Shown: positions 1 to 64,000 of the stretch, in pieces
Layout of the letters: each line of letters begins with the position of its first letter
How positions within the stretch are numbered: position 1 is the stretch's first letter
NCBI GenBank assembly: GCA_963971285.1
Contig: OZ020246.1
Coordinates: forward strand, 8,415,217-8,479,216
DNA length: 64,000 bases
Reading direction: 5' to 3'
Source of the DNA: Astropecten irregularis
Lineage: Eukaryota; Echinodermata; Asteroidea; Paxillosida; Astropectinidae
Translations under genes and position numbers: made by a program
The notes under the pieces: model-generated
What the model saw: only the letters and a program-made list of their open reading frames with translations
Told to the model about the DNA's origin: nothing
The model's database searches: none

Positions 1-3000
1 GATCTGCAAGATCCATGATGCTTGCCATTATGGGCCTCACCCTCAGCTAGCAAAGATCTGCCAGACCCATGATGCTTGCCATTATGGGCCTCACCCTCAG
101 CTAGCAAAGATCTGTCAGATCCACGATGCTTGCCATTGTGGGGCTCACCCTCAGCTAGCAAAGATGTCAGATCCACGATGCTTGCCATTATGGGCCTCAC
201 CCTCAGCCAGCAAAGATCTGCCAAATCCACGATGCTTGAAATTATGGGCCTCACCCTCAGCTAGCAAAGATATGCAAGATCCATGATGCTTGCCATTATG
301 GGCCTCACCCTCAGCTAGCAAAGATCTGTCAGATCAAAGATGCTTGCCATTGTGGGCCTCACCCTCAGCTAGCAAAGATCTGCCAGATCCATGATGCTTG
401 CCATTATGGGCCTCACCCTCAGCTAGCAAAGATCTGTCAGATCCATGATGCTTGCCATTATGGGCCTCACCCTCAGCTAGCAAAGATCTGCCAGATCCAT
501 GATGCTTGCCATTATGGGCCTCGCCCTTAGCTAGCAAAGATCTGTCAGATCCACAATGCTTGCCATTATGGGCCTCACCCTCAGCTAGCAAAGATCTGTC
601 AGATCCACGATGCTTGCCATTGTGGGGCTCACCCTCAGCTAGCAAAGATCTGTCAGATCAAAGATGCTTGCCATTATGGGCCTCACCCTCAGCCAGCAAA
701 GATCTGCCAAATCCACGATGCATGAAATGATGGGCCTCACCCTCAGCTAGCAAAGATATGCCAGATCCATGATGCTTGCCATTATGGGCCTCACCCTCAG
801 CTAGCAAAGATCTGTCAGATCAAAGATGCTTGCCATTGTGGGCCTCACCCTCAGCTAGCAAAGATCTGCAAAATCAAAGATGCTTGCCATTATAGGGGTC
901 TCATCCTCAGACAGCAAAGATCTGCCAGATCCATGATGCTTGCCATTATGAGCCTCACCCTCAGCTAGCAAAGATCTGCCAAATTCAAGATGCTTGCCAT
1001 TATGGCCCTCACCCTCAGCTAGCAAAGATCTGCAAGATCCATGATGCTTGCCATTATGGGCCTCACCCTCAGCTAGCAAAGATCTGCCAGATCCATGATG
1101 CTTGCCATTATGGGCCTCGCCCTTAGCTAGCAAAGATCTGCCAGATCCACAATACTTGCCATGAAGGACTCACCCTCAGCCAGCAAAGATCTGCCAGATC
1201 CACGATGCTTGCCATTATGGGCCTCACACTCAGCTAGCAAAGATCTGCCAGATCCACGATGCTTGCCATTATGGGCCTCACACTCAGCTAGCAAAGATCT
1301 GCCAGATCCATGATGCTTGCCATTATGGGCCTCGCCCTTAGCTAGCAAAGATCTGCCAGATCCACAATACTTGCCATGAAGGACTCACCCTCAGCCAGCA
1401 AAGATCTGCCAGATCCATGATGCTTGCAATGATGGGCCTCACCCCCGGCTAGCAAAGATCTGCCAGATCCATGATGCTTGCCATTTGGGCCTCACCCTCA
1501 TCCAGCAAAGATCTGCAAGACCCATGATGCTTGCCATGATGGACTCACCTCAGTCAGCAAAGATCTGCCAGATCCATGATGCTTGCCATGATGGACTCAC
1601 CCTCAGCTACCAAAGATCTGCAAGATCCATGATGCTTGGCATGATGGACTCACCCTCAGCCAGCAAAGATCTGCAAGATCCACAATGAGGCAAAGATCTG
1701 CCAGATCCATGATGCTTGCCATTATGGGCCTCACCCTCAGCCAGCAAAGATCTGCAAGATCCATGATGCTTGCCATGATGGACTCACCCTCAGCTAGCAA
1801 AGATCTGCCAGATTCACAATGCTTGCTGTGATGGATTCACCCTCAGCCAGCAAAGATCTGCCAAATCCACGATGCTTGCTTTGATGGACTCACCATTAGG
1901 TAGCAAAAATCAGCCACATCCATGGTGCTTGCCAAGATGGACTCACCGTCAGCTACCAAAGATCAGCAAGATCCATGATGCTTGACGTGATGGATTCACC
2001 CTCAGCCAGCAAAGATCTGCAAGACCTACATTGCTTGCCATTATGGGCCTTACCCTCAGCTAGCAAAGATCTGCCAGATCCATGATGCTTGCCATTGTGG
2101 GCCTCACCCTCAGCTAGCAAAGATCTGCCAGATCCATGATGCTTGCCATTATGGGCCTCACCCTCGGCCACCAAAGATCTGCCATGATGGACTCACCCTC
2201 AGCTAGCAAAGATCTGCCAGATCCATGATGCTTGCCGAAATGGATTCACCCTCAGCCAGCAAAGATCAGCCACATCGATGGTGCTTGCCATTATGGTTCT
2301 CACCCTCAGTCAGCAACAATCTAGCCAAAATGGACTCACCATGCATCAGCTTCCAAACATCAGCAAGATCCATGATGCTTGCCATAATGGACTCACCGTC
2401 AGCTAGCAAAGATCTGCCGGATCCACAATGATTGTTGTGTTGGATTCATCTTCAGCCAGCAAAGACCTGCCAAATCCACAATGCTTGCTTTGATGGACTC
2501 ACCATTAGGTATCAAAGAGCAGCAACATCCATGGTGTTTGCCAAGATGGACTCACCATCAGCCAGCAAAGATCTGCAAGTGCTATGTTGCTTGCCATGAT
2601 ATGGGCCTCACCCTCAGCTAGCAAAGATCTGCCAGATCCACGTTGCTTGCCATGATGGGCCTCTCCCTCAGCTCAGATCCATGATGCTTGCCATGATGGA
2701 CTCACCCTCAGCTAGCATAGATCTGCCACATTCACAATGCTTGCTGTGATGGATTCACCCTCAGCCAGCAAAGATATGCCAAATCCACGATGCTTGCTTT
2801 GATGGACTCACCATTAGGTAGCAAAAGTCAGTCACATCCATGGTGCTTGCCATTATGGTTCTCATCCTCAGCCAGCAAAGATCTAGCCAAAATGGACTCA
2901 CCATGCATCAGCTTCCAAACATCAGCAAGATCCATGATGCTTGCCATAATGGACTCACCCTCAGCTAGCAAAGATCTGCCAGATCCACAATGCTTGCTGT

Positions 3001-3455
3001 GTTGGATTCATCTTCAGCCAGCAAAGACCTGCCAAATCCACGATGCTTGCTTTGATGGACTCATCATTAGGTATCAAAGATCAGCCACATCCATGGCGCT
3101 TGCCAAGATGGACGCGCCATCAGCCAGCAAAGATCTGCAAGACCTACGTTGCTTGCCATGATGGGCCTCACCCTCAGCTAGCAAAGATCTGCCAGATCCA
3201 CGTTGCTTGCCATGATGGGCCTCACCCTCAGCTAGCAAAGATCCGCCAGATCCACAATACTTGGGTCTCATAGATCACCCTCATCCAGCAAAGATCTGTC
3301 AAATCCACGATAAGCTTGTCATGATGGACTCTCCATAAGGAAGCACACATCCATGATGCCATTACCATTTTGGGCCTCATCCTTAGCCTCCAAGATCTGC
3401 CGGATCCAAGATGCTTGGAGTTTTTATAGCAAAAATGAGCCTGATCCATTACCTG
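1..3455. repeat. 54-bp satellite, array 1 (runs off the left edge)
   Basis: Head-to-tail units of 54 bp. Each carries two GATC sites near its start (AGATCTGCCAGATCC) followed by ATGATGCTTGCCATTATGG and CACCCTCAGCTAGCAAA. From 1 to about 1,480 the units are very alike; rightward they decay (GATGGACTCACC variants, partial units, small indels), and the last units around 3,290-3,455 are hard to align. Because 54 is a multiple of three and stops are rare, several frames stay open over many units. These are by-products of the repeat and not genes. Unit variants differ mainly in the second half (GGGCCTCACC versus GGACTCACC). Confidence 0.97.
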
Positions 3456-4304
3456 CAGTGTGTTGGGCTAACCCTCAGCTAGTGGAGATAAGCCAGATCC
3501 ATGATGCTTGCCATAACCGACCCATTGAAGGTGACCTTCAATGAGGTAGAGGTATAGCTAGCACATACAGGTACATGCTGCACCGTTGACAATACAGTTG
3601 TACATCCTGGGCAATGTGGTTTCCAACAGGTGCTGGAAAGAATAGGTAAGACATGGTGAGACATGTCAAGCCCTCATGTCACATTCCTCCAACTGCAAAT
3701 GGGCAATCCTGAAGGAAGTGAAGGAAGCAGAGCTTGCTTGGCCACTCAGTCCTAGACCTGACCTCAGCAAGGTACGTTTTCTTTGTCTTGTTACTCTTTA
3801 CCAGAGTATTGTCATTACTAACTGGGCAACACTAACAGGGAGTTTCCTTCAATACCCATTTCATGAAACAGGCAGCTTTTGCAGCTGGCTGTGACTACAG
3901 TGTTGGATGTGCTGCCCCTAAAAGCTGATGCCGCGGTAGAGGGATGGTTACTAATCCAGACTGATAGCAAATTAACAAACGTTAACGGAACTTGATTACG
4001 ATACCAAAATGGCACGCATGTCACAAGGCATTGTGGTTACAACAGAGGAATTAACTACTAAGTACAGTCAAAGCAATAAGAGATATTAAACGAATGTAGT
4101 TTTTACTCTACATTTAAACATAAAGTCAAGGTACACATACATGTAGATGCAGATGTGGAGAGCATCGAGTCACCACATCATCCTTCAAAAGAGTATCTTG
4201 TGTTCTGCTTTGAGCCATCAAAATGATCCGGCAGCTATCGAGGTTAGGAGTCCCAAGAACTTGCCTGAAGCATCCAAATGCGAGTCTTCAGTAGTCCAAG
4301 GTTT

Positions 4305-4867
4305 TTAGAATTGGAGTTCACATTGGAAAATGGTGACTGAGATGCCAATCCCATGGGGCTGCAGATAAAAAATGAAAAAAATAAACTTATATTACTCAAA
4401 GAAAATTAAATGTGTAAATAATTGCAGTGTGCGGTAAAGAAAGAAGAAAAGGAAACATTCTATTTTAAATTAGGCAAGTCTATGACAAATACTCTTCCTT
4501 TGATAAAGAATTTTAGGGGGGGGTTACCACAAAGACACATTCCACAAATCATGCAGGAGGTGTACTAGAATCTTGGGACATACGTTTAAGTAATAATTTT
4601 AGAAGGTAGCATGTGGGTAACTTATGGATAGAAAATCCCAAAAACAAATCCAGAACCTCACATGGTCTGCCATAAACCTGGATGTATTACATTTTTGTGT
4701 CACAATATTAATGGCAAGCCTCAAATCATATTCATCCAACTAGAAATGAATGGAGTGAGGACTAGTCAGCAAATTCCTGTCAGCAGGACATGTACCTTGA
4801 GGTAGACCTTATCAAGCCACCATTGTGCAGCATCAGCTTCAGGGTGTATCTCCTTGATTCCAGCCAT
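4305..4867 (-). other. Candidate two-exon reading frame in D1 (possible gene fragment)
   Basis: On the minus strand an ATG at 4867 opens a 24-codon block (MAGIKEIHPEADAAQ..., ending VYLK) that stops exactly at a GT (last exon base 4796; AAG|GTACATG). A second block starts after a TTTATCTGCAG acceptor at 4358 and reads PHGIGISVTIFQCELQF to a stop at 4305. The two join in phase 0. The D2 copy keeps the same start, donor, acceptor, phase and stop despite many substitutions, which is the main argument for a real coding history. The first block resembles the last two exons of the candidate gene at 31.5-36.1 kb, where the equivalent position is GTG rather than ATG. It may be a pseudogene remnant; no family is recognised. 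Confidence 0.3.
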
Positions 4868-5062
4868 CCCATGAAATTATAGAAATGAAAAATATTTCAA
4901 CATTAATAAAACACAAGCCTTCACAAGCCTTAATACAAAACGACTAAAGCCTTTAACAGTTCAATAAAAAAATGTGTGGTAGAGGGGAGGTGATCCTAAA
5001 GTATTTTTTGTAGACCCTATTCACACTAATGAGGTGAACAGGTAGTATATCACTCTACTTAC

Positions 5063-5194
5063 CAGTAGAATGGAATACAATATTTGCATTGGTGGGAATA
5101 TATGAAGCTATCATATCTCTACAAAGGCCATAGGACATGACATGTCCCGAAAAAACTTCCTCGAGCTGTCTAAGATTCCACAGATGAGTGAAAT
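5063..5194 (-). other. Exon-like block in D1
   Basis: A minus-strand block starts after a TTTATGTTTTAG acceptor-like site and ends at a consensus donor (CTACTG|GTAAGTAGAG). It is open in one frame (FTHLWNLRQLEEVFSGHVMS... to IVFHST) and leaves phase 1. The D2 copy keeps the donor, but its acceptor region has changed. It would lie upstream of the 24-codon block in the same unit. No domain is recognised and coding status is uncertain. Confidence 0.25.
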
Positions 5195-6440
5195 CTAAAA
5201 CATAAAATGATGGCAGGATCAGATACATGTAATAATTACTGCCATGCTCAAAGAGTAATGGAAGGATGTTCAGAGGATCAACACTCATCTGAAAAAATGA
5301 CGTGGTCAGATGCTCTAAAATACTTAATGGCCCCTCTAAGGAGCTGCAGGTGATACAGCTTGTTGCTGGGGACTTGCTGAAATCAACGGTACCAAGCAAG
5401 CCAGATGAAGATCGCTTTAAAGATGGAAGAGAAAGGGAAGGCGAATCCCCGAGCAATAAACCAAAACCCTGATGAGCCTTAAGACAACAGGTTGTGGGGA
5501 AGAACAGGGCTGATTCTGTGAAGATAGAATTTTGTAATCATTCTCTCTGACAGAAAGGAAGAATGTTTAAACAAAGATAGAATCTAACAGATCCACCATG
5601 TTCTCTGTAATGAGGCAGACCCTCTGCCAAGAAAGATTAGCCAGATCCACAATTCTTGGATGTGATGGAATCACCGTTAGGTAGCAAAGATCTGCCAAAT
5701 CCACATCCAGCCAGCAAAGATCTGCCTAATCCACGATGGTTGCTGTGATGGATTCACCTTCAGCCAGCAAAGATTTGCCACATCCACGATGCTTGCTGTG
5801 ATGGAATCACCGTTAGGTAGCAAAGATCTGCCAGATCCACAAATTGCTTGAAATAATGGGTCTCAACCTCGGCCAGTAAATATCAGCAAGGTCCATGATA
5901 TTTGCCGTGATGGACTCACCCTCAGGCAGCTAAGATCTGCCAAATCCATGATGCTTGCTGTGATGGACTCACCATTAGGTAGCAAAGATCAGCCACATCC
6001 AAGGTGCTTGCCATTATGGGCCTCACCCCCAGGCAGCAAAAGATCTGCCAGATCCACAATTGCTTGAAATAATGGGCCTCATCCTCAGCCAGCAAAGATA
6101 TGCAAAATCAACAATGCTTGCAAAGATGGACTCACCATCAGGTACCAAAGATCTGCCAGATCCACGATGCTTGCCATTATGGGCCTCACCCACAGCTACC
6201 AAAGATCAGCAATATCCATGATGCTTGCCATGATGGACTCACCCTCAGCTAGCAAAGATCTGCCAGATCCTCAACGCTTGCCGTGATGGATTCACCCTCA
6301 TCCAGCAAAAATCTGCCTAATCCACAATGCTTGTGCTGTTATGGATTCACCCTAAGCCAGCAAAGATCTGCCAAATCCATGATGCTTGCCGTAATGGACT
6401 GACCCTAAGCTAGCAAAGATCTGCCACATCCATGATGCTT

Positions 6441-6797
6441 TTATTTATTTATTTCTTGTTTACCCTGGGTTTACCTGCTCAGTGAAACACACACTGTTTT
6501 CCAGAGGTTCCCAGCAATTACAATATGAATTAGGATGGTGCTACACGTGACCGAGAAGCAGGCTTTCATGGGCGCCCTTTGGCAGCCAGCCACATCAACC
6601 CATATATGATCATGAAGTACAGCTTAAGATCGAAAGTGTTTGGTTTTTGTGGAGGGAGGAAAACCAGAGAACAACCCTCGAAGCATAGGAGAGAACCAAA
6701 CGCACAACTCCACTCACATAATGACAAAAGCCGGGATCGAACCCAGGCCACATTGGTGAGAGGCGAGTGCCTACCACACTTTGCCACCAACGCCCCC
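6441..6797 (-). mobile_element. tRNA-derived SINE inserted in satellite array 2
   Basis: Read on the minus strand, it begins with a tRNA-like head (GTTGGTGGCAAAGTG as A-box region, GGTTCGATCCC as B box near 6,735). A body follows with the TTTTCCTCCCTCCACAAAAA block, and it ends in an AAATAAATAAATAAA tail at 6,441. Satellite sequence resumes on both sides (GATGCTT on the left, TGTGATGGACTCACC on the right), so it jumped into an existing unit. The second, plus-strand copy at 59,657-60,004 shares head, body and the GGGTTGATGTGGCTGGC block. Confidence 0.88.
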
Positions 6798-7807
6798 TGT
6801 GATGGACTCACCATTAGGTAGCAAAGATTAGCCACATCCAGCAAAAGATCTGCCAGATCCACAATTGCTTGCCATGATGGGCTCACTCTCAGCCAGCAAA
6901 GATCTGCCTAATCCATGATGCTCACTATGATGGACTCACCATTAAGTAGCAAAGTTCTGCCAGATCCACAATTGCTTGAAATAATGTGCCTCACCCTCAG
7001 CCAGCAAAGGTCTGCCAAATCCATGATGCTTGCAAAACTGGACTCACCATCAGCTACCAAAGATCTGCAAGATCCATGATGCTTGCCATTATGGGCTTCA
7101 TCCTCAGCTAGCAAAGATCTGCAAGATCCATAATGCTTGCCATTATGGGCCTCACCCTCAGCCAGGAAAGATCTGCCATATCCATGATGCTTGTCATGAT
7201 GGACTCACCCTCAGCTAGCAAAGATCTGCCAGATCCATGATGCTTGCCATTATGGACCTCACCCTCAGCTAGCAAAGATCAGCCAGATCCATGATGCTTG
7301 CCGAAACGGATTCACCCTCAGCCAGCAAAGATCAGCCACATCGATGGTGCTTGCTATTTGGGCCTCATCCTCAGCCAGCAAAGATCTGCCAGATCCATGA
7401 TGCTTGCCATTATGGGCCTCACCCTTAGCCAGCAAAGATCTGCCAGATCCATGATGCTTGCCATTATGGGCCTCACCCTCAGCTAGCAAAGATCAGCCAG
7501 ATCCATGATGCTTGCCGAAACGGATTCACCCTAAGCCAACAAAGATCAGCCACATCGATCGTGCTTGCTATTTGGGCCTCACCCTCAGCCAGCAAAGATC
7601 TGCAAAATCCACGATGCTTGCAAAAATGGACTCACCATCAGGTACCAAAGATCTGTAACATCCACGATGCTTGCCATTATGGGCCTTACCCTAAGCCAGC
7701 AAAGATCTGCCAGATCCACGATGCTTGCCTTGATGGATTCACCATCAGCCAGCAAAGATCTGCAAGATCCATAATGCTTGCCATTATGGGCCTCACCCTC
7801 AGCCAGC

Positions 7808-10800
7808 AAAGATCTGCCAGATCCATGATGCTTGCCATGATGGACTCACCCTCAATGAGGAAAGATCTGCAAGATCCATGATGCTTGCCATGATGGACTC
7901 ACCCTCGGGTAGCAAAGATCTGCCAGATCCATGACGCTTGCCAAAACGGATTCACCCTCAGCCAGGAAAGATCAGCCACATCGATGGTGCTTGCCATTTG
8001 GGCCTCACCCTCAGGCAGCAAAGATCTGCCAGATCCACGATGCTTGCCAAGATGAACTCACCATCAGCTACCAAAGATCAGCAAGATCCGAGATGCTTGG
8101 CATGATGGACTCACCCTAAGCTAGCAAAGATCAGCCAGATCCATAATGCTTGCCGTAATGGATTCACCCTCAGGCAGCTAAGATCTGCCAAATCCACGAT
8201 GCTTGCTGTGATGGACTCACCATTAGGTAGCAAAGATCAGCCACATCCATGGTGCTTGCCAACATGGGCCTCACCCTCAGCCAGCAAGAGATCTGCCAGT
8301 TCCACAATGCTTGCTGTGATGGACTCACGATTTTAGGTAGCAAAGATCTGCCAGATCCATGATGCTTGCCATTATGGGCCTCACCCTCATCAGCTAGCAA
8401 AGATCTGCAACATCCGCGATGCTTGCCATTATGTGCCTCACCTTAAGCAAGCAAAGATATTCCAAACCCACGATGATTGCCATTATGGGCCTCACCCTAA
8501 GCCAGCAAAGATCTGGAAAATCAACGATGCTAATACCATTATGGGCCTCACCCTCAGCTAGCAAATATCTGCAAGACCCACGATGCTTGCCATTATGGGC
8601 TTCACCCTCTGCATGCTAGCAAAGATCTGCCAGACCCAAGATGCTTGCTATTATGGGCCTCACCCTCAGCTAGCAAAGATCTGCCAGATCCACGATGCTT
8701 GCCGTGATGGACTCGCCATTAGGTAGGAAAGATCAGCAAAATCCATGATGCTTGCCATGATGAATTCACCCTCAGCCAGCAAAGATCTGCCAAATCCACG
8801 ATGCTTGCTGTTATGGACTCACCATTAAGTAGCAAAGATATGCCAAATCCACGATGCTTGCAGAGATGGACTCACCATTAGGTAGCAAAGATCTGCCAGA
8901 TCATGATGATTGCCGTTATGGGCCTCACCCTCATCAGCTAGCAAAGATCTGCAACATCCGTGATGCTTGCCATTATGTGCCTCACCCTCAGCTAGCAAAG
9001 ATATACCAGACCAACGATGCTTGCCATAATGGGCCTCACCCTCAGCCAGCAAAGATCTGCAAAATCAACGATGCTAATACCATTATGGGCCTAACCCTCT
9101 GCTAGCAAAGATCTGCCAGACCCAAGTTGCTTGCCATTATGGGCCTCACCCTCAGCTAGCAAAGATCTGCCAGATCCACGATGCTTGCCTTGATGGATTC
9201 ACCCTCAGCCAGCAAAGATCTGCAAGATCCATGATGCTTGCAATGATGGGCCTCACCCCTGGCCAGCAAAGATCTGCCAGATCCATGATGCTTGCCATGA
9301 TGGACTCACCCTCAATGAGGAAAGATCTGCAAGATCCATGATGCTTGCCATGATGGACTCACCCTCGGGTAGCAAAGATCTGCCAGATCCATGATGCTTG
9401 CCAAAACGGATTCACCCTCAGCCAGGAAAGATCAGCCACATCGATGGTGCTTGCCATTTGGGCCTCACCCTCAGGCAGCAAAGATCTGCCAGATCCACGA
9501 TGCTTGCCAAGATGAACTCACCATCAGCTACCAAAGATCAGCAAGATCCGAGATGCTTGGCATGATGGACTCACCCTAAGCTAGCAAAGATCAGCCAGAT
9601 CCATAATGCTTGCCGTAATGGATTCACCCTCAGGCAGCTAAGATCTGCCAAATCCACGATGCTTGCTGTGATGGACTCACCATTAGGTAGCAAAGATCAG
9701 CCACATCCATGGTGCTTGCCAACATGGGCCTCACCCTCAGCCAGCAAGAGATCTGCCAGTTCCACAATGCTTGCTGTGATGGACTCACGATTTTAGGTAG
9801 CAAAGATCTGCCAGATCCATGATGCTTGCCATTATGGGCCTCACCCTCATCAGCTAGCAAAGATCTGCAACATCCGCGATGCTTGCCATTATGTGCCTCA
9901 CCTTCAGCAAGCAAAGATATTCCAAACCCACGATGATTGCCATTATGGGCCTCACCCTAAGCCAGCAAAGATCTGGAAAATCAACGATGCTAATACCATT
10001 ATGGGCCTCACCCTCTGCTAGCAAAGATCTGCCAGACCCAAGATGCTTGCTATTATGGGCCTCACCCTCAGCTAGCAAATATCTGCAAGACCCACGATGC
10101 TTGCCATTATGGGCTTCACCCTCTGCATGCTAGCAAAGATCTGCCAGACCCAAGATGCTTGCTATTATGGGCCTCACCCTCAGCTAGCAAAGATCTGCCA
10201 GATCCATGATGCTTGCCGTTATGGACTCGCCATTAGGTAGGAAAGATCAGCAAAATCCATGATGCTTGCCATGATGAATTCACCCTCAGCCAGCAAAGAT
10301 CTGCCAAATCCACGATGCTTGCTGTTATGGACTCACCATTAAGTAGCAAAGATATGCCAAATCCACGATGCTTGCAGAGATGGACTCACCATTAGGTAGC
10401 AAAGATCTGCCAGATCATGATGATTGCCGTTATGGGCCTCACCCTCATCAGCTAGCAAAGATCTGCAACATCCGTGATGCTTGCCATTATGTGCCTCACC
10501 CTCAGCTAGCAAAGATATACCAGACCAACGATGCTTGCCATAATGGGCCTCACCCTCAGCCAGCAAAGATCTGCAAAATCAACGATGCTAATACCATTAT
10601 GGGCCTAACCCTCTGCTAGCAAAGATCTGCCAGACCCAAGTTGCTTGCCATTATGGGCCTCACCCTCAGCTAGCAAAGATCTGCCAGATCCACGATGCTT
10701 GCCTTGATGGATTCACCCTCAGCCAGCAAAGATCTGCAAGATCCATGATGCTTGCAATGATGGGCCTCACCCCTGGCCAGCAAAGATCTGCCAGATCCAT

Positions 10801-12193
10801 GATGCTTGCCATGATGGACTCACCCTCAATGAGGAAAGATCTGCAAGATCCATGATGCTTGCCATGATGGACTCACCCTCGGGTAGCAAAGATCTGCCAG
10901 ATCCATGATGCTTGCCAAAACGGATTCACCCTCAGCCAGGAAAGATCAGCCACATCGATGGTGCTTGCCATTTGGGCCTCACCCTCAGGCAGCAAAGATC
11001 TGCCAGATCCACGATGCTTGCCAAGATGAACTCACCATCAGCTACCAAAGATCAGCAAGATCCGAGATGCTTGGCATGATGGACTCACCCTAAGCTAGCA
11101 AAGATCAGCCAGATCCATAATGCTTGCCGTAATGGATTCACCCTCAGGCAGCTAAGATCTGCCAAATCCACGATGCTTGCTGTGATGGACTCACCATTAG
11201 GTAGCAAAGATCAGCCACATCCATGGTGCTTGCCAACATGGGCCTCACCCTCAGCCAGCAAGAGATCTGCCAGTTCCACAATGCTTGCTGTGATGGACTC
11301 ACGATTTTAGGTAGCAAAGATCTGCCAGATCCATGATGCTTGCCATTATGGGCCTCACCCTCATCAGCTAGCAAAGATCTGCAACATCCGCGATGCTTGC
11401 CATTATGTGCCTCACCTTCAGCAAGCAAAGATATTCCAAACCCACGATGATTGCCATTATGGGCCTCACCCTAAGCCAGCAAAGATCTGGAAAATCAACG
11501 ATGCTAATACCATTATGGGCCTCACCCTCTGCTAGCAAAGATCTGCCAGACCCAAGATGCTTGCTATTATGGGCCTCACCCTCAGCTAGCAAATATCTGC
11601 AAGACCCACGATGCTTGCCATTATGGGCTTCACCCTCTGCATGCTAGCAAAGATCTGCCAGACCCAAGATGCTTGCTATTATGGGCCTCACCCTCAGCTA
11701 GCAAAGATCTGCCAGATCCATGATGCTTGCCGTTATGGACTCGCCATTAGGTAGGAAAGATCAGCAAAATCCATGATGCTTGCCATGATGAATTCACCCT
11801 CAGCCAGCAAAGATCTGCCAAATCCACGATGCTTGCTGTTATGGACTCACCATTAAGTAGCAAAGATATGCCAAATCCACGATGCTTGCAGAGATGGACT
11901 CACCATTAGGTAGCAAAGATCTGCCAGATCATGATGATTGCCGTTATGGGCCTCACCCTCATCAGCTAGCAAAGATCTGCAACATCCGTGATGCTTGCCA
12001 TTATGTGCCTCACCCTCAGCTAGCAAAGATATACCAGACCAACGATGCTTGCCATAATGGGCCTCACCCTCAGCCAGCAAAGATCTGCAAAATCAACGAT
12101 GCTAATACCATTATGGGCCTAACCCTCTGCTAGCAAAGATCTGCCAGACCCAAGTTGCTTGCCATTATGGGCCTCACCCTCAGCTAGCAAAGA
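7808..12193. repeat. 1,514-bp higher-order repeat within array 2 (about 2.9 copies)
   Basis: The same ordered series of about 28 different 54-bp units recurs with a period of 1,514 bp: landmark CCAAAACGGATTCACCCTC occurs near 9,402 and 10,916, and CCAAGATGAACTCACCATC near 9,507 and 11,021. The two right-hand copies show no difference in the stretches I compared. The leftmost copy is 54 bp (one unit) shorter and has a few substitutions, for example CCTTAAGCAAGC near 8,441 against CCTTCAGCAAGC later. After about 12,193 the order breaks. Confidence 0.92.
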
Positions 12194-12964
12194 TCTGCAA
12201 GACCCACGATGCTTGCCATTATGGGCCTCACCCTCAGCTAGCAAAGATCTGCAAGACCCACGATGCTTGCCATTATGGGCCTCATCCTCAGCTAGGAAAG
12301 ATCTACCAGACCCACGAAGCTTGCCATTATGGGCCTTACCCTCAGATAGCACAAATCTGCAAGATCCGCAATGCTTGCCATTATGGGCCTCATCCTCAGC
12401 TAGCAAAGATCTAACAGATCCATGATGCTTGCCATGATGGGCCTCACCCTCACCAAGCAAAGATCTGCAAGATCTACGATGCATGCCATTATGGGCCTCA
12501 CCCTCAGCTAGAAAAAATTTGCCAGATCCATGCTGCTTCCTCTTATGGGCCTCACCCTCAGCCAGCAAAGATCTACTAGACCCAAGATGCTTGCCATTAT
12601 GGGCCTCACCCTCAGATAGCAAAAATCTGCAAGATCCGCAATGCTTGCCATTATGGGCCTCATCCTCAGCTAGCAAAGATCTACCAGATCCATGATGCTT
12701 GCCATGATTGGCCTCACCCTCACCAAGCAAAGATCTGCAAGATCTACGATGCATGCCATTATGGGCCTTACCCTCAGCTAGCAAAAATCTGCCAGATCCA
12801 TGCTGCTTCCTATTATGGGCTTCACCCTCAGCCAGCAAAGATCTGTCAAATCCACGATGCTTAATACTGTGATGGACTCACCATTAGGCAGCAAAGGTCA
12901 GCCACATCCATGATGCTTGCTGTAATGGGCCTCACCCTCAGCAAGCAAAAATTAGCCAGATCCA

Positions 12965-14805
12965 TTGCCTGTAGGGCTAACCCTCAGTTAGTGGAGATAA
13001 GCCAGATCCATGATGCTTTCCATGACCGACCCATTGAAGGTGACCTAGCACATACAGGTACATGCTGCACTGTTGATTAGGCCATAAAGTTGGGCATCCC
13101 TTGCTATTGTGGTTTCCAACAGTTGCTGGAAAGAATAGGTAAGACATGTCAAACCCTAATGCCACATTCCTCCAACTGCAAATGGGCAATCCTGAAGGAA
13201 GCAGAGCTACATGTAGCTTGAGTCATGCTTGGCAACTCAGTCCTAGACCTGACCTCAGCAAGGTACGTTTTCTTTGTCTTGTTTACTCTTTACCAGAGTA
13301 TTGTCATTACTAACTGGGTGACAGAAAGTTTCCCTCAATACCCAGTTCATGAAACCGCCTGGTTTTGCAGCTGACTGTGACTGCAGTGTTGGATGTGCTG
13401 CCCCTAAGGACTGAAGCCACTGTACAGGGATGGTTACTACTCCAGTCCGATAGCAAATTAACAAACATTTACGGAACTTGATTTGATACCAAAGAAGCAT
13501 GCATGTCAAACGCATTGTGGTTAGAACAGAGGTATTAACTGCTAAGTAAAGTCTACATGTAAGTATTAAAGTTACCTGTGGGCATAGGAGATTTAAACAA
13601 AAAAATAATGCAGTTTCACTTACAGTAAAATATCAGTTGAGGTAAATTCACAGTAGCCTAGATACAGATCTTACTTCAAAAGAGTATCCTGTGTTGTGCT
13701 TTGAGCCATCAGAATGATCAGGTAACTACCAGAGGTTAGGGGTCCCAGTAGCCTGTAGCATCCAAAAGTGAGAGTCTTCAGAAGTCCAAGGATGTTTAGA
13801 ATTGGTGCTCACATTGGCAGATGGTGACTGAGATGCCAATCCATGCAGATGGCTGCAGATAAGAATGAAGAAAATAACCATGGCATATTACTCAAAGAAA
13901 ATGAAATGTGTAAATATTGGCAGTGTGAGCTAAAGAAAAAAGAAAAAGAAAGATTGTAGCTAAAATTTGAAAAGTTTGCGCCTAATTTAGTCTTCCTTTG
14001 ATAAGGAATTTAAGGGGGGTATTACCACAAAAGTCACATTCCAGAAGTCATTTGGAGGTATCTTGGTACACATTAATAGTTTTAGGAGGCACCATATGTG
14101 TAACTTTTATGGAAAGAAAATTCCAAAAAAATCCAGAGCCTCATATGGATAACCATAAACCTGGATGTATTACCTTTCCGTGTAAAAATCATGGCAAGCC
14201 TCAAATCATATTCATCCAACTAGAAATTAATGGAGAAACTAGTCAACAAATTCCTGTCAGCAGGACATGTACCTTGAAGTAGCCATTATCAAGCCATCGT
14301 TGTTCTGCATCAGCTTCTCGGTGTATCTTCTTGATTCCAGCCATCGCATGAAATGACAGAAATGTAAAATATTTCAACATTAATAAAACACAAGCCTTAC
14401 AAAGCAAGTATTAAAGCCTTTAATGTGCAGAAGAAGGGAGGTGATCCTTAAGTAATGTTTGTAGACCCTACCCACACTAATAAGGTGAACAGGTAGTATA
14501 TATATCACTCTACTTACCAGTAGAAGGAATACAATATCTGCAATGGTGGGAATATATGAAGCTATCATATCTCTACAAAGGCCATAGGACATGACATGTC
14601 CAAAACTACTTCCCCCAAGCTGTCTAAGATTCCACAGATGATTGAAATGTAGAAAATACAAGGATGGCAGGATCAGATACACTCGTAGTTGCTGCCATGC
14701 TCAACAAGTACTTGAAGGATGTTGAGAAGATCAACATCATCTGAATCAGGTGCTCTAAAGCGCTTTATGGCCCCTTTAAGCGCTTTATGGCTGCACGAGA
14801 TAATG
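12965..14805. repeat. Non-satellite segment D2, second copy of D1
   Basis: Starts with the same GTGGAGATAAGCCAGATCC edge as D1 and runs through the same landmarks: TACCAGAGTATTGTCATTAC near 13,290, TGACTGAGATGCCAATCC near 13,826, CAGCAGGACATGTACCTTGA near 14,259 and CACTCTACTTACCAGTAG near 14,507. It is a little shorter than D1 through deletions. Flanked by satellite arrays 2 and 3. Confidence 0.85.
13796..14344 (-). other. Candidate two-exon reading frame in D2 (paralogue of 4305-4867)
   Basis: The minus-strand ATG at 14344 opens 24 codons (MAGIKKIHREADAEQ..., ending GYFK) to a donor at 14273 (AAG|GTACATG). The second block follows a TTATCTGCAG acceptor at 13852 and reads PSAWIGISVTICQCEHQF to a stop at 13796. 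Compared with D1 the frame, both splice sites and the stop are kept, but about a third of the residues of the first block differ, so purifying selection is not evident by eye. No family is recognised. Confidence 0.3.
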
Positions 14806-14814
14806 GATAATGGG

Positions 14815-17800
14815 CCTAATTCTCAGCCTGCAAAGGTTATGGGCATTGCATTGAGCCAGCAAAGATCTGCCAGATCTACAATGCTTGTGGTGATGTACTC
14901 AAGACTCATCTAGCAAAGATCATCCGTTACACAATGCTTGTCGAGATGGACTCTAGCCTCATCCAGCAAAGATCATCCAGATCCACAATGCTTGCCGTGA
15001 TGGACTCGGGCCTTATCCACCAAAGATCATCCAGATCCATGATGCTTGCTGTGATGGACTCAAGCCTCATCCAGCAAAGATCATTCAGATCCATGATGCT
15101 TGCTGTGATGGACTCAAGCCTCATCCAGCAAACATGGCAAAGATCCTCCAGATCCATGATGTTTGCAGTGATGGACACAAGCCTCATCCACCAAAGATCA
15201 TCCAGATCCATGATGCTTGCCGTGATGGACTCAAGCCTCATCCACCAAAGATCATCCAAATCCACAATGCTTGCGGTCATGGACTCAAGCCTTATCCACC
15301 AAAGATCGTCCAGATCCATGTTGCTTGCCGTGATGGACTCAAGCCTCATCCAACAAACATGGCATGGATCATCCAGATCCATGATGTTTGCCGCGATGGA
15401 CTCAAGCCTCATCCACCAAAGATCACCCAGATTCATGATGCTTGCCGTGATGGACTCCAGTCTCATCCTCCAAAGATCATCCAGATCTACAATGCTTGTG
15501 GTGATGGACTCAAGCCTCATCCAGCAAAGATCATCCAGATCATACAGCAAAGATCATCCTGATCCATGATGCTTGCCGTGGTGGACTCAAGCCTCATCCA
15601 CCAAAGATCATCCAGATCCATGATGCTAGCCGTGATGGATTCAAGCCTTATGCACCAAAGATCATCCAGATCCATGATGCTAGCCGTGATGGATTCAAGC
15701 CTTATCCTCCAAAGATCATCCAGATCCACAATGCTTGTGGTGATGGACTCAAGCTTTATCAACCAAAGGTCATCCAGATCCATGATGCTTGCCGTGATGG
15801 ACTCAAGCCTCATCCAGCAAACATGGCAAAGATCCTCCAGATCCATGATGTAATTTGCCGTGATGGACACAAGCCTCATCCACCAAAGATCATCCAGATC
15901 CATGATGCTTGCCGTGATGGACTCAAGCCTCATCCAGCAAACATGGCAAAGATCATCCAGATCCATGATGTTTGCCGTGATGGACTCAAGCCTCATCCAC
16001 CAAAGATCATCCAAATCCACAATGCTTGCGGTCATGGACTCAAGCCTCATCCACCAAAGATTGTCAAGATCCATGTTGCTTGCCATGATGGACTCAAGCC
16101 TCATCCAACAAACATGGCAAAGATCATCCAGATCCACAATGCTTGCGCTGATGGACTCAAGCCTCATCCTCCAAAGATCATCCAGATCCATGATGCTTGT
16201 GGTGATGGACTCATCCAGATCCATGATGCTTGCCGTGATGGATTCAAGCCTCATCCACCAAAGACCATCCAGATCCACAATGCTTGCCATGATGTACTCA
16301 AGCCTCATCCAGCAAAGATCATCCAGGTCCATGATGTTTGCCGTGATGGACTCAAGCCTCATCCACCAAAGATCATCCAGACCCATGATGCTTGCCGTGA
16401 TGGACTCAAGTCTCATCCACCAAAGACCATCCGGATCCATGATGCTTGCCGCGATGGACTCAAGCCTCATCCAGCAAAGATCAGTCAGATCAATGATGCT
16501 TGCCGTGATGGTCTCATTCACCAAAGATAATCCAGATCCATGATGCTTGCCGTGATCGACTCAAGTCTCATCCACCAAAGATCATCCAGATCCATGATGC
16601 TTGCCGTAATGGACTCAAGCCTCATCCAGCAAAAATCATCCAGATCCATGATGCTTGCCGTGATGGACTCAAGCCTTATCCACCAAAGATCATCCAGATC
16701 CATGCTGCTTGCTGTGATGGACTCAATCCTCATCCTCCAAAGATCATCAAGATCCATGATGCTTGCTGTGATGGACTCAAGCCTCATCCAACAAAGATCA
16801 TCCAAATACAAAATGCTTGTCGTGATGGTCTCAAGCCTCATCCAGCAAAGATCATCCAGATCCACAATGCTTGCGGTGATGGACTCAAGGCTCATCCTCA
16901 AAAGATCATCAAGATCCATAATGCTTGCTGTGATGGACTCCAGCCTCATCCACCAAAGATTATCCAGATCCACAATGGTTGTGGTGATGGACTCAAGCCT
17001 CATCTAGCAAAAATCATCCAGATACACAATGCTTGTCATGATGGACTCAAGCCTCATCTAGCAAAAATCATCCAGATACACAATGCTTGTCATGATGGAC
17101 TCAAGCCTCATCCAGCAAAGATCATCCAGATCCATGATGCTTGCCATGATGGACTCAAGCCTCATCCAGCAAAGATCATCCAGAGCCATGATGCTTGCCG
17201 TGATGGACTCATCCAGCAAAGATCATTCAGATCCATGATGCTTGCCGTGATGGACTCAAGCCTCATCCAGCAAAGATCATCCAGATCTATGATGTTTGCC
17301 GTGATGGACTCAAGCCTCATCCACCAAAGATCATCCAGATCCACAATGCCTGCTGTGATGGACTCAAGCCTCATCCACTAAAATTCATCCAGATCCATGA
17401 TGCTTGCCATGATGGACTCGAGCCTCATCCACCAAAGATCACCCAGATCCATGATGCTTGCCCGGTGATGGACTCAAGCCTCATCCGCCAAAGATCATCC
17501 AGATCCATGATGCTTGCCGTGATGGACTCAAGCCTCATCCAGCAAAGATCATCCAGATCTATGATGTTTGCCGTGATGGACTCAAGCCTCATCCACTAAA
17601 ATTCATCCAGATCCATGATGCTTGCCATGATGGACTCAAGCCTCATCCACCAAAGATCACCCAGATCCATGATACTTGCCGTGATGAACTCAAGTCTCAT
17701 CCACCAAAGACCATCCGGATCCATGATGCTTGCCGTGATGGACTCAAGCCTCATTCACCAAAGATCATTCAGATCTATGCTGCTTGCCGTGATGGATTCA

Positions 17801-18936
17801 AGTCTCATCCACCAAAGATCATCCAGATCTATGCTGCTTGCCGTGATGAACTCAAGCCTCATCCACCAAAGATCATCCAGATCCACAATGCTTGCGCTGA
17901 TGGACTCAAGCCTCATCCACCAAAGATCACCCAGATCCATGATGCTTGCCGTGATGGACTCCAGCCTCATCCACCAAAGATTATCCATATCCACAATGCT
18001 TGTGGTGATGGACTCAAGCCTCATCTAGCAAAAATCATCCAGATACACAATGCTTGTCATGATGGACTCAAGCCTCATCCAGCAAAGATCATCCAGATCC
18101 ATGATGCTTGCCATGATGGACTCAAGCCTCATCCAGCAAAGATCATCCAGAGCCATGATGCTTGCCGTGATGGACTCATCCAGCAAAGATCATCCAGATC
18201 CATGATGCTTGCCGTGATGGACAGAAGCCTCATCCACCAAAGATCATCCAGATCTATGATGTTTGCCGTGATGGACTCAAGCCTCATCCACTAAAATTCA
18301 TCCAGATCCATGCTGCTTGCCATGATGGACTCAAGCCTCATCCACCAAAGATCACCCAGATCCATGATGCTTGCCGTGATGGACTCAAGCCTCATCCACC
18401 AAAGATCATCCAGATCCACAATACTTGCTGTGATGGACTCAAGTCTCATCCACCAAAGACCATCCGGATCCATGATGCTTGCCGTGATGGACTCAAACCT
18501 CATCCACCAAAGATCACCCAGATCCATGATGCTTGCCGTGATGGACTCAAGCCTCATTCACCAAAGATCATTCAGATCTATGCTGCTTGCCGTGATGGAT
18601 TCAAGTCTCATCCACCAAAGATCATCCAGCTCTATGCTGCTTGCCGTGATGGACTCAAGCCTCATCCACCAAAGATCATCCAGATCTATGCTGCTTGCCG
18701 TGATGGATTCAAGCCTCATCCACCAAAGATCATCCAGATCTATGCTGCTTGCCATGATGGATTCAAGTCTCATCCACCAAAGATCATCCAGATCCATGAT
18801 GCTTGCCGTGATGGACTCAAGCCTCATCCAGCAAAGATCAGTCAGATCCATGATGCTTTATAATATTATGGACATCAACCTAGGCTAGCAAAAATCTGCA
18901 AGATCCACCACCATGCTTGATGTGATGGACTCACAC
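14815..18936. repeat. 54-bp satellite, array 3 (divergent subfamily)
   Basis: About 4.1 kb of 54-bp units of a distinct, rather uniform subfamily: GATCATCCAGATCCATGATG followed by CTTGCCGTGATGGACTCAAG and CCTCATCCACCAAA. Some units carry a 9-bp insertion (CAGCAAACATGGCAAAGATC near 15,126, 15,806, 15,930 and 16,090), giving 63-bp units, and one has +3 bp near 15,850. Long frames are open simultaneously in both directions, for example minus 15,517-16,524 (335 codons) and plus 17,458-18,294 (278 codons). Blocks of several units recur in order, for example around 17,280-17,480, 17,530-17,700 and 18,225-18,560. Confidence 0.97.
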
Positions 18937-18939
18937 TTA

Positions 18940-19171
18940 GGGCGCCCCTTTTTATTACTGTGGTTCACATTTCTTTTCACCTTGACGGAGGGTCGGTCGG
19001 TCGAAGAAAAAAAAAGTTTGGTGGGAAATTTTTTTTTTTTATTTAGATTTCCCCCGGTATGTCATTCTGAAAATGGGTTGGCAGCAAAAAAAAGGTGGTT
19101 TTTTTCTTCGGTCGGAGCCCAAAATATGGGTCGGTTGGAAATGAGAACCACAGTAATAAAAAGGGGCGCCC
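18940..19171. mobile_element. PIF/Harbinger-like MITE between arrays 3 and 4
   Basis: A 232-bp element with near-perfect terminal inverted repeats of about 27 bp beginning GGGCGCCCCTTTTTATTACT and ending with its complement. It is flanked by TTA at 18,937-18,939 and 19,172-19,174. The right flank continues as satellite (TTAGCTAGCAAAGATCTGCC), so the element landed in a satellite unit. A 3-bp TWA duplication is the hallmark of the PIF/Harbinger superfamily. The inside is low-complexity (poly-A, poly-T) and non-coding. Confidence 0.85.
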
Positions 19172-20140
19172 TTAGCTAGCAAAGATCTGCCATATCCATG
19201 ATGCTTGCCTTTATGGGCCTAGCCCTCAGCCAGCAAAGATCTCCCCCATCAGCAATGCTTGCTGTGATGGAGTCACCCTCATCTCAAGTGAAGATCAGAT
19301 CCACAATACTTGCAAAAATGGGCCTTACCCTCAGTCACCAAGGTAGCAAAGATCAGCCAGATCCATGATGCTTGCCATTAGGCCTATGTGCCTCAATTTC
19401 AGCCATCAAAGATCAGCAAGATCCATGATGCTTGCCATCTTGTGCCCACCCTCAGTCAGTAAAGATCTGCCAGATCCATCATGCTTGGAATTACGAGCCT
19501 TACCCTCTGGCATCAAAAATCCACAATGCTTGCCACTATGGGCTTCGCCTTCAGCCAGCAAAAATCAGCCAAATTCACAATGCTTCCCATGATTGGCTCA
19601 TCCTCATCCAGCAAAGTTCACCAAGATCCATGATGCTTGACATTATCCGCAGTGTTTGCCATAATGGGTCTCACGATCAGCCAGAAAAGATCATCCAGAT
19701 CACATGCTTGCCATGATGGGCCTTTCCTCAGCCAGCAAAGATCTCTTGGATCAATAATGTATGATGTGATGGAGTCTCCTTCAGCTCAAGTGAAGATCAG
19801 CGAGATCCACAATGCTTGCAATAATGGGCCTTAGCCTCGGTCAGCAAAGATCAACCAGATCCATGACGTTTGACATCATGTGTCTCACCTTCAGCTGGAA
19901 AACATCATCCAGATCTATGATGTTTGCCAAGATGAACTCACCATCAGCTACCAAAGATCAGCAAGATCCGAGATGCTGGCCATGATGGACTCACCCTAAG
20001 CTAGCAAAGATCAGCCAGATCCATGATGCTTGCCGTAATGGATTCACCCTCAGCCAGCAAAGATCTGCCTAATCCATGATGCTTGCTGTGATGGACTCAC
20101 CATTAGGTAGCAAAGATCAGCCACATCCATGGTGCTTGCC
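19172..20140. repeat. 54-bp satellite, array 4 (decayed edge)
   Basis: Irregular, diverged units with many indels (AAGATCAGCCAGATCCATGATG, CTCAAGTGAAGATCAG variants). The last good units are at 19,920-20,140, almost the same as the GATGAACTCACCATCAGC unit series inside the higher-order repeat. This is the right border of the main satellite domain. Confidence 0.93.
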
Positions 20141-21639
20141 AAAGTTACGTGTTGCAGGTGTGTTTTCTTTACATGCCAAGGTGAAATAATCTGACTGGAG
20201 AAGGGGGAGGGCTGTGCAGTGGAGCCTGAGATGCTCTGTTGTGCTTGGTCATTGTTGTCCACATAAGACTACCTTGACTGCTGGATTTCAGGGGTCTGCC
20301 GTGATCTTGTCCGGCTGGCTCTAGGATATTCTAGGGTCCATATGGGCTTGTTTATAGTCTTTTATTTCTGGGAAGAAATAGTAAGAGGCCGCACTTCTTG
20401 GGAAGGGGCGCCATACATGTACATTGGTTGAGTGTCATCTCTGGAAGAATTTCCCTGAATGCATCATTGGCCAGTTCCTGAGTGTTCCCCTGGCTGCAAG
20501 TCTGTGTTGAGTGGGAGTAGTAGTGCAATAGTTTGGTGGCTGTCGGGGGGCCTGCCGCTGAGATGTTTAGCTATGGAATTCAATACCTAGTCGATTAGTT
20601 GAAAAGGCTGACCTGCACTTCAGGGGCTGCTATTGCTTCTTTTCATTACTTCCGATGAAGGAAGAGTGTTTGGCCTTGTGCTTCTGTGAGCTCAGCGTAC
20701 TGGTGGTAGGTGGTAGTGGGGGGAACACCATGGGTCGGTTAGGCTGGTCGGTGGAGTGCAGTCGAGGTTTGAGGCTCCAGTGACGTATTAGCATGGTTGG
20801 CTCCATATAGTGAAGTGTTTTATCTTTGATCCTGAACGAGATGCGCATGCATCCTTTACAGGATTCCCAAGATGTTTTTACAGAGAGGTCTTGCGGGTCA
20901 GTGCGGGAAATCGGGTCCTACGTTCGAGTAATAACAATGTTGTAAACCAAGACTATAAAGAGAGAGGGGATATTGTGACAACGTTCCCTGTGTTGATGGC
21001 TTTGGCCGATAGCATTCTTTCCTTGCTCTTGCAGTGGCTGCACAATACCAAGGGGGAGCAAGGGGAGTAGCCCTCTGTCACACTTTGGTAGAAGCTGAGC
21101 AGCAGGAAGGCATGGGTTTGTTCGATCCCCATACTGATAGCTTTAGGCCTCTTCAGGTGATTAATAAGGGCAGAGAGAGGTTGCCTGGTTTAACGCCCCG
21201 TATCCTTTGTTTTGAAGGAAGGGATCTGTCCAATCCCTATACTGACAGGCCAGCCTTTATTGATAAGATCGTGACAGGGCCCATGGGAGGGTGCCTATAC
21301 ATCCGGCATCTATCATCTTAGTAGTATTGCGGTGACATTGGTGGAGATCCGAAGTACCTGCAAGATGCACAAAGATAAATGAAAGAGAGAAAAACACACA
21401 CACAAAAAACACGAAAATGACACTGTACAGGTTAATTGTTTTACGTGTAGTACATACCAAGGTATAAAATACTTATGTCAAAAGGGAAAATCGTGATCAG
21501 GTCAACACGGGAATGTCTCTAGTGAAGAAATTAAACTTGAAAATCTAAAGAGTCTAAAAATACACGTTCGCTTTATAATAGCACTGAGAAAAGGGGAATT
21601 TGCATTTCGTAGTAACCGTCTTGGGTATGTTGAATGCAG
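20141..21639. other. Unassigned sequence, no gene recognised
   Basis: About 1.5 kb of G-rich, non-satellite sequence. Open frames exist (up to about 95 codons) but none shows a recognisable domain or a splice-site-bounded exon. From about 21,360 the base composition changes to A-rich. Confidence 0.5.
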
Positions 21640-21915
21640 TAGAGTAGACTCAGGAAAATAGTAAAAAAATAAGGAGCCACCATCTGTGTAACTTTTCGGA
21701 AACATCAACAACCACACACATGTCACTACCATTGCAAGGCTCAAATCATATTAATCTGGCGTGAGGACTAGTCAACAAATTCCTTTCAGCGGGACATGTA
21801 CTTTAACTTGAGGTAGACACTATCAAGCCATCATTGTCCACATTCTGGATGCATCTCCTTCATTCCATCCATCCCATGAAATGATAGAAATATGTAAAAT
21901 ATTTCAACATTAATG
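21640..21915. repeat. Decayed third copy of the D1/D2 segment (D3)
   Basis: Matches the stretch of D1 around 4,610-4,910: GGCTCAAATCATATTAATC, GGACTAGTCAACAAATTCCT, GGGACATGTACTTTAACTTG and CATCCCATGAAATGATAGAAAT. The minus-strand ATG block corresponding to the one in D1 and D2 is interrupted by an in-frame stop and its donor is changed, so this copy is dead. Confidence 0.75.
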
Positions 21916-22020
21916 ATGTCTATCATGAAGCCTATCATTCATTACAATCATCATCAAATAACCACAAGGGAAACTGACTGAATTTAATTTTCACAGAAAA
22001 GTGAACAAAGAAAAAATTCC

Positions 22021-22093
22021 TGGAGCGGGATTCGAATCGTCTGTAGAGCGCCTGTACGGTATTTAGGAGGTCACTGGTTCGAATCCCGCTCTA
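22021..22093 (+). repeat. tRNA-like hairpin (SINE-head fragment)
   Basis: Two arms, TGGAGCGGGATTCGAA and TTCGAATCCCGCTCTA, face each other. The right part looks like a tRNA from the A-box side (GTAGAGCGC) through GGAGGTCACTGGTTCGAATC, which is a B-box. The left arm is an inverted copy of the B-box side. The acceptor stem and anticodon arm are not tRNA-like enough to call a gene, so this is probably a tRNA-derived SINE head or a rearranged fragment. Confidence 0.45.
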
Positions 22094-22204
22094 GTCAATT
22101 CATTATAGGGCCTATACATTAAACTGATTTGGCCATTTAATTCGGTATTCTTAAAGCACTGTTATTATGTTCAAAGCTCTGCCGATAGAAACATATTGCA
22201 CATT

Positions 22205-22295
22205 CACATTCTAGAAAAGACCATCCAGATCCAAGACGTTTGCCATTTTGGGCCTTGCCCTCAGCCAGCAAAGACCTATCAGATACACGCTGAAA
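22205..22295. repeat. Isolated satellite units
   Basis: One to two diverged 54-bp units (GACCATCCAGATCCAAGACG, GCCCTCAGCCAGCAAAGACC) outside the main arrays. Confidence 0.75.
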
Positions 22296-22299
22296 ATCA

Positions 22300-22690
22300 G
22301 CAACGTTGCTTCCAAATAACAATTATTTTGTAATCGGTTACCCGTCTGTTTTTCGGTTACGGTTACGATTACCCTTATAACAAAGAAAACAAAGAAAAAC
22401 AAAGAAATAGTAAGTTTGGGTCTTTCAGGAACTTGGTCGACAACATTCTTTTGTCACAACATTTGGCAGTGGTAGACATGGCAAAATGTCTGGCCTTTGC
22501 TTTGCATAAGCCTGCTGGTCCAATTTTCAAAAGATCATTGATTTTTTTTCTTTGTGAACTCTAGAAAGTGTCTATGTTTCAAAAAGAAGAGGCCATTAAA
22601 AAGATACTTTTCGATTAACCTAACTCGGAAAATGTACCCGGGTACCCTTTTGAACGGTCGGTTAACCGGTTAACCGGATACAAACTGCAG
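22300..22690. mobile_element. Possible hAT-like relic
   Basis: AT-rich block whose ends carry facing GGTTAACCGG-like motifs (TAATCGGTTACCCG at the left, CGGTTAACCGGTTAACCGG at the right). Similar motifs mark the ends of the hAT-like element at 53,540-53,950. No target duplication could be fixed, so the assignment is weak. Confidence 0.25.
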
Positions 22691-22694
22691 CCTT

Positions 22695-22990
22695 AATTAT
22701 AACCTCAACCAGCAAAGATGTGCCAGATCCACAATCTTTGCAACAAGGAGCCTTACCCACAGCCAGCAAATATAACTCAGACTCAGATTCATGAACCTAT
22801 TAATTGGGATGCATGTTTGCTATTTTGGGCCTCACCCTCAGCCAGCAAAGATCTGCCAGATCCACGATGCTTGCCAATAATGGGCCTCACCCTCAGGTAG
22901 AAAAGATCAGCCAGATCAACAATGCTTGATGTTTTGGACTCTCCCTCAGCTGGCAAAGATCAGCCATATCTATGATGATGGGCCTAACCA
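22695..22990. repeat. Small outlying satellite block
   Basis: About five diverged 54-bp units (AACCAGCAAAGATGTGCC, CACCCTCAGCCAGCAAAGAT), same orientation as the main arrays, ending in CTAACCATAAGCC. Confidence 0.85.
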
Positions 22991-22994
22991 TAAG

Positions 22995-23304
22995 CCAAAC
23001 TCTCCCCACCTTTTGTGGGTTGGGTCTACCCCATACCTACCCCGGATGGTTACTACAATATGGAAATTCACCTGCACCTATTTGCTATTCACTAAAAAGA
23101 CTTGATCAACTGTGCTGCACCATGACTTAATTCCCACAATTCATACCAATAGGGGCGGCATATCCATTTTTCTTTACAAAGCCGGGAGGCTCGTAGCCAG
23201 GGTAGGGAGGATGGGTGATTAGCAAATGTCTGTGGTAGGTATTATAGGTGTTATACTGGTATGAACCAGTATACCCAACCCACATAAGGTGGGGGAGTCT
23301 ACTG
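22995..23304. mobile_element. Short inverted-repeat element
   Basis: About 310 bp bounded by facing arms: CTCCCCACCTTTTGTGGGTT with GGGTCTACCCC at the left, and ACCCAACCCACATAAGGTGG with GGGAG at the right. The left inner part (CCGGATGGTTACTACAATAT) recurs just outside the right arm as a variant (GACGGGGATACTACAATATG), so the structure may continue to about 23,350. No coding content and no clear target duplication. Confidence 0.45.
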
Positions 23305-23397
23305 CATTGAAGCTACCTCAGACGGGGATACTACAATATGTAGATTAGTGGAGGCAAGGTGTAAGTTACCATACAATGGCTTGTCGTGGGTAGGACT

Positions 23398-24040
23398 TCA
23401 GTGAAGGTCTCGGCCACTGGTCAGCTGGTCCGGGGCCTCCTGGCTTCCATGTTGCAGAGGCCAGGATCGTCCTAACCTGTGTGGAGTTGCTTTGCAGTAC
23501 ATATCCCTAAGGTAGCAGGAGGTGTAAGTGAATGGGAACTTCCGGCATGCTGCCTTGTTTATGTCTGTTAATACCGGAGCTCCTTGGAAGTAAGACCAAG
23601 ATGCAGACACTGTTTTTACATCATGGGCTCTTGAGTTTGTTAATCCAGTTTTGACGGGCCAGCTTGATGGCTGAGACAGTCCAGTGGGCAAAGGTGTCTT
23701 TTGACATTGGATGCTGAGGTTTGGTGGTAGTGATGATTAGCTGAGATTGAGGTACTCCCTCTCAGATCTTTGGTCTGGGATAGATACATGTACCACTTCA
23801 GGGCCCCTGTTTGTGATGCCAATATGGGTACAAAGATATTTGGTGGCTTGAATGTGGGAGTTTGATTCTTGGTGAGGAAGCTGATGGCCAGGATGAGGCA
23901 AATGTCATGTGATTCCAAGAGCTTGACGGTCCTTCTGAACATAACTACAACCAGGGGGACAGCATGTTTGATGGTGGCGTGCATCAGTCTTGACAAAGGG
24001 TTCAAAGGGGGAGCCTGCCAGACATTGCAGGACATTGTTC
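23398..24040 (-). mobile_element. Broken tyrosine-recombinase retroelement (DIRS-like), recombinase part
   Basis: The minus-strand translations hold two stretches typical of the tyrosine recombinase of DIRS-type retrotransposons. One is an ALKWYMYLSQTKDLRG-like segment around 23,770. The other is an AHDVKTVSASWSYFQG segment around 23,600, followed by KAACRKF and TSCYLRDM, the region of the His-x-x-Arg box and the final Tyr of the family. The element is a fossil: it is broken, with at least a few breaks in the visible part. Its other parts would lie to the right on this strand (24-26 kb), but I could not identify a reverse transcriptase there, and its ends are not defined. Probably old. A Crypton-type recombinase is the main alternative. 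Confidence 0.6.
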
Positions 24041-26270
24041 AGGTTCCAGGACGGGATCAGCTGTTTACGGGGAGGCCACTATTATAACATGCCCCGGAGT
24101 GGGTGGTGTACGGGCCGCAATCCTTGAGTTGGGCAAGGCGCAAGCCATCCTCGAAGCCATCATGTGCAGCTGCCACAGCAGACCTGTAATTGTGGATTGT
24201 AGGAACCTGAGTCCGGTGTGGAAAAATGCATGAATGGAACAGGTCTGATATCGCTGCTAGTGGTGGGTCGTTGGAGAGAGAGAGAGAGGCCAGAGGGTGC
24301 CTGGCCTATCTGGCATGACTGAGCCCCCTTGTCTCTTGTCCATTGTGGGGCCTTTCCAGGTTTCCCTATGCACAACTGCTGGGGCATTTGCCTCCCTGGT
24401 GCTTGATGCATGCCGCCGCCATTGCTGTTCTTGGGGTGACACAGGGTGTTGAAGATGCATGGCTATAGAGGTTTGAACATGTTGTGTCGGAGGGCTTGAC
24501 CAGCATTTTCAGTCCAGGGGGCAAATATCAATATCCTCCCTATTTTTTCCTTCCCCTACTGTTAAGTAAAGGAGTAATACACATTCACTTCCCTTGCTCC
24601 TGTACACCCCCACCCCCCTCCCCCAGTGGCTACGTTACTGGAGGGCAGTGTCCCTGGGTCCCTGGTTGCTGTTTGTGGGGAGGTAGGGATGCAGCCTGCA
24701 CTATGGTTGATTATCTGTTACTATCTTGGATTAAGCTGAATTGGAAAACCGTCAGCTGGTCCTCTTTTTGGCTGCCAGGAGGTGTTGGCAGAGGTGTTGA
24801 GCAACCTTGACAATTAAGTGTGCTCATATGGTCAGACTTGGCGCGACACTGTCAAGAGGTCTCATAGGTGGAGCCTGCATTGGGGGTTCGATTTGCCATG
24901 TTGGCAATCGGTCAGAGGCAGAGCCATGCGAAGGGCCAGGGCGGGTGTACCTGTAATACATATTGCCATGGGTTGGTCACTTGCTAGGGGCTAGAGAGGG
25001 GGCACTGATGGGGCTGAGGACAGGGACTGTTGGTAAAGGATTTGACCTCTTATGGATGGTCAAGATCCTGACTCAGCTTGTAGGGTCGGAGGTCATTTGG
25101 CCTCTGCCTTGTCTCGGGTACAGCCCATAATCAGGTAGGAGAGGATAACAATATCCTGGAGTGGGGTATCTTGTGGTCCTGTGGCTGGGTAGACACATGC
25201 ATGATGCAGGTGAGTGTCCCGTAAATCAATGGCATCGCCCAAGGAGGGACAAAACAGGATGGGACTAGGGTACGTCACTGTCCCGATTGTGAGGAAGAAA
25301 GTGGGCATAGAGCAGTCCTTCATCTAACTGGCTAGGGACTGGGAAGTTGGCCGGCCTGTTTGATCAGATGGGATGCTCATGGGTTCAAGGGAGTTACAAA
25401 TGGGTCAGAGTTGAGCGTACTCTTCCATCCTTTATGATGTCGCTCCCGAACCGAGCAAGGTGTTGTAGGCACTGTAGGATTGGTATCCCCATAGGGTTTT
25501 GTCTTTATCCCAGGGTACTGCCTATTAAAGATGGGCCCAGAGGCTAAAAGACACGATGAGTGTCTTTGAACAAAGCGTGTCCGACATTTTCTGGGGCAAT
25601 GTACCTGCCGGAAGGTCAAGAATCTGGACAATATCTCGTTGCTGGCTCTTGGAAGAAGTAAGGACATTGACAAAGTGAGCCACCTCATACAATGATGTGG
25701 AACGGTGGTTAGGTGTGGGATGCCGAAGTTCCTGTATGCTTCTCTGGTTGGAATTTTACGATAACTGGGGAGCATTGGACCGATGCAAGTCTATCATCTC
25801 CTATCTGCCATGGTAGTTCGGTGCGGGAGGAAGAGGACCAGTCCATTGGGTTCGCATCCAGGGTAGGTAGGGTGGGTGAGGGTGGTGGTGGTTTGAGGCC
25901 CGGTGGCGTAGTAGCCCAGATTTACTCCACAAGTCCAAATGGAATGTTCCGGGGTGCTGCAATGTCGATGCCAATTGCTAATGGGTGCTATAACATGATG
26001 TATTCTAGGCTTCTCTCTGATAAACAGTTGTGTTGTGCACTCCAACAAGCCCTGCGGCGATGGGCAAGAGACGAATGTGACAGGTGGAGGTAACCACTGG
26101 GAGTCACCAGTCTCAAACCCGCATGTAGGCGGCCTGGATAAGTAAGTCGTTCCCCACCTGACCCAGGATGACAGAGGAGAGCAGGCATTCCACCTGGCGA
26201 CTGAGCAGCCCTTTTCAGAGTAGTACTGCTCACCCTCACACGAGGGAAGGGGCAATAAAAGGAACTTCAA
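24041..26270. other. Unassigned GC-rich stretch, possibly the body of the same old element
   Basis: About 2.2 kb with the same G-rich plus strand as its left neighbour. Several open frames of 70-180 codons occur on both strands, but none shows a domain I recognise. It ends where the endonuclease of the LINE begins. Confidence 0.35.
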
Positions 26271-26339
26271 ACAAATATGCTCATCGCAATCATAAACCGG
26301 CCAGTCTACCGCGGCTGGCGGTTTCACCCCGCAAGCGGT

Positions 26340-29190
26340 CAGAACAAATGCAAAAGAAAGTGCAAAATGAAAAATGTGATATTTGGCACATGGAATGTGC
26401 GCACCCTCATGGACAGAAAAGCCTCATCGAAGCCCGAGAGAAGAACTGCCCTCATAGCGAGAGAATTAGTTCGCTACAGAGTTGACATTGCTGCCCTCAG
26501 CAAGACCAGACTCGCCGAAGAAGGATCTATAGCAGAACCGAAAGGAGGCTACACCTTCTTCTGGAGGGGCAATTGGCAAAGGACGAAGACAGAATCCACG
26601 GGGTAGGCCTGGCCACCAAGACCTTGCTCTGTAAGCAGCAAGCAGACCTGTGAGTGAGCAGCTGATGAAACTTCGTTTCCCCCTCAACCCCTCTCGACAT
26701 GTCACAGTCATCAGCGCATACGCACCCACTCTCACCAGCAGCGATGAAGTAAAGGAGGCCTTCTACGATAAACTGAAAGCGCTCGTGATGGATGTTCCCC
26801 AAGCGACAAACTCTTCATCCTCGGGGATTTCAACGCAAGGGTCGGGGCTGACAGTGGCAACTGGAGAGATTTGCTGGGACCTCACGGCACAGGAAAGCTT
26901 AACTCCAATGGCCTCATGCTGCTGAGTTTCTGTGCGAAAACGACATGACCATCACCAACACTATATTTCGCCAGGCGGACAAATTCAAGACAACCTGGAT
27001 GCACCCCAGATCCAAACAGTGGCAAATGATTGACTTTGCCATCTGCCGTAGACGGGACATCCGTGACGTCAGAATCAGTGTGTTGGACCGATCACCGCCT
27101 TGTCAGAACTATCCTGTCACTGCACATCACCCAGACACATCGCAAGACTCCAAAAGTCTGCAGGCCAACTTTTGTCGTCGCACGACCCATGCAGCCAGAA
27201 CAGCGTGATGCCTTTGCGAATGACCTGGATGACAGGCTGCCCAAGGACCTCTGAGGAGTGTGTAAAACATGCTACAACGATCGTTGTGGCGACGTATACA
27301 TGAGTTTCTGGTCTCAATCTGTACTTGCGTGTTTAGGAATATCTTGCTATGATTTGGTGCAGGCAACCTTAAGGAATATTCAGTCAGAATCATTCATAAC
27401 TTGCTCAACGTGACATGTCACATTTCTTACCGCAAAATCTGCATTGAAGCAGACCGAAACCCACGGTACCGTGAGCCTGACTTTACTGCACCAAATACAC
27501 ACATTGTACGTACGACATGTAGGCTTGCACTTCCTGCCCGATTACGAATTCGCGACTGTGTACTTCACTGGTGCACTTCATATGCTTTGAATGGTGTGGC
27601 GCAGATACTAATCGTGGAATTTTCTGGATGCAGCATGGGCCAGGCCATGTGGTGTGCATGATGCATCATACGTGATATGTTTACGTCTTCTTTCGTGCGA
27701 TCGTCGCTTTCGGGAAGCTGTTCACAATATTTTTTAAATCAAGTTTGCAAAAAGTTTGTTTCTACTTGGCAAAATGAACCAAAAAATGACTGAAATTCAA
27801 GTATGTATTATAGAGTTTACACTTTTGGGTTGTTTATTCATTGGGCAAATGTCAGTGACTCTACTTTTTAAAATATTGATTTCGTTATACCGTTTTTGAA
27901 ATGTTTAAAACTGGATGGCTAGATGTAAAGCGGGAGCCCGGAAATCCCGGAAATTTTAATGCACAGCACTAGTTGCCCGACCAAGTTTGTGAACCTGATA
28001 CGCCACGACGACATGACCGGGCAAGTGCTTTCGGGCAGAGAGGCATCGGAGCCATTCAACATCACCAATGGTGTTAAGCAAGGTTGTGTGTTAGCTCCCA
28101 CCCTCTTCAACCTATTCTTCACCTGCCTGCTCAACTATGCTGTCAGAGACCTTGAGCACGGGGTGTACCTGCGTTATAGACTGGGCGGTTCTCTGTTTGA
28201 CCTGCAGCAACTGACAGCGAAGACGAAGACCATAAGAAGGATCGTCCTTGAGGCACTGTTCGCTGATGACTGTGCGCTCATGACCCGCAAGGAGCTCAAC
28301 CTCCAAGTCGTCACTGACAAATTCACAGAAGCCTCTCGCATTTTCGGTCTCACCATCAGTCTCGGCAAGACCAAGGTCCTGTTCCAAACTGCACCTGCCT
28401 CCGCTGTCAATCCTCCCTCCATCTCCATCGAGGGCACCCAGCTGAGGACAGTGGACGCGACTTCAAATACCTAGGTAGTGTCATCAGCAGCGACAGAAGC
28501 CTGGACAAGGAGATCAACGCCAGGATCTGTAAGGCCAGTCAAGCGCTGGGCCGTCTGAGGACACGCGTCCTGAACCAGCATAACATCAGGTGATCCACTA
28601 AGCTCAAGGTGTACAGGGCTGTTGTCATCACCAGCCTTCTCTACGGATGTGAGACATGGACCTTGTAAAGAAAGCACCTGAAGCAGCTCGAGCGGTTCCA
28701 CATGCAAAGCCTGCGGTCAATCCTGAGCATCAAGTGGCAAGTCCTTGACATGGCAGAGTCAACAAGCATCGAAGCCATGATCCTCGAGTGTTGACTTCAT
28801 TCGGTGGGACATGTCATCAGGATGAGTGACGATAGGCTGCCAAAACAACTCATGTATGACGAGCTTGCTTCTGGAAGACGTCGGCAAGGCAGGCCTAACA
28901 TGCGATAAAAAGACTGCCTTCAGCCAGCCTGAAATATGCCAGTATCAAATCCAAGGAGCTTGAGCTATGTTCACAGGACAGGATTGAGTGGCCAGCCCTC
29001 ACCAGACAAGCCAAAGTCACATTCGAGGAGAGGTTGCAGAGGCCCGGGAGAGACGGTCTCTTCCCCTGTCCCAAGTGTTCCCCCGCCTGCAAGTCGAGGA
29101 TTGGACTCACCAGCCACCTTCGAGCCCACGGCAGACGGGAGACAAGCTGATGAAGCAGTCATCGTTGATTTCGATGGACAACCAAGAGAA
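26340..29190 (+). mobile_element. Broken non-LTR retrotransposon (LINE, endonuclease + reverse transcriptase)
   Basis: The plus strand shows the N-terminal apurinic-type endonuclease (FGTWNVRTLMD near 26,380, DIAALSKTRLAEEG near 26,490, VISAYAPT near 26,710, LGDFNARVG-like near 26,820, TTWMHPRSKQWQMIDF near 26,990). The reverse transcriptase follows (GVKQGCVLAPTLFNLFF near 28,075, ALFADDCALM near 28,255, YLGSVISSDRSLDKEINARI near 28,470, LLYGCETWTL near 28,640). A C-terminal C2H2 finger-like CPKC...H...H motif lies near 29,070-29,135. This order fits the RTE/jockey-like LINEs common in marine invertebrates. Frameshifts and stops interrupt the frame several times, and the first third of the RT is missing, replaced by 27,255-27,970. 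Not active. Confidence 0.88.
27255..27970. mobile_element. Insertion inside the LINE, related to the hAT-like element at 53.5 kb
   Basis: This 0.7-kb block breaks the LINE between its endonuclease and its RT. It shares sequence in inverted orientation with 53,540-53,950: TTTCTACTTGGCAAAATG here against CATTTTGCCAAGTAGAAA there, and the ACGTCTTCTT and CACGTGAT-like words. Its right end, GCACAGCACTA at 27,961, resembles the GCCCAGCACTA terminus of that element. The matching left terminus was not found, so the copy is truncated or rearranged. Confidence 0.5.
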
Positions 29191-29199
29191 GACAATCAT

Positions 29200-30450
29200 G
29201 ACTGCTGAGGTTGTGGCGGTGACATCACCATTGGGCTCTCTGGGTCCTGACAGTGTAATTTTGCGTGATTGCCGTCGGTAGTGTGCCATGCCCGGTAGTG
29301 TTCGGACTGGTGTGGCCATTGAGCAGATGTATGTGGGGACCCTCACAGCTTTCCGTTCCAGTACGATAGCGGCTCCAGGGTAGTAGAGATAATAGTACTG
29401 AACCACTTTGAATACATGTCCTTATCAATGTGTGATGTTCCTATGCTCATAATTACTGTTGTAATACTGTTGTCGGTGACTGCCGGTGGAAGTGGGCCAA
29501 GCCTGGTAGTGTTGTATGGGCTGGCATAGCCATTGTGGGAGTGGTCGAGCAATATAGCAAGGGATGCTCCTGGCATTGACGGTTGGTGATGACTATTGGA
29601 GTGAGGCCGAGGGGTGGGATACCGACCGGTCGGTCTGCCCCATTGGAGCCGCAGCTGAGAGATGGGGCTGCGCATGCAGAAGTGTCTTGACGTCCTGGCA
29701 GCAAGCACTCACACTAGATGCTGCTGTATTGACGACTTGCAGCTGCCAATGGTGTATGCAGATGCACGTGGAGCTCTCTGCAACTTTCTACACGGGTATA
29801 GCAGTACAATAGCAAGGCATGTACATGGTATTACTGATAAAATGAAATGAGTTGAAAGCCAGTGAGTGGAAGCAGGTCAGGACCGGTAGTGTTGTATGTG
29901 CTAGCCAGTGTGGCTCCCGCTGCTTTCTCTCCACTCGAGTGGTGACAGACAATCTAGTCTGAGAGATGGGTTACCGATCCGCTGGTGATGGCTGGTGGCA
30001 GCGGGCTGGGCCTGGTCATGTTGTCCGGGCTGGTATGGCTGTTGAGTGGTATGTGTGGGAACCTCTGCAGCTTTCCGCTCTCTACAGCCGGGCTGAGCAG
30101 TGGTAAGGTCATATCATCGTTCTTGCCCACTAATGGCTAGGGCCTCTATACATCCCTCGATTGGACAGAGCAGTGGTAAGGGTGTGTCACTTTTCTTGTC
30201 CACTGATGGCTAAGGCCTTTGTGCTGAAGTCCATAGTCTTTCCTTCACTGCTCCCGTAGGGCCAAACAGTAGTGAGCCTCCTCTTCTTTACTCTGGTAAT
30301 GGCTGACGGAAGCAAGCTACCGACGGCTTATTAGGCCTCTTTGAGTGACGAGACATGAAGCCTATTCGTGGAGCACCGGATTCCTTTTATTCATCAGGTG
30401 GCACCGACAAGCAAGGAATGAGTTTCCATTCCTGCAATGACGGTTTTAGG
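29200..30450. repeat. Degenerate internal repeats, no gene
   Basis: A diverged motif recurs at intervals of about 200-600 bp: GGTAGTGTTCGGACTGGTGT near 29,294, GGTAGTGTTGTATGGGCTGG near 29,504, GGTAGTGTTGTATGTGCTAG near 29,885 and GGTCATGTTGTCCGGGCTGG near 30,012. The later part repeats GGGCTGAGCAGTGGTAAGG-like words (30,090 and 30,165). It looks like an old tandem repeat or part of a transposon; no coding signal. Confidence 0.5.
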
Positions 30451-31500
30451 CCTTTATACATTAAGGAGTGTACAAACCTGGACCAATGCGAGTATCCCCA
30501 GTAATACACCTATCCAGTAGGACATGCCCACCAAAGCAACAGCCAAGCTACAGTGCACACAAAAGTAAACTCACTGAAAAATGTGTAGTAAAGAATACAA
30601 CAAATTCAAACGTTAAGTCAGACAAAATGGCGGCAATTTGTCAGACATTAAATAACGTGTTGTGATTGGTCAATTTGTCCAGGGGCATGGCCTACTGGAT
30701 CATTGTATTGATGTCCAAAGCCACAAACATGGCACTCACCAGGACTGCCTTGCCATTGACTAATATTCATACAGTCAAAAGTGTTGGAGTGCACTGGATC
30801 AGGCATGTCAGAAACACTGCCAACAATTTGATCAAATTTAATTGGCTGAAGCAGTGCTTGAGGCCCCACTGAGCTGCTACTTGGCACTCAGGTAAATGTA
30901 GAGCTAGGGTGGGCCCAACCCCAAATGATATGCACTTTTTGCAATGATCAGAGACGGGGCCCTTTGCAACAGGCAACCCCCTCTCCCTCCCCACAGGAGG
31001 TGTGTAGTCAACCGGGGAGTAGTCGACACAGGGTGTTTTACGTGATGGTGACTGGGCCAAAGAAATAAGAGTTGAATTTGAATGGATCTCATCCAAAGCC
31101 TGAAACATTTCACTTCACCTACTATAGACTACTAACCAAGATAAAAGGTCAGGAATGATTTATAAGAAAAGGAGAAACAAATCACATGTTGACGAACAGG
31201 AGAAGATAGAAGAAAAAAAAACATACTTCATACACTACTGAGGAATCTTTTCACATTACATCAAAGAATGGAGAATGACATCAGATCAGGTGCGAAGAAA
31301 GGAAAAACCAATTTGTAATCAGACTGTTTTACAAATTCCTTGAACAGGGTACATAATTATACCTTAAGAAGTTAAGATAGCTTCAGGCCGTGTAACTTAA
31401 CAATATAACAAAGAAGGGAGAATGACATCAGGTGGTGAAGAAAGGAAAAACCAATTTGTGACCTGACTGGATTACAAATTACATGCATACGGCGAGTGGG
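30451..31500. other. Non-coding stretch with a short duplicated block
   Basis: No recognisable gene. Two related blocks, about 31,260-31,345 and 31,400-31,475, share GGAGAATGACATCAG and GAAGAAAGGAAAAACCAATT. They may be further duplicated pieces of the exon-bearing unit to the right, but no splice-bounded open block was found in them. Confidence 0.45.
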
Positions 31501-31535
31501 AAAGAGAAAAACATCCTTGAATAGGCCACACATAC

Positions 31536-34500
31536 CTTAAAATAAACCACTTGCCAGGCATTAAAAGTCAACATCCAGTTCCAGTCAAGGCTGCTTGACA
31601 CGTCTCCCCTGATTCCAGCCACCGACTAGAATGATAGAAATGAACCATGCATCACAATCAATAAATATTCACTGTTCTCTTCCAAGGTTTTTTTGTAGAT
31701 AAATATACTGGGGTTGTCGTTGATAATGGAATGGATTATGGGACCCCTTAAAGGTAATATCATACTTTGGTTTTTATCAAAGAAATACAAATTCATGGGC
31801 AAAAATATCAACACAGATACAGTAACAGTCATCTGTGAACATTTCAGTCCCATACGATGCCCAATTTTTGAGAAAACAGTGAAAAACAGCCACAGTATTT
31901 CTTAAGTCTTTTCTCTTTTATTTTTGATCTTTTAAAAGATCAAGAAGATTTTTGGTCGTTGTTTTACTCATTTCTGGATAAATACACCATTTCAAGCAGA
32001 ACATTTTTAACGATCTTCATCTTCATACCCTGTAAGTTCTCCGTAAATCTGTGAACATTTCTGTTTTGGTTTCTTTCCAAAGTATGATACTACCTTTAAA
32101 TGAATCTATTTGCTGTTTGGTGAATTTCAGAAACCTCGTTCATTTTTAGACATTTTTCTTTCCAAAATGACTCATTTAATCTGATATTTTTAATAATAAT
32201 AATATAGATTTACAAAGCACACATATAATCCACCCTGCTGGATACGTGTTCAAGATGCAGCAAACGTGAAATATGGAAGTATTGAACAAAATAAGTAGTC
32301 ACTGAAAACTTGTGTCACTGATTGGTTTTGAGTTGTGAAATCTTTCAATTTAAATTGTGAATTGTCACACTAATACATGCTTCCACTTGTTTAAGGTCAT
32401 AAGAATTAATTGCTGAAAGTGTCGTGTAACAATAAAGGGCATTGCCTTGGATGTTATCATTGTATTCATCAGTAAGAAATATAGGGCATTTACGAAACGG
32501 ATGCTCAGGCTCAGTCTCAGGCTCTGGCTCCATTTTGTGAATCCAAATAACGGGTATCAAAATTGAGGCTTTTGGCTGCGGGTCTGAAGTAGATTCTCTA
32601 GTTTGAAAAGGAAAACAGAGCTTCAGCTTCAATGAAAATCCACAACCTATATTTTCAGCATATGGATGCCAGAGCTGGAGCCTGAGCCTTAGCCTCCATT
32701 TTGTAAACGCCCATTGATTAATTGATAATAAAGCAATGAATGAATTTTCTGTCTAGACTAGAAACAAATGAGAGACAACAAATCATTACTTGACCAGGAT
32801 AGATACCTCAAGATAAACACCAGGCCATGTAACAGTCAACATCCAGTTCCAGAGTCTAGGTTGCTTGTTACATCTCCCTGATTCCCGCTGTCTCCTGTAA
32901 TGCAACATTCACTCATCATTCAGTTTGTGAAGCAAATCCACAAGATTGTCTTCAAAGTACATACATGTATCAATGAATACAAGAATAAGCTACAGTGATG
33001 GTCATGTGTCATCACCGTTTTAAATGGTTTTGTTTTATACAAATTTTACGTTTCAATAAAAGAAGTGTTTTTTTAAAGATTAAAAGAAAGTACAGTTTAA
33101 AGGTAGTATCATACTTTGGTAAGAAACTAGAACAGAAATGTTCACAGATTTACGTATAAGTTACAGGGTATGAAGATGGTGGCGGTAGAAACATTTACCG
33201 TTAAAATATTTCCGCCTGAAATGATGTATCTATCCAGAAATTAGTAAAACAACGACCAAAAATCTTTTTGATCTTTTAAAAGATCAAAAATAAAAGAGAA
33301 AAGACTTAAGAAATAGGCCTACTGTGGCTGTTTTTCACTGTTTTCTCAAAAATTGGGCACCGTATGGGACTAAAGTTTTCACAGATGACTGTTAAGTATC
33401 TGTCTTGATATTTTTGCCCATGAATCTGTATTTCTTTGATAAAAACCAAAGTATGATATTACCTTTAATAAAGTTTGTCAATCGTGTTTTAACCTTTGAT
33501 TGTGCAACAAAAGGCAAGAAATACACAAGTACATTTAGCCCATAGGCAAGTAATAATCCACAGACAAAATCTTGAGTTCCAGAGAGTTAGTTCACACATG
33601 GAGGAAGGAAGAGACTGAAACAGAGGGTGAGTGTACCTGTATAGTGCCTTGCTAATCTTGTTTGCTTCTATCTTGACTTGATCGCTGCGGCAAACATTCC
33701 AATCCTCTTCGCATCTTGTGAATGCAACCACCGAAGCTAACAGGCGACACCCAGGGTCTTGAGAATGTTCACAGCTGAAAGGGAATGGTTAACCTACCTC
33801 AGTAAACATGCAGTCTTGTAACCTGGCCTCTACTGCATTTGAACTTGAATGTTGTGGCAAACATGCTAATCCTCCTTTCATCTTGTGAAAGCATCCAGCG
33901 AGGCTAACAGGAGACATCCGGCATCTTGAGCATATTCACAACTGAAGGGGAATGGTTATTAAACATTCCTTGGTGAACATGCAGTCTTTAACCCCAGCCT
34001 CTACATGAAATGCATGATGATTATTATTGGTTCTTGCATCTGCCAGGCGGGTCTATTGAAGAATTACAAATTATGCTACAGAAAACTACACACAAGTGAG
34101 GTGTTGTATACTTGTGAGGACTAGACAGCATGCAATATTTTACTTCTATTTTACCTCCACTTTGCTATGCCAGAGTCTAAAGGGATACGATCATGTAGGT
34201 CCCCTAAGTCTACATATATTTAAAGTGTGAAGTTTTATGTGAAATGTTTCCTGGTCCTGAAATATTTTTACAACTTTTCATGAATGACTATCAATCATTT
34301 GATGATAAAGTCCATACTGGACCCTTCTACATTTTGTGGGAGAATCATTTTTCGAAATAAACAGTAAATGCCCATCTAGAATTTATCTATCAAATGTAAA
34401 GGAGTGTGATAGGCAATTAAAAGGTTAGACCGGTAATTTACCTTTTTGAGAGTGAACAATTCCAAGACCACTTGCTTCTCCTTGGCATGATAGAACTGTT

Positions 34501-36120
34501 GTTGTGGAATGTATGCCATTTCCCGTCATCTGGTAAAATAAAATAAAACTTGTTTATAACTTGAAGTGTCAAAATATAATCCCAAGCTACATTAACAGTG
34601 ACCATTTCAAATGATTTAAGTCTTATTTGTAACCCTTTCAGTCCCTTGCCTTTCTTTTAGAGTAGACTGAGGTGCAGAAACGAACAGTCATAGGATGACA
34701 GTATTTCTTTCTGGTACTTTTACAGGTCAAATTCAAAACCCCTTCCTTGTGACTTATACACGATGTGTTGTTATCAGCAAATGTGTGTACATGAATTACT
34801 TCTTATTTACTATTCATCCATAGTCAAGTTTTCTTTTAGTCCATTTGTTCCCTTGCACCAGTAGCATTCGCCCCACACATAGGGCTGTATTGATGGCTCT
34901 CTTTTAAAATCTGTCTCTCTCTGGTCGCCATTCACAGCCCTACTTCAAGGCATGATTTAAACGAGCGAGATCTAAAGAGTAGAATTGGGACAAGCTTTCA
35001 ATTTCAATATCTTCTCATCTTCTGGACAATTTCACTTAAACTTTCTTTCTTATTCCTCAGACTTTGATTTTTCACACCAGCCCCGTAAAGTTTTCCAAAA
35101 CTCTACAATTTCCCGTGTATTTCACCGTCAAAATTCCATGTTGTGGAATGATGACGACAGTGAACTTCGCCATATTGAAAAATTACGAGTACCAGCGAAG
35201 CAACGCTTCGTGCGTCTCATTTCAGGGCACCCAAAGCGACATGCACATTATGTATGTTAATTTTGTGACATAGCCTACATATGAAGTGATCGCCTGTCAG
35301 GTGACTAAACTTCTGACACATGAAGCGTTGCCCCAATAATACTCATCATTTTGCTCTTTGGATCTCCACGTTTAAGTCATCGCATTGAATTAATGGCTGA
35401 GAATAGCGACCAGATTTGAAAAGAGAGCCAAGCCCTAAGGCTATGTGTGGGGCTACATAGTACATTCATCAGACACGTCGATCTCAGACCTGGGCCGGGG
35501 GTTAGTTGCGATGATCGTAACCCTAGGTCTAACATGGGGACTGGGACCTAAGGTCCCAGTCCCCATGTTACATGGCATGTAGGTCCCGGTCCCCATGTCA
35601 GACTAGGCTAGGGTTACGATCATCGCAACTAGGCCGGGGGTATGATCCTGTAGCTGGGTTGTACTTCCATATATGTTTGTGCACAAATACATACATTCAT
35701 GAAAACATGGGGGTGATGTACCCCCGTACCCACCCCCCCCCCCCCCCCCCCGCATGCCCCGCCCCCCACAATGTCAATGTTTCCCATTCAATTGATAGTG
35801 ATACTCACAACCCAAATTGACGTCAATTACAACTGTGTCCTTTCTGTACTGACTGTACTGTCTGTTACACTGACACGTACTTGTAAAATGAGCAGCTCTT
35901 ATTTCAAAATGTTTTCGCCGACTTCGCGTATCCAACCGTAGGCCTACATAACATGTGTGCCAAGTACAAGAATGGAATTTAAAAATGGCGCCCAGCCACG
36001 GCATACGGCATGCATAATGGAATGCCTAATGGGCTAGGCTAGTGCAGAAATTTTGGGTGATTTGTTTCGAGGAAATAAGATTGCCTCACCGTATAATAAA
36101 CAGTCCAGGATGGCCTCCAT
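31536..36120 (-). CDS. Candidate multi-exon gene, cysteine-rich product of unknown family
   Basis: Five minus-strand blocks have GT-AG borders and join in frame: 36,120-36,090 (ATG; MEAILDCLLY, donor CG|GTGAGG, exit phase 1), 34,529-34,442 (acceptor ATTTTACCAG; DGKWHTFHNNSSIMPRRSKW then SWNCSLSK; exit phase 2), 33,774-33,637 (acceptor CCCTTTCAG; CEHSQDPGCRLLASVVAFTR, CEEDWNVC..., ending KALY; exit phase 2), 32,894-32,807 (RQRESGRCNKQPRLWNWMLT..., ending GVYLE; phase 0) and 31,625-31,536 (SVAGIRGDVSSSLDWNWMLT..., ending VVYFK; phase 0). The phases fit at every junction. The last two blocks are a duplicated pair. The product has about eight cysteines and NNSS glycosylation sites but no visible signal peptide. 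The 3' end and any 5' exons are not located. TTAA MITEs lie in two introns. A distant likeness to GDNF-receptor/GAS1 cysteine spacing is speculative. Confidence 0.45.
31748..32099 (+). mobile_element. TTAA MITE family A, copy 1 (full length)
   Basis: Reference copy. TTAA, then AGGTAATATCATACTTTGGT at the left and ACCAAAGTATGATACTACCT-type sequence (here with one change) before TTAA at the right, about 350 bp in all. Inside lies the conserved palindromic core GATCTTTTAAAAGATC. Non-coding. Sits in an intron of the candidate gene. TTAA targets are used by piggyBac and Kolobok; AGG-type termini fit Kolobok better, from memory. Confidence 0.9.
33097..33468 (-). mobile_element. TTAA MITE family A, copy 2 (full length, inverted)
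   Basis: Starts TTAAAGGTAGTATCATACTT and ends ATGATATTACCTTTAA. Lies in the intron between the third and fourth blocks of the candidate gene. Confidence 0.9.
33850..33941 (-). pseudogene. Dead duplicate of the third exon of the candidate gene
   Basis: A tandem copy of the 33,637-33,774 exon region, including the CATTCCCCTTCAG acceptor. It reads CEYAQDAGCLLLASLDAFTR and then hits TGA where the active copy has a Cys codon, with a further TAG where the copy has Trp. Flanking intron sequence is duplicated too (AACATGCAGTCTT before both), so the duplication spans about 165 bp. Confidence 0.55.
34870..35453. mobile_element. Non-autonomous DNA transposon with ~60-bp terminal inverted repeats
   Basis: Left arm begins GCCCCACACATAGGGCTG and contains GGCTCTCTTTTAAAATCTG and CTGGTCGCCATTCACAGCC. 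The right arm (35,394-35,453) is its diverged complement, ending CTATGTGTGGGGC. The 584-bp element has a unique, non-coding middle. No clear target duplication (TAGCATTC left, TACATAGT right). Confidence 0.7.
35503..35631. repeat. Three-armed palindrome
   Basis: A left arm (35,503-35,550: TAGTTGCGATGATCGTAACC, then ACATGGGGACTGGGACCTA) is followed at once by a perfect complement of its last 19 bases (35,531-35,569 forms a 19-bp hairpin with a 1-nt loop). A second, longer complement follows at 35,580-35,631. The middle arm could pair with only one of its neighbours at a time. Confidence 0.9.
35733..35751. repeat. Poly-C tract (19 C)
   Basis: An unbroken run of 19 C followed by GCATGCCCCGCCCCCC. 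Length in an assembly is unreliable for such runs. Confidence 0.9.
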
Positions 36121-36844
36121 GCAGTCTGGAACTTCCTTGTCAGTTTTATGACTTCATTTAAATAAAAGAGGACGTAAAAACCTTACAAATGTCATAGAAT
36201 TAGAAGCAGCTGGTGTGATTTTCGGAAAATGCACGTGACACAGCGAGGCGAGGCAGACGTACAGGTACATGCATCGCATGCAATGGTGCAATGAATGGTG
36301 GTACACGGTGTACATGACGTAACGTGTACACGGCAAGATATGGATATATGCAGACGATAAAGTAAACTCGCATGACGATTGGTCAGATTTTCATTTGGAA
36401 CTTTACCTTATGAATTATTCATTATTTTGACAAGCTCAGAAGGGAATTTTGTGGAGAATGTTAATTATGCATTGACCTGTTTTGGGCCGTGTCAAAATTG
36501 GCTCACTCGGTGCTTTGGCTCATTTCATAGCAAATAAAATAAGGTTAAAAACCCGAAGAATAGCCATGTTTCACCCAAATAGATTTTTGTGGAAAAGGCA
36601 ACTATATTCGACCAATTTCGATGAACCCTTTTCTTTCATCGATGAATTATAATGATATTCGTTATAAGCTCATTATGCAAATACATGTGTAATTATCATA
36701 TATAGTTATACCCCAGTCTAAAGTATTTTATATTCTATGCTTATTGTGGAGAAATGAATAAGACCATTATGGGCTTGGTTATAGGGCGAATTCTCAAGAA
36801 GTCCACTTATCTATCTATTTACAAAACTAATACAGGATACAATA

Positions 36845-37495
36845 CTTTTACAGGACGAAAATAAACTACGTCAGAACTTGAGATTGAGGATGACGCTTGT
36901 GATTATATAACTAGACCAGAGAGTGGTCAAATTACGGAGAGCTAAAAGCCATTGTGCATTAAAGGTAATATCATACTTTGGTTTTTATCAAAGAAATACA
37001 GATTCATGGGCAAAAATATCAAAACAGATACAGTAACAGTAACAGTCATCTGTGAAAATTTCAGTGCCGGTGCCCAATGTTTGAGAAAACAGTGAAACCG
37101 CCACAGTATTTCTTAGTCTTTGCTCTTTAATTTTTTTATCTTTTAAAAGATCAAAAAGATTTTCGGTCGTTGTTTTACTAATTTTTTGATAAATTCACCA
37201 TTTTAACGGTATGTTTCTACGACCATCATCTTCATACCCTGTAAGTTATACGTAAATCTGTGCACATTTCTGTTTTGGTTTCTTACCAAAGTATGATACT
37301 ATAAGCTTGGTCACGAAAAAACAGTAGGACCTTCAAATAATTATAATTATGGCCTTTTACAGGACGAAAATCAGCTATACGTCAGAACATGGAGGTAGGA
37401 AAACCTCCATTGTCAGAAGAGATTGAGGATGACGCTTGTGATTATATAACTCGAGAGTGATCGGAATTGGAGAGAAGCCATGCATTCAACTTGGT
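36845..37495. repeat. Repeat family B, two copies separated by a TTAA MITE
   Basis: Two related blocks, 36,845-36,958 and 37,303-37,495, share TTTTACAGGACGAAAAT, GATTGAGGATGACGCTTGTG and ATTATATAACT. The second is bordered by AAGCTTGGTCACGAAAA on its left and by ACTTGGTCACGAAAA on its right, which suggests a tandem unit of about 190 bp. A third copy lies inverted at 63,545-63,753. Confidence 0.75.
36959..37300 (+). mobile_element. TTAA MITE family A, copy 3
   Basis: Inserted in repeat B: the left flank is CCATTGTGCA then TTAA, and the right end runs GTATGATACTATAAGCTTGG, so the right TTAA is eroded. The empty site CCATTGTGCATTAAGCTTGG exists as the complement near 63,560. Confidence 0.88.
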
Positions 37496-37639
37496 CACGA
37501 AAACAGGGTATTGGTGCATGGGATACAGATACCATGCACTAATGACTCTCAGGAAAAAACTGACCTTTGGTGGTTTCCTTCACGAAGACCAAAACAATGT
37601 TAAATTGGATACCAAGAAATATTATGCGTTCCTCCTCAA

Positions 37640-37923
37640 AGGGAGATTTGACTGTTTTTCTCCCTGTGGAAATTTGAGCTCAATCGGACATCTGAAACAC
37701 GAGAAAATAGCAGAAAACCGACTCGATTTTTCTTATAGAACATAAAGAATGGTTTCGATCAAAACTATTTTCAGTCGTTATATTTTACTAATTCTGGATA
37801 AATACACCATTTCAGGTGGAAATATTTTAGCAGTATGTTATAGCACCATCTTCATATCCTGAGAGTTATACGTGAATTTGTGAACATTTCTGTTTGGGTA
37901 TGTTACCAATCCAGTACTGCCCT
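37640..37923 (+). mobile_element. Diverged relative of MITE A (partial)
   Basis: Only the right half resembles family A (CAGTCGTTATATTTTACTAA, AATACACCATTTCAGG, and a changed terminus CCAGTACTGCCCTTTAA). The left part, GAAATTTGAGCTCAATCGGA, is shared with the interior of copy 4, marking a subfamily. Confidence 0.6.
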
Positions 37924-38389
37924 TTAAAGGTAATATCATACTTTGGTTTTTGTCAAAGCAATGCAGATTCATGGACAAAAATATCAAGGGAAATACAGTA
38001 ACAGTCATCTGTGAAAATTTCAGTCCCATACGGTGCCCACCTTTTGGGAAAACAGTGAAAAACAGCCACAGTATTTCTTAAGTCTTTTCTCTTTTATTTT
38101 TGATCTTTTAAAAGATGCATGAAATAATAAACCTGTGAAAATTTGAGCTCAATCGGATATCTGAATCACAAGAAAATAGCGGAAACCCGACTCCATGTTT
38201 CTTATAAAACATAAAGAATGGTTTCGATCTTACCCCGAGATCAAAACTATTTTCGGTCGTTGTTTTACAAATTTCTGGATAAAATAATACATCATTTCTA
38301 CCAGCACCATCTTCATACGCTGAAAGTTATAAGTGAATCTGTGAAGATTTCTATTTGGGTATGTTACTAATCCTGTACTGTACCTTTAA
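37924..38389 (+). mobile_element. TTAA MITE family A, copy 4 (with extra interior)
   Basis: Left end as in the consensus; the right end is the subfamily type (TCCTGTACTGTACCTTTAA). About 110 bp of additional interior (ATGCATGAAATAATAAACC ... GAGCTCAATCGGATATCTGA) is shared with the preceding partial copy, so this may be a fusion of two adjacent elements. Confidence 0.8.
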
Positions 38390-39001
38390 ATCTTTCGATC
38401 TAATCATAAAATTAAGAACCGAAGGGAAACCGAGTGGATCATAGCCATGCTATATACTTATCCATGAATAGGCCTATACCCTGCGGCAGTCAGGGAAAAT
38501 AATGGAGTTGTTTTGTTGCGCTGAAGTTCTATGAGTGTTCATCAAAATGGCCTGTCGTGACTTTTTAAATTCAAATGTTGCACAAAAAATGCAATAATTG
38601 TCAAGCTTTTGCTTCACGGAACATAGATGCAATCGAATCGGTAGATATAGGCGATAAAATGTTTCTCATGGACGACAAACTGCGTAGCACATCTCCTTCC
38701 GCGTCACCTGTGTACGGTATCATCCTCTTGCATGTACGGCCGGCACACCCCGCCCGTCTTCTCTTACATCTTTTGTGATATTAACAGTACCCTGAAGGTG
38801 ATGCAGCAAGCATTTATCCCAGAGGAAATTAATAACTGTTATTTTTCATTAAAACATATACTGCTCGATCGTATAAACTGTCAATAATTCAGCAACTGCA
38901 AGCTTTTCATCGCGAGACATGCAGGTTTTAATGAATGAGTTGCTAAATTGGTTCGGACAAGTGGTGCTGTAAAGCCATGTAAAATATATACAGGTGGGAG
39001 C

Positions 39002-39347
39002 TTAAAGGTAATATCATACTTTGTTTTTTGTCAAATAAATACAGATTCATGGGCACAAATACCAAGGACTATATACAGTAATAGTCATCTGTGAAAATTT
39101 CAGTCCTATACGTTGCCCACTTTTTGAGAAATCAGTGAAAAACAGCCACTTTTATTTTTGATCTTTTAAAAGATCAAACAGATTTTCGGTCGTTGTTTTA
39201 CTATTTTCTGGATAAATACACAATTTCAGGCGGAACATTTTTTAACGGTAGGTTTCTACTAGCATCATTTTCATACCCTGAAAGTTATACGCAAATCTGT
39301 GAACATTTCTGTTTTGGTCTCTTACCAAAGTATGATACTACCTTTAA
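39002..39347 (+). mobile_element. TTAA MITE family A, copy 5 (full length)
   Basis: TTAAAGGTAATATCATACTT at the left, TATGATACTACCTTTAA at the right. Ends about 490 bp before the GPCR start codon. Confidence 0.9.
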
Positions 39348-39832
39348 TAATATTTCAGAAAAATTGTGATTTCTGTCTGGTCAGGCGAGATGTTCTCTAT
39401 TTCCGTTTTGCTGCTCATTTTATGCACAGTTTTATTAAAGACCTCCAGGATGAAGCAGGCTTAATTTATATTGCTTTTTACGACGTGTGTTTTTAAATCA
39501 TATTCAGTATGCCAAGGCCTATACCTAGCGGGAATCGGTGTGAAACAGACATTTTTCTCTACAACAAATCATATCACGGCACCAACGGGAAAGACTGGCC
39601 ATCGTTGTATTTTTATGAGGTAGGTATACCAGCGTGTGGGAGTACCAGGTGCAGTGACTGCACGTTGGCCTATCACGCGTGTGTGTGTCGTCAGTTTCCG
39701 AATTTGTTGGTTTCGTGAAAGATGACTTGCATTTTCATCCATTACATCTACCGACTTTGTTTCATTTCGCCGTGGCACAGAGCTGACACAGAACGTCTTT
39801 TGCTCATCGAGAAAAAGAAGGAGAAGGAAACG

Positions 39833-41215
39833 ATGACGAATGAGAGTAATTCCACTGCCTGGGGAGCGTCTACCGAACCCAACGTTGGGATGGCCGTGGC
39901 GTTCGGCCTGCTGACGGCCGTCGCCCTGCTCGGAAATGTTGCAACCATCGGCAACTTCGTGCACAACGACTGGCTGAAGACGCACCGGTGTCATGTGTAC
40001 ATCCTGGGCCTTGCAGTGGCCGACCTGGGAACCGCCTTGGTGCCTTTATCAGTCAGCACCTTGGTGGCTGCCAAGGGGCTATGGCCTCTGAGCCGTCAGG
40101 CCTGTATGGCGTACGACTACTTCAGACTCCTCATTGAAAACAACGGAGTTCTGATCACCCTGCTCATCAGTGTGGACAGGTTTCGAATGCTGCGGATCAC
40201 ATTCACTAAATATGTCCAACAGATGACGCCAGCCCGCATGTCTCTTGAGATTGGTCTCACCTGGCTCGTTCCGGCCACTGGGCATGGCATCTTTGCCATC
40301 GTGTGGATCATCGGTGTGCCCCTTGAGGTGAGGGAATCAGAGACTACTCCAGATTGTCAGGATGTGCCTTCCGAGGCAGACATCCCTTTCAGCATTATTT
40401 ACGCGGCACTCCTCATCTTCATCCCAGGGTTCTTGCTCGGTGTCTTGAACACTTTTACTTTTTTCGGCGTGGTGCAGAAACTGAAGGGAAGACGGAAGAT
40501 TGCAAACGGCATGGCCTTTCGCGGGCCCCCTTCGACTGGATTCGGTGTCTTCAACAAGGTGGCGCCTCGACCTCCGGCGGCACAGACGCCTAAAATCGAC
40601 GTGGCTGCCGATCCAGGGTTATCAAAGTCGCGTGGACCAATCACATTGTCCCCGTCTCTTCTTTCAACTAGCATGAATAACGGGAACGGTAGTCTTGGGG
40701 ACGCTAGATCTGGGGAAGCCAGTCCTGACATCAGTGGCAAGACACTGCAACCTCCATCAAATCCAAACGCAGCCCTTAAATCCCAATCCAATGACCCTGG
40801 ACCAAGCACCTCATCTGGCACGAAATGTTCACAGGAACTTCAGGAAGTAACGGGGAGCCGCGCACCACCGCCACAGAATGCCGCTGCAATGAGCCAGTTG
40901 CGACCATCCAAGCCAACGGTTCATCGCTCAAGGCACGCGGATAGGCAAACTGCCCGCTACATCAGACCAGCTGTCATGCTTGCCGGGATTGTGACCGTTT
41001 TTACCCTGTGTTGGTTCCCATTTGCCGTCTACTTCGTCCACGTTCACGTAGTTTGTCCAGCGTGCTTTTCTAGAGAGGTGCAGCTGTGGTTGCGATTGCT
41101 CATGTACGCCAACTCAGCAATCAATCCTTTCATTTATGCCCTGACTGACCGAAAAGTGCGTCAGGGATACGGGAAAATATGGCGTGGCTTAAAGCGGCGA
41201 ATGGCCAACTTTTAG
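39833..41215 (+). CDS. Intronless class A (rhodopsin-family) G-protein-coupled receptor
   Basis: A plasma-membrane seven-helix receptor in a single exon. Numbering is from the upstream in-frame Met at 39,722; the Met at 39,833 (residue 38) is preferred because it starts the short N-terminus with two N-glycosylation sites (NES, NST), giving 460 residues. Visible motifs: GN in TM1 (N72), LGLAVAD in TM2 (D101), C128 before TM3, DRF (152-154) in place of DRY, W181 in TM4, P235 in TM5, CWFP (430-433) in TM6 and NPFIY (468-472) in TM7. The third intracellular loop is long (about 160 residues) and rich in Pro and Ser, as in muscarinic and histamine H3-type receptors. However, position 3.32, Asp in amine receptors, is Arg135, so an amine ligand is unlikely. 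The ligand is unknown. The reading frame is intact. Confidence 0.93.
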   Translation: MTNESNSTAWGASTEPNVGMAVAFGLLTAVALLGNVATIGNFVHNDWLKTHRCHVYILGLAVADLGTALVPLSVSTLVAAKGLWPLSRQACMAYDYFRLLIENNGVLITLLISVDRFRMLRITFTKYVQQMTPARMSLEIGLTWLVPATGHGIFAIVWIIGVPLEVRESETTPDCQDVPSEADIPFSIIYAALLIFIPGFLLGVLNTFTFFGVVQKLKGRRKIANGMAFRGPPSTGFGVFNKVAPRPPAAQTPKIDVAADPGLSKSRGPITLSPSLLSTSMNNGNGSLGDARSGEASPDISGKTLQPPSNPNAALKSQSNDPGPSTSSGTKCSQELQEVTGSRAPPPQNAAAMSQLRPSKPTVHRSRHADRQTARYIRPAVMLAGIVTVFTLCWFPFAVYFVHVHVVCPACFSREVQLWLRLLMYANSAINPFIYALTDRKVRQGYGKIWRGLKRRMANF

Positions 41216-42521
41216 TCCAGCTATCGATTAATTAAATTGCACAAAAGTGTTTGTTTTTTATTTGTCATTCATTCACCGCGATTATTTCGAACGAATTCAT
41301 CAATATGAATATTTTTCCGAAGCACACCAAAATATTGTTTCTGTCAAGGAGATTCTATATTTACCCCTATGGGATCTCGTTGTCTTTTAGTAGTAATGGA
41401 AGAATTTTGATGTCGAATAATTCGAAACAGACTTGGAAAAATGCAAATACATAATATTTCCCTTTTTATTGGATCCATAACATATTGGCAAGATCAAAAA
41501 TCGATTCACCTTAGATTTAAAACAGGCGTTTGTAGAATCCTCCCGGTAAAACATTTTTTCAAACGATGCTGTTTACTACTTTCTATTTCTGAAAAAAAAA
41601 GAATAATGCAAATACTAAGTTTACGTATCGGGGAGATAAAAAAAACATATCTTAAAATAAACCTCAATTTAAGTGTCACAAAATTGCAGCCTGTTTTTTT
41701 TTTTTACGATTACGCGTATCTGCACTGGCATGATTGAAGTTAAAAGTTTGTTAACCCTTCACATGGGAGTCTAACTCGACTTCGATATAAAGATAAACTT
41801 GCTTGAAAAATGAAATAAATCAAGAAGGATCTCTCATTTCCGCACGATGAACGACTACTCAGAATAAATTGCAACGAAGATATTCCTGTTGTACTTTTTT
41901 TTGTATTGTAGTGTCCTTTGTGCCATCTCCACACGTTATCGCTGGTCTAATTAAACTTTGGTAAGCCTGTCTGCTCTAGAAACGTATAGAGGGTTGTACT
42001 AATGAGGTCAACAAATTAACGATGCACACGTACCCTATATATTTGAATTTAAAGTTCGGCAGAAATGTAATATTCCACCTTAAATCATCAATATCATCAT
42101 AATTCGAGAAGCTATATCGTGTAATATACAATGATAAATTTAAACGTGACTTTTTATTTTGAAGACCAGTTATTGGGCTATTCTTATCTGTATTCATATC
42201 CGTGTTCGTATCAATTTAATGATGTGTTTCTCATTTTTAAGAGGTAAGATGACCTTTTGAGGTGGATTGTTGAAATCACTATATATAATGACCTGCATTG
42301 CGATCTGTTTTCATCTTTCTTGCACCGGAAATTTAAAATGTGCTTGTCGTGACTTGGTCCGTTTTAGAAATTGTGCAGTACTCGCGACAGAATGCGTTTC
42401 ACCAATTATCCGAATCCTGTGCACAATTTCTGTTAATGTAAAACCATTATGTATCCGACACTCGCTCATTGGTATCGTGTATAGTTCATATTCGTGTATG
42501 GAACTTTGTACTATCGTAACC
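41216..42521. other. Non-coding, AT-rich flank of the GPCR
   Basis: No exon or repeat recognised. It should contain the receptor's 3' untranslated region; an AAAATAAACC context near 41,655 is a possible polyadenylation signal, which I could not confirm. Confidence 0.4.
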
Positions 42522-43237
42522 TTAAAGGTAATATCATACTTTGGTTTTTGTCAAAGAAATACAGATTCATGGGCAAATATATAAAGGAAGATACAGTAAA
42601 AGTCATCTGTGAAAATTGCAGTCCCATACGTTGCCCACTTTTTGAGAAAACAGCGAAAAACGGCTACAGTATTTCTTAAAGGCATTGCATACGTTTGGTA
42701 ATGACTCTGAAAATTTATGGCAATAAAAACTTTCTTGGTGAGAAGTACAGCTGCTTTGGATAGTATAATGCATATTGAGAAACGTTCAATTCGAAGTACC
42801 GCGGTTATGGAAAAATATGTCACTTTTTATCTCCAAAAATTATGAATCTGAGAAGCGTTATGGCCGTAACGCTTCTCAGCTATTGACTTACTGTTATCTG
42901 GCGTGAAATAACCGCACTAGTTTTTCGCCAAAATCTCACAAACGCTACCACCTTTTGAATTGAAACTTTCACAGGTTAGTTTTATGGTATATATATACAA
43001 TTATATTGGTTTGAAACAAACAATAGGCTCAAATTACCAAACGTATGCAATCCCTTTAAGTCTTTTATCTATTTTGGCCATTGGTTTAACTCTTTTCTAG
43101 ATAAATACAGTATTTCAGGCAGATAAATTTTAACGGTATGTTTCTACCATCACCACCTTTATACCCTGTAAGTTATAGGTAAATCTGTGAACATTTCTGT
43201 GTCGGTATATGCTACCAAAGTATGATACTACCTTTAA
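42522..43237 (+). mobile_element. TTAA MITE family A, copy 6, interrupted by another MITE
   Basis: Both family-A ends are present (TTAAAGGTAATATCATACTT and TATGATACTACCTTTAA). A second TTAA element is inserted at the internal ATTTCTTAAGTCTTTT site, which is intact in the sister copies. Confidence 0.9.
42676..43059. mobile_element. Nested TTAA MITE, family N
   Basis: 384 bp including both TTAA flanks. Termini are AGGCATTGCATACGTTTGGT at the left and ACCAAACGTATGCAATCCCT at the right. The middle holds a 32-bp near-perfect palindrome at 42,848-42,879 (arms CTGAGAAGCGTTA and TAACGCTTCTCAG). Non-coding. Only this copy was found in the window. Confidence 0.93.
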
Positions 43238-43726
43238 AGCACTAAAATAAAAAGAACGGGGACTATTATTTAATACGTATCGTCTAAAGTGTGATTTCGA
43301 TTTCAGATTCTGCTTTCGATTGAAGCAATTAATTTATTAAGTTTAATAATGGGATTATAGATACAAAAAAACTCTATAACTTTCCATTGCGTCTGTAGAA
43401 TATCTATCTATGGTTTAAATAATTATATGCATTTTGAAACTGCACATTAATATTAATTCTCAATGTTTGAAGCCAAGGGCAAAAAAACTATTCGTGTGTA
43501 AAGTATCCACAAATCCAAATGTCATATGTTATTCATATACAGTGTATCAGGATATGCTTTTAACAGCAGAGCAAGAGCTGCATATTGTATAGAACAATTA
43601 AAAAAATTACAAAAAAATTGAAGCTTAAGGGTTTGTTTATTTGATTTTGGTTATTTGGTAGTTTCGATACGGTTTGACAAAAGAAAGAGAAAAACTGAGG
43701 GAAAAGGACAATCTTCACGGTCTTTT

Positions 43727-44085
43727 TAAAGGTAATTTCTTACTGTGGTGTTTGTCAAAGAAATGCAGATTCATGGGCGAAATTATCAAGAAAGATACAG
43801 TGATCGCATCTGTGAAATTCACAGTCTCATACGGCGCCCAATTTTTGAGAAAACGGTGAAAAACATCCACATTATCTCTTAAGTCTTTTCTCTTTTATTT
43901 TTGATCTTTTAAAAGCTCAAAAAGATTTTCGGTCGTTGTTTTACTAATTTATGGATAAATACACCATTTCAGGCGGAAACATTTTAACGGTATTTCTACT
44001 AGCATCATCTTCATACCCTGAAAGTTATACGTAAATCTGAACATTTCTGTTTTGGTCTCTTACCAAAGTAGGATACTACCTCTAA
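43727..44085 (+). mobile_element. TTAA MITE family A, copy 7
   Basis: Left end somewhat diverged (AGGTAATTTCTTACTGTGGT). The right end, AGTAGGATACTACCTCTAA, has a changed TTAA. Directly abuts the next relative. Confidence 0.85.
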
Positions 44086-44445
44086 AAGGTACTATCATAC
44101 TTTGATAAAGTTGATAGAACAGCTGCGGTCTGTTCGTAGTTTGATTTGTCATGAAATAAAAAAAAAACCTCAGAAATGTTCAGCTCAATTGATCATTAGA
44201 AAAAGTATAGCGAAAACCGGTGCAATTGTTACGCGAAATCAGTGCGGTGAATTGTAATTGATCAAAACTGTTTGTGGTATTTTGTTTTACTAATTTCTGG
44301 AGAAATACATCATTTCATGTTCAGGCAGAAACAAATGTAACGTTTTGTTTGTACAGGTCTATATCTTTATACACTGGAAAGTATACGTAATTCTGTGAAC
44401 GTGTCTGTTTTTGGTTTCCTACCAAAGTATAGTATGCCCATGGGC
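44086..44445 (+). mobile_element. Diverged relative of MITE A
   Basis: Begins AAAGGTACTATCATACTTTG and ends TACCAAAGTATAGTATGCCC; the interior keeps AATACATCATTTCATG and GTATACGTAATTCTGTGAAC. An old copy or separate subfamily. Confidence 0.65.
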
Positions 44446-45529
44446 AGCCCATTATTAAATCGGATTATTAAATTATAGCTGTCGTAAGAAAATAATTTTC
44501 CGCGGGCCTAAGTAGATTCTTGTTTAAAATTCCAACGTTCACTTGTTTTCATTGAAGTGGTTTGTTATTTCAGTATGTAATTAGTTATTGTTTTTCCTTC
44601 TATACGTCTCAAGAGTTGGTTTGGAGAGGTACAGGCCCTTTTGAAGGGTTCCTGGAGTGATTTTCAGTCAGTGTATTTTTATTGCTTTCACACAGAGAAT
44701 ATACTGACAAATAATGAACTCAAACTATAGCATTTGGTTTTCATTTGAATGGCTTTGCAAAATGGGGGATTTTCATGCATGCTCATGTGGGTAACCTACA
44801 ACAGAGATATAATGAAAACAAAAAAATTTTAAGAAGAGGCAAAATTTACCCACAGAAATGGTTTGGCAAAAAGATTACACCAGCACCAGTTGAGTGAAAG
44901 GAACATATTCGGCACAATAAAACACATTGAGGGGGAAAAGGTCTGTCAGAAAACCTACACTATAAAACAACCCCAACTTCTGCACAATAAATTGAGATAC
45001 TGCTCTGATACTACCCTGATTACATCACAGTTTTGCTCATGAATATGTAAATTCTAATTAGCATATGCAAACTTGGCCAAAAAACCTGTTGTTAACCAAG
45101 CCATAATATTCCTATTGCAGAGACCCTTTAACGTTTCGATAGCCTTATTTTAAAATAAGTTTGTCGGGAAGACGTCTTCCATACGTCACAACATTGACCG
45201 TTGACGTCTCAAGACGTAAAGTAATCCCATCATTTTACGATACTCAGACTTAGAGAGAAAAAGAAATTGCCACTACTCGTTACCTCTCCATTCGATCACT
45301 TGTATAATGCATATACCCATTATGTGCTTTCTCCTATAGTATAAGCAAAACAAAAACAATATACTTGGAAATCCGGAAACGATTTGGGATCATGGCGGCT
45401 TATTTTATAATTTTGTTTTTCAGTCAGACCCTTTAGTCATTATACAATAAGAGATGAATTTTTCTAAGGGCATTAACCGTTCTCAGTGCTGAGTCTAGAT
45501 GATGTCCTCAATATCCAATTAAGAACGCT
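44446..45529. other. Non-coding flank downstream of the SLC16-like gene
   Basis: AT-rich; no exon recognised. The part nearest 45,530 should hold the 3' untranslated region of the minus-strand transporter gene. Confidence 0.4.
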
Positions 45530-48500
45530 TCACTCGTCATCTTTCTCTAATGCGTCGTTGGAGGTCCCGATCAGGCGCTCGTAGTCGTCCCTCCGGGAGG
45601 CTTGTTTGTAACCACACCACCTGATCCTTCGAAGCCGATCAATCATCAACAGAGGGACTGGAAACAACTCTATCATTCCCAGGACGATGAATGATGTACC
45701 GTAACTACCGCTGACGTCATACAGCCAGCCTAGTGACGAAAAGAAATGTGAAAAACAAAACAAAAGTGTATAAAAGTATGTAAAAAATACTTAATTGTTC
45801 ATAATGTCAAAACATGTTATTTCCATAATGCTATGTCTACAGTATAGGGTTTTGAATCGTCATGATAATTCATTTCTCTACAAAACAAACTGTATAATTT
45901 TGGCAATATGAAAAGAACAAAAGACCGATGACAGTAACAAAGGAAATACATTCCTCTTGAGCTTATTTGTTGTGAAGTTGTGTTGAACACTTTAAAATAA
46001 AATGTAACAAATTTGATGTTAGAAAAATTGAAATGAACATTTTGTATTTCTTTCCTCATCTTGTCGATTCCTTATTTTAAAGATTGAGGACAAACATACC
46101 TGGGAAAAATCCCATTGGCATTCGCAGTACGCCAAGAACGATCGTGTACCATCCCAAGGCAATGATGAACCTGTGCTCTCCGACAAGGTCTCTTAGAACG
46201 GTAACTCCTAGTGGATACAGCGTACCCACAGCCAGACCATAAATAAGTCCCAATACAAACATACCCATGAAGGTGTGTGCCAATGGATCCATCATAAGGC
46301 TGGTACCTGCCATTACGGCCGTAATAGTTAGTAGAGTGGTAGCACTGATCAATTTACTGTCCACGAAAAACCCCTGAACCACCTTACCAAAGAGATTGGC
46401 AAAGCCTGCTCCGGAAGGCAGCGTGGCGGCTTGGATGGGCGTCAAGCCGGCCCGGATACCATGGGGCACAAGGTAAATAGTCCACGCCATGAAGGACAAT
46501 CTCTCGAAGCATAAGACGCAGGTAATGGTGATGAAGCGGAGGTCTTTCAGCAGGTACAGGTGGCTCGATTGTACGAAACTTCCCCATCGATCCTTTCCCC
46601 CATTTCCATCTGATGAAGAGACCTCTGCCAAAGATGTCATCTCGCTGTCATCAGAAGAACAACCGTCTTGCTTGACGGGACCTTCGACCACAACCGGCCT
46701 GAGCATAGCTCCACAGACCACCACGTGAAGGCTTATTCCTCCCCATAGCAGGAGAGTTCCTCTCCATCCATACGCGTCAAATATGACCTGGGCCACAGGT
46801 GGAGCTACCATGATGCCAATTGGGATGGAGGACAGGGCAAGGCTGTTGGCTGTACCATACCTATGGTGGAAGTAACTACCGATCATGGCGAGAGGGGGGT
46901 TCTCCACCATGCCCATACCGACGCCTGGAAGCAAAAACACCATTTGAAAATATTGATTGTCTGTCGATGGTAAAATCGGAAATTTGATCAGTGATACATC
47001 AAGTAATTAAATTGCTTGCCTGGTTTGATTAAAGTCAAGTTATTAGGTAATCTGGTCACAGGTGAACATACAGTGACGTCTTAATCTGAAACAACAAGAA
47101 CGGGACCGAGCTTTAAAAAGCAAAAAAGAAGAAGACAAACTTGAACAAAAGCCAATGTGACGACAAATTCTTAAGATTTACCTATGGTAATGACAGAGAG
47201 AATCAGGTGCAATGTCCCGGTAGCCAGTGAGGCGGATACCAGACCGATCCCAAATAATAACCCTCCGGTCATGACTATCAGACGGGGTCCACTTCGGGAG
47301 CACAGCCACGCTACGGGAAGAGCTGTAAACACGAACATAAAACAGCTGCAGATTTACTTAGGAAACCACGCATCAAACAGACGTATATGTGATAATCAAC
47401 CTCCCATTAATTTGTGCAGAATTGTTAAAGGTAATATAATACTTTGGTTTTTTTATCAAAGAAATACAGATTCATGGGCAAACATATCAAGACAGATACA
47501 GTAACAGTCATCTGTGAAAATTTCAGTTCCATACGGTGCCCACTTTTTGAGAAAACCGTGAAAAAGGCCACAGTATTTCTTAAGTCTTTTCTCTTTTATT
47601 TTTAATCTTTTAAAAGATCAAAAAGCTTTTCGGTCGTTGTTTTACTAATTTCTGGATAAATACATCATTCCAGGCGGAGGAAATTTTGTAACGGTATGAC
47701 GAAAGGGGTCATAACAAAAATAAAAGGCCCCTCACGGTCCAGATGAATACTGCCTTCAAATTATGTAAATAATGAGGAAAACAATGCAGTCGATAGCAAT
47801 TGTAATGTCAGCAAAGTTGCTACTGAATTTTTAAGTAAAAGCATTGAAAGCTTCTTCGGGTCTAGTTTCTTTCAAATATAAGAGCTTTGTAGCATGTGGT
47901 ATTGGAAAGGATGAAAGGAACATTGCAAATTCAAACTTTATGACGTGAAGGTCATATGCCTCTGGCGGTTTGCTTTTTCAAAGAAATATTTCCCACTAAA
48001 ATAGTTTTATCTTTGTGAAAATCCAAGGCCTGTATATGAATACTGGAGAAAAAAATCGCAACAGATAATTTCGACTACAGCAATCGAAACTAAACACGAT
48101 GTGAAGGTGAACAAAGTCAAAGATTTGTTTGAGATATTTCTCACGTTTGCTGCATTTTCAAAACCCGATGATTTGAATGAATGCTGTCTTAATTTCAGAA
48201 AAAAATTCAAAGTGTCAAATTCTACGAGCAACCTATTAAAGATGTGACTACACTTTATATTGACTGTACAGAGTACAGACTCACAGTTGGAAGTAGGCCT
48301 ATTCCTCACAATGGCAGATAAGATAAAGTAATTATTGTCAACATTGTATTAAGCTTGTCCCATTAATACAGTTACTTTCTGCCCAGCCTTGAATAATCGG
48401 CAAACACGATCTTTCACTTAACCTAAGTGCTTACTAATACAATAAAATATGTCCGTAACTTAAATGATATACAGCCCATTTAGATAATTGAGTAATGAGA

Positions 48501-49390
48501 TAATAAAATAATTTTCAAGACTTCAATTAGGCTCTGGACGTCTTCAAGATGAAACACAGCACTACCGCACAATTATGATACCATGGCGAGATGACTACAT
48601 TATAAATGATGGCATAATTTTTCGTCAATCGTGGTTTAGAAGATAACCAAATGATTAGAGTTTCAAAGAACGTCGCTTTCTGCCTGGTGTTCACAAGACT
48701 TCATCATTAAAGGTAGTATCATACTTTGGTAAGAAGCAAAAAACAGAAATGTTCACTTGCAGATTTACCTACAACTTATAGGGTATGAAGATGGTGGTGG
48801 TAGAAACCTACCGTTAAAATCTTTCCGCTTGAAATGCCATATTTATCCAGAAAAGAGTCAAACAACGACCGAAAATCTGTTTGATCTTTTAAAAGATGAA
48901 AAATAAAAGAGAAAAGACTTAAGACATACTGTGGCTGATTTCAATGTTTTCTCAAAAAGTGGGCATCGTATGGAACTGAAATTTTCACAGATGACTGTTA
49001 CTGTAACTGTCTTGATATCTTTGCCCATGAATCTGCATTTCTTTGACAAGAACTAAAGCACGAAGTTACCTTTAAATGTGTTTACCCACTTTCTCTTCAG
49101 TAAAAATGATGGAAGTATTACAACATCTCGCAAAACTGCACAACATCATGACTACTAATTATCTGTGTAAAAAAAGGAGGAAAGGAAAGTACAAGAAATA
49201 TACCTGTGAAATCCGAGATTGTAAGCATTACAGATATGAGCCAGCCAACGACCCACGTGTCCAGTCGCATGTCCTCTTCGATGCTCGGTAAAAGGACAGC
49301 GAACACTTTGACCGTGGAGGTTCTGAGAAACAGGGCAATGAAGGTAGCCCCCACTACCAGCCAACCCCAACCGCCATCCTTACGACTCAT
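45530..49390 (-). CDS. SLC16/monocarboxylate-transporter-like membrane transporter (4 exons, 450 aa)
   Basis: A 12-helix major-facilitator transporter of the MCT family. Coding exons on the minus strand: 49,390-49,204, 47,322-47,182, 46,924-46,100 and 45,729-45,530 (stop). All three introns are phase 1 with GT-AG borders, and the sum is 1,353 nt with no interruption. Exon 1 carries the family signature DGGWGWLVV at the start of TM1. Exon 2 covers TM2-TM3. Exon 3 carries the YFHHRYGTANSLALSSIP segment (second MCT motif), a Ser/Asp-rich central loop (about residues 185-225) and TM7-TM11. Exon 4 starts GWLYDVSGSY, the conserved loop before TM12, and ends in a charged tail. In TM8 the Asp/Arg pair typical of proton-coupled MCT1-type carriers reads Asn286/Lys290, so the substrate may not be lactate. 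Two MITEs lie in intron 1. Confidence 0.93.
47425..47699 (+). mobile_element. TTAA MITE family A, copy 8 (right end missing)
   Basis: Left end TTAAAGGTAATATAATACTT. The homology stops at GTAACGGTATGA, followed by unrelated sequence. In intron 1 of the transporter gene. Confidence 0.85.
48707..49075 (-). mobile_element. TTAA MITE family A, copy 9 (full length, inverted)
   Basis: TTAAAGGTAGTATCATACTT to GAAGTTACCTTTAA; ends about 130 bp from the exon 1 donor of the transporter gene. Confidence 0.9.
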
Positions 49391-49537
49391 GCTAGATACC
49401 TGTTTCCTCCCACCAAACCGACACCATCAAAAAACAACTTCAAATTCGAATGAGAATACAAAGATGGTCTCACTGTCACTATAGTTGGTGCAAGTCAATG
49501 TCTTCTATCGAGGTGTAACCTGGCTGCTGTCATACTG

Positions 49538-49545
49538 TTTATATA
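49538..49545 (-). promoter_or_regulatory. TATA-like box upstream of the SLC16-like gene
   Basis: Minus strand GGTATATATAAACAG, about 150 bp upstream of the start codon at 49,390. The distance would leave a 5' untranslated region near 115 nt. Motif match only. Confidence 0.3.
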
Positions 49546-49913
49546 TACCGGTATGCAACTCAATGAAATACAGGGAGCTACATGGCCCCAGAGAGGTACT
49601 GAATAAAGTAGGGCGATCTTTCACACGTTCACTTAACTGTCTGATGATCGACACGTGACCTTATATTGTGGATATTAAAATGGGCGAAGTTTAGGGAAAA
49701 GAGTCAAGTGCGTCACTAGTATGATACACCCATCACCTCGAAACGACATCACTCCGATATCATCAGATGCATTTGCCCCCAGTGGCCAAACCTCTTCGAA
49801 TTCAAATAACTGAAACTTAAAATTCATCATTAATAAGTTTTCGCAGGCCGAAGTCTTGCTGCAATTCTGTAAGAAATTGCTTCAAATAAAATTACTTTGC
49901 CCTGCATGGCCCT

Positions 49914-50147
49914 GGGGCCAATTTCATAAAAATGTTTAGCACAAAAAATTGCTAAGCATGATATTTCTGTCTTGGATTAACAACCAAAAATGTCAATGTG
50001 TTGTATATCACTTGTGATTGTTCTTTGGCTGTTGTTCGCCGTCCATGAATATCAAATCGAATTTTCAATGGTGGTTTGTTTTATTGGGCGAGAAATTGTT
50101 GTGCTAAGCATTTTTTTTGTGCTGAACTTTTCTATGAAATTGACCCC
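49914..50147. mobile_element. MITE with GGGGCCAATTTCATA terminal inverted repeats
   Basis: 234 bp. The left arm GGGGCCAATTTCATAAAAAT continues with TTAGCACAAAAAATTGCTAAGCA. The right arm is its complement with few changes (TGCTAAGCA ... CTATGAAATTGACCCC). Inverted repeats of this type are, to my knowledge, abundant in sea urchin and related genomes. Confidence 0.82.
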
Positions 50148-50149
50148 TA

Positions 50150-51116
50150 AACACAATTATACAGAAATAGGAAAATGAGGCAAGATTACAGGTCGAGGAT
50201 GAATAGAGTTTGAAAATGAAAGGAGAGGGGAAATGAATCAAGGGATAGGACAAGATGAGAAAGATTCAGGATAAACAAGGACGCTCGCAACAAAAACCCT
50301 GTGGGTTTTTATAACGCAATGGGCTATGACTATGAGGAGACAAATTTGTACAAGCAAGTACACAAACATAAAGAAAGGGGGCAACAACATGCACTGCAAA
50401 AACTACATAAATGTGTTACACAAACGGAGTACATGCAAAGAGACTTTTTTCTTGCAGTGTGTTGCCAAGACTGAATTACACAACCTCAAAACCCGATTTT
50501 CATCTTTACTTTCATACACATAATGTTTGTATTGACTATGCGTAATATCCTTGCAAATTTGTTTTTAAGGAGTACTCTTTCAATTGGTCATGTTTTCGCC
50601 AATTTCAGCCCCAATATACTTAAATTCTACATGGTGATAGCCAAGACGTGGCTGTATCATATATCTGAATCTTGAAGTGATAAACATTTTAATGTTAACA
50701 TAATGGTTACCGACACAGTGTTGCTTTTTTTCAGGGACACCCTGTTCAGTGTACAGTCATCTAATATTGTTGTCTGTAAATTGCCTCCCGACGGGGGCAT
50801 GGGCCTGAGGCTCAGATGCCGATTGTTCAGTACAGAGCAATTTGGAAATAAAATTGCCCCCTGAGAGTTATGAATCCATACTTGTGACGGAAGTCGTTGA
50901 GTCATCTTAGGTTAACGACCGTGATAGGCCACTTCATTAAAAAACAAACAAAAAACCTAAGATTTCGTAAAGAAGATTTTGCTCTGGAAAATAAGGGACC
51001 CTTGATATGTATGGTATCAGGTGGAAATAAGCAGAGCGCAAATATATTATTGACTGGAGGAGGTCCCATAGGATCAGACTGGGTTGCTTGATCGGATGTC
51101 TAACGACCCGTTTAAC
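50150..51116. other. Non-coding, nothing recognised
   Basis: AT-rich, with purine-rich runs near 50,160-50,280. Open frames are short and lack domain or splice evidence. Confidence 0.4.
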
Positions 51117-51426
51117 TTAAAGGCAATTTCATACTTTGGTTTTTGTCAAAGTAATGCAGATTCATGGACACAAATATCAAGACAGATACAGTAACAGTCA
51201 TCTGTTAAATTCCCAGTTCCATACGGTGGCCACGTTTCGGAGATAACAGTGAAAAAACGCCCACGGTATTTTACAATCTTTTCACCGTTGTTTTTGATCT
51301 TTATCCAAAGATCAGGCATTATTTTAATGGTATGTTTCTACCATCATCATCTTTATACACTGTAAGTTATAGATACATTTGTGAAGATTTCTGTTTTGGT
51401 ATGCAACCAAACTAGGGTACCTTTAA
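51117..51426 (+). mobile_element. TTAA MITE family A, copy 10 (old, internal deletion)
   Basis: Left end TTAAAGGCAATTTCATACTT, right end ACTAGGGTACCTTTAA. Strongly diverged and shortened in the middle. Confidence 0.8.
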
Positions 51427-51654
51427 CTTGGTTCTAATCCATAGTTTGATACGACATTCGATAAATAACGTTATACACGTTCATAATTTCGTACCATTTT
51501 CTCGAGTTTAACACAGTTGTAATATCGATAAGCTTGCATGTTGGATTCATTTAATTTTTATTGTTAAAATAATGACCCATCCCTTGCTCGTGAAAATAAG
51601 GCAATCATGAGGGAAATAACTGATGTCAAGAAAAGGAAAAGAGACACAGAAACT

Positions 51655-51846
51655 TTAAAGGTAATATCATACTTTGGTTTTTGTCAAAGAAATGCAGATT
51701 CATGGGCAAAAATATCAAGGAATTGATACATTAACAGTCATCTGTGAAAATATCAGTCCCATACGGTGCCCACTTTTGAGAAAACAGTGAAAAACAGCCA
51801 CAGTATTTCTTATGTCTTTTCTCTTTGATCTTTTAAAAGATCATAA
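51655..51846 (+). mobile_element. TTAA MITE family A, copy 11 (left half)
   Basis: Good left end (TTAAAGGTAATATCATACTT). Breaks off right after the GATCTTTTAAAAGATC core. Lies about 310 bp upstream of the CFAP90-like start codon. Confidence 0.85.
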
Positions 51847-52155
51847 TAATGTGTGCGTGCAGGCACCTGTCACAAGTTAAACACATGCACACAGAACTTT
51901 ATGGAATCATTTTCATTGGCCGCCTAATGAATTGATTACTGAATATTCATATCCTACGTTTATCCTAGATACGCCCCACCCACAGTACACAACACAACTT
52001 GGACCTCGCTGGTAAACCGCAATAGACTTGCACGTTAATACACAAAAAACACGCGAACCACGCAACAGCCCCACGTTGTCAACAGTGAAACAGTGCAACG
52101 CGATCAACGTTAGTGTGGAACATCATCACTTCCTGACTGTAAAATATCTTCAAAA

Positions 52156-55100
52156 ATGGATATCGTCACAGCAGTTTTGGACAACTTGAAGGAGAAAGGA
52201 GGTGATCTTAACAGTTACCCAGGCCTGATGGATAATGGTGAGCCAGTGGCAGCCAAATCAGCATTTAGTTTCGTGCCAACAGTTCGAGGCGATCCTAAAG
52301 AACATTCAGTATTCAATAGCGAGCAAAAGGTAAACAATCAATTATTTTGTGAAGTAGGCCTACACGATCGCAATAACATTTCACCTGTTCACTAAACTAA
52401 ACTTCAACTAAACAAAACCTGTTCAAAACTTGTTCTTTTCAGTCTATAGATGGAAAAGGATTAAAGAATCAGTAAATTGTTTTTTTCCTGTAAACATGAA
52501 AAATAATTTTCGATCATGGAGGGTACGTACGTAGAAATAGTCTTTTTCTACCTCCATGTCCATGAGCTAACGTTAGTCGATCGAGTGCTGGCGCAGTGCT
52601 AGAGTGTACGAAGTCTATTATTACCCCTAGCTGCACCTAACTGTAGCCCTCTGACTTTGTTGTCGTATATAGGGCTACAGGACGTTTAAAATGAAAAACA
52701 TGAGACCTTAATTCCCCACCCCTAAAATGACTGTTAATCGACAATCTGTGGCATAATGACTCACCCCGGTGTTTAGAGGCGTTTAGAAGGTATAAACTTT
52801 AATTATCATTTCGGATGTCGACAAAAACAAGCAATTTTCAGCCCAAATTTCCGTACGTACAAAAAAAGTCGCGGTTCCTGTGACTTTTCCCACATGTGGG
52901 GCTTTGTGAAATAATAAAGAAATACATTAGAATTATCTCTCTGAGTCCAGCCTACATTCGATTTACGTACGTAGACAACAGACAACAGAGCGAACGGGAT
53001 GAGTCTACTCGGTACATTATGCGACGACTGTTGCCTGAAAAATGCTGAACGGGTATTTAAGCGAATGCACTCTATCGATTCATCTCTATTTAGGCAACAG
53101 TCGTCTGCCATTTTATAAAGCTTAGACGTACAATAGGCTAATCTGTGGGCATATGAATGCAGATTTAAGACAGAATTCACAACATTACCCTAAAATTGAC
53201 CTTTGAGAAAGATTATGTGATTATCTGAAATGCATATTAAAACAAAATTGGTTCAATTTTGTTCATTTAATTTAATTTGACAGGTGCGGTCGCATTCAAC
53301 CTATGATAGGCTGTTCCATAAACAGCAGGGATATAACAACAAGCTGCATCGATGTGACAGAGAAAATGCCAAGTCTAAAGGACTGACGGTCAATAATGAG
53401 GTAATTAACTCCTTTAGCCGGGATTGTTTTTAACCAGTCTCATTAATTAAGGCCTATCAGTCACTGGTCAAATATAGAGTTCATTTGACCTGGCCGGCCA
53501 TGCATGGGGGAACACAATGGTTGATAGATCTGTGTTCAGTAGTGCTGGGCTTTTTATCCGGATATAGGTTAACCGACCCGGATTTAATTATAAATTCTCA
53601 CTAACCATTAACCGAAACTGAAAGGGAAAAAATAGAGGTCAACATTTGGCTCATGCTCAACAACCCAAAAAGTATAAACTGTAGAATTTCAGTCAGTTAT
53701 TTTGTCCATTTTGCCAAGTAGAAACACGCTTTTCACAAACTGGATCTAAAAGAAACATGTACTGAATCTAAATGCTTGAACTAAAAACAATGTTCATTGT
53801 AAAAAGCATCCCAAAAGTGATGATCACATTGAAGAAGACGTATACCATAAATCGCACATGTCGCACGTGATTACATAGGTTAGCCGTTTTAACCTGATTT
53901 TTTTGCAATCAGTAACCGGATATGAAATTACCCAATTTTGCCCAGCACTAGTGTTCAAGGCTCATGCATAGATTGTAGTCCATTGAGAATGCATCTATTG
54001 CAAATCTATACAAGGGTAAATGTACTACAATGGGTGCATTTGTTTAGGGACAATAAAGGTCCATTGAACCTCCCATTCCAGACAGTACCACCATTTCATA
54101 CATTGAATATCATGAATATTCTCACACCATGACGAGGCAAACTGCTGGGTTAAGGCAAACATATACATGTATGTATTTGTAATAAATAAAATGGTGCGAA
54201 TAGTTGCGGGACAGACAGGCCGATATCTTCCAGATTGCTTTGGTGGAAGTAATAACAAAAAAGTTTCATATTCACTTCACTCCCATATCCAGTAAACAAG
54301 CAGACACTCATTGCTGAGCAAGAACTTATCTTAAAGTGCAGGGAAACTTTTCCTTTACAAAGGCCACTTCTGTTTACAGTGACAGATAAATCTGAAGACT
54401 ATTTGAAAGGGCACCGCAGGACTTGGCATTTTACAGTACTTTTAAGGAAGTTGTTATGCCATGCATGATTGGCCACATGATGCAATTTTTTGAAGAGGTT
54501 TCATTAATATGACGGGCTTCATTTGCTTTCAAACAAATCCATTGTGTGACTGGGTTTAAAGCAAACAAACAACAGAACATATTCGTGAAATAACCACAAG
54601 GGAAACTGACTGAACAAATAAAACAACAGAACAAATAGAGACTGATGCTGTGATGTAAGGGAAACAGGATTTGGATTACCAGAATGAAAATCCTGCATGC
54701 TCGGGTCACTTTTCTTTGAATTCACAATAAAAAAAAAAAATAAAAAAAATTAAAGGCAGTTGTTATTTGGCAATAAAACAGCAACGGTCAGGGTACTAGG
54801 TACCCTGTTCTTGAAACGAATAATTAGGCAATAATCCCACTGATATGAATCAATCTTACACACATAGGCATCACTCAGTTTAAACTAATTAAAGGCATCA
54901 ATCAAGACAATGACCATGCAGAGGCTAGGACCCTGTAACTGGGCAATTACCAGGGGTATCAAGGCAATGACCAGGGGCATCCAGGCAATGACCAGTGGTA
55001 ACAAGGCAATGACCAGGGGCACCAAGGCAATGACCAGTGGTAACAAGGCAATGACCAGGGGCACCAAGACAATGACCATGCAGAGGCTAGGACCCTGTAA

Positions 55101-57209
55101 CTGGGCAATGACCAGGGGTATCAAGGCAATGACCAGGGGCATCCAGGCAATGACAAGGGGCACCAAGGCAATGACCAGGGGCACCAAGGCAATGACCAGT
55201 GGTAACACAGGGATGCCAGTGGGTTATCAGTCCAGGGCCGGAATTTTTTTGGGAATCGATAAAGTAGTCGAATATATGCACGCACGCACGTACGCGCGTG
55301 CACCGGACGTAAAAAAAAAGCGCCTATACACATAATGAACACTGATACATGTCATGCTAAAAACCAACAAAACCGTGAGACCGTAGGCCCTAAATTTTTC
55401 TAAATAAAAAAAAAAAAGCCGAACGGCAACAGAAATTCACAAACGCAGGATAAGGAACGTTACAACTTTACTCCAAAGATCACCTGCCATTCAAATTACA
55501 AATCGATCAAACAAAAAAAATGACCGAACAAACGAAATAATAAATAGGCCCTACACCTAGTAGTATTAACCTAATTACCGGTATAATTTCCACGAAAACG
55601 CTGGCTACATAGGATACATTTTTTGACGTATGCCGCGCGATCGTTTCGATTTCGAGTTCACCAGACCGCATGGTCAGCCATTTTGTACATACATAGTCTT
55701 GATCCAAGACGTTCGATCGCTGTTTGTAGTGCGCCCTCTTATGAATAATACACCATCACAACCCATTCAGCGTACGTAAAAAAGTAATGCAAGGACCAAG
55801 ACAAGTCTATAATTCCAACCGCTACAAACCATGCATCGTGCACAGCACACCTCGTGGTCGCTGTGTTAGGCACCATGCGATCGAGATATGTCTGCCGTTG
55901 TGTGGGCTCTGTCGCCGTATGCGCTTTGTAAGTTTTACACTCCAGTGCGGTGTTTCGGCGCTTTACGGCATAAAAGGTGGCATTTTCTTTCACTTTTATC
56001 GGTATATTTCTGGGCGATTTCACTGATTTATGCAGTGTTTAGAAAGTGATTTTCAGCATGGTTTTTAACAAAATACGTTGCAGGTTTTCGGAAAATGTAA
56101 ACTGAAAAAAGAAAGCGCTGTGTTTTGGTAATTTCGCAAGTGTTTATTGTCGCTCCGAACCACAAATGCCGACGGCCGGAGGCTTTTTCCGAAAATATGC
56201 AAAAGCCGGAATTCCGGCAATTGCCGGAAGTCTGGCATCCCTGGTAACAAGGCAATGACCAGGGGCACCAAGACAATGACCATGCAGAGGCTAGGACCCT
56301 GTAACTAGGCAATGACCAGGGCCACCAAGGCAATGACCAGTGGTAACAAGGCAATGACCAAGGGCACCAATGAAATGTCCAGGGGCAGCCAAGGCAATGA
56401 CCAGGGGCACCAAGGCAATGACCAGTGGTAACAAGGCAATGACCAGGGGTATCAAGGCAATGACCAGGGCCACCAAGGCAATGACCAGTGGTAACAAGGC
56501 AATGACCAGGGGCACCAATGAAATGTCCAGGGGCACCCAGGCAATGACCAGGGGCACCAAGGCAATGACCAGGGCCACCAAGGCAATGACCAGTGGTAAC
56601 AAGGCAATGACCAGGGGCACCAATGAAATGTCCAGGGGCACCCAGGCAATGACCAGGGGCACCAAGGCAATGACCAGTGGTAACAAGGCAATGACCAGTG
56701 GTAACAAGGCAATGACCAGTGGTAACAAGGCATGCAATGACCAGGGGCACCAAGGCAATGACCAGGGGCACCAAGGCAATGACCAGGGGCACCAAGGCAA
56801 TGACCAGGGGCACCAAGGCAATGATCAGGGACACCAAGGCAACTAATCAGGGGTATCAATGACAATGAGTTTTGAGGCATATTGAGTAAGATGGGGAACC
56901 AAAACAATGACCAGAGGCATCAAGGCAATAATCAGGGTAACATAGGCCCTATGTTGTAATTCGCATGCTCCTTAATTGCAAGCCCAAGTTTATATCAGTG
57001 TATAACAAGAAGTTTTAAAATGTATCTTTTTTGTCACTCCATACTTTTAGGAAAGAGAGAAGATTGTACCAACACTGGCATCATCAGATTACGGCCATCG
57101 GCTGGAGATGTTTGTAGACCCCCCAGGCAGGGATCATGTGCGCATTGCACATGTGCAGACAGAGTTTTACAGTCGGACAGGTATTAACTTATCCAATGAG
57201 ATGCACTGA
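52156..57209 (+). CDS. CFAP90: CFAP90/C5orf49-like ciliary protein (3 exons, 149 aa)
   Basis: Coding exons 52,156-52,329, 53,284-53,400 and 57,051-57,209 (stop), both introns in phase 0 with consensus borders (AAAAG|GTAAAC, TTTGACAG|GTGCGG, AATGAG|GTAATT, CATACTTTTAG|GAAAG). The product matches the C5orf49 family, small axonemal/ciliary proteins, as I recall it: a short N-terminal lead, SAFSFVPTVRGDPKEHSVFN, then STYDRLFHKQQGYNNKLHR, DRENAKSKGL, VPTLASSDYGHRLEM and the C-terminal RDHVRIAHVQTEFYSRTGI. Length equals the family's usual ~150 residues. It is a soluble protein with no signal peptide or membrane segment. The start lies in an AAAAATGG context with no upstream in-frame Met nearby. Intron 2 holds a hAT-like element and a minisatellite. 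All three exons are intact. Confidence 0.82.
53540..53950. mobile_element. hAT-like non-autonomous element in CFAP90-like intron 2
   Basis: 411 bp with termini TAGTGCTGGGC and GCCCAGCACTA and flanking 8-bp duplications GTGTTCAG / GTGTTCAA (one mismatch). An 8-bp duplication and TAGNG-type ends fit the hAT superfamily. Subterminal parts carry GGATATAGGTTAACC and GTAACCGGATATG. Related sequence lies inside the LINE at 27.3-27.97 kb. Confidence 0.82.
54907..56935. repeat. 21-bp minisatellite in CFAP90-like intron 2
   Basis: Unit AATGACCAGGGGCACCAAGGC (21 bp) and variants (GACCAGTGGTAACAAGGCA, GACCAGGGGTATCAAGGCA). It occupies 54,907-55,207 and 56,244-56,935, split by a transposon. A longer unit including CATGCAGAGGCTAGGACCCT recurs at 54,917, 55,077 and 56,281, so a higher-order structure exists. 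The unit length is a multiple of three, which makes frames of up to 269 codons on either strand that are not genes. Confidence 0.95.
55208..56243. mobile_element. 1,036-bp DNA transposon inserted in the minisatellite
   Basis: Ends CAGGGATGCCAG and CTGGCATCCCTG form a 12-bp perfect inverted repeat, with looser CCGGAATT-containing arms inside. The flanks GTAACA (55,202-55,207 and 56,244-56,249) are a 6-bp duplication, since the uninterrupted minisatellite reads CCAGTGGTAACAAGGC. No transposase was recognised. The superfamily is uncertain; 6 bp is unusual (hAT makes 8, Dada 6-7). Confidence 0.85.
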
Positions 57210-57540
57210 AGACGACTGGCCCAGTGAGGTGTATTCTTGGTGATTGACAACCTTATAATGGGGTAAAGATATCAGACTGGATTGTTTGGCAACCACACTT
57301 GACAGGTGAATTAGGATGGATCAGCAATTTCCTGGTCTTTCTGAGGCAACAGCAACCGATTATTGTCAACGTGCTCTTAGACTAAGCTGCAGGACATCTA
57401 TAATTACGATTACATTTTCAATTCATCAAATGGACATATTTTTTACTTAAAAGGGAAAAAACAAGAAATTACTTTTATAAGGAAGCTATCACTGAATTTG
57501 ACTATGATTGGCCCAGGAATGATGCAAATGAAGGTCAGAT

Positions 57541-57660
57541 GTCTTGTAATAATAATAATAATACTGTAATAATAATAATAATATGGACATTTATAGTGCG
57601 CCTTTTCCACAAAAGTGATCAAAGGCGCATTACAAAAAACACAAGTAAATCAATGAAAGT
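57541..57660. repeat. AAT microsatellite with a TTTATAGTGCGCC tail
   Basis: (AAT)n near 57,550-57,590 followed by GGACATTTATAGTGCGCCTT and AAAGGCGCATTACAAAAA. This combination recurs across many animal genomes as the tail of a retroposon. A weaker relative is at 32,190-32,225 (AATAATAATAATATAGATTT). Confidence 0.45.
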
Positions 57661-57721
57661 TAAACAATAAAAAGAAAAAAGGAAACAGAAGAAGACAGTA
57701 CTTAGAAGAAAGTTAGAAAGA

Positions 57722-57900
57722 TAGGTCACCATGCCAGTGCCCAAACCGCAGTATGGGGATACGTCTGTCCCGTCAACGGGTAACTAATTAATTAGGCCTA
57801 AAACCCATCGACATCGGTAATGTCTTGATCTATTCTGGGGACAGACGCCTCTAATCCTACCTACGTAATTATCACTCTAACTACCTGACACGGTGACCTA
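57722..57900. mobile_element. Short hairpin element
   Basis: Arms TAGGTCACCATGCCAG and CTGACACGGTGACCTA (14 of 16 bases pair) enclose a second pair (GGGGATACGTCTGTCCC against GGGGACAGACGCCTC), giving a 179-bp imperfect foldback. Non-coding. Confidence 0.6.
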
Positions 57901-59082
57901 CGAAATGTAGAGAATAGAAAAAAGGAATACATGTACAGGAACTTATTTATGCATTAGCAAATGCAATCTGAAAAGGAAGGTTTTCAGCTTAGATTTGAAG
58001 GAGTTAAGTTAAAATAAAACACCAAAAGTGTCCCCATAGAGACCTTGAGGTATACTTCCTTTTGTTTTGAGTACATTTGAAAGGCTTTGTCTATATCACT
58101 AGGTGATTCTCAAAGACTAAATTTCCAAAAACTTCCAAAAAGAGGATGTGCATGTAATTTACTGCATGTTGCTTACATAAGACTGATCTTGTACCAACTG
58201 TGTTAATTATAAACAGTTTTATTTTTTTACTTTTCAAAGATTTCGAAACAATAAAAATTGATATGTGGGTAGGGAAACAATACCAAGATTAAATTCTAAA
58301 AACAAAAACAAAAACCTTTGCTCTAAGAGCAAGTAACATGATGGATTTACATGTAGGTCTTTTCCCATTTGACCAAATTTCAGAAGTGGACACGGGCATG
58401 AAAATAAGCCACGTTTCCTGTTTGAAATTGTCACTCCTCCGGCATCCCCATGCAACACCCAAGATTTTCCCGAGATATCCCTTGGGTGAGTTTGCCCCAG
58501 GGGGATGAGCGCTCGAGTGGGGAAAGCCTTTTGATTTCTCAAGGCAACTTCAGTTTACGATCCATCCTACTATATATGAATGAATAAACTCGCCTGTAAG
58601 ATCATTGAAAGTTGATTCGATGAATACACACATGTACATGTACACATCAACTATCATTGCCAACGACATTTAAAAGTGCCTTGACTTCTGATCTGACCAC
58701 AGTTATACTCGTACAGGAGATAAAATCTTTTACCTAAATATTTAAGCCAATTTTTACACATAAAAGTAAAGCAAGTAAAATTAGGGACATGGAGATTTTA
58801 AGAGATTTGTGAGCTGATATTTGTTTAATGTATGTGTAATTAGTCCTTAATTTCCAATAATTGCTTGTAATTTAATGTATGTTGCTAGAATAAACTTTTG
58901 ACAGATTTTGTACAAAAAGAGTGTTGCACTATGTGTGTACTTCTTGGAATTTTAGAATTGATCTTTCAGTCACATGTGACCTGTAGGGAAAGAAACAGAT
59001 TGCGAATTATAAAAGCAGAAAAATAACCAACAAATCTCCAATAATCTTATCATGGAGGAAGGAAGGCCATGATCTTATGGAG
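57901..59082. other. Non-coding, nothing recognised
   Basis: AT-rich; may contain the 3' end of the CFAP90-like transcript. One 102-codon open frame on the minus strand (58,234-58,542) shows no domain. Confidence 0.4.
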
Positions 59083-59440
59083 TTAAAGGTAGTATCATAC
59101 TTTGGTAGCATACCGAAACAGACATCTTCACAGATTTACCTATATCTTACAGGGTATAAAGATGGTAGAAACATACTGTTAAAATTGTTCTGCCTGAAAT
59201 GCTGTATTTATCCAGAAAAGAGTCAAATCAGTGACCAAAATTATTGTTGATCTTTTAAAGATCAACAATAAAAGAGAAAAGACATAAGAAATACTGTGCT
59301 CATTTTTCACTGTTTTCTCAAAAAGTGGGTACCATATGCGACTGAAATTTTCACAGATGACTGTTATTGTATCTTCCTTGTTATTTTTGCCCATGAATCT
59401 GTATTCTTTGACAAAAACCAAAGTATGATATTACCTTTAA
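59083..59440 (-). mobile_element. TTAA MITE family A, copy 12 (full length, inverted)
   Basis: TTAAAGGTAGTATCATACTT to GTATGATATTACCTTTAA, both TTAA flanks kept. Confidence 0.9.
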
Positions 59441-59656
59441 GAGGTGGAAAAAACCCATGAGTGATATGGGATACCCTTGGAATTGGGAAAAAGGACTAAA
59501 GTACGTGTACCAGGTACCAGGCCAATCCAGTGAGTCGGACTCAGCTTGGACGCCAGAGGTGAAAGGCGAGGACAGACACCCTCTTCGCCAACTCATGTCA
59601 CTGCACGATTTACTCATCACTGAGTTAATTATCACTCAATTACTTATTGTGCATTA

Positions 59657-60004
59657 AGGGGGCATGGGTGGCAAGTGCGTTAGGCACTCGCCTCTCACCA
59701 ATGCGTCCTGGGTTCGAATCCGGCCTTGGTCATATGTGAGTAGAGTTGTGCGTTGGTTCTCTCCTATGCTACGAGGGTTTTTCTCCGGGTTCTCCGGTTT
59801 TCCTCCCTTCACAAAAAACAAACACTTTCGATCTCAGGCTGTACTCCATGATTATACATGTACATGTATATGGGTTGATGTGGCTGGCAGCCAAGGGTGC
59901 CCACGAAAGCCTGCTACTCAATCACGTTGAAGTCGCATCCTTCGCAATTCAGCACCCCAGCTGCGAGTAAGGATGATTAGCCTACCAAATTATTAATTAT
60001 TATT
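59657..60004 (+). mobile_element. tRNA-derived SINE, second copy
   Basis: Head GGGTGGCAAGTGCGTTAGGC (A-box side) and GGTTCGAATCC (B box near 59,712). The body CTCCGGTTTTCCTCCCTTCA and GGGTTGATGTGGCTGGCAG is shared with 6,441-6,797. The 3' end is less clear, near an AATTATTAATTATTATTAA tail. Confidence 0.85.
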
Positions 60005-60171
60005 AAGTCCTTCATTTGTGTCCTGCAACAGACTTATGAAGGATAACACTCCCACAGCAAATGCAAGGACTTAATTAATTAAGCTGTGCTCCTGTCCAAT
60101 GCTGCACGGCACGTTCCAGCATGTGTGCATTATAATACACATGACATACAGGCATGTTGGACAAGGACACC

Positions 60172-60307
60172 ATGGGAGACTTTTGATAATCGGCCTTCAA
60201 GTCAACAGCGCACGCGCACGTAATTGTGAGCATGCACGCACTGTTTTACACATGCGTACTAATGCGTGTGCTGTTGACTTGAAGACCGATTCTCAAAAGT
60301 CTCCCAT
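60172..60307. mobile_element. Small foldback element
   Basis: Arms of about 50 bp: ATGGGAGACTTTTGATAATC with GGCCTTCAAGTCAACAGC at the left, and GCTGTTGACTTGAAGACC with GATTCTCAAAAGTCTCCCAT at the right. The loop is rich in CACGCGCACG-type words. Confidence 0.75.
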
Positions 60308-60574
60308 TGGACAGGGTTTAATGACAGATTTATCAATCACACAGATGGACAGATGGGACATTGTAGTTCAAATCCTGCCTCGTTAATAATGAGGCACATA
60401 TGCATGATCTCTACAGCAATCATTTTCTGTTTCAGAGAAAGAAAACAAGAAAGTTAATGAAAAATCCTGACATCCTTTATCAGACTTTTAACAGGTTCTG
60501 TGCCATTCAGTCACTTAGGAGGTCTGCATACAGTAAAATCCGTTGTTACCTCTGAAAGGAAAAAATCACTGGCC

Positions 60575-60933
60575 TCAAAGGTAATATCATACTTTGGTTT
60601 TTGTCAAAGAAATACAGATTCATGGGCAGAAATATCAAGGAAGATACAGTAACAGTCATCTGTGAAAATTTCAGTTCCACACAGTGCTCACTTTTTGAGA
60701 AAACAGTGAAAAACGGCCACAGTATTTCTTAAGTCTTTTCTCTTTTTATTTTGATCTTTAAAAGATCAAAAATGATTTTGGTGACTTGTTTTACTCTTTT
60801 CTGGAGAAATACAGCATTTCAGGCAGAAAAATGTTAACGATATGTTTTCACCATCTTCATATCATGTAAGTTATAGGTAAATCTGTGAAAATGTCTGTTT
60901 CGGTATGCTACCAAAGTATGATACTACCTTTAA
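60575..60933 (+). mobile_element. TTAA MITE family A, copy 13 (full length)
   Basis: The left flank reads TCAA instead of TTAA; the right end TATGATACTACCTTTAA is intact. Confidence 0.9.
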
Positions 60934-61582
60934 TACACATACAAACTTTGTAAGAGAGAAGATACAACAATTTCATGGTAAAAATAACAAAGTTTTCTGT
61001 GATATCAACAACATACTTTATCAATTTTGTTCTTACTTGCACAGTAAATAGCATAACCCTGTATAAAATCCAACACATCAAATTTCAAAAGTTGGGTTAC
61101 TATTAAATTCAACGCAGCATTTAAACATTGGTATGTTTTCTACAAAAAGGGTTTTAAGTTGTAGGACGATGTTAATAGAAAAGATACTGACAATGTATAA
61201 TGATGAAGTAAGTATGCACACTTGAATATAGCCAACGACCTGTATGCTTGAAACTGTGGGCACAATGCACTTTCATAATTACAAACAGATATTAATAAAA
61301 CAACAGACTGCTGGCTAACAAAATTGAAAATTTGGTAAACATTTCCAATTTGTCACTTTGAAGTTGTTGAATTGGAAAAGTCTGACGCTGAGAGAAAAAC
61401 AAAAAATTGTGTTGCTTCGCATCCTCTTGTATTGCACTTTCATTATCACAGCCCGTGAATAATGATTAATTTTGAGATGCCGAATTGCTCAAACTGAAGA
61501 TGGATTCATTATGCATGGACAAATAGATAATGCTGGCCAACTCAACACTAACTACCTTCACTGAGGGGTGGTGGTATAATGG
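60934..61582. other. Non-coding, nothing recognised
   Basis: AT-rich sequence between two TTAA MITEs; no splice-bounded open block seen. Confidence 0.4.
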
Positions 61583-61941
61583 TTAAAGGTAATATCATAC
61601 TTTAGTTTTTATAAAAAAAAAATTCAGATTCATGGGCAAAAATATCAAGACAGATATAGTAACAGTCATCTGTGAATATTTCAGTCCGATACGGTGCCCA
61701 CTTTTTGAGAAAACAGTGAAAAACAGCCACAGTATTTTCTCTTTTATTTTTGATCTTTTAAAAGATCAAACAGATATTTGGTAGTTTTTTTAATAATTTC
61801 TGGATAAATACACCATTTCAGGTGGAAATACTTTAACGGTATGTTTGTACCACCACCACCATCTTCATACCCTGTGGGTTATACGTAAATCTGTGAACAT
61901 TTCTGTTTTGGTTTCTTACCAAAGTATGATACTACCTTTAA
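61583..61941 (+). mobile_element. TTAA MITE family A, copy 14 (full length)
   Basis: TTAAAGGTAATATCATACTT to AGTATGATACTACCTTTAA, both flanks kept; a homopolymer slip near the left end (ATAAAAAAAAAATTCAG). Confidence 0.9.
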
Positions 61942-62917
61942 TTAAAGCAGCAAAAAAATCACCTTCTGCATTTACAATCAGCAAATGCACTTTCTTCTGT
62001 GTCAGTCTTACAAATGAGAGATGAAAGAACATAAAAGCTTCCTTAGTTGGAAAATGTTGGCAACAATCTTCCTGAGAACAGATTCCCTCTGAAGTTTTGT
62101 AGTTTTCAAGAAAATTTGAAACCTGTTACAAAATGTCTGGAATATATGGAAACACTCCCGATGTGAAATTTCCCAATGGTCAACAGATAAATTAATTGAG
62201 AATTTATCACCAATATGAATAGTATCTTTAAACACCATCGCACAACTCATGAGATATACTTTAGTGGATGTAGTTAGGGTCTTTAAAATGATACAAAATA
62301 CTATGCACTTTATAATAATGCAATGTTATATTTTCACTTGCTTCGAGACAGTTGGTCACGGGAATTACATGTATATGTATATAAATATATATACAAAGAC
62401 AACAATTTTATCACAGTGAATCTGTGTCCTATTTACTATCACCATTGGTTTGTTGAATCATTAGCCTTTACCTGTGAGTGAAAGAAGCCTCAGCTTCTCT
62501 TGAAGAGAAAATTGTACATTTGCAATTTTGTGATACTTTTTTCATAATGATCACATTCCACGCTTAACATCAAAAGCCAAGAAATTCTTTACAAATCCTG
62601 CAAGCCGAAGCTACAATGTACGAAAAGTGTGTATGCTGCCGGTATAGTCATACAAAGTTCCTTGCCAAGTATTACATATGCTAACAATATGCACAGAATT
62701 ACATGTAAGCAGCAGTTCCATGCTTACAGTAAGCAGATCCATGTTTGTACCGACCAACTACGTTTGGACTTCATTCAATCTCATTTAAAGATGCTAGGAA
62801 GTAAAATGAGTGATTCCAGTGATTGAGTGACATAAGATAACCTACATGATGTACATGTATGTTATAAAAAAGATTCCAATCGAAGAATTTGCAAAAAAAA
62901 AATGCTTTTGATCTTTC
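61942..62917. other. Non-coding, nothing recognised
   Basis: AT-rich, with a TATATATA-type run near 62,370-62,395. No exon evidence. Confidence 0.4.
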
Positions 62918-63138
62918 AATAGCGCTCCGCACTGATGACGTCACACGAGTGATTTGGCCAGCGCACGCATATGTACAAAATCCCCGGATGTCAGACAAAC
63001 ATTGACTCACACACGTAGTGTACCTTGCATGCACGCGCATACAAGCACATCCACTACACGTTGCAATGTTTGTCTGAGATACGGGGTGACGTCACAGCAT
63101 TTAGCCTGCTATTTTTAGCGCAAGTGCGGAGCGCTATT
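62918..63138. mobile_element. MITE with AATAGCGCTCCGCACT ends
   Basis: 221 bp. Left AATAGCGCTCCGCACT and right AGTGCGGAGCGCTATT are perfect complements. Further inside, GATGACGTCAC and GTCAGACAAACATTG face CAATGTTTGTCTGA and GTGACGTCAC. Non-coding; no target duplication fixed. Confidence 0.8.
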
Positions 63139-63544
63139 ACAGGCATGCAACTTGGACTTTCCAAAAAAAGAGGAAATTCCAATCGTTACCATATTTTGTG
63201 CAGTGTTCAATGACATAAGATTGAAGTGGAAAAAGAGGAAATCAGCTGATCCGAGGAAAAGTTGCATGCCTGGCTATTAGGAGAGACAGGCAGTCAACAG
63301 ATTCAGGCCCTAACTCAGTCTAGTAGTCTTTCAGAGTTCTTGCACAAGGCTACTTCTTACAATGTACACGTACAATGATGAGTGTCTGAGTTTTGTCATT
63401 TTTGTTTACAAAATATAAAATTGATGCACATTGGAAAACAAAACAAAAGGAAATGACTGCATTCCAATAGAGATCTTTTGTTGAAAATGTTCCTTGAAGA
63501 ATCAGATGTGATCAATCTGTTGTAAAGGAAATTCTATCCCAATG

Positions 63545-63753
63545 CCCTGTTTCCGTGACCAAGCTTAATGCACAATGGTTTCTCTACAGATCCGATCACT
63601 CTCGAGTTATATAATCGCAAGCGTCATCCAATCTCTTCTGACCATGGAGGTTTTCCTACCTCCATGTTCTGAAGTAGTTGATTTTCGTCCTGTAAAAGGT
63701 CATAATTATAATTATTTGAAGGTACATGTACTACTATTTTTTTGTGACCAAGC
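63545..63753 (-). repeat. Repeat family B, third copy (inverted)
   Basis: Complement of the 36.8-37.5 kb repeat: CAAGCGTCATCCAATCTCTT, GAGGTTTTCCTACCTCCATG, TTTTCGTCCTGTAAAAGG. GTGACCAAGCTTAA occurs at both borders (63,556 and 63,744). The left border is an empty TTAA site; the right is filled by a MITE. Confidence 0.8.
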
Positions 63754-63899
63754 TTAAAGGTAGTATCATACTTTGGTAAGAAACCAAAACAGAAATGTTC
63801 ACAGATTTACGTATAACTTACAGAGTAAGAAGATGGTGATGGTAGAAACATACCGTTAAAATGTTTCCCGACTGAAATGGTGTATTTATCCAGAAATTA
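63754..63899 (-). mobile_element. TTAA MITE family A, copy 15 (truncated)
   Basis: Starts TTAAAGGTAGTATCATACTT at the TTAA of repeat B and stops after TTATCCAGAAATTAG, before the core. Confidence 0.85.
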
Positions 63900-63910
63900 G
63901 GCTGCTTTAA

Positions 63911-64000
63911 TTAAAGGTAGTATCATACTTTGGTAAAAAACCAAAACAGAAATGTTCACAGATTTATTTATAACTCACAGGGTATGAAGATAGTGGTGGT
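63911..64000 (-). mobile_element. TTAA MITE family A, copy 16 (runs off the right edge)
   Basis: TTAAAGGTAGTATCATACTT through CAGGGTATGAAGATAGTGG to the end of the window. Confidence 0.88.

What the first reader, a model, noticed from the sequence alone, without database searches (positions are those of the whole stretch)
31536..36120. Unrecognised cysteine-rich gene with duplicated exons
Five minus-strand blocks have splice-like borders whose phases (1, 2, 2, 0, 0) fit at every junction. The joined reading has a regular cysteine pattern and glycosylation sites. Both the third and the fourth exon have duplicates beside them; the third's duplicate is dead and the fourth's is still open. Pieces of the same unit recur between the satellite blocks 10-30 kb away. 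I recognise no family; a GDNF-receptor/GAS1-like spacing (C-x6-C, then DPGCR...C) is a guess.
Basis: partly seen in the sequence, partly recalled or inferred. Interest (0 to 1): 0.7.

Follow-up and report, generated by a model that had tools for sequence, protein, structure and literature searches.

The report
Diverged copy of structured RNA family
What looked like a cysteine-rich protein gene is most likely a diverged copy of a family of noncoding RNA genes in an echinoderm-like genome, whose conserved exon folds into hairpins with splice-site-like loops.

Summary
The blocks exist as described and the splice-like borders and phases fit, but they are not a protein gene. The hairpin recurs at 30 other places on the window's contig C9 and on at least nine other contigs of a 476-Mb genome, probably an echinoderm's. 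In 12 C9 paralogues a ~370-nt block from a 3' to a 5' splice site plus ~50 nt is conserved (30-nt bins 0.84-0.99) while flanks lie mostly at 0.59-0.74. Changes in the cysteine frame fit neutrality (5 synonymous, 16 not; 9 copies). The stems are kept by compensatory changes (67 double-sided cells against 21 in shuffles). A second folded module (~370 nt, 'module C') lies within 3.4 kb downstream on the same strand in 32 of 40 copies. No Rfam family reached its threshold. Best reading: a multicopy, spliced, structured noncoding RNA gene family. Each hairpin loop carries a 5' splice site, branch-like motif and 3' splice site within 22-35 nt, possibly an intron mimic for nuclear retention (inferred). 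The window copy is probably decayed: its outer donor is missing and no module C was found.

The parts
33747..33834 (-). 10-bp stem GCATGTTTAC/GTGAACATTC: 9 of 10 pair by my reading (one C-T mismatch, one G.T); outer stem CCAGG/CCTGG
   Evidence: nhmmer E 3.9e-26 with a profile built from family copies, this one included; alignment A2; the minimum-energy fold of 33735-33845 contains most of this stem
33914..34005 (-). Stem GCATGTTCAC/GTGAATATGC: 10 of 10 with one G.T, by my reading
   Evidence: nhmmer E 3.9e-21, profile includes this copy; fold
33551..34039 (-). Remains of the conserved hairpin exon: acceptor cctggcag|atgcaagaacc at 34040/34039, then both hairpins and the tail ...TGTCTGTGGATTAT. 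The GTAAG donor kept at the matching place in 11 of 12 C9 paralogues is missing here
   Evidence: read by eye against paralogues
33590..33648 (-). Degenerate remnant of the second hairpin type (paralogues: GGCATGTTCACAC..GTGTGAACATG).
   Evidence: by eye, against the alignment
32807..32894 (-).
   Evidence: nhmmer with a 5-sequence profile that includes this copy, E 6.3e-22; hits in 15 other loci (L013, L015, L016, L018, L019, L022, L023, L026, L027, L028, L043, L044, L045, L064, L065), best E per locus 3e-18 to 4e-4; L016 and L064 were also seeds, and L027/L028 are near-identical neighbours
31536..31625 (-).
   Evidence: nhmmer E 7.8e-21, profile includes this copy
21844..21880 (-). Exon-4-like fragment between satellite blocks
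   Evidence: weak profile hit, E-value not shown in the cut output
14324..14352 (-). Exon-4-like fragment between satellite blocks
   Evidence: weak profile hit; blastn of 31610-31665 to 14332-14387, 73% over 56 nt, E 4e-4
4833..4875 (-). Exon-4-like fragment between satellite blocks
   Evidence: weak profile hit, E 0.04; blastn of 31607-31665 to 4852-4910, 73% over 59 nt, E 1.6e-4
5708..12965 (.). Largest block of the 53/54-bp satellite (others at 1-3345, 14856-18858, 19345-20141, 22813-22970)
   Evidence: TRF; the 61 genome hits listed for a 35-nt core with up to 2 mismatches all lie at C9:8411005-8434434
34442..34529 (-).
36090..36120 (-).

Best explanation
This is a diverged, probably decayed copy of a multicopy family of spliced, structured noncoding RNA genes. 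The family's hairpin exon is flanked by real-looking splice sites and contains one or more hairpins: outer stem, 9-13-bp inner stem, often a small 5-bp hairpin. The hairpin loop carries AAG|GTA...TAAC...TTTCAG, that is, a 5' splice site, branch-like motif and 3' splice site within 22-35 nt. Tandem repeats and a ~370-nt folded module C often accompany it. Shown by computation: recurrence, exon-limited conservation, absence of coding constraint, compensatory stems, co-linearity with module C. Inferred: that it is transcribed and spliced at the outer sites, and that the loops act as an intron mimic too short to splice, which holds U1/U2AF-type factors and keeps the RNA in the nucleus or on chromatin, with module C as a folded domain.
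For: Recurrence: 30 other C9 places and copies on C8, C11, C20, C30, C12, C24, C25, C16 and C1. Selection on the exon: in 12 C9 paralogues 11 of the 13 30-nt bins of the block are at 0.90-0.99 and two at 0.84 and 0.89, against mostly 0.59-0.74 outside. Pairwise block identity averages 93.7%; collinear flanking matches, where detectable, average about 75% (20 of 66 pairs upstream, 46 of 66 downstream, the latter partly tandem repeats). Donor GTAAG in 11 of 12. Not coding. Structure: on 30 copies 95.7% of stem cells pair against 81.9% in shuffles, 67 double-sided cells against 21.4, 0 of 500 shuffles reach either, slid controls at most 45.2%. Without selecting on stems, 44 of 57 loop-motif matches in the held sequence have a stem of 8 bp or more (G.T allowed) against 0 of 5 in reversed sequence. 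Module C: 88 consensus pairs, 13 with double-sided changes, 98.5% of cells paired, 30 double-sided cells against 12.3 (0 of 500); 32 of 40 copies have a listed hairpin upstream on the same strand within 3.4 kb, none on the other strand within 4 kb.
Against: No RNA-seq or other species is available here, so transcription and splicing are unproven. The window copy lacks the exon donor, one stem pair is broken, and module C was found neither in the window nor in 9.5 kb beyond it (only weak hits, best E 0.084, inside the satellite on the other strand), a failed prediction. In the C9 paralogues 5 of 12 first hairpins carry one broken stem pair. 28 of the 30 rows were found by a script that demanded perfect stems, which inflates the percentage paired. 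Close copies alone gave almost no covariation (1 of 14 pairs). The count of further pair types was not above shuffles, and many changes are shared by descent, so independent events are few. Gene conversion could contribute to block similarity. The nuclear-retention role is inference from sequence only; no intron-free copy supports splicing of the loops.
Confidence: 0.66

Rival explanations
1. A non-autonomous mobile element (retroposon-like) whose conserved exon and folded module are recognition signals for a copying enzyme; conservation reflects recent spread rather than host function.
For: Dispersed copies on ten contigs including C9; one subgroup of module C, 88-89% identical to the C25 query, is spread over C8, C11, C20, C24 and C30; folded module at the downstream side; reverse-transcriptase remnants in the window (27959-28474).
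Against: Flanks of many C9 copies are themselves homologous but far more diverged than the exon, which uniform decay of dead copies would not give. Fixed order and orientation with module C over up to 3.4 kb, and kept splice borders. Terminal repeats and target-site duplications were not looked for.
Confidence: 0.2
2. A real cysteine-rich secreted protein gene, perhaps with other copies as pseudogenes.
For: Open joined reading in the window; some open frames in C1 exons; 10 of 12 C9 copies end the Cys frame at the same in-frame TAA.
Against: Codon positions vary 9/16/16 of 38 with stops and lost cysteines; 5 synonymous and 16 non-synonymous distinct changes in 9 copies, near the neutral expectation of 20-27% synonymous; non-triplet indels in the conserved block; the exon-4 duplicates are frame-shifted; no Pfam match and no PDB match better than E 1.
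Confidence: 0.05
3. A cluster of microRNA precursors.
For: Hairpins of about 70-100 nt, in tandem at several loci.
Against: In microRNAs the arms are fixed and the loop is free (recall); here the loop motif is the steadier part and the arms change with compensation. No Rfam microRNA reaches its threshold.
Confidence: 0.04
4. The 22-35-nt loops are true, spliced ultra-short introns in a noncoding transcript.
For: GT, a TAA/TTA branch-like motif, pyrimidines and AG recur while length varies 22-35 nt (those signals are part of the search motif, but also stand out in alignments 26 and 66).
Against: Shorter than animal introns I know of (recall); no intron-free copy of the one form searched; splice sites lie inside a closed stem.
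Confidence: 0.05

Closest known systems
Long noncoding RNAs with tandem repeats plus conserved structured elements (Xist, roX; recalled)
   Same: Spliced-looking exons, no coding constraint, tandem repeats at the locus, stem-loop domains kept by compensatory change
   Different: Tens of paralogous loci on at least ten contigs; loops that carry a complete set of splice signals; no sequence relation was tested
U1-dependent chromatin retention of lncRNAs (recalled; PMC11489095, PMC12354759 and PMC12363940 seen only in a search listing with the start of the abstract)
   Same: Unproductive 5' splice-site motifs in a noncoding RNA could bind U1
   Different: Here the 5' site is displayed in a stem-loop together with branch-like and 3' splice motifs; binding untested
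Ultra-short introns (PMC4463651, PMC5435141, PMC5014332; listing and start of abstract only)
   Same: GT-AG with branch-like motif at about 25 nt, the length the listed abstract gives for some ciliates
   Different: Animal genome, inside a hairpin, splicing unproven
GDNF receptor / GAS1 (Pfam PF02351)
   Same: Superficial C-x6-C spacing in one frame
   Different: No profile match; no coding constraint

Membership tests
GDNF receptor / GAS1 domain | Match to Pfam PF02351 | tested here: not met
   No hit for the window reading, its exon-3 part, or the four readings; genome-wide the only hit at E up to 1 is C30:5907703-5907933
GDNF receptor / GAS1 domain | Conserved cysteines under protein-level selection | tested here: not met
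   Cys lost or stops in 5 of 12 paralogues; positions 9/16/16; 5 of 21 distinct changes synonymous
Long noncoding RNA gene | No coding constraint in a conserved exon | tested here: met
   (Cys frame tested; other frames only by indels and stops seen in alignment)
Long noncoding RNA gene | Transcribed | not testable with these tools
   no expression data
Long noncoding RNA gene | Splice sites kept at exon ends | tested here: met
   GTAAG donor in 11 of 12 C9 paralogues by reading; acceptor AG visible in alignment. The window copy itself has lost the donor
Structured RNA (any Rfam family) | Match above Rfam gathering score | tested here: not met
   Window: none. 14 loci at permissive thresholds: only sub-threshold hits, to microRNA, snoRNA, bacterial sRNA and lncRNA-region models
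Structured RNA | Compensatory base changes beyond controls | tested here: met
   with the selection caveat; the weaker first pass is
MicroRNA precursor | Conserved arm sequence with free loop | tested here: not met
MicroRNA precursor | Dicer products | not testable with these tools
   no small-RNA data
Mobile element | Sharp ends with target-site duplications or terminal repeats | not tested
   copies were fetched only in short stretches
Spliceosomal ultra-short intron | Removed from RNA | tested here: inconclusive
   No intron-free genomic copy of the C30-type joined sequence: the single hit, with 3 mismatches, lies across an intact loop. This does not exclude splicing, and the C9-type junction was not searched

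The most novel reading that the evidence does not exclude
An undescribed family of at least about 40 loci encoding structured noncoding RNAs in an echinoderm, partly sorted by chromosome (C9, C16 and C1 groups stand apart; one group spans C8, C11, C20, C24 and C30), with tandem repeats that differ between groups of loci, a folded ~370-nt domain, and hairpins that present a complete but unspliceable (or ultra-short) intron in their loops, used to tether the RNA to chromatin.
Probability: 0.2. Interest if true: 0.85.

Novelty: new variant of a known kind. Interest (0 to 1): 0.55.

Why it matters
If the family is transcribed, it is a large RNA gene family that no Rfam model in use here recognises at threshold, whose hairpin loops make a direct test of whether splice signals in a noncoding RNA serve to hold it in the nucleus. 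It also warns that splice-like borders with fitting phases can come from conserved RNA structure rather than coding exons.

Tried and rejected
Protein reading: Pfam searches of the joined window product and related readings gave nothing; the PDB search of the joined window product gave only E 1.1 and 1.4; codon tests rejected coding. GDNF-receptor guess. Known RNA families; some folded inverted repeats scored above chance against plant microRNA models (MIR6140 on L057, E 4e-9, 58.7 bits against a threshold of 140; MIR447 on L055, E 6e-4), taken as generic long hairpins. Intron-free copies of the loop: none found. LINE 5'-monomer idea: no ORF over 88 aa in the 5 kb downstream of the C8 array. 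Module C downstream of the window copy: not found in the window or in C9:8402000-8411500. First RNAalifold passes on close copies gave little covariation (1 of 14 pairs; 2 of 9); the strong signal came only with diverged copies. Exon-4 module: no consistent frame and no convincing common fold by eye, left open. Paper searches listed no description of this family in the held library; only listings were seen, no paper was opened.

Counting notes: the '30 other C9 places' and '14 places at 1.54-2.94 Mb' were counted by hand from the 47 rows (40 of 47 candidates scored), merging neighbouring rows, so they are lower bounds; loci were held for 12 of the 14. One search dropped L017, L018 and L044 (length change or end motif not matched), leaving 9 of 12. 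In one search positions were typed, one per hairpin group rather than every hit, so distances are upper bounds; the two C16 hairpin positions were approximate, from L058 and L059. One search covers the 40 scored of 45 module C candidates.
Full report
Setting. The window is C9:8415217-8479216 of a 476-Mb, 168-contig genome. Contig C168 carries a COX1 gene with 10 in-frame TGA codons; it reads without a stop under NCBI codes 4, 5, 9 and 13, and code 9 (AAA = Asn, used by echinoderms and some flatworms) gives the usual conserved residues, so the organism is probably an echinoderm (the comparison of residues is from recall).

Observation. The five minus-strand blocks have the stated borders and phases and join into 145 open codons. 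The exon-3 duplicate is dead, as said. For exons 1 and 2, genome matches other than the locus itself have E of about 0.4 or worse.

What recurs. A search with the exon-3 region finds 30 other places on C9, counted by hand with neighbouring rows merged, and copies on C30, C20, C11 and C8. Those off C9 match only ~85 nt (window 33749-33833), which straddle the supposed exon-3 acceptor. That stretch is a hairpin: GCATGTTCAC ... GTGAACATGC, outer stem CCGGGGT/ACCCCGG, loop GAGGTAGGTTAACCATTCTCTTTCAG. A motif search with up to 3 mismatches lists 33 loops on C8, C12, C20, C24, C25 and C30, with 0 for the reversed control. C1 and C16 carry further tandem relatives. The full form on C30 and elsewhere adds a 5-bp hairpin, GCTCA-AAT-TGAGC, before the 3' arm.

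Selection. I aligned the 12 held of 14 C9 loci at 1.54-2.94 Mb. From an acceptor (TTCAACAG|ATGCAG) through two hairpins to a donor (ATTATCAGA|GTAAGT) and about 50 nt beyond, the 13 bins of 30 nt average 0.84-0.99 identity to the majority letter, 11 of them 0.90 or more, the best on the hairpins. Outside, bins lie at 0.59-0.74, with one at 0.81 and a last short bin at 0.50. Block identity between pairs averages 93.7% (range 84.9-97.4). Collinear matches of at least 40 nt in the flanks exist in 20 of 66 pairs upstream and 46 of 66 downstream, at about 75% on average; this over-estimates flank identity, because only alignable pieces count, and many downstream matches are tandem repeats. So the flanks are homologous where visible and much more diverged. 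GTAAG at the donor is kept in 11 of 12 (by reading).

Not protein. L018 and L019 have stops inside, L018, L022, L024 and L045 lose cysteines, L017 and L044 change length, and 10 of 12 end in an in-frame TAA just before the second loop. A recheck on the 9 copies it matched at equal length gives 3, 9 and 8 variable columns; of 21 distinct changes 5 are synonymous (24%; neutral expectation 20-27%). The block has indels not divisible by three. Pfam is silent and the PDB search gave nothing better than E 1.1.

RNA structure. Close copies alone give little covariation: 1 of 14 and 2 of 9 pairs with double-sided change. With 30 diverged copies, the inner stem and the small hairpin keep 95.7% of cells paired (shuffles 81.9, sd 1.1), with 67 double-sided cells (21.4, sd 3.5), 0 of 500 shuffles as high; 8 of 15 pairs have double-sided change (6.6 in shuffles, 14 of 500 as high); slid controls reach at most 45.2% paired. 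The number of further pair types was not above shuffles (499 of 500 as high). 28 of the 30 rows were found by a script that required a perfect stem, so the paired percentage is inflated. Without that demand, 44 of 57 loop-motif matches in all held sequence have a stem of 8 bp or more, G.T allowed, against 0 of 5 on reversed sequence; some of the 57 are clearly unrelated sites. The stem comes in different but matched versions: CATGTTCACAC/GTGTGAACATG (C9), GGTTCACAC/GTGTGAACC (C1), ACATGTTCAC/GTGAACATGT (C8, C11, C12, C20, C24, C30), TACATGTCACC/GGTGACATGTA, TGCATGTTCAC/GTGAACATGCA (C16); the small hairpin is GCTCA/TGAGC, ACTCA/TGAGT or ACCCA/TGGGT. In the 12 C9 copies, without selection, the first hairpin's 10-bp stem is complete in 7 and has one broken pair in 5.

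The loop. GT to AG lengths run from 22 to 35 nt, 23 the commonest, among the 44 stem-bearing loops. The splice-like signals were part of the search motif there; that they are steady is seen independently in the alignments. A search for the C30-type sequence with the loop removed gave one hit, which lies across an intact loop.

Module C. A ~370-nt GC-rich module was found in 40 scored places. 32 of 40 have a listed hairpin 0.43-3.36 kb upstream on the same strand and none has one on the other strand within 4 kb; the remaining 8 (seven on C16, one on C25) had no hairpin among the positions I entered. RNAalifold on 7 copies gives 88 pairs, 13 with double-sided change; 98.5% of cells pair (shuffles 94.2), 30 double-sided cells (12.3), 0 of 500 as high for either; 13 pairs against 8.6 (3 of 500); further pair types not above shuffles; slid controls at most 46.3%. 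As the structure was derived from the same alignment, slid controls favour it. Against the C25 query, copies on C8, C11, C20, C24 and C30 are 88-89% identical, C16 mostly 81-86% (three at 70-71%), C9 73-76%: sorting by chromosome is partial, and no tree was built.

Tandem repeats. Groups of loci differ in their repeats: 23-bp and related 45-bp (L017, L024, L061, L064), 39/40-bp (L018, L019, L020, L023, L063), 25-bp on C16 (L058, L059), and the 53/54-bp satellite of the window, whose 61 listed hits all lie at C9:8411005-8434434. On C9 the arrays seen lie downstream of the hairpin exon, on C16 upstream.

The window copy. It keeps an acceptor and both hairpins, but the second hairpin type is a remnant, the outer donor is missing, and module C was found neither in the window nor in C9:8402000-8411500, where the best hits (E 0.084) fall inside the satellite on the other strand. 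I take it for a diverged and probably decayed member. Two interspersed repeats (31746-32100 and 33097-33470) have landed inside it.

Mechanism. Shown: a conserved, non-coding, structured exon in many loci, tied in order and strand to a second folded module. Inferred: transcription, splicing at the outer sites, and a role of the loops. The loops offer every core splice signal in a span too short for a usual animal intron (recall), inside a stem. The simplest use is to bind U1- or U2AF-type factors without being spliced and so hold the RNA in the nucleus or on chromatin. I give this role about 0.3 within the RNA-gene reading.

Literature. Six answered searches of the held library listed nothing describing such a family; only listings were seen.

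Noticed in passing
window 39722-41215 (+): Open frame of 497 aa, rhodopsin-type 7TM receptor (Pfam 7tm_1, E 7e-29).
   Followed up: partly
window 46077-46943 (-): Open frame of 288 aa matching the Major Facilitator Superfamily (Pfam MFS_1, E 1e-20).
   Followed up: partly
window 27959-28474 (+): Reverse transcriptase domain of a retrotransposon remnant (Pfam RVT_1, E 2e-10); a nearby frame at 26277-26606 had no Pfam hit.
   Followed up: partly
window 31746-32100, 33097-33470, 36957-37300, 37922-38190, 43723-44085, 47420-47698, 48707-49078, 59069-59440, 60573-60933, 61578-61941: A ~360-bp interspersed repeat in both orientations (TTAAAGGTAGTATCATACTTTGG ...), with dozens of listed copies elsewhere in the genome, mostly 91-93% identical over about 370 nt to the copy at 33.1-33.5 kb (one search scores only the best candidates).
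   Followed up: no
window 35521-35610: Very strong near-perfect inverted repeat, -54 kcal/mol for 90 nt.
   Followed up: no
L057 (C8:36472001-36477000) and L049 (C30): About 1.1-kb tandem repeats downstream of module C shared by C8 and C30, unidentified.
   Followed up: partly
L075 (C9:8402000-8411500), 923-3013: A different tandem array, period 162 bp, 12.8 copies, just below the window.
   Followed up: no
C1:22.457-22.475 Mb (L027, L028, L070): Tandem array with roughly 2-kb steps holding the hairpin exon, an exon-4-type exon and a short exon, all with clean splice-type borders by eye; best place to look for transcripts.
   Followed up: partly
L075 9088-9476 and the window satellite (+): The 54-bp satellite unit aligns weakly (E 0.08-2.9, four units) to positions 59-129 of the module C profile; could be chance or a distant origin of the satellite.
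   Followed up: no
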